From contig JACMQI010000022.1 in the NCBI GenBank assembly GCA_014377045.1, positions 1 through 32,418 of the forward strand: a stretch of DNA of 32,418 bases, written 5' to 3'. Of this stretch, positions 1-32,418 are shown piece by piece. The stretch is from a candidate division SR1 bacterium. GTDB lineage: Bacteria; Patescibacteriota; JACMRA01. Both the position numbers and the translations under genes were made by a program. The number at the start of each line of letters is the position of its first letter. Position 1 is the first letter of the stretch. The notes beneath the pieces were generated by a model. That model was given only the letters and a program-made list of their open reading frames with translations. It was not told the DNA's origin and searched no databases.

Positions 1-117
1 AAGGATAGCCCCAAGCTCCTTACCATATTTTTCAAGAAATTCAGGTGAAGGATTATCAGTAAGTCTAGCTAATTTAGCACTTTTTGTAACAGTTTGGGCG
101 GCGAGAATTTTGGACAT
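1..117 (-). CDS. gatC: Asp/Glu-tRNA amidotransferase subunit C, N-terminal part
   Basis: This is the first 39 codons of a minus-strand gene that runs off the left edge. It starts at the ATG complementary to 115-117. The peptide begins MSKILAAQ and contains AKLARL followed by FLEKYGKELGAIL, the pattern of the GatC helical N-terminus. GatC wraps around GatA in the GatCAB complex, which converts misacylated Glu-tRNA(Gln) or Asp-tRNA(Asn) to the correct amide form. gatA lies 1.8 kb away on the same strand, and a GluRS gene and a tRNA-Gln are also in the window, so the pathway is coherent. The call rests on a short peptide. Confidence 0.75.
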   Translation of the reverse strand, partial: MSKILAAQTVTKSAKLARLTDNPSPEFLEKYGKELGAIL

Positions 118-173
118 AATTATAGTAAAACAATGATAGAAACTTTATGTTTCGTCAAATTGATGAACTTATC

Positions 174-202
174 TTGACAAAACATTGTTTTTTTTTTAGT
201 TT
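174..202 (+). promoter_or_regulatory. Putative promoter of the 62-aa gene
   Basis: A perfect TTGACA at 174-179 is followed after 17 bp by TAGTTT at 197-202. A long T tract fills the spacer. The -10 is weak, but the -35 and spacing match other promoters in this window. Confidence 0.45.
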
Positions 203-244
203 TCTAAGAAGTTAAGATTCTTTTGCTTTTAGGAGCATACATAA

Positions 245-433
245 ATGGGTATTTTAAGCAGTATTGTAGAAAATCTATTTCTAGCAACCAAAGGTGTTTT
301 ACCAGGTCAAGGTGAAACAGATGACAGCTCAGGCAAAGATTATGTTAAAGACTTCAAAGACAAGTCCGAAGATGAGCAAATACAAACTGACTCAATGCTT
401 GAAACCTCTTTCTGGACTGGGTATGACAGATAA
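245..433 (+). CDS. Small hypothetical protein, 62 aa
   Basis: An ATG follows an AGGAG ribosome-binding site about 10 nt upstream, which is unusual here because most genes in the window have no such site. The product starts with a hydrophobic, possibly amphipathic segment (MGILSSIVENLFLATKGVLPG), then becomes very acidic and polar (DDSSGKDYVKDFKDKSEDEQ) and ends FWTGYDR. I recognise no family. It is divergent from gatC and lies 42 bp before the frameshifted gene at 476, so the two may be cotranscribed. The promoter at 174-202 and the RBS support real expression. Confidence 0.6.
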   Translation: MGILSSIVENLFLATKGVLPGQGETDDSSGKDYVKDFKDKSEDEQIQTDSMLETSFWTGYDR

Positions 434-475
434 CAATTACTAAACAACTTTACATCCCTTGCTATCAAATAAATA

Positions 476-1917
476 GTGAGGAGTATTTTTAGATATTTTT
501 TACATATGTTTTTAAAAGATATTTCATACCTAAATACAATTTATAAAAGTTTAATAATTAAAGTGGAAATAATATCTTTAAAGCAAAAAGATGTAAGTGA
601 TCTTTTTGAATTATATTATATTCTCAATCAACTTGATGTATTATCGCGAATATCAAGTATATTATTTGTATCGCTTCATGAAGAAGGAAGTCAAAAAATT
701 CGCGATGCTTGGATTTCACTTATAGGAGTTTGTAAGTCACTTGATTTAGACAAGCTTATATATAAAAATGAAAAAGAAAGAACTAATTTTAGAAAAATCT
801 ACTGGAAAATAGTAAATAAATTTGATATTGAGGCTACTAAAAGATATCATCAAAATTTTGTTGGTAGTTATAATATAGAGTTTCTAAGACCAAAATGCAA
901 TGATGGGTTATCAGCTCACTATAATTGGGAAAGACATATCTATAACAATAAAAAAATCCACTTTTTAAAGATCTGTCTGATAACTTTGATATTCAATTAT
1001 ATTCAAATGCCGTTGGAAAACAACATGAAATATTAGATCACTATAAAATATATCAATCAAACTCTCCTGGTGTCAGCTATGATATTACTTGGCCTCCTCG
1101 AAAAGAAACTGGTTTAGAGCTGTTTGAAAGAACATACGATTTGCCTAATGATTTTCGTGGTTTTATATCTAATTGTATACAAGAACATTTTATAGATTTT
1201 AACAATAAAAATTGTACTGTAGTAGATTTATTTAATTTTGATAAGCCAAAAAGTCTAACACTTAAGCTGAGCGAATTAATTGAAACAAACAAGGTTTTGA
1301 TTGGTCAAATCACAGAATCTTTCAAAATTAGTCATAATAAAGCTATTGGGATAATGAGTAAGCTTATATTTGTTCCTGTATACACAGATGACAACAATAA
1401 AATACTTCCTTCTACAACAAAAATACAGAATGACTATATTTCTCTATTGCCTATTACTGACTCTAAAATAGAGACTGAAAATTACTTTTTTGCTGTAGCT
1501 CAAGTATTTTGTGAAGAAATCTATAAATCAGATAGCCTAAACCTGAATAAATCTTTAGTTTTTGGATTTCAAGAGCTGCTTAGTATATATTTTAGAGAAA
1601 AAATAAGTGTAAAAAGCATGAAATATCCGAGATTATCATTTTTAGATTGTGCTTGTTATGAAATTATCATGAATATTTTGATAGGAAAGGAATTGCATAT
1701 GATTTCAAAAAGTAGAGTAGACGATATATTAAACTATATAGCAGAACTTGAAAACGAACTAAAATGCGAACATTTGGATATAATCATTTTAGAGCATTTA
1801 AGCCGATTTGACATATATGATTTTATTGCACGGTCACGAAAAAATTATGTTGATTCAAAAATTAAATTTGAAATCAATAAGATAGATTTAGATGAGTTAA
1901 TTGATTATTTTAGCTAA
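476..1917 (+). pseudogene. Hypothetical gene of about 480 codons, frameshifted at an A7 tract
   Basis: Two reading frames on the plus strand make one continuous protein if read with a -1 shift (or one added base) at the A7 run 950-956. Frame one runs from a GTG at 476 (alternative ATG at 506) to about 955. The other frame continues with PLFKDLSDNFDIQLYSN and stays open to the TAA at 1917. Without the shift, frame one gives about 27 foreign residues before its stop at 1036. The composite is a mostly helical soluble protein with no motif I recognise. Its 3' end overlaps gatA by 21 bp on the other strand. It may be a true pseudogene, a slippage-expressed gene, or a homopolymer sequencing error. 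The intact 958-1917 frame argues for recent or apparent damage. Confidence 0.6.
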
Positions 1918-3342
1918 CTCTTCTCCAACTTTAAATAAAATTTCTTCGCCAAACTCTTTGCTCACAAGCTGAGCACCTACTGGTAGACTAGCACCTTCAA
2001 AACTTACATTTCCAAGAGGCACTATTAGACCTGGGATCTTAGCAATTGGGTGAGAAACTGTCATGATATCAGCTAGATACATAGCCATTGGATCATTACT
2101 ATTTTGACCAATTTTAAAAGCTGGAAAAGGAGAGGTTGGCATCAAAAGTACATCTACTTCTTCAAAAACTCTTTCGAAATCTCTTCTTATAAGTTCGCGT
2201 ACCTGACAAGCTTTATTGTAGTATGCATCATAGTAACCAGCAGACGAAGTGTAGGTCCCAAGCATTATTCTTCGTTTGCTTTCATCACCAAAATAACTAT
2301 CACGCGAACCTGAAAATAATGGGCCATTTGTTACTTGCTTACCGTATCTGACTCCATCGTAGCGTTCTAAGTTTGCTGATGCTTCAACAGTTTGTAGTAT
2401 ATAGTAGACACTCAATGCATATTCGGTCGTTTTCATACTTATATTTCTGACCTCATATTTTTCTCTGAGTTTTTCTATAGTATTTTCAAACAAATCTCGC
2501 ACTTCGGCAGATAATCCTTTACCAAAATAGTTTATAGGTATACCAATTATTGGTTTTTTATCTGAATTCAAGTTTTTGATATCTGTACTTGTCTGATCTC
2601 TTAGGCTTTTTTGTTGTAATATATCTAAGATAAGCTGTATATCTGCAAGGTTATTTGCGAGGGGCCCTGCTTGATCAAATGAACTGGTTGATGCCATGAT
2701 TCCCCAACGCGATACGGTACCATAGGTAGGGCGGATACCATAAATACCACAAAATGAAGCTGGTTGACGAATAGAACCCCCTGTATCAGTACCGATAGCA
2801 AATGGTACCTGACCACTAGCGACCATTGCTGCACTTCCACCGCTAGTTCCTCCAGGTACACGATCAATATCAGCAGGGTTGTGAGTAATCTGTCCAAATC
2901 CTGAAAACTCTGTAGATGAACCAAAAGCAAATTCATCCATATTGGTCTGTGCAATGAGTATGGCACCTTGATTCACTAAAAGACTATAAACATCGGATGA
3001 ATATACTGCTTTGTATCCATCCAATATCTGACTTTGGCCTGTTACTATTTCGTCTGAAACTAGGATATTGTCCTTCATGGCAAAAGGAATACCAAATAGT
3101 TTTTTTTGACCTAATATTTTTTTGATTTCAGCGTCGTTTTTATCTAAAATATATTTATCCAAATCACTCGCAAGTCTAAAAGCAAGATCTGTATTTAATC
3201 GCACTACTGATTTTATAGCTTTATCTTTTAATTCTATTTGAGCGTAAAAATAGTCTACTACTTCAGTTACAGTTGCTTGCTTGCTAAGATATAAGTTTTG
3301 AATATCAAAAATAGTTGGATTTATAGGGAGATTGATAGCCAT
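1897..3342 (-). CDS. gatA: Asp/Glu-tRNA amidotransferase subunit A
   Basis: A 481-aa amidase-signature protein, the usual length for GatA. It hydrolyses glutamine to give the ammonia that GatB uses to amidate Glu-tRNA(Gln) or Asp-tRNA(Asn). Visible catalytic elements are the lysine in FAMKDN (about K90), the glycine-rich loop GGTSGGSAA (164-172) and the nucleophile in TDTGGSIRQPA (about S190). By spacing, the usual cis-serine of the Ser-cisSer-Lys triad falls on T166, a conservative change. Conserved features continue with FDQAGP and the C-terminal PTSPFPAFKIG. The ATG at 3342 has a TGTCAA (minus-strand TTGACA) at 3381-3386 upstream. Its 3' end overlaps the opposite-strand gene by 21 bp. gatB is not in the window. 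Confidence 0.95.
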   Translation of the reverse strand: MAINLPINPTIFDIQNLYLSKQATVTEVVDYFYAQIELKDKAIKSVVRLNTDLAFRLASDLDKYILDKNDAEIKKILGQKKLFGIPFAMKDNILVSDEIVTGQSQILDGYKAVYSSDVYSLLVNQGAILIAQTNMDEFAFGSSTEFSGFGQITHNPADIDRVPGGTSGGSAAMVASGQVPFAIGTDTGGSIRQPASFCGIYGIRPTYGTVSRWGIMASTSSFDQAGPLANNLADIQLILDILQQKSLRDQTSTDIKNLNSDKKPIIGIPINYFGKGLSAEVRDLFENTIEKLREKYEVRNISMKTTEYALSVYYILQTVEASANLERYDGVRYGKQVTNGPLFSGSRDSYFGDESKRRIMLGTYTSSAGYYDAYYNKACQVRELIRRDFERVFEEVDVLLMPTSPFPAFKIGQNSNDPMAMYLADIMTVSHPIAKIPGLIVPLGNVSFEGASLPVGAQLVSKEFGEEILFKVGEELAKIIN

Positions 3343-3495
3343 ATGTAGAATACATGTATATTTATAGCTAAAACTGAATTTGTCAATATTATAGAATATA
3401 TTTTAAACGTTGAAAAAGTTTATTATTTATATTTTATAACTAATAGACTACGTTCACGTAATGTTATTGCTTTTAATAAAAGCAGGAGACATGAT

Positions 3496-3633
3496 ATGTG
3501 TCGAGATTCTGAAATAGTTTCATTTCTGAAAGGTGAAGAAGTAGCTAATGGTATTATAGATAAAAAATTATCTATAAAAGACTTAGCTAACCGTGGTCTT
3601 GATCTCCGGACATTGACTTCTACACCTAACTAG
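3496..3633 (+). CDS. Small ORF, 45 aa, with strong Shine-Dalgarno site
   Basis: An ATG at 3496 (or the out-of-frame ATG at 3491) follows GCAGGAGAC, a good ribosome-binding site. The peptide starts MCRDSEIVSFLKGEEV, is charged and probably helical, and ends DLRTLTSTPN before a TAG. I recognise no family. It could be a real small protein, the start of a decayed gene, or chance. The strong RBS, rare in this window, is the main support. Confidence 0.4.
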   Translation: MCRDSEIVSFLKGEEVANGIIDKKLSIKDLANRGLDLRTLTSTPN

Positions 3634-3969
3634 GTAAGACTTACAGATGACAAAAATTATGCAGTCTAAATCTTAGATTGCACAAGCAATATATTTATAT
3701 GAGTCGCTTACTAGAAGCTTCAAAACTGTGATTGTACGATGCAATTTAACTCCGAAATCCAAATACTATTGATACAAAAAGTTACTGAGCAAGTTTTAGT
3801 AGGAGTGCGAGTGTGATTTAAATATGACTTACTTAGTGATTGCCTAGTTTTTTAACCTTCCTTTATGCCTATTCTCTCTGTTAAATATGATAGGTAGATA
3901 TTTTGTAAATAATCTATTCAATTTGAATTTCGGCTAAGGTAGTAATTTAAAACACCATAAGTACAAATA
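3634..3969. other. Gene-free stretch
   Basis: I see no ORF with a supported start, no tRNA and no repeat here. A weak hairpin (ACTTAG with CTAGT, 3831-3847) runs into a T tract at 3847-3853 and could end a transcript from the 3496 small ORF. The rest is AT-rich with stops in all frames. Confidence 0.4.
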
Positions 3970-4000
3970 TTGACAACTTATTAAAAACCATTATTATAAT
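3970..4000 (+). promoter_or_regulatory. Putative promoter of the 19-aa small ORF
   Basis: TTGACA at 3970-3975 and TATAAT at 3995-4000 are both perfect, but the spacer is 19 bp (or 18 bp to TTATAA), longer than the optimum. Such promoters often depend on a regulator. A palindrome sits right over the expected start site. Confidence 0.5.
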
Positions 4001-4003
4001 TAA

Positions 4004-4021
4004 TTAGTTGGTATTAACTAG
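4004..4021 (+). repeat. Palindrome 1, possible operator
   Basis: TTAGTTGGTATTAACTAG is an imperfect inverted repeat of half-site CTAGTTAAT. The right half is exact when read on the minus strand. It begins 4 bp after the -10 box and so covers the expected transcription start. A second copy is at 4135-4152. Confidence 0.4.
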
Positions 4022-4053
4022 CACCCTTAAAAAAGCAGGAGGATTAGCACAAT

Positions 4054-4113
4054 ATGTTTGAATCAGTTTTATGGATTTTTATCGTTTCGAATGTAAACTT
4101 CATAAATTCTTAA
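4054..4113 (+). CDS. Very small ORF, 19 aa, possible leader or toxic peptide
   Basis: The ATG follows GCAGGAGG at a good distance, one of the strongest Shine-Dalgarno sites in the window. The 19-residue peptide has a hydrophobic core (VLWIFIVSN) and ends VNFINS. It has its own promoter (3970-4000) and lies between two related palindromes. The layout resembles a leader peptide or a small membrane peptide, but I recognise no family and chance remains possible. Confidence 0.35.
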   Translation: MFESVLWIFIVSNVNFINS

Positions 4114-4125
4114 AAGGGGGTGATC
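4114..4125 (+). promoter_or_regulatory. Near-perfect anti-SD complement without a following start codon
   Basis: AAGGGGGTGATC differs at one base from AAGGAGGTGATC, the full complement of the usual 16S rRNA 3' end. It begins right after the stop of the 19-aa ORF. No ATG, GTG or TTG follows at a useful distance; the hairpin 4135-4152 comes next. It could be a ribosome-binding or stalling element, or the relic of a lost start. Confidence 0.3.
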
Positions 4126-4134
4126 TAAATCTAT

Positions 4135-4152
4135 CTAGTTAATAGTAACTAG
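4135..4152 (+). repeat. Palindrome 2, hairpin, possible operator or weak terminator
   Basis: CTAGTTA and TAACTAG form a perfect 7-bp stem with loop ATAG. It carries the same half-site CTAGTTAAT as palindrome 1. It lies about 20 nt after the stop of the 19-aa ORF. The following sequence is only moderately T-rich, so it is a poor intrinsic terminator. Confidence 0.4.
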
Positions 4153-4286
4153 GGTTTCTAATTTAACAACACTAATATTTAGCTCTTTATTTGCGTTCAA
4201 TCGTAAGTGAAGAGTTTTTTTATGTTATACTTGCTAATAATGCAAATTATTGATACACTTAAGGCATATCTTTAAATTGCAGTTGT

Positions 4287-4316
4287 TTGACTCTTAAGAA
4301 AAATAAAAACTTACTA
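4287..4316 (+). promoter_or_regulatory. Putative promoter of the macro-domain gene
   Basis: TTGACT at 4287-4292 is followed after 18 bp by TTACTA (4311-4316). The ATG at 4330 is 13 nt beyond, and there is no Shine-Dalgarno site, so the leader would be short. Confidence 0.4.
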
Positions 4317-4329
4317 AATATAAAAAATT

Positions 4330-4872
4330 ATGTATTATCTCTACTATGGCGACATCACCAATCTTCATGTCGATGCAATTATCAATCCGGTACACAATAC
4401 ACTGATTGGTAAAGCTGGATTATCTGGTCATATTCAAAAACTTGGAGGAAGTCAATTAGCGGAAAAATGTGAAGAAAGAGGAGAGCTAAAGTACAGTGAA
4501 ACATTTTTAACACATGGTTATGAACTTTTTGCTCGCCATGTTATCCATATTTTATCACCTATGTGGCTTGGTGGTGGTAGCGGTGAACTCACTAAGCTTG
4601 AAATATGTTATGTTAACTGCATCAATATAGCTTTAGAAAAAGGTTTTAAAGAGGTTGCTTTTCCAGCTATTGGTACAGGCCTTGATGGTTTTCCTCCACT
4701 AGAAGCCACTCAAGTTGCTCTTAGAGTGGTATCAAACTATCTTGACGAAAGACAAAATGAGCTAGATGTAATATTTTGTTGCTTCAATGAAGACACTCGC
4801 GAAGCTTATAGAGATGAGCTAAAACAGCGAGGTATTGATTTCGTTAATTACACTGTGCACAGTAACGACTAA
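4330..4872 (+). CDS. Macro-domain protein (ADP-ribose binding)
   Basis: A 180-aa single macro domain. Visible signatures are GDITNLHVDAIINP at the N-terminus, the glycine-rich turn GKAGLSGHIQKLGG, LSPMWLGGGSGE, and VAFPAIGTGLDGFP near the middle. Members bind ADP-ribose or hydrolyse ADP-ribosyl groups from proteins or O-acetyl-ADP-ribose. The usual MacroD loop (Asn-Ala-Asn, then GGVDGAI) is changed to NPVHN and AGLSGHI, so the hydrolytic Asp is missing and binding or a variant chemistry is possible. The gene stands alone: it is convergent with the M16 homologue and no ADP-ribosyltransferase is visible next to it. Confidence 0.85.
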   Translation: MYYLYYGDITNLHVDAIINPVHNTLIGKAGLSGHIQKLGGSQLAEKCEERGELKYSETFLTHGYELFARHVIHILSPMWLGGGSGELTKLEICYVNCINIALEKGFKEVAFPAIGTGLDGFPPLEATQVALRVVSNYLDERQNELDVIFCCFNEDTREAYRDELKQRGIDFVNYTVHSND

Positions 4873-4907
4873 TAAAATTAGTAATATTTCTAAGCTTATT
4901 AAATATT

Positions 4908-6275
4908 TTACCCGATATATTTAGAAATTAGCTTATCTACTAGTCTAGTTTCTTTAGCAGTTCCAAGGGTTGTAATCGCCATTCTTTGAGGAATAAACAG
5001 ATCTAAAGCTCTTGAACGTATAGCACTTGCTTCTACTTTATTTATTTTTCCTATAAGATCATCCAAATCGTATATAAGAGAAGATCCCAGCATATTTTCA
5101 ACTTGCCATAATGTTGATGATAGAAGATTTTCATTTTCTAAAATCAGCCTGCCTTTTATGTATTCCTTAGCCTTAGCTAGTTCGTTAATAGAGACGGTTG
5201 TTTGTTTTAAGGAATCTAGGACAGAAAAAATACATTCGAGAGCAAAAGTAAATTGACTGTTGTCTGTTTTTCCTTGAATTTGGAGATATCCAGTATTTTT
5301 AAAACGTATCAGATCACTGACAATACTATTAAAAAATAATTCTTCTTCAACACCCTTTGACCATAATCGAGATGAGTATCCTTGGCCTAATATAGTATTC
5401 ATTACAAACAGTTCTGCATCTTGCGAGAGTTTGCGATCTTTGAGTTCTTCTATTTCGCTTTCAGTTAAAACTCTTGGTTCGTCTTTTGAATCTTGCTCGT
5501 ATTTCGGCTTCAACCCTTCGTCTAATAAGAAAGAAATTACAAGCTCAGTATAAGGTAAACCGCGCTGCCTATATTGAATTCTTGGTAGCAATCCTGCATC
5601 TTGATAGCTAAACTCTGGTGATTCTATGAAACGGCGATTTTTTGGATTCCAGTACCCCCATTCTTGGTCAACCAAATCACTAAGTGTCTTATTATCAAAG
5701 TTACCAGCTAGGATTACATAACTACGATTAGTATGATACTGGTGAAATAAATAGTTATCAATATCAGTTTTTTTAATTGATGTAAGTGTTTCAATGTTAC
5801 CGCTAATAGGTAACCCAAGACTATGATTAGCATACAAGTTTGAAAGTGCAAGTACTGATCTTTTACCATCTCCAGCATCAAAAGTTTTGACAAATTCTAT
5901 AGTATTTTGTTTTTCTCGCTCAATGTCTTTTTGATCAAAATAGGAGTGTTGTATGATTTCAGCTAAAGTAGAAACAGCTTTATATTGATGATTACTTGGC
6001 ACGGAAATATAGTGTTGAGTAAGTTCCTGACTCGTTTGTGAAACGTAGTCTGCACCCATTCCCTCAAGTGCATTAGTTAGATTTTTTGCTGAAGGGTGTT
6101 TGTCAGTACCGCACCGGAAGAGTTTTTCTATCATTCTACTCATTCCTTGAGGAAAATTTCCTAATTCTTGAGCTGAGCCAGAAAGAGTAACAAACCCTGT
6201 AATGAACATTTTTGAATTTGCTCTAGGTAGTCTGATGATGGTTAGACCGTTTTTAAGAACGATGGGTTTTAGCAT
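4908..6275 (-). CDS. M16 (insulinase-type) peptidase homologue lacking zinc ligands
   Basis: A 455-aa protein with the M16 two-domain pattern. It opens with LKNGLTIIRLP, has PQGMSRMIEKLFRCGTDKHPSA where active members have GxAHFLEHxxFKGT, then DQKDIEREK, and a second domain from about residue 240. The HxxEH zinc motif is replaced by RMIEK (R47, E50, K51), so both histidine ligands are gone. Such members usually act as the non-catalytic partner of an active M16 protein; no partner is in this window. There is no signal peptide, so it is probably cytoplasmic. It is convergent with the macro-domain gene. Confidence 0.85.
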   Translation of the reverse strand: MLKPIVLKNGLTIIRLPRANSKMFITGFVTLSGSAQELGNFPQGMSRMIEKLFRCGTDKHPSAKNLTNALEGMGADYVSQTSQELTQHYISVPSNHQYKAVSTLAEIIQHSYFDQKDIEREKQNTIEFVKTFDAGDGKRSVLALSNLYANHSLGLPISGNIETLTSIKKTDIDNYLFHQYHTNRSYVILAGNFDNKTLSDLVDQEWGYWNPKNRRFIESPEFSYQDAGLLPRIQYRQRGLPYTELVISFLLDEGLKPKYEQDSKDEPRVLTESEIEELKDRKLSQDAELFVMNTILGQGYSSRLWSKGVEEELFFNSIVSDLIRFKNTGYLQIQGKTDNSQFTFALECIFSVLDSLKQTTVSINELAKAKEYIKGRLILENENLLSSTLWQVENMLGSSLIYDLDDLIGKINKVEASAIRSRALDLFIPQRMAITTLGTAKETRLVDKLISKYIG

Positions 6276-6380
6276 AAAGATAGTATTTATATAAGCTTTT
6301 TGTAAAAAAAATATTTTGTCAATGAAGTAAACTATTTTATAGTATTGCCAAATTTGTAAAAATTATGAAGGCTGGCTTGA

Positions 6381-6830
6381 ATGTCATTGTATAATGTATC
6401 AGTAAGCTGTATTCTAGAGTATCAAAATAAGATGCTCATGATTCAGAAAATTCAGAAAGATAAAGTGTATTTTAGTATATCTGATGGATTATTATCAGAA
6501 CAAGAGACAATAGAGCGAGCTGTGATACGAGAAATAAAAGCAAAAACAGGTGTAGCTATAGAAAACCCACTACTTGTAAAAATTTATTAGTTTATACGAA
6601 GTGAATGAACAAATTTTGATTTTTTATTTCACTACCAACTAAGCGACTGGGATGTTGCCAAGATGAAACTTCAAGGAAGCGAGATAAGCTCTGTAAGATT
6701 TTTTACAAAAAGGGAAGTCAAAATACTATTAGAATAAAGGTCGTATGAAAGCACTCTCTCGGCCATGAAAATAACTGATTACTTAGGTCTTGATAAAGAA
6801 AATTTGTCATTTTGTATAGTTAGGGGGTAG
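6381..6830 (+). pseudogene. Decayed Nudix hydrolase gene
   Basis: The first 69 codons encode a Nudix N-terminus (VSCILEYQNKMLMIQK) and a Nudix-box remnant, GLLSEQETIERAVIREIKAKTGV. The Gx5Ex7RE part is there, but the REUxEExGU glutamates are replaced (REIKAKTGV), so metal binding would fail. After a stop at 6588, homology continues in other frames: LYEVNEQILIFYF, then HYQLSDWDVAKMKLQG through REVKILLE, a TAA, and YESTLSAMKITDYLG to a TAG at 6830. At least two frameshifts and one in-frame stop make it a pseudogene. The original protein would have been about 145-150 aa. Confidence 0.8.
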
Positions 6831-6867
6831 GTCAAAGTAAGCACACTATGAGCATTCTTTGACAACT

Positions 6868-6896
6868 GAAAAACAAAAATATCACCTTCTAGGTGA
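6868..6896 (-). terminator. Intrinsic terminator of tRNA-Gln
   Basis: On the minus strand TCACCT-AGA-AGGTGA (6882-6896) forms a 6-bp stem with a 3-nt loop, followed by a T-rich run (A-run 6868-6880 on plus). It lies 10 bp after the tRNA. Confidence 0.75.
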
Positions 6897-6906
6897 GTAA
6901 AATTGA

Positions 6907-6980
6907 TGGTTCGGGGCTAGGGATTCGAACCCCAGTAGGCGGCACCAGAAACCACAGTCCTACCGCTAGACGAGCCCCGA
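6907..6980 (-). tRNA. tRNA-Gln (anticodon CTG)
   Basis: Minus-strand cloverleaf with acceptor TCGGGGC paired to GCCCCGA, discriminator A and an encoded CCA. The anticodon stem GTGGT/GCCGC holds loop TTCTGGT, giving CTG (reads CAG). The T-arm has TTCGAAT. The D-arm (GTCTAGCGGTAGGAC) looks tRNA-Glu-like, which fits charging by a non-discriminating GluRS followed by GatCAB amidation; gltX and gatA/gatC are both in the window. Confidence 0.93.
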
Positions 6981-6989
6981 ATAATAGTT

Positions 6990-7019
6990 ATTTAAGTTCA
7001 AAATATAGGTTTTTGTCAA
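6990..7019 (-). promoter_or_regulatory. Promoter of tRNA-Gln
   Basis: On the minus strand TTGACA (7014-7019) is followed after 18 bp by TTAAAT (6990-6995), about 10 bp before the tRNA 5' end. Confidence 0.55.
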
Positions 7020-7113
7020 GTTCAACGATTTTTATATATATTTATACTTATTTATCTAAAATTAGATAATTTGTTTTATTTAATAAAGTAGTATTTAAAA
7101 TATAATTTTAAAC

Positions 7114-7141
7114 TTGACAATTTCAAGATATTGCTTAAATA
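7114..7141 (+). promoter_or_regulatory. Promoter of tRNA-Val and tRNA-His
   Basis: TTGACA at 7114-7119 is followed after 16 bp by TAAATA (7136-7141), 9 bp before the tRNA-Val 5' end. Confidence 0.6.
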
Positions 7142-7150
7142 TCATAAAAC

Positions 7151-7225
7151 GGGTGATTAGCTCAGTGGTAGAGCATCTCATTGACGTTGAGAGGGTCGGG
7201 GATTCGATCTCCTCATCACCCACCA
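7151..7225 (+). tRNA. tRNA-Val (anticodon GAC)
   Basis: Acceptor GGGTGAT pairs with ATCACCC, followed by discriminator A and an encoded CCA. The D-arm is GCTC...GAGC. Anticodon stem TCTCA/TGAGA holds loop TTGACGT, anticodon GAC. The T-arm GGGGA-TTCGATC-TCCTC has one G-T pair. Only one base separates its CCA end from G-1 of tRNA-His, so the two are surely cotranscribed and cut apart. Confidence 0.95.
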
Positions 7226-7226
7226 T

Positions 7227-7304
7227 GGTGATTGTAGCTCAGTTGGTTAGAGCGTCGGTTTGTGGTACCGAAGGCCGCGGGTTCGAGACCCGTCTTTCAC
7301 CCCA
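7227..7304 (+). tRNA. tRNA-His (anticodon GTG)
   Basis: Anticodon stem TCGGT/ACCGA holds loop TTGTGGT, giving GTG. The His hallmarks are present: an extra G at position -1 (7227) opposite discriminator C (7301), then an encoded CCA. The acceptor stem GTGATTG/CTTTCAC has two adjacent U-U mismatches (5-68 and 6-67), which is unusual. The T-arm is GCGGG-TTCGAGA-CCCGT. Confidence 0.93.
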
Positions 7305-7317
7305 TCAAAATTATTTC

Positions 7318-7345
7318 TTGACAAACAAACAAAAATCACTATAGA
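7318..7345 (+). promoter_or_regulatory. Promoter of tRNA-Ala
   Basis: TTGACA (7318-7323) and TATAGA (7340-7345) are 16 bp apart, 20 bp before the tRNA-Ala 5' end, so this tRNA has its own promoter right after tRNA-His. Confidence 0.65.
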
Positions 7346-7365
7346 TATGAAAGCACAAGTTTAAC

Positions 7366-7439
7366 GGGCCCTTATGCTAGCGGTAAACTTCCTCCTTTGC
7401 ACGGAGGAGTGGAGGGTTCAATTCCCTCAGGGTCCACCA
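7366..7439 (+). tRNA. tRNA-Ala (anticodon TGC)
   Basis: Acceptor GGGCCCT/AGGGTCC contains G3-U70, the alanine identity pair, followed by A and an encoded CCA. Anticodon stem CCTCC/GGAGG holds TTTGCAC, anticodon TGC. The T-arm has TTCAATT. The D-stem is poorly paired (TGCT against AACT, only two of four pairs), unlike the usual GCTC/GAGC. All other arms are good, so I treat it as real. Confidence 0.92.
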
Positions 7440-7453
7440 AAATAAATCTTATT

Positions 7454-7476
7454 TCCCACTTGGGAGTATTTTTTTT
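7454..7476 (+). terminator. Terminator of tRNA-Ala
   Basis: TCCC-ACTT-GGGA (7454-7465) is followed by GTA and eight Ts. It sits 15 bp after the tRNA and separates it from the sortase-like gene. Confidence 0.7.
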
Positions 7477-7483
7477 GCATTAT

Positions 7484-7512
7484 TTGACTAACTACGTAAA
7501 TTTTTACATGAT
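7484..7512 (+). promoter_or_regulatory. Promoter of the sortase-like gene, decides its start
   Basis: TTGACT (7484-7489) and CATGAT (7507-7512) are exactly 17 bp apart. The -10 overlaps the in-frame ATG at 7508, so translation should begin at the ATG at 7523, with a leader of a few bases. Confidence 0.55.
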
Positions 7513-7522
7513 CATGACATAT

Positions 7523-8428
7523 ATGCGCAAACGTTTTCGAATATCTTTTAAATCAATTTTAATTTTTATACTTATACTTTCAGTTTTATTCACTGGATTT
7601 GAAATGTACAAATATATCGGTAAAAATCCTACAAAACAAGTGGTATCAGCCATTTCACCCAAATCAAATGAAGAAATAAAGCAACTAGAGCAAAATACAA
7701 TCGATAATAAATACTTTCAAGATCCGTTGGGCGAAGAGCTTTCTAAAACTTTAAAAAAATACGGTATCGATATGGGATTTATAAGTACAGCCAATATATT
7801 ACGTCTTAATCAAAAAATACCAATATCTATAAAAGATGCTGATAAAATAGATAAAACCGCATTACCAAGATATGAAACACTGGATAGTATAAAGCCTATA
7901 CCTACTACAATTGTGCAAAAAAATATGTTAATTTGGGATGAATATAATATTAAAGTGCCTCTAAATTACGCTTCTTTTCAGGATCTTTTTCAAGCAAATG
8001 ATGATGGTACCGTCAATTTTGATAAAAGTATAGATAATAATCCAACAAACAGTCCAGTACAACAACTTTTAATTCAGGGTATTGTACATTTGCCTTATTC
8101 ACCATTACCAGGTGAGCAAGGAAATAGTTATGTCATAGGGCATAGCAGTAATTATAGCTCAGTGAAAAGTGATTATAATTACGCATTAGCTCCACTAATT
8201 GAAAAAACTAAAAACGGGCAAATTTTTAAGATATATGATTATGTCGGAAGAGAATTAAATTTTAAAGTATTTGATTCAGTCGCAGTAAAAGAGGCAGAGA
8301 TAGGCGAGGCATACAAAAATTTTGGAGATAGACGTATTGTCACTCTTCAGGGTTCAATTTTGGAGGATGTAAATGGTAAGAAACTTCCAACAAAGCGATG
8401 GCTAGTACGCGCTGAACTCGTTCAATAA
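7523..8428 (+). CDS. Sortase-like membrane protein with Ser replacing the catalytic Cys
   Basis: A 301-aa protein with a basic N-terminus (MRKRFRISFK) and one transmembrane helix (about 11-30), then an extracytoplasmic region and a C-terminal sortase fold. Visible sortase landmarks are HLPYSPLPGEQGNSYVIGHSS with the catalytic His (about 207), and the end of the fold, KRWLVRAELVQ, with the catalytic Arg (about 296). The TLxTC motif reads TLQGS, so the thiol nucleophile is Ser278. Active sortases need Cys to cleave sorting signals and join proteins to the wall, so this protein may be inactive, a binding relic, or use an unusual chemistry. I chose the ATG at 7523 from the promoter; the longer frame runs back into tRNA-Ala. 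Confidence 0.8.
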   Translation: MRKRFRISFKSILIFILILSVLFTGFEMYKYIGKNPTKQVVSAISPKSNEEIKQLEQNTIDNKYFQDPLGEELSKTLKKYGIDMGFISTANILRLNQKIPISIKDADKIDKTALPRYETLDSIKPIPTTIVQKNMLIWDEYNIKVPLNYASFQDLFQANDDGTVNFDKSIDNNPTNSPVQQLLIQGIVHLPYSPLPGEQGNSYVIGHSSNYSSVKSDYNYALAPLIEKTKNGQIFKIYDYVGRELNFKVFDSVAVKEAEIGEAYKNFGDRRIVTLQGSILEDVNGKKLPTKRWLVRAELVQ

Positions 8429-8542
8429 ATTACCAAGTTTATAAAATCATTTATTACTAGTATTTTTTAATTTTAAATTATATAAATTTATTAGATTAGT
8501 GTATATTAAACTATATTCACAATTCAGATTACTAATACTAAC

Positions 8543-9577
8543 CTAATTAAGTTTTCTATTTAAATCAACTTTTCCTTTTTGATATTCTAATATGCTTTGA
8601 GCAGACTTTAAACAAAAATCTTTAAACTCTTGTAAATTTATACATTTTTTTTCCGAGTTTACGATTTTTTGTAGGGCATCATTTATATCTTTTGGAACTG
8701 TTTCGTCAAAACTAAAATCTTCATACACTAATTTTTCATTATTATTATAATCTCTACTCCAAGTATCCCATAAATATCTAAAATTTTTGGACTCAAAAAG
8801 TATGTTTTGATCTAGCTGATCTTTTTTATCTTTATATTCATAAAAATTAACCATTGCTTCAATTTTGCTAGTAGGGCTCATATTTTTTTCATAGGCATTT
8901 ATTGTTTGAGCAAGTATACTAAATATATGATGTTCAAATGTAAATATTTCAATATACCTTTTTAATTCTTCTTGATAAAACTGTTTATACAATTTACTTT
9001 TATTTTGTTCAGGTAAATATTTTATGTTCAACTTTCTAACTTCGACTTCGTTTATTTCAGATTGAGTTTTATTAAAATTATTAAATACCCTTTCATCATA
9101 AGTTTTAGTTTCATTTTCATTATTTAATTCACTTAACTTTAAATAAAGTCTATGAATTTGAGTATCCATAAAAGTTGCAGTTTTAAGCATTTGGTCTTTA
9201 CTAGAAAAATAAAAATCAACTAATGGTATTGATAAGTTATATTCTAGAGAACGTCCATCATGAATATCGTCTATTACGTAGCTTTTATCTTCTTCTACAT
9301 GAGCACTGAGGTGGTATATTAATTTAGGGGTGTTGATTGAGTTTGAAGGATTTATTTTATTATTTGGTTCTTGTTTATATTTATCGTAGTAATCAGTTAT
9401 CGATTTTTGTCTCTTTACTATTAGATCAACTGGTATTTTATTTTTACCCTTTACTATTTTCTTATAATCTTGATTCTTTAGAAGTCCTCCAAAAGATGAT
9501 TCTTTTTGATCTTTAAGTCCCTTGCCAGTAACTTCTCGATGAAGTGATTTTTTAAGACTAGAAAAGATGTTTTTCAT
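8543..9577 (-). CDS. Hypothetical protein, 344 aa, helical and charged
   Basis: A soluble, Lys/Asn/Glu-rich protein starting MKNIFSSLKKSLHREV, with no signal peptide or clear membrane segment and no family I recognise. The middle (about 140-290) is predicted by eye to be long helices. The frame is open further upstream, but a promoter (TTGTAA, 17 bp, TATACT at 9587-9592) lies inside that extension, so the ATG at 9577 is the better start. It stands alone, convergent with the sortase-like gene and divergent from the P-type ATPase operon. Confidence 0.7.
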   Translation of the reverse strand: MKNIFSSLKKSLHREVTGKGLKDQKESSFGGLLKNQDYKKIVKGKNKIPVDLIVKRQKSITDYYDKYKQEPNNKINPSNSINTPKLIYHLSAHVEEDKSYVIDDIHDGRSLEYNLSIPLVDFYFSSKDQMLKTATFMDTQIHRLYLKLSELNNENETKTYDERVFNNFNKTQSEINEVEVRKLNIKYLPEQNKSKLYKQFYQEELKRYIEIFTFEHHIFSILAQTINAYEKNMSPTSKIEAMVNFYEYKDKKDQLDQNILFESKNFRYLWDTWSRDYNNNEKLVYEDFSFDETVPKDINDALQKIVNSEKKCINLQEFKDFCLKSAQSILEYQKGKVDLNRKLN

Positions 9578-9586
9578 ATAGCTACT

Positions 9587-9615
9587 AGTATACATGATTT
9601 GTATATAGATTACAA
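9587..9615 (-). promoter_or_regulatory. Promoter of the 8543-9577 gene
   Basis: On the minus strand TTGTAA (9610-9615), a 17-bp spacer and TATACT (9587-9592). Nine bases separate the -10 from the ATG at 9577, so the mRNA would be nearly leaderless. Confidence 0.6.
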
Positions 9616-9653
9616 ATTTAGACCTTTTCAAATAACTTTATTTAAAATGTTTT

Positions 9654-9682
9654 TTGCACAAAACACATTTATAATGTATACT
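9654..9682 (+). promoter_or_regulatory. Promoter of the small-protein/P-type ATPase/topoisomerase operon
   Basis: TTGCAC (9654-9659) and TATACT (9677-9682) are 17 bp apart. It is 28 bp before the ATG of the 59-aa gene. Confidence 0.6.
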
Positions 9683-9709
9683 AAGCACAAACAAAAATAA
9701 TAACAAAAT

Positions 9710-9889
9710 ATGACTTTTAAACACATTTCTTTGCTCAAAAAGCTATTTCTTATGCACAACCTTGGTTTCGATCATGATTATGTCGTAAACAAGCAATCCA
9801 AAGGCAGTAAGAACAAAAAAATTTTGAAATATAATGCCTATAAACTAAAGTGGTTTCAGCTTGGCACCACCCAAAAATCAGATAAATAG
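9710..9889 (+). CDS. Small basic protein, 59 aa
   Basis: The ATG is about 28 bp after a good promoter. The product (starts MTFKHISLLKKLFLMHN) is strongly basic, with about fifteen Lys and several His and Tyr, and no clear membrane helix. It ends 12 bp before the P-type ATPase start, so it is the first gene of that operon. No family is recognised; a nucleic-acid-binding or metal-linked role would be a guess. Promoter and spacing support a real gene. Confidence 0.6.
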   Translation: MTFKHISLLKKLFLMHNLGFDHDYVVNKQSKGSKNKKILKYNAYKLKWFQLGTTQKSDK

Positions 9890-9901
9890 TTATTTCGAAT
9901 C

Positions 9902-12301
9902 ATGCTATATCCAGGATTAAACCAAAAAAATATCCAAGAAAGTTTGCAAAAATTTGGTTCTAATGTTGTACGGTCAAAATCAGATTCTTCTTTTACAATA
10001 TTCACAAGACAGTTATTAAACCCGCTCGTGTATTTACTTATACTAAGTGGAATTATTAGTTTTGTTCTAAAAGATTACTTGGAAAGTTTAGTTATTTTTA
10101 TTATTTTATTTATTAATACCTCTATCGGCTTTTCTCAAGAATATAAATCAAAAAAGTTATTAGCAAAAATTAGTTCTTACATATCATCAAAAGCAGAGGT
10201 TGTACGTGATTCAAAGCGTCAAAAAATAAATAAGTCTGAATTGGTTATAGGTGATATAGTATTACTTAAGTTGGGAGATGTTGTACCTGCAGATTGTGTG
10301 CTTTTAAAAGCCGAAGATATACGAGTCAATGAAAGTATTCTAACAGGTGAAAGTGAGATTATTTATAAAAGTGTTTTAGTTTTATTAGCTGAATCAAATG
10401 ATTCTGAACATTTACTCTATTCTGGTAGTTTTATATCTCATGGCTCAGGTATAGCACGCGTCATAGCTATTGGTAATAACACCAAATTTGGAACAATCAG
10501 TCACTTAGCACTAAATACTAAAAAACCTAGCCAATTTGAAAAAAATTCTGAAAGCTTGAGTAAAAGTTTTAGTTTGGTAGGTATAGTTTTTTTATTTATT
10601 ATCGTTGGACTACAACTATATATTAAGCCAGATGCAATAAATCACTGGGCACAATTAGCTATATTTACGATTACTCTTATGGTTTCACTAATTCCCGAAG
10701 AGTTACCGATTATTACCAGTCTTACGTTAGCTCAAAAATCTTACAAACTAGGGAAAAGTGGCTTGATTATTCGACATCTAACGGCCCTGGAAGACTTAGG
10801 AAATATAGATATTCTTTGTACGGATAAAACTGGAACACTTACAATGAATAAACAAAAAGTAATAAATTATACTTTTGAACATGATGAAGCTTTCTCCCAA
10901 ATCTGGCTTTTATCGATAGAAAGTGCTGACGATATTGATATTGCTGTTCATGAATGGCTCGATGACAATAAAAAATTGAAAAAACCAAAATTAACCATTG
11001 ATGATTATACAGATATACCTTTTGATCCGAAAGTACGATTATCAGGAAGAATTTTGCAAGGTTTTACTGTTTACAAAGGCTCAACAGAATCTATTCTTGA
11101 CCTGTGTTCGGTCACTAACAAAAAACGTGAGACTATACTTAGTGAAGTGCACTTAAAATCGCGTAATGGTTTGAGAGCCATATCTTATGCAAGCAGTAAT
11201 TCTGTAAACGGAAAAAAGATATACTTGGGTACTGTATTTTTAGCTGATGAAATAAAAGATGACGCTGATGATGTAGTTAGGGCGTGTAAAAAAAATGGGG
11301 TTACACTAAAAATATTAACTGGTGATAGCTTAGAGGTAGCTATTTACGTTGCGCAGCAAGCTGGGCTAATCGAAAATACAAGTGAGTGCGTAGATGTTTC
11401 CACATTACCTTTTGATGATGAAGATTTACTTGAGCATATTATAAAATCTAAAAAAGTTTTTGCTCGTACAAGACCAGAAGACAAGTATAAAATCATTCAG
11501 ATTCTTCAAAAAAATCATGTAGTTGGATACCTAGGAGATGGTATAAATGATGCACCAGCACTTGCATTAGCTCAGGTTGGTATTGTAGTAGATACGGCTT
11601 CAGATATTGCCAAATCTACTGCAGATATAATCCTTCTTAAACCCGAGCTTAGCACGATAATTTATGGTATTAGAGAAGGAAGAGCTGTATTTGAAAATAT
11701 ACAGAAATACCTCAAATTTACCCTGATTGGCAATTTTGGCAATGCATTTACGATCGGATTAATTTCATTACTACTACCTTATCAGCCTATTTTAGCAATT
11801 CAGGTTTTGATAGTTAATTTACTTACTGATTTGCCAATGTTATCTATTTCAGGAGATAGTGTTGAATTGAGTGAGCTAAGATCGCCTAAAAAACAAGAAA
11901 TTCATAAATTGCTGTTTTTTTGTATTTTTCTAGGTCTTTTCTCAACTATATTTGATTTTGTATTTATAGGATTGCATCAATCATTACCTCCAGGTCAAGT
12001 TCAAACATCGTGGTTTTTCTTTAGTGTTTGCACTGAACTACTACTTATATTTTCTATAAGATCACGTAAAAATATTTTTAGATCTGTCAAGCCCAAAAGA
12101 ATATTAGTAGGTCTAGCATTATTTACTTTCACTGTTACAGTTTGGCTAACATTATTTGGTTTTAGATATTTAGAAATTACAGTTTTATCGTTAAAACAAA
12201 TTCCATCTATAATTATACTCGCTTTACTTTATTTGCTAGCTAGTGAAATGGCAAAACTAATTTTTTATAAATATATCGACCTAAAAATAGACTATGATTA
12301 A
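9902..12301 (+). CDS. Cation-transporting P-type ATPase
   Basis: A 799-aa membrane pump that couples ATP hydrolysis to cation transport. Domain order: a cation-ATPase N-terminal domain (GLNQKNIQESLQKFGSN), two helices, the actuator with LTGES (about 146-150), two helices with the ion-site motif IPEELPI (about 264-270), the phosphorylation motif DKTGTLT (D308), the nucleotide domain, the hinge GDGINDAPA, and C-terminal membrane helices. No N-terminal heavy-metal domain and no CPC motif, so it is not a P1B copper/zinc pump; PEELP resembles the P2/P3 group (Ca, Mg or H), but the ion is uncertain. The C-terminus overlaps the topoisomerase gene by 8 bp, implying translational coupling. No Shine-Dalgarno site. 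Confidence 0.93.
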   Translation: MLYPGLNQKNIQESLQKFGSNVVRSKSDSSFTIFTRQLLNPLVYLLILSGIISFVLKDYLESLVIFIILFINTSIGFSQEYKSKKLLAKISSYISSKAEVVRDSKRQKINKSELVIGDIVLLKLGDVVPADCVLLKAEDIRVNESILTGESEIIYKSVLVLLAESNDSEHLLYSGSFISHGSGIARVIAIGNNTKFGTISHLALNTKKPSQFEKNSESLSKSFSLVGIVFLFIIVGLQLYIKPDAINHWAQLAIFTITLMVSLIPEELPIITSLTLAQKSYKLGKSGLIIRHLTALEDLGNIDILCTDKTGTLTMNKQKVINYTFEHDEAFSQIWLLSIESADDIDIAVHEWLDDNKKLKKPKLTIDDYTDIPFDPKVRLSGRILQGFTVYKGSTESILDLCSVTNKKRETILSEVHLKSRNGLRAISYASSNSVNGKKIYLGTVFLADEIKDDADDVVRACKKNGVTLKILTGDSLEVAIYVAQQAGLIENTSECVDVSTLPFDDEDLLEHIIKSKKVFARTRPEDKYKIIQILQKNHVVGYLGDGINDAPALALAQVGIVVDTASDIAKSTADIILLKPELSTIIYGIREGRAVFENIQKYLKFTLIGNFGNAFTIGLISLLLPYQPILAIQVLIVNLLTDLPMLSISGDSVELSELRSPKKQEIHKLLFFCIFLGLFSTIFDFVFIGLHQSLPPGQVQTSWFFFSVCTELLLIFSIRSRKNIFRSVKPKRILVGLALFTFTVTVWLTLFGFRYLEITVLSLKQIPSIIILALLYLLASEMAKLIFYKYIDLKIDYD

Positions 12302-13328
12302 ATCTGAAGTAAGTGCTAGTGAAGCTGGGCTTATATATATAAGTGACTTAAATTTGGGAATTACTCGCAAACTTAAAAATAATGTTTTTCACTATTGTAA
12401 CTCAAATGGTAAAAAAATCAACGATAGTAAAATACTAAGTAGAATTAAATCTCTTGGCATACCGCCTGCGTATAGAGATGTTTGGATATGTCCTGAAGAA
12501 AATGGTCATATACAGGCCATAGGTTATGATATAAAAGGTAGGAAACAATATAGATATCACCCAAAATGGAGGTCATTTAGATCAATGATGAACCACAAAA
12601 AAATGATTGAATTTGGTTTAGTTTTACCTGAAATACGGAGTAAAGTACTTTTAGATTTAGCAGGGGAAGGACTGAAGAAAGAAAAAATATTGGCAAGTAT
12701 AGTTCGTTTGATTGATATAACTTTGATTAGGGTTGGAAACGATGAATATGCACGTGAAAATGATAGTTATGGAGTCACTACTCTTCGAAAACATCATATT
12801 AAACTTTTGAGTGAGATTTCTTTCGAAATAGAATTTAAAGGTAAAAGCCATAAATTTCATCATATTATAGTTCGAGATAAGAGGGTAACTCGCATCATTA
12901 TTGAAGCCTTGCATGTACCCGGCTATGAATTATTCAAGTATTTAGATAGTGATGATCGACTTCATAAAGTCGATAGTGATGATGTAAATAATTATATCCG
13001 AAGCATTAGTGGGGGAGACTTCACAGCGAAAGATTTTCGAACATGGTGGGGTACTGTGTTTACTTTGATGGCACTTCAAAAAGTCCAAGTAGATTTTGAT
13101 CGTCCGCTAAAAGTAAAGTGCGAATTAACCAAAGTTCTTAAATTTGTCTCAGATCAGTTAGGAAATACACCATCAGTCTGTCGCAAATTTTATATATATC
13201 CAGGCTTGATCGATGCCTATTTGGAAGGAGAGCTAAGTAAAATTATACAGGAATTCAGTTTAGATAAGAGTTATCCTAAACTTTCAAAAGAAGAGCAGCT
13301 AGCTTTTTGGTTTTTTAAACGAGTTTAA
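12294..13328 (+). CDS. DNA topoisomerase IB
   Basis: A 344-aa enzyme of the poxvirus-like bacterial type IB class, which relaxes supercoils through a 3'-phosphotyrosine link and needs no ATP. An N-terminal domain (about 1-90, IPPAYRDVWICP and AIGYDIKGRKQYRYHP) precedes the catalytic domain. The active-site residues are visible: Arg in LIRVGNDEYA, Lys in TTLRKHH, Arg in AKDFRTWWGT, and the nucleophilic Tyr in GNTPSVCRKFYIYP. Its start lies inside the end of the ATPase gene (8-bp overlap), so it depends on that operon. A hairpin follows at 13361. Confidence 0.95.
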   Translation: MIKSEVSASEAGLIYISDLNLGITRKLKNNVFHYCNSNGKKINDSKILSRIKSLGIPPAYRDVWICPEENGHIQAIGYDIKGRKQYRYHPKWRSFRSMMNHKKMIEFGLVLPEIRSKVLLDLAGEGLKKEKILASIVRLIDITLIRVGNDEYARENDSYGVTTLRKHHIKLLSEISFEIEFKGKSHKFHHIIVRDKRVTRIIIEALHVPGYELFKYLDSDDRLHKVDSDDVNNYIRSISGGDFTAKDFRTWWGTVFTLMALQKVQVDFDRPLKVKCELTKVLKFVSDQLGNTPSVCRKFYIYPGLIDAYLEGELSKIIQEFSLDKSYPKLSKEEQLAFWFFKRV

Positions 13329-13360
13329 AAAAAGTTATTTTTACTTTATAATTGTAGTGT

Positions 13361-13406
13361 AGAGCATAGAGTATTTTTTATTGATAATTATGCTCTGCTT
13401 TGTTTT
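13361..13406 (+). terminator. Probable terminator of the ATPase/topoisomerase operon
   Basis: AGAGCATA (13361-13368) pairs with TATGCTCT (13389-13396) around a 20-nt T-rich loop, followed by GCTTTGTTTT. The loop is long, so strength is uncertain. From here to 13556 I see no gene. Confidence 0.5.
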
Positions 13407-13556
13407 AGCATAATCTGTATAGTATTACCGCCAACTAATCTGTAATTATAAACTACAGTGATATCCGCAAAAAATAATAATTTCTTTGATTAAGTGCTAT
13501 ATTAAGATATCATTAAAGTTAATTTGCTACACTAAAATACCAATTTATAAAATTTG

Positions 13557-13585
13557 TTGACAGGAATTACCCAATGTATCATAAT
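13557..13585 (+). promoter_or_regulatory. Promoter of the membrane sensor-like gene, decides its start
   Basis: TTGACA (13557-13562) and CATAAT (13580-13585) are 17 bp apart. The upstream in-frame ATG at 13574 lies inside this promoter, so the ATG at 13610 is preferred. A further TATAAT at 13597-13602 is 7 bp before that ATG. Confidence 0.6.
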
Positions 13586-13609
13586 TATATTAATAATATA
13601 ATATTTAAT

Positions 13610-14329
13610 ATGTTCCAAAAATTTCTTCGACTAGCTTTCTTTCCTGTAATTATCATTATTCTCACCACAGCAACAACATTTGTTCTGCTACAACAGAACA
13701 TTCGATTGGGGGCAGATGAAGAAATTTCTACACTTTCAGATAATATAATCACAGCAGTTGAAAAAAATCGAGCCGTTTTAGATAATCAACCACAAGATCA
13801 GCTTGTAGATCCTACAAAATCTGACTTAATTTTCATTCAAGCCTACAATGATGACAATTCTCTTATATTCTCTACACTTGGTATTGATGGCAACAATCAG
13901 TCTAAAGTTCCTCAAGGAGTACTCGATACTGCAAAGAAAAATGGTCGAAATAATGTTACTTGGTCTCCGAAAAAAGATATTCGCTTAGCGGTAGTTATAC
14001 AGCGTTTTAATGGCGAAAAACCTGGTTTTATAGTTACAGGGAGATCTTTGAAAACATTTGATGCTAAAGTATACAAACTTGGTAAAATTGCTTCGTTTGC
14101 TACTCTCATTTCAATTGCTCTCGTCTCATTAATATCAGCAGTCTGGGCTTATATAGAGACACCACGAGAAAAAAGAATTAGAAAAATAATCAAAAAAGAA
14201 CATAATATTTTAAACCTAGAAAAAGTTGAAGAAGAAAATATCCTTGATTTAGAGAAAGTTGAAAGCGACTTAGTCGACCCAAAACCAAAAAAACACATCA
14301 AAGCAAAATCTGTATCTAAAAAGAAATAG
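13610..14329 (+). CDS. Membrane protein with extracytoplasmic sensor-like domain
   Basis: A 239-aa protein with a first transmembrane helix (about 7-27), an extracytoplasmic region of about 120 residues (SDLIFIQAYNDDNSLIFSTLG, then PGFIVTGRSL), a second helix (about 161-183) and a Lys/Glu-rich cytoplasmic tail with a doubled motif NLEKVEEENI and DLEKVESDL. The layout is that of a PAS/Cache-type sensory module without any kinase, HAMP or methyl-accepting domain. It may pass a signal through its tail or serve as a scaffold. No family is certain. It has its own promoter and a strong terminator, so it is monocistronic. Confidence 0.65.
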   Translation: MFQKFLRLAFFPVIIIILTTATTFVLLQQNIRLGADEEISTLSDNIITAVEKNRAVLDNQPQDQLVDPTKSDLIFIQAYNDDNSLIFSTLGIDGNNQSKVPQGVLDTAKKNGRNNVTWSPKKDIRLAVVIQRFNGEKPGFIVTGRSLKTFDAKVYKLGKIASFATLISIALVSLISAVWAYIETPREKRIRKIIKKEHNILNLEKVEEENILDLEKVESDLVDPKPKKHIKAKSVSKKK

Positions 14330-14350
14330 TATATATTTAGCATATTAATT

Positions 14351-14372
14351 ACCACTGTATAGTGGTTTTTTT
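14351..14372 (+). terminator. Strong intrinsic terminator
   Basis: ACCACT-GTAT-AGTGGT (14351-14366) with a perfect 6-bp stem, followed directly by a T run to 14372. It ends the membrane sensor-like gene. Confidence 0.85.
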
Positions 14373-14444
14373 GTGAATAAATAAGCTTTGTAGTTTATTA
14401 CTAGTAAATAGATTTGTTACTGCTCATAATTGAGTTAATTTCGT

Positions 14445-14834
14445 TTACTGCATTTTTAAAGCAATAGAATTAATACAATATCTCTTTTTAGTAGGCTCTG
14501 GTCCGTCATCAAAAACGTGTCCTAAGTGGGCACCGCATGTACTGCATAAAACTTCGGTTCTAATCATACTATATGCCGTGTCTTGATGATACTCTATTGC
14601 TTGATCATTTATTGGACCGAAAAAGCTAGGCCAACCAGTTCCGCTCTCAAACTTAGTTGCCGAATCAAAAAGGAGTGAGTTGCAGCATACACATGCAAAT
14701 TTACCAGCCTTATGAATGGCACAATATTCTCCACTAAAAGGGGTTTCCGTATTCTTTTCACGAGTAACAGCATATTGTTCAGGTGTGAGAATTTTTCGCC
14801 ATTCTTGTTCTGTTTTTTGAATTTTATAAGTCAT
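14445..14834 (-). CDS. msrB: Peptide-methionine (R)-S-oxide reductase
   Basis: A 129-aa MsrB, the full family length. It reduces methionine-R-sulfoxide in proteins with thioredoxin-type electrons, protecting against oxidation. Zinc cysteines are seen as CVCC (C48, C51) and CSTC (C97, C100). The substrate motif GTGWPSF and the catalytic Cys in RYCINS (C120) are intact. I chose the ATG at 14834 over the TTG three codons upstream because the -10 box ends nine bases before it. No msrA is in the window. It is divergent from the M14 carboxypeptidase gene. Confidence 0.95.
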   Translation of the reverse strand: MTYKIQKTEQEWRKILTPEQYAVTREKNTETPFSGEYCAIHKAGKFACVCCNSLLFDSATKFESGTGWPSFFGPINDQAIEYHQDTAYSMIRTEVLCSTCGAHLGHVFDDGPEPTKKRYCINSIALKMQ

Positions 14835-14843
14835 ATAAGACAA

Positions 14844-14872
14844 GTACTAATTAATTGATTGAAGCAAGTCAA
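14844..14872 (-). promoter_or_regulatory. Promoter of msrB
   Basis: On the minus strand TTGACT (14867-14872), a 17-bp spacer and TAGTAC (14844-14849), nine bases before the ATG. Its -35 lies only 10 bp from the -35 of the divergent M14 gene. Confidence 0.55.
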
Positions 14873-14882
14873 GTTATTTTAA

Positions 14883-14911
14883 TTGACATTTTAGTATAAT
14901 TTACATATTAT
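14883..14911 (+). promoter_or_regulatory. Promoter of the M14 carboxypeptidase gene
   Basis: TTGACA (14883-14888) and TATTAT (14906-14911) are exactly 17 bp apart. The ATG at 14920 is 8 bases after the -10, so transcription would start at or next to the A of ATG (leaderless). Confidence 0.75.
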
Positions 14912-14919
14912 TTTCATAA

Positions 14920-16386
14920 ATGTTCACTCGTATTATAATATTTTTGTCACTAATTGTGATTATATTAGGTATTTGGTTTACACTTCCAGGGATAAATATT
15001 GCTTCAAAGAAATCCACTTTGCAATTTACAACTATTGCAAACAAAGATACAAATCTTGAATCGTATCAAAAAAAAACTAGAAAGCGTACATACGATCAGA
15101 CTCCAAGTTTAACAACTCTTTCGATTTTACCTTCTACACAAAAACAAATCAACAATTTTGTTGAAGACTCTAATTTTGACCTTGCTAATCTTTCAGAGGA
15201 AAATAAGAATATATATAACACTGAAGCAAAGTTTGTCGATACAAAAACGCTAAAAAAAGAGGCCACTTTTAAAAACTTAAATGAAATTAAAAATCAAGTT
15301 GATCGTGAGAATCAAATACCACAGATTGCTTATAAAGCTCCTTTTTTAACTCTAGCTACTAACTCAACATCTAATGATCTTACAAAAACATTTTCTTTAG
15401 AAAATACAATTGATTTAAATGGATTTTTATTTTCAAGTATCGAAAACAATACCAAGGCTGTAAAAATTGATCAATCTTTTACCGTCACTTTTAAAATAGT
15501 ACCAGATAAGAGAATTATCGATAGTTTGCGATTCTACCCCGAAGTCTCCTTTACCAAATCTTTGAATGGTAATGTTTTGACCGTATCTCCTACTAAAATG
15601 GTTGCCAAAACAAATTATATTTTTGGAATTGCAACTATTGAAGTGTGTAAATTGAGCTTGCCGAGTAACTGTCGCCAAAATTCAAACTGGTCTTATTCAT
15701 TATCGTTTGAGACTGATTATAAGCAAACTTTGATATATGGTAAAAGCGAGGAAGGTAGGGACCTAGTAGTGAATATTTATGGTTCTTGCACCCAGATTAG
15801 TACTTGTAAAAAAATTATGCTTACTGCTGGTATTCATGGTAGTGAGTGGCAAAGCGGAGATCTTGCTCAGTTGCAAACTTATATCGAACAAAACCCACAA
15901 GAAATTATAGATAAAAATAAAGTGATTATCATAGTGCCACTAGCTAATCCTGATGGGACAGCTTCTAGTAATCGATATAATGCTCGTAATATCAATCTAA
16001 ATAGAAATTTTACTTCTAATTTTGTAACATGTGACGAATGCGGTGCATTTGCTGAATCTGAAAAGGAAACAAAGTATTTAGCAACCTTTATATTGCAACA
16101 ACAACCAAGTGTTCTAATTAGCTATCATTCTCAGTGGCCGCCAAATGGAATAATTTTTAGAGGAAACGATTATAATTTAGATACTATAAAGTTTGCTGAG
16201 TGGGTTTCACAAAGAACAGGGTATGCTGTTGGTGTCTTCCCTGACATTCCTTCGGTTCCAGGAGATCAAACTGTCTGGGCAGAAAGTAAAGGAATAAGAA
16301 GTTTAATCATTGAATCAAGTTCGCTTAGCGCTACTGACTGGGACAAAAACTTTAATTTATATCTATCATTAATTAGGGACTACTAA
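14920..16386 (+). CDS. Membrane-anchored M14 zinc carboxypeptidase
   Basis: A 488-aa protein. An N-terminal helix (about 3-22) anchors or exports it, followed by a low-complexity linker, an Ig-like SbsA/Big_5-type domain (about 160-265, ending in WSYSLSFETD), and a C-terminal M14 domain. Zinc ligands are visible as HGSE (H306, E309) and SYHSQ (H403); RNINLNRNF holds the substrate Arg, and the catalytic Glu is in LIIESS (about E465). M14 enzymes of this type often trim peptidoglycan peptides, which fits the two deacetylases nearby. Substrate is inferred. It is divergent from msrB. Confidence 0.88.
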   Translation: MFTRIIIFLSLIVIILGIWFTLPGINIASKKSTLQFTTIANKDTNLESYQKKTRKRTYDQTPSLTTLSILPSTQKQINNFVEDSNFDLANLSEENKNIYNTEAKFVDTKTLKKEATFKNLNEIKNQVDRENQIPQIAYKAPFLTLATNSTSNDLTKTFSLENTIDLNGFLFSSIENNTKAVKIDQSFTVTFKIVPDKRIIDSLRFYPEVSFTKSLNGNVLTVSPTKMVAKTNYIFGIATIEVCKLSLPSNCRQNSNWSYSLSFETDYKQTLIYGKSEEGRDLVVNIYGSCTQISTCKKIMLTAGIHGSEWQSGDLAQLQTYIEQNPQEIIDKNKVIIIVPLANPDGTASSNRYNARNINLNRNFTSNFVTCDECGAFAESEKETKYLATFILQQQPSVLISYHSQWPPNGIIFRGNDYNLDTIKFAEWVSQRTGYAVGVFPDIPSVPGDQTVWAESKGIRSLIIESSSLSATDWDKNFNLYLSLIRDY

Positions 16387-16605
16387 TATAAACTTAGAGA
16401 AAAGTATTATAAAATTTGATTAAATAGAATATAAAAATTATCTTTTTTAAAACTCTATTGACACAAATTTGAAATATATCCAAGGATTAGTTCTGTTTAG
16501 ATTTATTGATTTGCTTTGTATCATTAGGACTCTTTTCACCAAGATAACTACAATGCAACGATTAAAATTTAAACAATTTCCTAATTTCCTAAATTTTCTT
16601 GTTTT

Positions 16606-17877
16606 ATGGTGTATATAAAAGCTTTTTCTAGGCCAAATATTTTTTTTATAATTTCTTTTTTACTCATTGCTTCTTTTTCCAGTGTTTCAACAAATGTAAG
16701 CGCTTCAAATAATCTCATATCCAATCCGTCTGCTGAATCTGGATCGCCGACTGATTGGTCAAAAAATGGCTGGGGAACAAATCAACCAGAATATACGCTC
16801 GAGAATGATGCTCAAGATGGTTCAAAAAGTCTTAAAGTCACAGTGAATAACTATACAAATGGCGATGCTAGGTGGTCTTTCAAAGATGTGACAGTTACAC
16901 CTAATACACAATATAAGTTTTCTGCGTATTATAAATCCAGTGTTCCAATTGAAGTCGATATGGACTCTACCTTTACAACAGGTATACACGACTACTCTTG
17001 GCTAGGGGATTTACCAACATCCCCCGATAATTGGACGCAAGTTTCCTATACATTTACTACTTCTAATGATTCAAAAGCTATAAATATTTATTTTCCAATT
17101 TTTAGTAAAGGATGGGTACAAACTGACAATTATTCTCTAGTTTCTGATAGTGTAGTACCCCCTCCAACTCCACTACCCCCTCCAACTCCAGTCTCAGACG
17201 GTTTTAAACGTCCTTTAATTAGTATTGATTTTGACGATGGGTGGAAAAATGCGTACAAAAGTGGATTCCCAGTTCTTGACGAGTTTGGTTTTAAAGGTTC
17301 TGCAATGATAGTTACCGACACCACACAAAATCCCGATAGATATAACAATCTTTACATGAATTCTACAGAGGTTGTAAATTTAAGCAATCGAGGTCATAAA
17401 ATAGGTTCTCATTCGGCAACTCATGTAAATTTAGTAGGATTAAATGATGGTCAATTACAAAGCGAGGTTGTTAATCCTAAAATCTATTTAGAAAGCTTAC
17501 TTGGTCAGCCTATAAACTATTTTGTAACTCCATTTTGCGAGCATAATGCAGAAGTAACTGACTATGTAAGACAGCACTATACTATAGGTATGCGAAACTG
17601 TGATAGTAATGTAAATATAAAGTCCAGTTTTGACCAATATAATGTAAATGCTTTCCCAATACTTAATACGACTACTCTTGCTGAGCTACAAAAGACAATT
17701 AGTTCTATTAAACAAAATAACGGATGGCTAGTGCTTATGTATCATGAAGTAAAACCAGGAAATGAGGCATATTCTATTACGCAGGCTAATTTTAGAGCTC
17801 AAATGCAAGCTATAAAAGATAGCGGTGTTGTAGTTGTACCAAGCGAAGATGCAATCATAGAAATTAATGGTCAATAA
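16606..17877 (+). CDS. Secreted polysaccharide deacetylase with carbohydrate-binding-like domain
   Basis: A 423-aa exported protein. A signal peptide (about 1-34, ending VSAS) leads to a jelly-roll domain resembling CBM4/9 (about 35-180, NLISNPSAESG...WSKNGWG), a Pro-rich linker (PPPTPLPPPTP), and a NodB deacetylase domain. The metal site is visible as DFDDG (D210, D211) and HSATH (H269, H273); VTPFC and LMYHEV match later NodB motifs. It probably removes acetyl groups from a cell-surface or host glycan. The upstream 219 bp hold a TTGACA (16458) but no good -10. It is followed by a clear terminator. Confidence 0.9.
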   Translation: MVYIKAFSRPNIFFIISFLLIASFSSVSTNVSASNNLISNPSAESGSPTDWSKNGWGTNQPEYTLENDAQDGSKSLKVTVNNYTNGDARWSFKDVTVTPNTQYKFSAYYKSSVPIEVDMDSTFTTGIHDYSWLGDLPTSPDNWTQVSYTFTTSNDSKAINIYFPIFSKGWVQTDNYSLVSDSVVPPPTPLPPPTPVSDGFKRPLISIDFDDGWKNAYKSGFPVLDEFGFKGSAMIVTDTTQNPDRYNNLYMNSTEVVNLSNRGHKIGSHSATHVNLVGLNDGQLQSEVVNPKIYLESLLGQPINYFVTPFCEHNAEVTDYVRQHYTIGMRNCDSNVNIKSSFDQYNVNAFPILNTTTLAELQKTISSIKQNNGWLVLMYHEVKPGNEAYSITQANFRAQMQAIKDSGVVVVPSEDAIIEINGQ

Positions 17878-17911
17878 ATTAAAATAAAATTATTATTGTA
17901 TATAATTTAAG

Positions 17912-17935
17912 ATCTGGTTATGAGCCAGGTTTTTT
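17912..17935 (+). terminator. Intrinsic terminator
   Basis: ATCTGGT-TATGA-GCCAGGT (17912-17930, with G-T pairs) followed by TTTTT; it ends the secreted deacetylase gene. Confidence 0.75.
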
Positions 17936-17936
17936 C

Positions 17937-17965
17937 TTGTCTAAAAAATTATTGTATGATATAAT
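17937..17965 (+). promoter_or_regulatory. Promoter of the 17980 gene
   Basis: TTGTCT (17937-17942) and a perfect TATAAT (17960-17965) are 17 bp apart, with the ATG 14 bases after. It overlaps the end of the preceding terminator. Confidence 0.7.
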
Positions 17966-17979
17966 GGATATAAATTTCT

Positions 17980-18522
17980 ATGAAAGAGAGCGCACAAATT
18001 CAGAATACAACTAGTTACATTCATATTTTAGCTCCAAAATGGAAAGAACTAATCTCATTTATAGTTAATCGAAATAAAGAAGGTTATATTCAGATTATAG
18101 AGGCTGAGTTTAAAAAGTTAATTTTATCTGTACTAGCTGATTCTTTAAAACTAAACAAAAGCTTTGAAGATAAAGATATTAAGTTTAATTTAGAAATAAA
18201 ATTTGATAATCTTGGTCAAGTCTTAAAATATATGGGTAAATCTACATTATATAATAAAATGTTTGATGCGGGTCAGATTTTAGAAGATGGTTCGATTATA
18301 AATTCAGCTAAAAGTATCTGGGATCAAGGCACGGGGGAACTAAAGACTGTAATGGAAAACGATGAGGAGCTTTGTATAAAAGTTAAAATGAATTTTAAAA
18401 GAAATGTGGTTGAGGCGGTTATTGATTGGGCTACAATCAAGCAAATCTTGCCATATGTAGATCGAGAAATGGGCTTAATACTGGCAATGACGAGCTTAGA
18501 TGAAATAAAACTAAAAAAATAA
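17980..18522 (+). CDS. Hypothetical protein, 180 aa
   Basis: A soluble mixed alpha/beta protein starting MKESAQIQNTTSYIHIL, with no signal peptide. The N-terminal half is helical (WKELISFIVNRNKEGY). A KFNLEIKFDNLGQ strand, a Gly/Asp-rich middle and a Lys-rich end follow. I recognise no family. It has a good promoter and is followed 14 bp later by a small membrane-protein gene, so the two form an operon. Confidence 0.65.
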   Translation: MKESAQIQNTTSYIHILAPKWKELISFIVNRNKEGYIQIIEAEFKKLILSVLADSLKLNKSFEDKDIKFNLEIKFDNLGQVLKYMGKSTLYNKMFDAGQILEDGSIINSAKSIWDQGTGELKTVMENDEELCIKVKMNFKRNVVEAVIDWATIKQILPYVDREMGLILAMTSLDEIKLKK

Positions 18523-18536
18523 AAATAAATAGTGAT

Positions 18537-18818
18537 ATGATACTTAAAAAAATTACCCTTACCATAATGGTTATACTATTTTTATGGCTGCTTGTAACAA
18601 GTATTATAGGCATTAATATTCACGGATCTAGCATATTATCTAACCAAACTGATACTCAAGTAATTTGTTCAATTTCTTCCAATACATGTGAAGATTTAAG
18701 TATATTAGAAGGAAGTAGTTTTGACTTTACTACTCAGATTATTGCATATATGATGATAGTAATTGGGATATCTATTTTAATTTTAAACTGGAGAATATCT
18801 AGACTGGAAAACAATTAG
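18537..18818 (+). CDS. Small membrane protein, 93 aa
   Basis: Two hydrophobic helices (about 4-25 and 67-84) flank a loop of about 40 residues with two Cys (VICSISSNTC), which could form a disulfide outside the cell. The end RISRLENN is cytoplasmic by the positive-inside rule. No family is recognised. It lies 14 bp after the preceding hypothetical gene and just before the parB promoter. Confidence 0.6.
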   Translation: MILKKITLTIMVILFLWLLVTSIIGINIHGSSILSNQTDTQVICSISSNTCEDLSILEGSSFDFTTQIIAYMMIVIGISILILNWRISRLENN

Positions 18819-18819
18819 G

Positions 18820-18848
18820 TTGACAAAATAAACACAACGTCATACCTT
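18820..18848 (+). promoter_or_regulatory. Promoter of parB
   Basis: TTGACA (18820-18825) and TACCTT (18843-18848) are 17 bp apart; the -35 starts right after the preceding stop codon. The ATG is 33 bases beyond the -10. Confidence 0.5.
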
Positions 18849-18881
18849 TTTAACAACATTCATACATTGCATTTTTAGGTT

Positions 18882-19784
18882 ATGGCACTTGGTAAATCGT
18901 TAGGAAATATATTAGGGGATTATTTTGGGGACGAAGTGGTAAATCTTAACGAAACAAATGAAAATCAATTAATAGCCACACCTGTAGTTATAACTAAAGT
19001 TAAGATATCTACTGGCGATATTCAAAATATTGCTATAAAAGATATTCAACTTAGTCCATTTCAAACTCGTCGAAATTTTGATATCAATAAGATACAATCT
19101 TTAGCAAAAAGTATAAAAGAAACAGGCCTAATACACCCTGTAATTGTTTTACAAAAAACTCAAGCAAATCCTACTAAAGCTAGTGAATATATCTTGATTG
19201 CTGGTGAGCGTCGTCTCAGAGCTTGTCAATATCTTGGTGCAACTGAGATAATGTCCCTGATAAAGCGAGAAGAGGATCTTAGTGATAGTCAGCATGCCAT
19301 GCTTACAGCGATGGAAAATTTGGAACGAGAAGATCTCAATCCTATAGAGCTTGCAAATACTTTTATCATGTTGATGCAGACCCAAGTGCTAGATGAAAAA
19401 GGATTGGCTGAACTTCTCAAAGCGTCAGTTCAATATGTCAAAAACTATTTAAGACTACTTACACTCACAGAACAAGTTCAAGACGCTATTGCTAATGGCA
19501 AAATTGGTGAAGGGCAGGCACGTCAGCTCGTAGGACTGGAATCAGACAAGCAACTTGAAATGCTAGATTTGATACTACAAAAAGATCTCACAGTACGAGA
19601 AATTATTGATATACTCAACAATAAACCTCTGAAAGAAGCAAATAAGTTTATCTCTAAAAACCATAATATCAATCCAGAGTACTTTAGAAGAGCTCAAAAA
19701 TTAGCAACATTCTTTCCAAATTCTAAATTGAAATGTCTTGGTGACGATGAAAAAGGTAAGATCGTAATTAGCTGGGGAGAATAA
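18882..19784 (+). CDS. parB: ParB/Spo0J-family chromosome-partition protein
   Basis: A 300-aa ParB. After a variable start come the nuclease-like CTP-binding domain (SPFQTRRNFD, KSIKETGLIHPVIV and IAGERRLRACQYLG with the GERR box), the ENLEREDLNPIELA segment, a central helix-turn-helix (KGLAELLKASVQYVKNYLRLL) and a C-terminal dimer region. It would load on parS sites and slide as a clamp for origin segregation. parA is not next to it, and I see no canonical parS in the window. The genes on either side are small hypotheticals. Confidence 0.92.
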   Translation: MALGKSLGNILGDYFGDEVVNLNETNENQLIATPVVITKVKISTGDIQNIAIKDIQLSPFQTRRNFDINKIQSLAKSIKETGLIHPVIVLQKTQANPTKASEYILIAGERRLRACQYLGATEIMSLIKREEDLSDSQHAMLTAMENLEREDLNPIELANTFIMLMQTQVLDEKGLAELLKASVQYVKNYLRLLTLTEQVQDAIANGKIGEGQARQLVGLESDKQLEMLDLILQKDLTVREIIDILNNKPLKEANKFISKNHNINPEYFRRAQKLATFFPNSKLKCLGDDEKGKIVISWGE

Positions 19785-19789
19785 ATTTA

Positions 19790-19823
19790 TTTCAAAAAAA
19801 TGAGCTAGTTTAATTTCTAGCTC
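19790..19823 (-). terminator. Terminator of the 19840-20145 gene
   Basis: GAGCTAG (19802-19808) pairs with CTAGCTC (19817-19823). On the minus strand the stem is followed by a T-rich run (A-run just below 19802 on plus). It may also slow plus-strand readthrough from parB, but no T run follows on that strand. Confidence 0.65.
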
Positions 19824-19839
19824 GCAATGCTTATCTCAG

Positions 19840-20145
19840 TTATACTAATAGAGTTTCTTCTTTTGATTTACTTGATTTATATGCTATTTGATTAATAGCT
19901 ATGATTAAGTTGCTCAAAAAAGTCTCAGATGGAAATGTATTTATGTATTTTAGAACTTCTATAGAGCCTTTGGATACTTTGCTATAAGGTATTTTTTCCA
20001 GATGCGCTAGTTCTGTTATAACATCACGAAAGCTGTGGTATGGAATTTTCTCCATTACTTTAATAAGTTCAGGAATTATACTAAAGTGGCGGACGCGAAT
20101 ACTAAACTCTGTGAATAGAGATTCTATTTCTTCTAGGGTGACCAT
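19840..20145 (-). CDS. Hypothetical protein, 101 aa
   Basis: A soluble helical protein starting MVTLEEIESLFTEFS and ending KSKEETLLV, with no motif I recognise. I chose the ATG at 20145 over a GTG three codons upstream. A TTGACA lies at 20200-20205 on the minus strand with an AT-rich -10 region (AATATT at 17 bp). It is convergent with parB and ends at the hairpin 19802-19823. Confidence 0.6.
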   Translation of the reverse strand: MVTLEEIESLFTEFSIRVRHFSIIPELIKVMEKIPYHSFRDVITELAHLEKIPYSKVSKGSIEVLKYINTFPSETFLSNLIIAINQIAYKSSKSKEETLLV

Positions 20146-20250
20146 ATATACCACGTAAACAATTAGAATAGCAATTAATATTTATTATTTATACTATTTT
20201 GTCAAATGCATAAATAAGAACTCGCATGGGTAAATATTAGTATAGGAATA

Positions 20251-20280
20251 TTGACATTAAATTTCATTTTATAGTAAAAT
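20251..20280 (+). promoter_or_regulatory. Promoter of the 20315 gene
   Basis: TTGACA (20251-20256) and TAAAAT (20275-20280) with an 18-bp spacer. It lies about 45 bp from the -35 of the divergent 101-aa gene. Confidence 0.55.
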
Positions 20281-20314
20281 AATTATTGCAATACAATTGT
20301 TTAAAAAGTTCATA

Positions 20315-20572
20315 ATGAGTAATCATAGAAAGTCTGTAGATTTTGCTGATTTAATTGGTGACGGTAGTGTAAATTATTTTGAAAGTCCATATCCTCCGGA
20401 AAGCGCATCGATCATTCAGGGAGAGCATTGTATTATACCTAAGCCTTTCGTATATCCTCAAGTATTAGAAATCTCTGAACCTAAAGAACGTAAAATTTGT
20501 ATTACTTCTTTTTCTAATTTAAAGAAAGCAGAACTACCTATAGCCTGTATTCATCCAATTTATGGTGAATAG
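20315..20572 (+). CDS. Hypothetical protein, 85 aa
   Basis: Starts MSNHRKSVDFADLIGDGS, is rich in Pro and Ser (YFESPYPPESASII, PKPFVYPQ) with three Cys, and ends IHPIYGE. No membrane helix or known motif. The ATG at 20315 is preferred to the in-frame TTG at 20297. Promoter support is fair. It is probably monocistronic. Confidence 0.5.
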   Translation: MSNHRKSVDFADLIGDGSVNYFESPYPPESASIIQGEHCIIPKPFVYPQVLEISEPKERKICITSFSNLKKAELPIACIHPIYGE

Positions 20573-20675
20573 GCGAATGATATTATAAATTAGTTAATGA
20601 TTACTTTATTTTTTATTGTGGTGTATACTGATAAGTATGCATCATTTTTTATGAAAATTTTATATCATAATATCT

Positions 20676-20704
20676 TTGACTTAAAATTATAAACTATGTA
20701 TACT
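20676..20704 (+). promoter_or_regulatory. Promoter of the DUF1003 gene, leaderless
   Basis: TTGACT (20676-20681), a 17-bp spacer and TATACT (20699-20704). Exactly 7 bases separate the -10 from the ATG, so the expected +1 is the A of the start codon. Confidence 0.75.
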
Positions 20705-20711
20705 ATATTAC

Positions 20712-21152
20712 ATGAGCAATACAGAAAAATCTGCAAGTAGTCAGTCAGTCGGTCAAAAAGTTGCTGATAAAGTAGCTGCAACGGTTGGGAGTTGGAAATT
20801 TATCATTATCCAGTCTTCTTTTATATTATTATGGTTATCCTTAAATGTATTTCTTCCAAAGCAGTATCAGTGGGATCCATATACTTTCACACTTCTCAAT
20901 CTTGGGCTTTCTTTTCAAGCTGCATATACTGCACCAATAATTATGATGAGTCAAAACAGACAATCAGAAATAGATCGTAAACACGCTAAAGAAGACTACC
21001 AAGTAAATAAACTTGCAGAAAAAGAAATAGAGCTTATCCAAGCTCAAGTAAACGATATCCAAGCTCGATTCAGCCAAGACGGTGAAACAAAAGAAATGCT
21101 AAAGGCAATTCATGCCGAGTTAAAATCTTTGAAAAAAGACTTAAAAATGTAA
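20712..21152 (+). CDS. DUF1003 family membrane protein
   Basis: A 146-aa protein matching the DUF1003 pattern: VGSWKFIIIQSSFILLWLSLN, then WDPYTFTLLNLGLSFQAAYTAPIIMMSQNRQ, then a basic/acidic coiled-coil tail (DRKHAKEDYQVN...AEKEIEL...LKSLKKDLKM). Two transmembrane helices lie about 29-48 and 58-78. The function of the family is unknown. Only 2 bp separate its stop from the convergent stop of gltX. Confidence 0.9.
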   Translation: MSNTEKSASSQSVGQKVADKVAATVGSWKFIIIQSSFILLWLSLNVFLPKQYQWDPYTFTLLNLGLSFQAAYTAPIIMMSQNRQSEIDRKHAKEDYQVNKLAEKEIELIQAQVNDIQARFSQDGETKEMLKAIHAELKSLKKDLKM

Positions 21153-21154
21153 TA

Positions 21155-22780
21155 TTAGTTTTCTAAGACAACCTTAACTCTTTTAGAAATTTCATCTTTT
21201 GATAAAATAGAAAGTAGCTCAAACGGACTTGGAGACTTTTGTTTTCCTGAAAGAGCTACACGAAGTGGCCAAAGATAGGATCCTGTATCTTTTTGATTTG
21301 CCATAAGCCATGCTTTCATTGTTGTTTCTAGATTTGATGTATTTTCAATATGATTTTCTATTGACTTCGAAGATATAAAGCTAAGCAACCCATCGTTATT
21401 TAACAACCAGTCACTTATTTCTTTTAGGTTTTGTTTTGATTCTTCAATGGATATTTTTTTCCACTTTATCTCATCATTTGTTGGTTTACTCCATTTTAAT
21501 ATACAATCGCTATCGCTTCCAAACTCAGAAGTTGTAGTTACTCGATTTTTATCTAGAATTAAAGCTAATTGAGTAGTTACATCTTCAATATTAACAAGGC
21601 CTAATTTGACTTTGCCTATTTCAAACCATTCTTTGTCGGAAATTAATTTTATATATTCTCTATTAAACCAATTAAGCTTTTCCAAGTTGAAACGAGCAGG
21701 TGATTTAGAAAGTTTTTCGTAATTAAATTCGAGTGAAATATTGTGTATTAACTTGGCTAGACGCTGGTCTTGGTTTAGGTTTTCAAAATCGTACTTTTCA
21801 AGGTATATTTCTTTTTCTGTTCCTGGATTCCATCCTAAAAATGCTAGATAATTGATAATTGCTTCTGGCATATATCCTTTGTCCAAATAATCTTGCATAT
21901 TTACGTTACCATCACGCTTACTCATTTTTTTATTGCCAGTTTCGCCAAGTATAAAAGGTAGGTGAATATATTGCGGACAATTATGAACCCAGTCAGTAAC
22001 TTCAGAGGAAAGTATTCCGTGTTCAAAGCAATCTAAAAACATAGTTTTGTGTTTTGGAAAACTGGGATACCATTCTTGTGATCGAACAACCAATGTTGTT
22101 TTCATTAGATAATCATCTACGATATGTGCTAAATGATATAGTGGATATCCATCAGGCCTTAGTATAACAAAATCTTCCTCAAGTGATAAGTCAAATATAG
22201 TACTGTCTACTAATAAATCATGACAAGCTACCTTCAAATTTCTATGTAGTTTGTACATCAACGCTGGTTTATTTGGATCTTTTAACGCATTTTTGACTGA
22301 TTTGTAAAGATCGTCAGGGATATATTTTTCTACACAAATTTTATAATAGTCGATTGGTCGCTTAATTGATTTTTTAATTTCTTGTAATTCTTGTTTTTCC
22401 TCAGGAGTAAGATATGACCAATATGCTAAACCTTTGTCTATCATGAGTTGAGCATATTCATGATAGTGCTCGAGTCTCTCTGATTGAATATATGGACCTA
22501 AATCTCCGTTTTGATAGATACCATAAAAATCGTTTTTTTTACCATGCTTATTTAAACTAACACCTTCGTCTGGATCCAGTCCAAGCGTATGAAGATTACC
22601 AATAAGATTAATTGCAGCTTCAGGATTAAGTCTATTTCGATCTGTATCTTCAAGTCTTAAATAATATATACCGTCTTCGTATTTAGTTGCAAATAATTTG
22701 GTGAAAAGTATAGTTCTGGCTGTACCAAGATGGAGATACCCTGTAGGGCTAGGAGCTGAACGAGTACGGAAGCTAGACAT
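21155..22780 (-). CDS. gltX: Glutamyl-tRNA synthetase
   Basis: A 541-aa class I synthetase that charges tRNA-Glu. The nucleotide motifs are SAPSPTGYLHLGTART (HIGH-type signature) near the N-terminus and KMSKRDG (KMSKS) in the middle; EDTDRNR and the YHLAHIVDDYLM region are typical GluRS. With tRNA-Gln and GatA/GatC here and no GlnRS visible, it is probably non-discriminating and also makes Glu-tRNA(Gln). The start is the ATG at 22780, six bases after a TATCAT -10 box; the TTG codon before it lies in the promoter. Confidence 0.95.
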   Translation of the reverse strand: MSSFRTRSAPSPTGYLHLGTARTILFTKLFATKYEDGIYYLRLEDTDRNRLNPEAAINLIGNLHTLGLDPDEGVSLNKHGKKNDFYGIYQNGDLGPYIQSERLEHYHEYAQLMIDKGLAYWSYLTPEEKQELQEIKKSIKRPIDYYKICVEKYIPDDLYKSVKNALKDPNKPALMYKLHRNLKVACHDLLVDSTIFDLSLEEDFVILRPDGYPLYHLAHIVDDYLMKTTLVVRSQEWYPSFPKHKTMFLDCFEHGILSSEVTDWVHNCPQYIHLPFILGETGNKKMSKRDGNVNMQDYLDKGYMPEAIINYLAFLGWNPGTEKEIYLEKYDFENLNQDQRLAKLIHNISLEFNYEKLSKSPARFNLEKLNWFNREYIKLISDKEWFEIGKVKLGLVNIEDVTTQLALILDKNRVTTTSEFGSDSDCILKWSKPTNDEIKWKKISIEESKQNLKEISDWLLNNDGLLSFISSKSIENHIENTSNLETTMKAWLMANQKDTGSYLWPLRVALSGKQKSPSPFELLSILSKDEISKRVKVVLEN

Positions 22781-22786
22781 CAAAAT

Positions 22787-22815
22787 ATGATATAACAGCT
22801 ATTATAAAATGTCAA
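22787..22815 (-). promoter_or_regulatory. Promoter of gltX, leaderless
   Basis: On the minus strand TTGACA (22810-22815), a 17-bp spacer and TATCAT (22787-22792). Six bases separate the -10 from the ATG, so there is no room for a 5' leader or T-box. Confidence 0.75.
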
Positions 22816-22881
22816 TGGATGAGCAAAAGTTGGTTTTATCCTTATTGAAGAAAGAAAAATGAAATAGGTCCAATTTTGCTC

Positions 22882-22910
22882 TTGACTTACACGTAAAAGT
22901 GTGATAAGTT
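22882..22910 (+). promoter_or_regulatory. Promoter with overlapping inverted repeat, for the 22941 gene
   Basis: TTGACT (22882-22887) and TAAGTT (22905-22910) are 17 bp apart. An inverted repeat fills the spacer and both boxes: ACTTA at 22885-22889 with TAAGT at 22905-22909, and ACAC at 22889-22892 with GTGT at 22899-22902. This could be a repressor site. Confidence 0.5.
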
Positions 22911-22940
22911 TGAATTCATAGTTTTTAGATATTTCGCATC

Positions 22941-23327
22941 ATGATTGAAGATAATCTTCGTGTTATTATTTCATTGCTTGAAACGTTCAAACTTGTTTCT
23001 TGTAAGATTTCTTTATGTAAGACTACAGGTCAAAATGACAAGTCTTCTCAAAGTATTTTATCTAATGAAATAACTAATATTTATGCTCAAATTCGGGGTA
23101 TTTTAGATCAAATAAGCTACGAGACAAAAATTTTAGGTATAGAAAGCCTTGATGATCAGTTTGAATCTTGTATTGGTCATTTCTTCGCATGTTACAACGG
23201 TATGAGCTCATTTAAAGCCTACGATGTAATGACATATTTGTTACAAAGAGTTGGATTTATCAATGATTGGATTACCAAACTTGAGAAGAAAAAAATTCAT
23301 CTACTTAGTGCAGGTAGAGAAAATTAA
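22941..23327 (+). CDS. Hypothetical helical protein, 128 aa
   Basis: Starts MIEDNLRVIISLLETF and is almost wholly helical by eye, with several Cys (CKISLC, CIGHFFACY). No signal peptide, no motif recognised. It is divergent from gltX, has its own promoter with a possible operator, and ends at a bidirectional terminator. Confidence 0.6.
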   Translation: MIEDNLRVIISLLETFKLVSCKISLCKTTGQNDKSSQSILSNEITNIYAQIRGILDQISYETKILGIESLDDQFESCIGHFFACYNGMSSFKAYDVMTYLLQRVGFINDWITKLEKKKIHLLSAGREN

Positions 23328-23362
23328 AAAAACTTAAGCTAGTGAAATACCTAGCATTTTTT
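23326..23362. terminator. Bidirectional intrinsic terminator
   Basis: GCTAG (23338-23342) pairs with CTAGC (23351-23355), followed on plus by ATTTTTT. On the minus strand the stem is followed by TTAAGTTTTTTT. It serves the 22941 gene and the convergent deacetylase. Confidence 0.7.
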
Positions 23363-23375
23363 GTTGAGTAGGTGT

Positions 23376-24410
23376 TTATATTCCTACAAAAAAACCTCTT
23401 AATTCTGGAGTTTGCTGTCCTCCAACAGTAGATCTTGGCAATTCAAATAGTATTGTGTCTGGCTTAAGGGGTGTTACGCTACCTTTTGTGGTAAATCCAA
23501 ATTTGTAACCATTTTTTTTAGTTAGTTCCATGGTTTTTGGATTATAGTTTCCATAAGGATATACGACACTATCAATTTGAATACCTAACTTTTTTTGTAA
23601 AAATTCTTTAGATTCTTTGAGTTCATAATCTGCTTGGCCAGCAGTAAGTCCTCCAGGATAAGTGAACTCTGGGCATGGCTTAAGCTCGTTACCAGTTAGG
23701 TTGTCCAAATAAATATTTTGTCCATTTTTTCTTTCTCTTTGTGCTAGTTGACAGTGAAGAGTAGTGTGTGACATGATACCCATGCCAGCTTTTTGCATTG
23801 TAATTACGTTATCAAGTGACATATACTCACGTGTAGAAAGTACGTCCGTTATAATAGCAAAATTACCAATTAAGCCGTATTTTTTAAGTATTGGAAATGC
23901 ATTTTCATAAGCGTCTGTATAGCCATCATCTATAGTTAAAAGGATTGGGTTTTTAGGCATTGGTTTATCTCCAACCGTTATGCGCTCGTATTCTTCAATA
24001 GAAAGAGTGGTATAGCCTTTATCTTTGAGTTTTTTCATCTGTGCATCAAATGCATCTGGACTTACTCGAAGACCTGTAGCAATGCTATCGTTTTTTAGAT
24101 CATCGGGAAGTGTAGCTATATGATGATAAGTTAGTGCGGGGATATCTAGTTGAAATTTATTAGGATCTGTATTTACTAATTTAATTGGTTCAGGTTTATC
24201 AGATTTTACTTTCTCAGGTTTTTTATCTAGCATTTTCGTTGATTTTGGAGATTCGCCTTTATCACTATTCTGTGCTTGAAGTGATGGTTGATTAAATAAG
24301 TCTTTATTATTCGGTCCTATATTTTTGAAAAAAAAGTAACTTCCAGTCAAAATAGTAACAAAAATAAGAATAGAAATAAGATAGATAAGAAGGTTGTTTT
24401 TTACTTTCAT
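23376..24410 (-). CDS. Membrane-anchored polysaccharide deacetylase
   Basis: A 344-aa protein. An N-terminal helix (about 7-29) is followed by a Lys/Pro-rich linker and a NodB domain. The metal site is visible as TIDDG (D161, D162) and SHTTLH (H215, H219); YPYGNYN is the third NodB motif. PALTYHHIA before the domain is typical of cell-wall deacetylases of the PgaB/IcaB-like group. It probably deacetylates a wall or surface glycan. The sequence differs enough from the 16606 protein to be a separate branch, not a recent duplicate. It is divergent from the ATP-grasp gene. Confidence 0.9.
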   Translation of the reverse strand: MKVKNNLLIYLISILIFVTILTGSYFFFKNIGPNNKDLFNQPSLQAQNSDKGESPKSTKMLDKKPEKVKSDKPEPIKLVNTDPNKFQLDIPALTYHHIATLPDDLKNDSIATGLRVSPDAFDAQMKKLKDKGYTTLSIEEYERITVGDKPMPKNPILLTIDDGYTDAYENAFPILKKYGLIGNFAIITDVLSTREYMSLDNVITMQKAGMGIMSHTTLHCQLAQRERKNGQNIYLDNLTGNELKPCPEFTYPGGLTAGQADYELKESKEFLQKKLGIQIDSVVYPYGNYNPKTMELTKKNGYKFGFTTKGSVTPLKPDTILFELPRSTVGGQQTPELRGFFVGI

Positions 24411-24424
24411 AGGTTATGGACATT

Positions 24425-24454
24425 ATCATACATAAAACAAACAAAGTTTGTCAA
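24425..24454 (-). promoter_or_regulatory. Promoter of the membrane-anchored deacetylase
   Basis: On the minus strand TTGACA (24449-24454) and TATGAT (24425-24430) with an 18-bp spacer. A plus-strand TTGACA at 24465-24470 may serve the ATP-grasp gene, but I see no clear -10 for it. Confidence 0.55.
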
Positions 24455-24576
24455 AAAACTTCTATTGACAAAAAACATTTTTTGTAGTTCTGTGAGAAAG
24501 TATATATTAAATTTTAGCTCATAATTTTGAGTAAATAAATCATTTAGTAAAAAAATAAAATTAGATTTTAGTTGTT

Positions 24577-25839
24577 ATGGAAAATAAAATGGTAATTTTT
24601 GTGGGTTCTTTATCAAATAAATATATTGAGGCATTCAAAAAAGAAGGTTATTCCATAGGTTTTTTTAGAGATTTGTACGATACAGCCATAGACAGATTTT
24701 TACCTAATTATTTACATAAACTTAGCTTTGTATACTCTATTAACATGAGAAATAAGGTTACCATAGGAGAATCGCTTAAAAGCTTATATTTCAATTCTAA
24801 AACTCTTTTGGTTTGTGTAAGAGAAAAGCATGTCTATACAACCGCATTAATAGCTAAAAGTCTTAACTTAGATCAGTCAGAGTTTCTTGACGTTAGTCAA
24901 GCTCAATACCTAACAAATAAATATTTTCAAAGAAAAGAAATTGCTAAAATTTATCCTGAAATCACACCTGAATTTAAAAAAATTCGTACGTTTCACGGAG
25001 CTTATACATTTGCCCGCAAGTTTGGATTTCCAGTTGTAGTAAAGCCAGCGAATCTTAGTAAGGGTGAGCTTGTTAATATTTGTAACAATATTGAAGAGCT
25101 AAGTAGAAAAGTCAGTTATGTTTTAGATCATATCCAAGAAGTTTACGACCGAGATAAAGTATACCGTAAACCTCAAGTTGTGATCGAAGAGTTCATTGAT
25201 GGTAGACAGTTTTCAGTAGATTCTTACATTGATGCCGATGGTAAGGTAATACACACACCTATTTGTAAACAAATTATAAGTCATGATTTAGGTTTTGATG
25301 ATTTTCAAACTTACTATTCACAGTATCCTAGCGAACTGGATAGAAGAGAAGAACTACAAGTTCTAGACACGGTAGAGAAGTCGATTAAAGCACTTAAAAT
25401 AGTTTCTTCTACCACTCATACCGAGGTTAAAATAGATACAAAAGGAAGGTGCAAGGTTATCGAAGTAAATATCCGTCCAGGCGGATTTAGAAGTGAAATG
25501 TTGAGAGAAAGCTTTAATATCGACCACTTTGGTAATTTTATTAAGTCTCTTCTAGGCGAACCTATTTTACTTGATAATTCGTTTATTCAATATTCTGCAT
25601 GTCCACAGTTTTGGGCTGATAAGGAAGGTAACTTTGTTGAAATAGAAAATAGAGATCAAATAGAGAAGTTGAAAAGTTTCAACAAGTTTATTATTGTTGT
25701 TAAAAAAGGTGATGAAGTAGGGCAGGTGAATAAAGGTTATGGACGTGTGGCGTATGCTATTTTAGCTAACAAAGACAAGTCTATTTTACAAGGCGATCTG
25801 ATAACGATTCGTAATTTAGTAAAAATTCATGTTCACTAA
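24577..25839 (+). CDS. ATP-grasp ligase (L-amino-acid-ligase or carbamoyl-phosphate-synthase-like)
   Basis: A 420-aa enzyme of the ATP-grasp fold, which joins a carboxylate to an amine through an acyl-phosphate. Domain order: a variable N-terminal domain (1-110), the ATP-binding lobe FGFPVVVKPANLSKG (K156) with VVIEEFIDGRQFSVDSYID (E204-E205), and the metal-binding part THTEVKID (E283) and VIEVNIRPGG (E296, N298). The C-terminal region (about 340-420) resembles the extra lobe of dipeptide ligases such as the BacD group. Substrates cannot be read from the sequence. Its 3' end overlaps the convergent carboxypeptidase gene by 59 bp, and a second ATP-grasp gene lies 2.7 kb downstream. Confidence 0.88.
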   Translation: MENKMVIFVGSLSNKYIEAFKKEGYSIGFFRDLYDTAIDRFLPNYLHKLSFVYSINMRNKVTIGESLKSLYFNSKTLLVCVREKHVYTTALIAKSLNLDQSEFLDVSQAQYLTNKYFQRKEIAKIYPEITPEFKKIRTFHGAYTFARKFGFPVVVKPANLSKGELVNICNNIEELSRKVSYVLDHIQEVYDRDKVYRKPQVVIEEFIDGRQFSVDSYIDADGKVIHTPICKQIISHDLGFDDFQTYYSQYPSELDRREELQVLDTVEKSIKALKIVSSTTHTEVKIDTKGRCKVIEVNIRPGGFRSEMLRESFNIDHFGNFIKSLLGEPILLDNSFIQYSACPQFWADKEGNFVEIENRDQIEKLKSFNKFIIVVKKGDEVGQVNKGYGRVAYAILANKDKSILQGDLITIRNLVKIHVH

Positions 25840-26860
25840 TACCCTCTGATAAAGCTTCTATTTTTTTAGTTATAGGATTTTCTACAAATTTTTTGTATTC
25901 ATTAAATTCTTTATTTTTTAGCGACAAAATATTTAGTTCAATTAGTATCTTAATATGTTCTAAATCAAGCGGGTTAATAGGATATTCCATAATAATACAA
26001 CAAACTTTTGAAAAAGCATGAAATAAAATAGAGTTATCTAGGTTGCTTTGCTCAAAAGAATTAGAAAAATATTGAACTTTTTGGTTTCCTATCAAATAAC
26101 TTAAGCATTTATACTTCTTTTTGTATTCTTTTTGTATTAAAGTATAATACTTATTTTTTATTAAAATACCTGGACTTATTATGTTAAATATTTTAGAAAT
26201 TTGACTATTACTTAAACCTAGTTCTGATAACAACAATAAAATAGGTAGAAAACTAAATCGTGGCTGATTTTCAATTTTTTTTTCATTTACTGTTTCCAAA
26301 ATTTTTGCAAGACCTTCTTCAAATACTAAATAGTTATTGAATTTAGGTAGAGAAGTTAAGGAAAAATAGTTTTTTGATCGATAGACGTGAACAACTATTT
26401 CATGAAACAATATTGATATAAGCTTATCACGTTTTATTTCTCTATCTGCAATATAAATTAGGCATTTTTTATGAATTATTCGATACTTTTTACCTATTTT
26501 AATATTCCATTTAAATTGAAAATCAAGATAGTTGGACATAATTTTTTCAACAATGATGACAACCTCGCTTGCAGAAAATACCAGTTGATTTGGAGTAACA
26601 GCTAGCTCAACGTTTTGCAAAAGACTTGAATATTGATTTTTTATCTTATTTAAAAGAAAGCCATTGGAGTAATATTGGTAATCCGGTTGTAAGTATGGTC
26701 GTATAGCCTCATATATTATGCTATATAGGCTTGGTTCAGATATTATGTTTTTTAAAAACATCGCTATTAGAGGAGCGTTAGCGATAAAACATCTAGTCTC
26801 ATATGATAATTTTTTTAAGCAAATATTTGCCACACTGGTTTTGTCGAAGTGAGTTTGCAT
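25781..26860 (-). CDS. MATCAP/DUF1704-like zinc carboxypeptidase
   Basis: A 359-aa protein with the hallmark FHEIVVHVYRS (H153, E154, H158) and, 22 residues on, FEEGLA (181-185). In the DUF1704/QEGLA family, which includes the tubulin tyrosine carboxypeptidase MATCAP, HExxxH and the following EEGLA supply the zinc site. The N-terminal part (about 1-140) is helical. The rest of the family core (after EEGLA) is only loosely conserved. No signal peptide, so it should act in the cytoplasm. It shares a control region with the divergent transferase genes and its 3' end lies inside an ATP-grasp gene, a layout that suggests a shared pathway. Substrate unknown. Confidence 0.72.
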   Translation of the reverse strand: MQTHFDKTSVANICLKKLSYETRCFIANAPLIAMFLKNIISEPSLYSIIYEAIRPYLQPDYQYYSNGFLLNKIKNQYSSLLQNVELAVTPNQLVFSASEVVIIVEKIMSNYLDFQFKWNIKIGKKYRIIHKKCLIYIADREIKRDKLISILFHEIVVHVYRSKNYFSLTSLPKFNNYLVFEEGLAKILETVNEKKIENQPRFSFLPILLLLSELGLSNSQISKIFNIISPGILIKNKYYTLIQKEYKKKYKCLSYLIGNQKVQYFSNSFEQSNLDNSILFHAFSKVCCIIMEYPINPLDLEHIKILIELNILSLKNKEFNEYKKFVENPITKKIEALSEGISEHEFLLNYESLSDRLVK

Positions 26861-26883
26861 TGTTTTGACGTTTTATGTGTTTG

Positions 26884-26934
26884 ATTATAACCAATTTTGT
26901 TGTATTTGACAAGACCCAAACTGTATGGTAGTAG
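26884..26934. promoter_or_regulatory. Divergent promoters with overlapping -35 boxes
   Basis: On the minus strand TTGTCA (26907-26912), a 17-bp spacer and a perfect TATAAT (26884-26889) serve the carboxypeptidase gene. On the plus strand TTGACA (26906-26911), 17 bp and TAGTAG (26929-26934) serve the transferase operon. The two -35 boxes share five base pairs, so one polymerase should exclude the other. Confidence 0.6.
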
Positions 26935-26976
26935 TGTTTAGAGTTATATTTTTCAAATTTTAATTTATTACTTTAA

Positions 26977-27741
26977 ATGCAATACACTTTATTACATCCT
27001 AAAAAAATTTCATGGCGTGTAGATATTCCTAAAAATGGCAATATTTTAGAACTGTATGGAGATAGAACAAAGAAAGATCTTAATAATAGTTTAGATAGAT
27101 TAAAAATATCTCAATATAAGTTTTGCATTGAAGAAATCACCAAAGATTATTTGGATCAATTTGTACCGTTATATGTCACTAATATTGAGAGTATAAAAGA
27201 GGGTATTATTTATGACATGTACGATATTATCTTGCATAACCCTAAACATCAAGATGGTTATAAGGCTTTGTCACTTTATTTAGGAAGTGAATATTTAGGA
27301 GCTATTTTATTTGTCGTAAGCAAAAGTAACAAACTATATGAAATTGCAAAAGTTTTTCCAAAAACTATATTGACTCCTTTAAAATTAAATATTACTTTTA
27401 TTGCTGAGTATAAACTTTATGAATATGCTGTAAATAACAACATTAAATACATAAGTCTTGGAGTTGATACAAATTATTTTGGTAGAAGAGGAAATATAGG
27501 TTTGGCTATTTATAAACTTCGTACTGGTGCGCAACCATATTGCCCAAAAAAAAATGATAATCTAATATTTGAAAATATAATTTTTAATCATGAAAAAGAC
27601 GATGACATGTTGGTATTTCTTGGTACTTTAGGTAAAAAAATAGAGTTTGCAAAACTTTTTCTCAATTCTAAAACTGAATATTTAGACAAGTATTCTCAGC
27701 TATTGCAAAATAAGAAAGTAAGTGTAGAAATAATTAGATAA
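26977..27741 (+). CDS. GNAT/FemAB-like transferase, copy 1
   Basis: A 254-aa cytoplasmic protein with a GNAT-type C-terminal half: YLGAILFVVSK strand, FIAEYKLYEYAVNNNIKYISLGVDTNYFG (G162-G169), then IGLAIYKLRTGAQP. The GLAxxKxxxGxxP segment matches the C-terminal core of FemAB/BioF2-like enzymes, which transfer amino-acyl or acyl groups, often from aminoacyl-tRNA, to amines. The donor and acceptor are unknown. It is clearly paralogous to the next gene (GVDTNxFG and IGLAxxKLxxGxxP in both) and lies 9 bp before it. It heads a three-gene operon that ends with an ATP-grasp ligase. Confidence 0.7.
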   Translation: MQYTLLHPKKISWRVDIPKNGNILELYGDRTKKDLNNSLDRLKISQYKFCIEEITKDYLDQFVPLYVTNIESIKEGIIYDMYDIILHNPKHQDGYKALSLYLGSEYLGAILFVVSKSNKLYEIAKVFPKTILTPLKLNITFIAEYKLYEYAVNNNIKYISLGVDTNYFGRRGNIGLAIYKLRTGAQPYCPKKNDNLIFENIIFNHEKDDDMLVFLGTLGKKIEFAKLFLNSKTEYLDKYSQLLQNKKVSVEIIR

Positions 27742-27750
27742 AGACTTTAT

Positions 27751-28521
27751 ATGCAGTATCCATCTCATATTTTATGGAAAATCAGTTTTCAAAATTATTC
27801 ATCTGTGGAAGAAATTTTTAGTAAAAAAACTTATAAAAAAATACTCTCATCATATAAAAGAATGTTAGAATTTGGATATGAGTTTGAAATTAAAATAGTT
27901 ACGCCAGATTTTATCAAGATTTTTTTACCATTGTATGAAAATAACATTTTGAAAAAGCGTAATGGCAATGTCCGTGATGTTCTCAAATATTATCAAAATT
28001 ATAAGGATACTGGTATCCCGTTTTATTGCTTAATATTAAATTTTAATGGTGAGCTATGTGGTGCTTTGCTTTTTACAGAGAGAAAAGATAGGCTTAGTGC
28101 TGTAGTAAAATACTTTCCTTCAGAAGCAAAGTGTAAACTACCGTCTAATATAACACTTGTAGTGGAATATCTTTTCTTCAAAGAAGCCTATAAATTGAAG
28201 AAAAAAGGTATTTATCACGGAGTTGACACAAACGTTTTTGGTGTTAATTCAGAAATTGGACTTGCCATGTTTAAGTTACAAATAGGATGTAGACCTCATA
28301 TTTCTAGTGTTGACTCAACATACAGTATCAGTGATAAGTTTATATGGGATGAAAAAGAAGATGTATTGATATTTCACGGTTCTAAACCTAAAGAAAAAAT
28401 TGTATCTTCAACTTTATATATAACAGATAAGCAGCTTTTTAAAAACTCTCAAGATAAATATGGCGCCTTATTAAAATGTTCTGACATTAAAACTCAAATC
28501 AAATATAAAACTGATAATTAA
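27751..28521 (+). CDS. GNAT/FemAB-like transferase, copy 2
   Basis: A 256-aa paralogue of the preceding gene, with the same length and order. Shared marks are the opening (HILWKISF against KISWRVDI), the middle LPLYENN against VPLYVTN, HGVDTNVFG (G157 on) and IGLAMFKLQIGCRP. The two are diverged, so the duplication is old and both have been kept, perhaps with different donors or acceptors. No signal peptide. It lies 9 bp after copy 1 and 7 bp before the ATP-grasp gene, so translation is probably coupled. Confidence 0.7.
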   Translation: MQYPSHILWKISFQNYSSVEEIFSKKTYKKILSSYKRMLEFGYEFEIKIVTPDFIKIFLPLYENNILKKRNGNVRDVLKYYQNYKDTGIPFYCLILNFNGELCGALLFTERKDRLSAVVKYFPSEAKCKLPSNITLVVEYLFFKEAYKLKKKGIYHGVDTNVFGVNSEIGLAMFKLQIGCRPHISSVDSTYSISDKFIWDEKEDVLIFHGSKPKEKIVSSTLYITDKQLFKNSQDKYGALLKCSDIKTQIKYKTDN

Positions 28522-28528
28522 AGAAAAT

Positions 28529-29374
28529 ATGCCAATAAAAGGATATAGTTACCGCCTCGATATTTGGAAATCTATTTGTGACAAGCGTAATTTTAAGTAC
28601 ACTACAAATACAAATATTCCAAGCTATTTAATAATTCATCTTAGTAAAGACTATACTTTTTATGGCCGTAAAGATTCTTTTAATTCACCCATTTCTTCAA
28701 CCCTCACAAAGCATAAGAGCCTAACTTATTCGCTACTGAAAAACTCAGATATTCCTATTCCTAAAAATATTATAATAACAAAAGATGAGCTCAATAAAGA
28801 TTTAGGTGATAAGATAAAAGCGAACCATTTAGACTTTCCCTTAGTGATTAAGCCATCTAACACGGACAACTCCGTTCATGTGTATATCGTAAAAGATTTG
28901 GTAGGTCTTATAGATAAAATACATACAGTTTTTCAAGACAAGAACTATGATATTTTAGAGATTATAATTCAGGAATATATAAATATACAGAAAGAATATC
29001 GGGTACTATTCTTCAACAAAAATATATCACATAATTTATCTAATGACCCTATTATTTTACTTGCATACAACAAGCTTAGGCTCAACCAGCGTAAGAATAG
29101 CGAAAATTATAACATTGCTAATGAGGAAAATGCTCATTATGAGATTGTTGCTTCGAATACATTCCTCAAAAAGTTTAAAGTTATCGTAGATAGGGTAGTG
29201 GAGTGTATTCCTGGTCTAGGGTGGGCAGGCATAGATATAGTTGAAGATATAAATGGAAAATTATGGTTTCTTGAGGTAAATTCTGATCCAGGTTTTAAGC
29301 TTTTACGCAAGTTGCATGGAGATAAAAAAATCGAGGAAATATACAATAAAATGATGGATTACATGATTGGTTAA
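28529..29374 (+). CDS. RimK/D-Ala-D-Ala-ligase-like ATP-grasp ligase
   Basis: A 281-aa ATP-grasp enzyme, shorter than the first. Motifs: LDFPLVIKPSN (K108), IIIQEYINIQKEYRVLFF (E149), WAGIDIVEDINGKLWFLEVNSDPGF (D236, E249, N251). These are the nucleotide and metal residues of the fold. It is closer to RimK-, cyanophycin-synthetase- or tubulin-tyrosine-ligase-like forms than to the BacD-like enzyme at 24577. It joins an amino group to a carboxylate; the substrate may be the product of the two upstream transferases. It is the last gene of the operon; recR follows after 55 bp. Confidence 0.85.
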   Translation: MPIKGYSYRLDIWKSICDKRNFKYTTNTNIPSYLIIHLSKDYTFYGRKDSFNSPISSTLTKHKSLTYSLLKNSDIPIPKNIIITKDELNKDLGDKIKANHLDFPLVIKPSNTDNSVHVYIVKDLVGLIDKIHTVFQDKNYDILEIIIQEYINIQKEYRVLFFNKNISHNLSNDPIILLAYNKLRLNQRKNSENYNIANEENAHYEIVASNTFLKKFKVIVDRVVECIPGLGWAGIDIVEDINGKLWFLEVNSDPGFKLLRKLHGDKKIEEIYNKMMDYMIG

Positions 29375-29429
29375 TATAATTTCAAATATGTTTGACTACC
29401 TTAAGCATATGTGTTTTTATACATAGGAT

Positions 29430-30053
29430 ATGCTACCAAAAGCTATGCAAGATTTATCTGATAAACTCAAGTATTTTCCTGGGGTAGGTACTCGTAGTAG
29501 TCAAAAACTTGCCCTGGATGTTATCCATCTATCACCTGAAAAATATGATGAGCTTATCGAAGCCTTTAGCCAAGCACGAAACAATGTAGGATTTTGTACA
29601 CAGTGCGGCTTTTTTGCACAGAAAAATAAGCTTTGTGAGATTTGTAGCAATGAGTCTCGAAACAAAACTCAGATTTGCCTCGTAGAAAAACCGACGGATG
29701 TAATTAGTATGGAGAAAAGCCAGATATATCGTGGGTATTATCATGTTTTAAATGCTCTTATCTCGCCTCTTGATAATATTTTTGCTGAAAATACCCGTAT
29801 TGGTGAGCTTTTTGAGCATAGGCTGGCTGGTTTAACTAAGCTTGGAGATGTTGAAGTGATTCTCTTTTTTAAAGCTGGGTTTGCTGGAGAAGCGACTACT
29901 GCATACATTAAAGAGCTTATTAAAGATAGAGGTTTAACAGAAAAAATCAAAATTAGTAGGCTTGCGCAAGGTTTACCGATGTACTATAATCCAGACACTT
30001 TAGATCAAGCAACTATGGCTCGAGCATTGGAAGATAGAAGACTGGTTTCATAA
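29430..30053 (+). CDS. recR: Recombination mediator protein RecR
   Basis: A 207-aa RecR, the usual length. It loads RecA at gaps with RecF and RecO. Visible parts are the N-terminal helix-hairpin (KLKYFPGVGTRSSQKLAL), the four-Cys zinc finger (CTQCGFFAQKNKLCEICS), the Toprim start (ICLVEKPTDVISMEKS), YRGYYHVLNALISPLDN, and RLAQGLPMYYN. Usual Toprim residues are partly changed: NPTVEGEAT is KAGFAGEAT, and the GGDLEY stretch is YYNPDT. An AGG three bases before the ATG is too close to be a strong RBS. It is followed by a clear terminator. No dnaX or ybaB neighbour is present. Confidence 0.92.
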   Translation: MLPKAMQDLSDKLKYFPGVGTRSSQKLALDVIHLSPEKYDELIEAFSQARNNVGFCTQCGFFAQKNKLCEICSNESRNKTQICLVEKPTDVISMEKSQIYRGYYHVLNALISPLDNIFAENTRIGELFEHRLAGLTKLGDVEVILFFKAGFAGEATTAYIKELIKDRGLTEKIKISRLAQGLPMYYNPDTLDQATMARALEDRRLVS

Positions 30054-30095
30054 ATATTTAAGGTATTTATAAATCATAAAATTTAAAATAATTGG

Positions 30096-30125
30096 TAATT
30101 GCTATTAAAATTTGCAATTATTTTT
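30096..30125 (+). terminator. Intrinsic terminator after recR
   Basis: TAATTGC (30096-30102) pairs with GCAATTA (30114-30120), followed by TTTTT to 30125. Confidence 0.75.
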
Positions 30126-30169
30126 AGACCAAATAATTTGAGAATTACAGCTTGGAAAAAATAAAAAAT

Positions 30170-30995
30170 CAGCATTTACAATTTTCATAGATCAGTCTTT
30201 TTTCATTATTGGAATTCATATTTTGTCATTAGTCAGTCTATTTTGTAGTATTTTAGGCTATATTCCACATTTTTGGATTATATAATCTTTTAGTTTTTTT
30301 TAATGTATCATATTACGGGTTGTCTTGGCATTACATTTGGTTATCACAGACTGCTCACTCACAAATCATTTGAAACTAAAGTTTGAGTAGAGTTTTTTCT
30401 TACAATATGTGGATTGTTAGTTCTACAAGCTAATTCTATAGATTGGATCAGCGATCACAGAATCCACCATTTATATAGTGATGATGCAGCTGATAAACAC
30501 AATAGTAAGCGAGGATTTTATGGTCATATATAGGGTGGTTATTTTATAATCAGGAGGTCAGTAATCAAGAATGTAAGATTCGAGATAATCTCCTAAAAAA
30601 CCGTACGCTTAATCTGCCAAAATTAAATACTTGCATGATATTAATGCAAATTGTTTTGACTGGTATATTATACTAAGTTGGAGTGATGGGTATGGTTGTT
30701 TGGCGTATTTTGACAAGAATTGTCTTACTTTGGCTCATTACTTGGCTTGTAAACAGTGCTACTCATAAATGGGGCTATCGTTAGTTCAATACAAAAGACA
30801 ATTCTACTAATAATTGGCTTATTGGCTTACTTGCTTTTAAAGAAGGCTGGTGCAACACTCATCCTGCTCATGAATCTAGCCCTAGACATGGTTTAGCTTG
30901 GTGGGAAATTGACGTGGTACCCTATTTGGGTGTTACAAAAAATAGGTCTTGTATGAAATTTAAAATCAATTCCAAAATTATCTCAATAGCATACA
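30170..30995 (+). pseudogene. Fatty-acid desaturase pseudogene (stearoyl-CoA delta-9 type)
   Basis: In the three plus frames together one can read an acyl-CoA desaturase: ILSLVSLFCSILGYIPHFW, TGCLGITFGYHRLLTHKSFE (first His box HRLLTH), WISDHRIHHLYSD (second box HRIHH), GWLFYNQE, NTHPAHESSPRHGLAWWEID (damaged third box, HPAHE for HNNHH). In-frame stops lie in the N-terminal part, after FETKV (TGA), before VGVMGM and after HKWGYR; the GHI-GWLF region needs a 2-bp removal (extra TA), and a frame change lies near 30300. The gene is long dead. It once would have put a double bond in membrane fatty acids. Confidence 0.85.
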
Positions 30996-31099
30996 ATTTT
31001 TATATAGAGCTTTAGTTTTTTAATTATGGCCTTTTTTGACATCACAAATAATTCTTGTTGAGATCAAATTTTTTTATTATTAGTAGCTTTATACCTTCT

Positions 31100-31640
31100 T
31101 TAAAGTAAATATTGGGAACTATCGCAGGTTTTAGTAATGTAATCTTTTTTGTTTCACTTTTAAGTTTTTTTGTAAACTTTGAAAATATGCTAGGCATTAT
31201 AGCTCTTTTGCACGTACTTTCTAACGTTACTCGCATTAGTTTTTTTGGAAAAATATAAGCAAAGATGTATTTATAAAATTTGGTATTTCTAATATTATAT
31301 TTGTGGAACTCGGAGCATTTTTTACGCGTTTTATAAATATAAACTTGATAGAAATATTACTTGTAATTCTATTAATGGTTTCCTCGGTATATGAGGTAAT
31401 TTTTAAAAAGTTTAAATTTTCAGTATCGTCTTGCTTTGAAGTTGTTGCAGGCGGGCTCGTAGGGTTTTTTGGTGGACTGGTAAGTACAAGTAGTTATTTT
31501 TGATCTTTTGTGCCCATAAATATGGGATTATCTAGACAAGTGTATATTGCCACTTCAGCTGCTGTAGATTTTATTGGTAATATTTTAGACTATTTATTTA
31601 TATTTTTAATGGATTTGTAAGTATCGAAATAGTTAAATCT
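31100..31640 (+). pseudogene. TauE/SafE (TSUP) permease pseudogene
   Basis: Remnants of an 8-helix anion or sulfite-type exporter. Readable stretches in shifting frames are GTIAGFSNVIFFVSLLSFFV, LGIIALLHVLSNVTRISFF, VFIKFGISNIIFVELGAFF, AGGLVGFFGGLVSTSSYF, a TGA where Arg is expected, then MGLSRQVYIATSAAVDFIGN and NGFVSIEIV. There are at least two frame changes and one nonsense codon. The N-terminus is not recognisable. The 66-codon open frame in the middle is not a gene on its own. The IS element starts where the last homology ends. Confidence 0.75.
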
Positions 31641-31655
31641 CTTGGGGTATATTCC

Positions 31656-31671
31656 CCGCTGCTTGCAGCGG
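31656..31671 (+). repeat. IS left-end hairpin
   Basis: CCGCTGC-TT-GCAGCGG is a perfect 7-bp stem with a TT loop. GGGG (31644-31647) with CCCC (31654-31657) is a competing stem just before it. Confidence 0.7.
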
Positions 31672-31697
31672 ATTATCTTTTGTGTCACTGTAAAGGC

Positions 31698-32159
31698 GTG
31701 ACTACAAGTAAGTACATCCACAAAAGCCACAACGTAACTGTCCTCATGTATCACTTTGTACTTCCAGCAAAGTATCGTAGAGCAGTATTCTCAGAATCAG
31801 TCGATCAGACTCTCAAAGATATTTGTCTGCAAATAGCTTTGAGATACAGCATAGTATTTCTAGAAATTGGGACAGACAAAGATCATGTGCACTTCCTGAT
31901 CCAAAGTGTACCAACCTACAGTCCAACGAAAATTGTACGATTGGTAAAAAGTATCACAGCAAGAAATATTTTTAAACTCAATCCAGAAGTCAAACAACAA
32001 CTCTGGGGAGGGGAGTTTTGGTCAGATGGATATTTTGTAAACACAGTGTCAAAATATGGTGGAGAAAATACGATAGCAAACTATGTAAAAAACCAAGGAA
32101 AAGAAGAAAACAAATATACTAAAATCCACGAACAGCAATTGTCAGAGGAGCTGTTTTAA
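31698..32159 (+). CDS. tnpA: IS200/IS605 family transposase TnpA (Y1, HUH)
   Basis: A 153-aa Y1 transposase. The start is the GTG at 31698, giving VTTSKYIHKSHNVTVLMYH, the usual IS200 N-terminus; the frame is open to a TTG at 31680 that adds only unrelated residues. The HUH motif is HVHFLIQSVP, the catalytic Tyr lies in TIANYVKNQG, and WSDGYFVNTV is the conserved segment before it. It nicks and joins single-stranded IS ends at the subterminal hairpins. The codon use is less AT-rich than the neighbours, as expected for a mobile gene. Confidence 0.92.
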   Translation: MTTSKYIHKSHNVTVLMYHFVLPAKYRRAVFSESVDQTLKDICLQIALRYSIVFLEIGTDKDHVHFLIQSVPTYSPTKIVRLVKSITARNIFKLNPEVKQQLWGGEFWSDGYFVNTVSKYGGENTIANYVKNQGKEENKYTKIHEQQLSEELF

Positions 32160-32189
32160 CCATCAAACTACACTAGGCTGACTTCCATA

Positions 32190-32210
32190 CCCCGTAGTCT
32201 TGCTGCGGGG
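32190..32210 (+). repeat. IS right-end hairpin
   Basis: CCCCGTAG-TCTTG-CTGCGGGG, an 8-bp stem with one T-G pair. Confidence 0.7.
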
Positions 32211-32312
32211 TGGTTGATTGTCATAACTACTAATAAATTTTAAATAATATTTTTTAAAGTCTATAAATTTTTTTATTATTAGTTGATACACTATATTTAA
32301 TATCTATTATAA

Positions 32313-32348
32313 AATTTATCGCTAAGTAAACGTACTTAACGATAAATT
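32313..32348. repeat. Long palindrome at the right edge
   Basis: AATTTATCG and TAAGTA on the left pair with TACTTA and CGATAAATT on the right, one C-A mismatch, loop AACG: about 16 bp of stem. No long T run follows on plus. It could be a terminator of a gene beyond the edge, an operator or a small mobile-element relic. 32216-32312 holds nothing else I can support. Confidence 0.5.
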
Positions 32349-32418
32349 AAAGACCTTTTTGTAATTGTAATACGAAATAACATAATGAGAATAAAAATCT
32401 CTAATTATCGAAATAAAG

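Follow-up and report, generated by a model that had tools for sequence, protein, structure and literature searches.

Polyglutamate tails are written on ribosomal protein S6 by RimK and erased by RimB, and MATCAP has been identified in animals as a carboxypeptidase of tubulin tails. Fem, MprF and LF-transferase enzymes add aminoacyl groups that they take from aminoacyl-tRNA. RimB removes the Glu residues added by RimK (PMC11957791), and the human relatives of MATCAP cleave off C-terminal Tyr and Glu as well as added polyGlu (PMC10499314). The rlo operon of Pseudomonas, as described without a MATCAP, encodes a retropepsin (RloA), a 7TM/transglutaminase-like protein (RloB) and an ATP-grasp enzyme (RloC), and its ligase and protease affect the same processes (PMC12239564). 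In the open papers searched, we found nothing on what bacterial MATCAP relatives do, nor an activity for any of them.

The window analyzed here, a stretch of 32,418 nucleotides, belongs to a 1.04 Mb, 86% complete genome of the Patescibacteria, whose nearest named kin are Gracilibacteria and Peregrinibacteria MAGs. An earlier note had listed five adjacent genes in it, encoding two ATP-grasp enzymes, a protein with HEIVVH plus EEGLA and two paralogous GNAT-like proteins, and all of them were present, each with a complete start and stop (table 11). They encode an ATP-grasp ligase of the L-amino-acid-ligase (LAL) type (24577-25839, forward strand, 420 aa), a MATCAP-family (PF08014, formerly DUF1704) zinc carboxypeptidase-like protein (25781-26860, reverse strand, 359 aa), a GNAT-fold protein that is probably a FemAB/Acetyltransf_6-like transferase (GNAT1; 26977-27741, forward strand, 254 aa), its paralogue (GNAT2; 27751-28521, forward strand, 256 aa) and a second ATP-grasp ligase, in which a Ddl/RimK-like core stands without the canonical Ddl N-terminal domain (28529-29374, forward strand, 281 aa). 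The conserved flanks are gltX, for glutamyl-tRNA synthetase, on the left (21155-22783, reverse strand; Pfam tRNA-synt_1c, E 3.2e-55) and recR on the right (29430-30053, forward strand; Toprim_4, E 4e-17), and both genes also border the corresponding locus in L008 and L073. The MATCAP gene overlaps the first ATP-grasp gene by 59 bases at their 3' ends and diverges from the GNAT1 gene with 116 bases between them. Gaps of 9 bases between GNAT1 and GNAT2 and 7 bases between GNAT2 and the second ATP-grasp gene are consistent with an operon of these three genes; scans for promoters and terminators gave nothing beyond chance level, so this putative operon is defined by its spacing. GC content is low in the GNAT and second ligase genes (0.26-0.31). 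A polysaccharide deacetylase gene adjoins the locus.

The 25781-26860 protein is a divergent zincin of the MATCAP family. The motif described for this family, HExxxH with a downstream EEG (PMC10499314), is found as H153-E154-I-V-V-H158 and E181-E182-G, within HEIVVH (residues 153-158) and EEGLA (residues 181-185), and an alignment of 15 sequences shows no variation at H153, E154, H158 and E182. The predicted zinc site would consist of H153, H158 and E181/E182, with E154 as the putative catalytic residue. As a single sequence, the protein gave no match in Pfam, NCBIfam, PHROGs or PDB sequence searches and thus misses the curated family cut-off on its own; its PF08014 assignment was reached only through intermediate sequences. 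Its relatives pass the PF08014 cut-off with 82-143 bits (best E 1.2e-41), hhalign matched it, together with L008, to other Patescibacteria MATCAPs (E 2.7e-9), and the 15-sequence profile A5, which includes it, found human MATCAP (7z5g) at E 4.6e-31, demonstrating homology at the profile level. The earlier note had called the protein MATCAP/DUF1704-like and had named structure prediction as the test that could refute this fold, and its assignment withstood that test. The AlphaFold2 model (pLDDT 68.9) recovered the fold of human MATCAP, chains of which took Foldseek ranks 1-5 (prob 0.90-0.93, next 0.02) at an E of only 0.13 and a TM of about 0.35; judged from this predicted model, they are the only credible structural matches. 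Relatives, hhalign, profile A5 and Foldseek all agree on the identification. In the MATCAP tree, the window copy groups with the copies of G004 (support 96/92), and this group adjoins the RimK-RimB-linked L061 (support 94/89). The branch of the window copy is long (2.66), and in the 15-sequence alignment this copy has lost most of the conserved RG-x-TDTS-x-PG-x-FTKD segment, so that its specificity may have changed. The protein would be expected to act as a carboxypeptidase. No MATCAP relative was found in viral contigs by the scans made.

The pairing of an ATP-grasp enzyme with a carboxypeptidase, as proposed in the earlier note, is recurrent across the phylum and wider than first guessed. 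An ATP-grasp gene lies within two genes of MATCAP, or is fused to it, in 17 of the 21 Patescibacteria families examined, and ATP-grasp matches were obtained for 28/105 ORFs near MATCAP vs 11/212 farther ORFs (Fisher p 1.9e-7, a value that takes no account of kinship). ATPgrasp_ST-MATCAP gene fusions occur in six genomes from four families. L061 and L064 each encode RimK, a RimB-like protein (PF05618) and MATCAP as direct neighbors, in L008 and L058 the genes for MATCAP and a RimK-like ligase share a strand and overlap, and the distant L062 (G051) combines a LAL, two RimK-like ligases and MATCAP. The S6 proteins of the L061 and L064 organisms end in acidic tails. Linkage or fusion of other Patescibacteria MATCAPs to ATPgrasp_ST, 7TM (PF14402) and PF05618 domains resembles the rlo operon, and the ATPgrasp_ST partner may be RloC-like; the window locus differs in having neither a 7TM nor a PF05618 partner. 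This phylum-wide placement of MATCAP next to, or fused to, joining enzymes points to an unstudied bacterial system for adding and removing amino acids, and it suggests that bacteria have a parallel to the writer (ATP-grasp) and eraser (MATCAP) pair of eukaryotes. With MATCAP standing beside RimK and RimB, the substrate of which is known, in two genomes, a possible function of bacterial MATCAPs can be tested directly.

The window locus resembles RimK-RimB (RimABK) in that an ATP-grasp enzyme would extend a C-terminus and a protease would remove the added residues. It differs in that no RimB-like gene and no canonical RimK are present, the latter being found beside MATCAP only in other genomes, in that its ligases are LAL-type and Ddl-like, and in that its protease is a MATCAP zincin, whereas that of RimABK is a retropepsin. 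In this genome, as in G004 and G002, S6 and S18 form a single in-frame fusion that leaves S6 without a free C-terminus; the substrate is therefore probably not the S6 tail, and S6 C-terminal polyglutamylation was ruled out as the function in this class. With the eukaryotic tubulin system (TTL/TTLL vs MATCAP/TMCP), the locus has the ATP-grasp writer, the MATCAP eraser and the HExxxH...EEG zinc site in common (PMC10499314). No tubulin substrate is implied. The TTL match of the second ATP-grasp protein is under the Pfam cut-off (E 0.0011), and little of the conserved TDTS-PG-F-KD segment is left in the window MATCAP.

Both ATP-grasp proteins score over Pfam cut-offs. In the 24577-25839 protein, an ATP-grasp_4 core (E 1.9e-20) with an intact VEVNIRPGG motif is combined with a LAL_C2-like C-terminal domain (E 7e-6; 26.7 bits, under the 29.4 cut-off), and a profile of the family's four LAL copies matched L-amino acid ligase BL00235 (3vot, E 2.4e-18) and BacD (E 1.3e-9). 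The protein is probably like these ligases in fold, and it is like them in core and EVNxRxxGG motif, but similarity to them is low, LAL_C2 is below cut-off and the MATCAP context is different. The 28529-29374 protein matched Dala_Dala_lig_C (E 2.5e-12, above cut-off) and RimK (E 3.9e-10), and its EVNSDPGF motif is intact. Its best PDB match was Ddl 5d8d (E 8.6e-7), aligned only from residue 61, and it reached 50.4 bits for NCBIfam rimK_fam (cut-off 143.4) and 51.6 bits for NCBIfam Ddl, far under the cut-off of 245.65. With the N-terminal domain also absent, the protein does not qualify as a full-length D-alanine--D-alanine ligase. No match to this protein was found at 1e-8 among 58 genomes, and no relative of it on plasmids.

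GNAT1 and GNAT2 are paralogues with 31% identity and a common motif, GVDTNxFG(x4)IGLAxxKLxxGxxP. Foldseek matched the low-confidence AlphaFold2 model of GNAT1 (pLDDT 58.6) to MprF, FemX, Sbb17, LF-transferase and ATE1 (prob 1.00, E 2e-5 to 1e-3, TMq 0.35-0.47), from which a Fem/MprF/LF-transferase-like fold is tentatively suggested, and the GNATs may use aminoacyl-tRNA. They differ from these enzymes in being short (about 255 aa), and sequence searches against Pfam and PDB gave nothing significant for them. PDB profile searches with the GNATs found nothing, and no match was obtained by hhalign to two FemAB proteins of the same genome. A profile link to the PF13480 protein L131 is kept as weak because one of 20,000 shuffled decoys, with a strong composition bias that L131 does not have, scored higher. 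The FemAB-like action proposed in the earlier note was not borne out beyond this link and the fold likeness of the model. Relatives of the GNATs were found in no other class member and almost nowhere across 380 genomes of the phylum; viral contigs had none by the scans made, and plasmids and phages had none of GNAT2. Matches to the GVDTNxFG pattern in viral contigs (42) look like chance, their surrounding proteins being unrelated.

The core gene order in the class is gltX-LAL-type ATP-grasp-MATCAP-(second ATP-grasp)-recR, with LAL copies that are 46-53% identical in three of the five class relatives. G004 carries LAL and MATCAP in this conserved housekeeping slot, and L073 (G001) has the first ATP-grasp there and no MATCAP. 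The neighborhood survey suggested in the earlier note bore out part of its proposal: only the MATCAP gene and that for the first ATP-grasp keep their place (L008), and the GNATs and second ATP-grasp are not in the relatives' cluster. The GNAT pair and the Ddl-like ATP-grasp turned up in no genome but this one, so retention of five genes as one unit is unsupported, and these three genes look like lineage-specific additions.

We hypothesize that the locus encodes a cytoplasmic peptide-extension and trimming system, a reading in which our confidence is evenly balanced. Sequence comparison shows the enzyme families (with moderate confidence for the GNATs), the intact metal-binding and ATP-grasp motifs and the recurrent MATCAP/ATP-grasp linkage; the five proteins would act together, with ligation opposed by trimming. 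The LAL-type and Ddl/RimK-like ATP-grasps would join amino acids via ATP-made acyl-phosphates, the GNAT-fold proteins would probably add more aminoacyl groups, most likely from aminoacyl-tRNA, and the MATCAP-family zinc enzyme would hydrolyze C-terminal residues off the product. The balance between ligation and trimming would then determine how long a peptide, or the tail of a protein, becomes, in parallel to RimK/RimB on S6 and TTLL/MATCAP on tubulin. A bolder proposal, which we regard as speculative and rather improbable, is reversible C-terminal tagging in Patescibacteria, in which ATP-grasps (here with aminoacyl-tRNA-dependent GNATs) would write and MATCAP would erase on a protein tail other than that of S6. 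Such tagging would correspond in bacteria to the tyrosination/glutamylation cycle of tubulin, which may even have evolved from it.

The same enzymes could edit cell-wall precursors, the Ddl-like ATP-grasp and Fem-like GNATs building the stem or bridge of UDP-MurNAc-peptide, the LAL supplying a dipeptide and MATCAP trimming precursors in the cytoplasm. No canonical Ddl was found in this genome (G000), where the second ATP-grasp gene is the best Ddl-like match, and three class relatives have one; the FemX likeness of the GNAT model and the deacetylase gene next door also fit. We nevertheless consider wall editing unlikely, as the ligase lacks the Ddl N-terminal domain, two ordinary FemAB genes lie elsewhere in the genome, and the partners of MATCAP in relatives are RimK, RimB and Rlo-like genes, with no mur linkage noticed; the assembly being incomplete, Ddl may merely be missing from it. 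A small-peptide, secondary-metabolite-like pathway would have a LAL dipeptide extended by the second ligase and aminoacyl-tRNA-dependent transferases, and MATCAP would mature the peptide or remove self-toxic product. LAL/BacD-type ligases, the closest structures of the first ATP-grasp, make dipeptides, the GNAT matches include Sbb17/Sba18, aminoacyl-tRNA-dependent peptide synthases acting on streptothrisamine, and the low-GC genes are lineage-specific; yet we noticed no gene for a transporter, for tailoring or for a precursor among those of the cluster, and the housekeeping slot of LAL and MATCAP in G004 is unlike a transferred metabolite cluster, leaving this pathway a low probability. It is very unlikely that the genes are chance neighbors, MATCAP, GNATs and second ATP-grasp having been inserted separately, with unrelated roles, beside a LAL long resident between gltX and recR. 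The slot without MATCAP in G001 and the genes missing from relatives would agree with this, but the combination in the distant G051, the strong phylum-wide linkage and the tight spacing of the GNAT-GNAT-ATP-grasp run all speak against it.

Recoding of TGA to Gly occurs in some Gracilibacteria. Here it was ruled out, as the genes read through intact with table 11 and, among the sampled loci, TGA closes some long frames of this genome and of its relatives.

The five open reading frames of the earlier note are all real and correctly positioned, in a genome of 1.04 Mb (42 contigs, completeness 86%); the genes on either side of the locus are gltX and recR. A LAL-type ATP-grasp gene (24577-25839, + strand) meets a zincin gene (25781-26860, - strand) tail to tail, with an overlap of 59 bases between their 3' ends. 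The zincin gene is in turn divergent from GNAT1 (26977-27741, + strand), 116 bases away. GNAT1, its paralogue GNAT2 (27751-28521, + strand; 31% identity between the pair) and a second ATP-grasp gene (28529-29374, + strand) follow one another with gaps of 9 and 7 bases. Genetic code table 11 applies, because TGA is a stop in this class, which as sampled consists of one family with six genomes.

On its own, the zincin had no match in Pfam, NCBIfam or PDB sequence searches. Its relatives were recovered from a search of 116 related genomes; three separate relatives and one ATP-grasp fusion passed the cut-off of PF08014 (E 4.9e-23 to 1.2e-41), and the second MATCAP of relative G004 fell below it (E 4.7e-4). 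When the window protein and its G004 counterpart from the gltX-recR slot were aligned by hhalign with four relatives matching PF08014, the E-value was 2.7e-9, and a 15-sequence profile including the window protein retrieved human MATCAP (7z5g, E 4.6e-31). Five human MATCAP chains occupied Foldseek ranks 1-5 for the structural model (pLDDT 68.9), with probabilities of 0.90-0.93 against 0.02 for the next match and raw E-values of just 0.13-0.16. The HExxxH and EEG zinc site, as given for human TMCP1/MATCAP (PMC10499314), is intact. On this evidence the zincin is a divergent MATCAP: it has a long branch, is without most of the RG-TDTS-PG-FTKD segment, and groups in the tree with two G004 copies (96/92), adjoining a RimK-RimB-linked copy (94/89).

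The first ATP-grasp protein (ATP-grasp_4, E 1.9e-20) is, as judged by profile search, nearest to L-amino acid ligases (BL00235 structure 3vot, E 2.4e-18; BacD, E 1.3e-9), and it has an EVNIRPGG motif. The second consists of a core resembling Ddl and RimK; it lacks the N-terminal domain of Ddl and scores far under the family cut-offs of both. Its likeness to TTL was below threshold and is not supported.

The earlier note had proposed retention of all five genes in a reduced genome, which did not hold, since the GNATs and the second ATP-grasp gene were seen in this genome only. The latter had no match at 1e-8 among 58 related genomes. The GNAT pair matched no family and had no relatives in the class; across 380 phylum genomes, one fragment and a single weakly linked PF13480-type protein (L131, aligned segment LGVST...GLFFFKESFGCKP) were found. 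The best matches of a GNAT1 model (two-sequence input, pLDDT 58.6) were MprF, FemX, Sbb17, LF-transferase and ATE1 (probability 1.00, TMq 0.35-0.47), mostly aminoacyl-tRNA-dependent transferases, with ordinary acetyltransferases (GCN5) close behind. Genes for ATP-grasp ligases and for GNATs are already known to be linked in operons (PMC4431377).

Copies of the first ATP-grasp gene occur in three of the five class relatives (46-53% identity). G004 has the order gltX, LAL, MATCAP, RimK-like ATP-grasp, recR, with the same tail-to-tail LAL/MATCAP arrangement; in G001 the slot holds LAL alone, and its gltX (L073 9423-11104) is broken across two reading frames, probably by a frameshift or assembly error. 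Across the phylum, MATCAP was found in 29 of 116 genomes, and an ATP-grasp gene lay at most two genes away or was fused to it in 17 of 21 families examined. ATP-grasp genes made up 28 of 105 near ORFs versus 11 of 212 farther ones (Fisher p 1.9e-7, related genomes weighted equally). Six genomes, from four families, carry ATPgrasp_ST fused to MATCAP; at another locus (L010), a 7TM domain (PF14402) adjoins ATPgrasp_ST, an arrangement also present in the Pseudomonas rlo operon (PMC12239564). One locus (L062) combines MATCAP with one LAL-type and two RimK-like ligases, and two others place it beside a canonical RimK and a RimB-like PF05618 protein (L061 4951-7640 in G034; L064 5591-8590 in G013).

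A 2009 study by Iyer and colleagues reportedly described links of ATP-grasp ligases with peptidases. No paper in our search of open-licence literature treated DUF1704 together with ATP-grasp, and the MATCAP-RimK-RimB and MATCAP-ATP-grasp fusion contexts of Patescibacteria appear undescribed there.

The reading that the evidence supports best is of ligase and peptidase working as a pair on one peptide or protein tail. The ATP-grasp enzymes would extend the tail via acyl-phosphate chemistry, perhaps joined by aminoacyl-tRNA-using GNATs, and MATCAP would trim the C-terminus of the extended tail. Human MATCAPs take off Tyr, Glu and added polyGlu (PMC10499314), and Glu added by RimK is removed by RimB (PMC11957791). 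Ribosomal protein S6 is probably not the substrate here, because its end is not free: in the window genome (L141, G000:C23:48980-49258 and downstream), G004 (L140) and G002 (L138) it is fused in frame to a putative S18, assigned by reading of the sequence, in a single ORF of ~200 aa. In the genomes with RimK-RimB-MATCAP, S6 is free and its tail acidic, and L061 and L064 are the best setting in which to learn the role of a bacterial MATCAP. A role on a wall precursor is also possible, since the window genome, which is incomplete, yielded no canonical Ddl.

The second MATCAP of G004 (L009 469-1947, G004:C17) showed no ATP-grasp gene in its 11-kb contig; apparent rplJ, rplL, rpsB and rplT genes lie several kb past it. 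Among 23 main genes of the window (1141-30053), stops are TAA (20) and TAG (3), with no TGA; TGA stops were found elsewhere in the genome. Surface-related genes near the locus (7397-8428, 14920-17877, 23376-24410) are two for polysaccharide deacetylases and, from reading of the sequence, one for a sortase-like protein and one for an M14-like carboxypeptidase. Read likewise, putative type IB topoisomerase-like and P-type ATPase genes overlap by 8 bases (9902-13328), and an IS200/IS605-type TnpA-like transposase ORF (31680-32159) lies close to recR.
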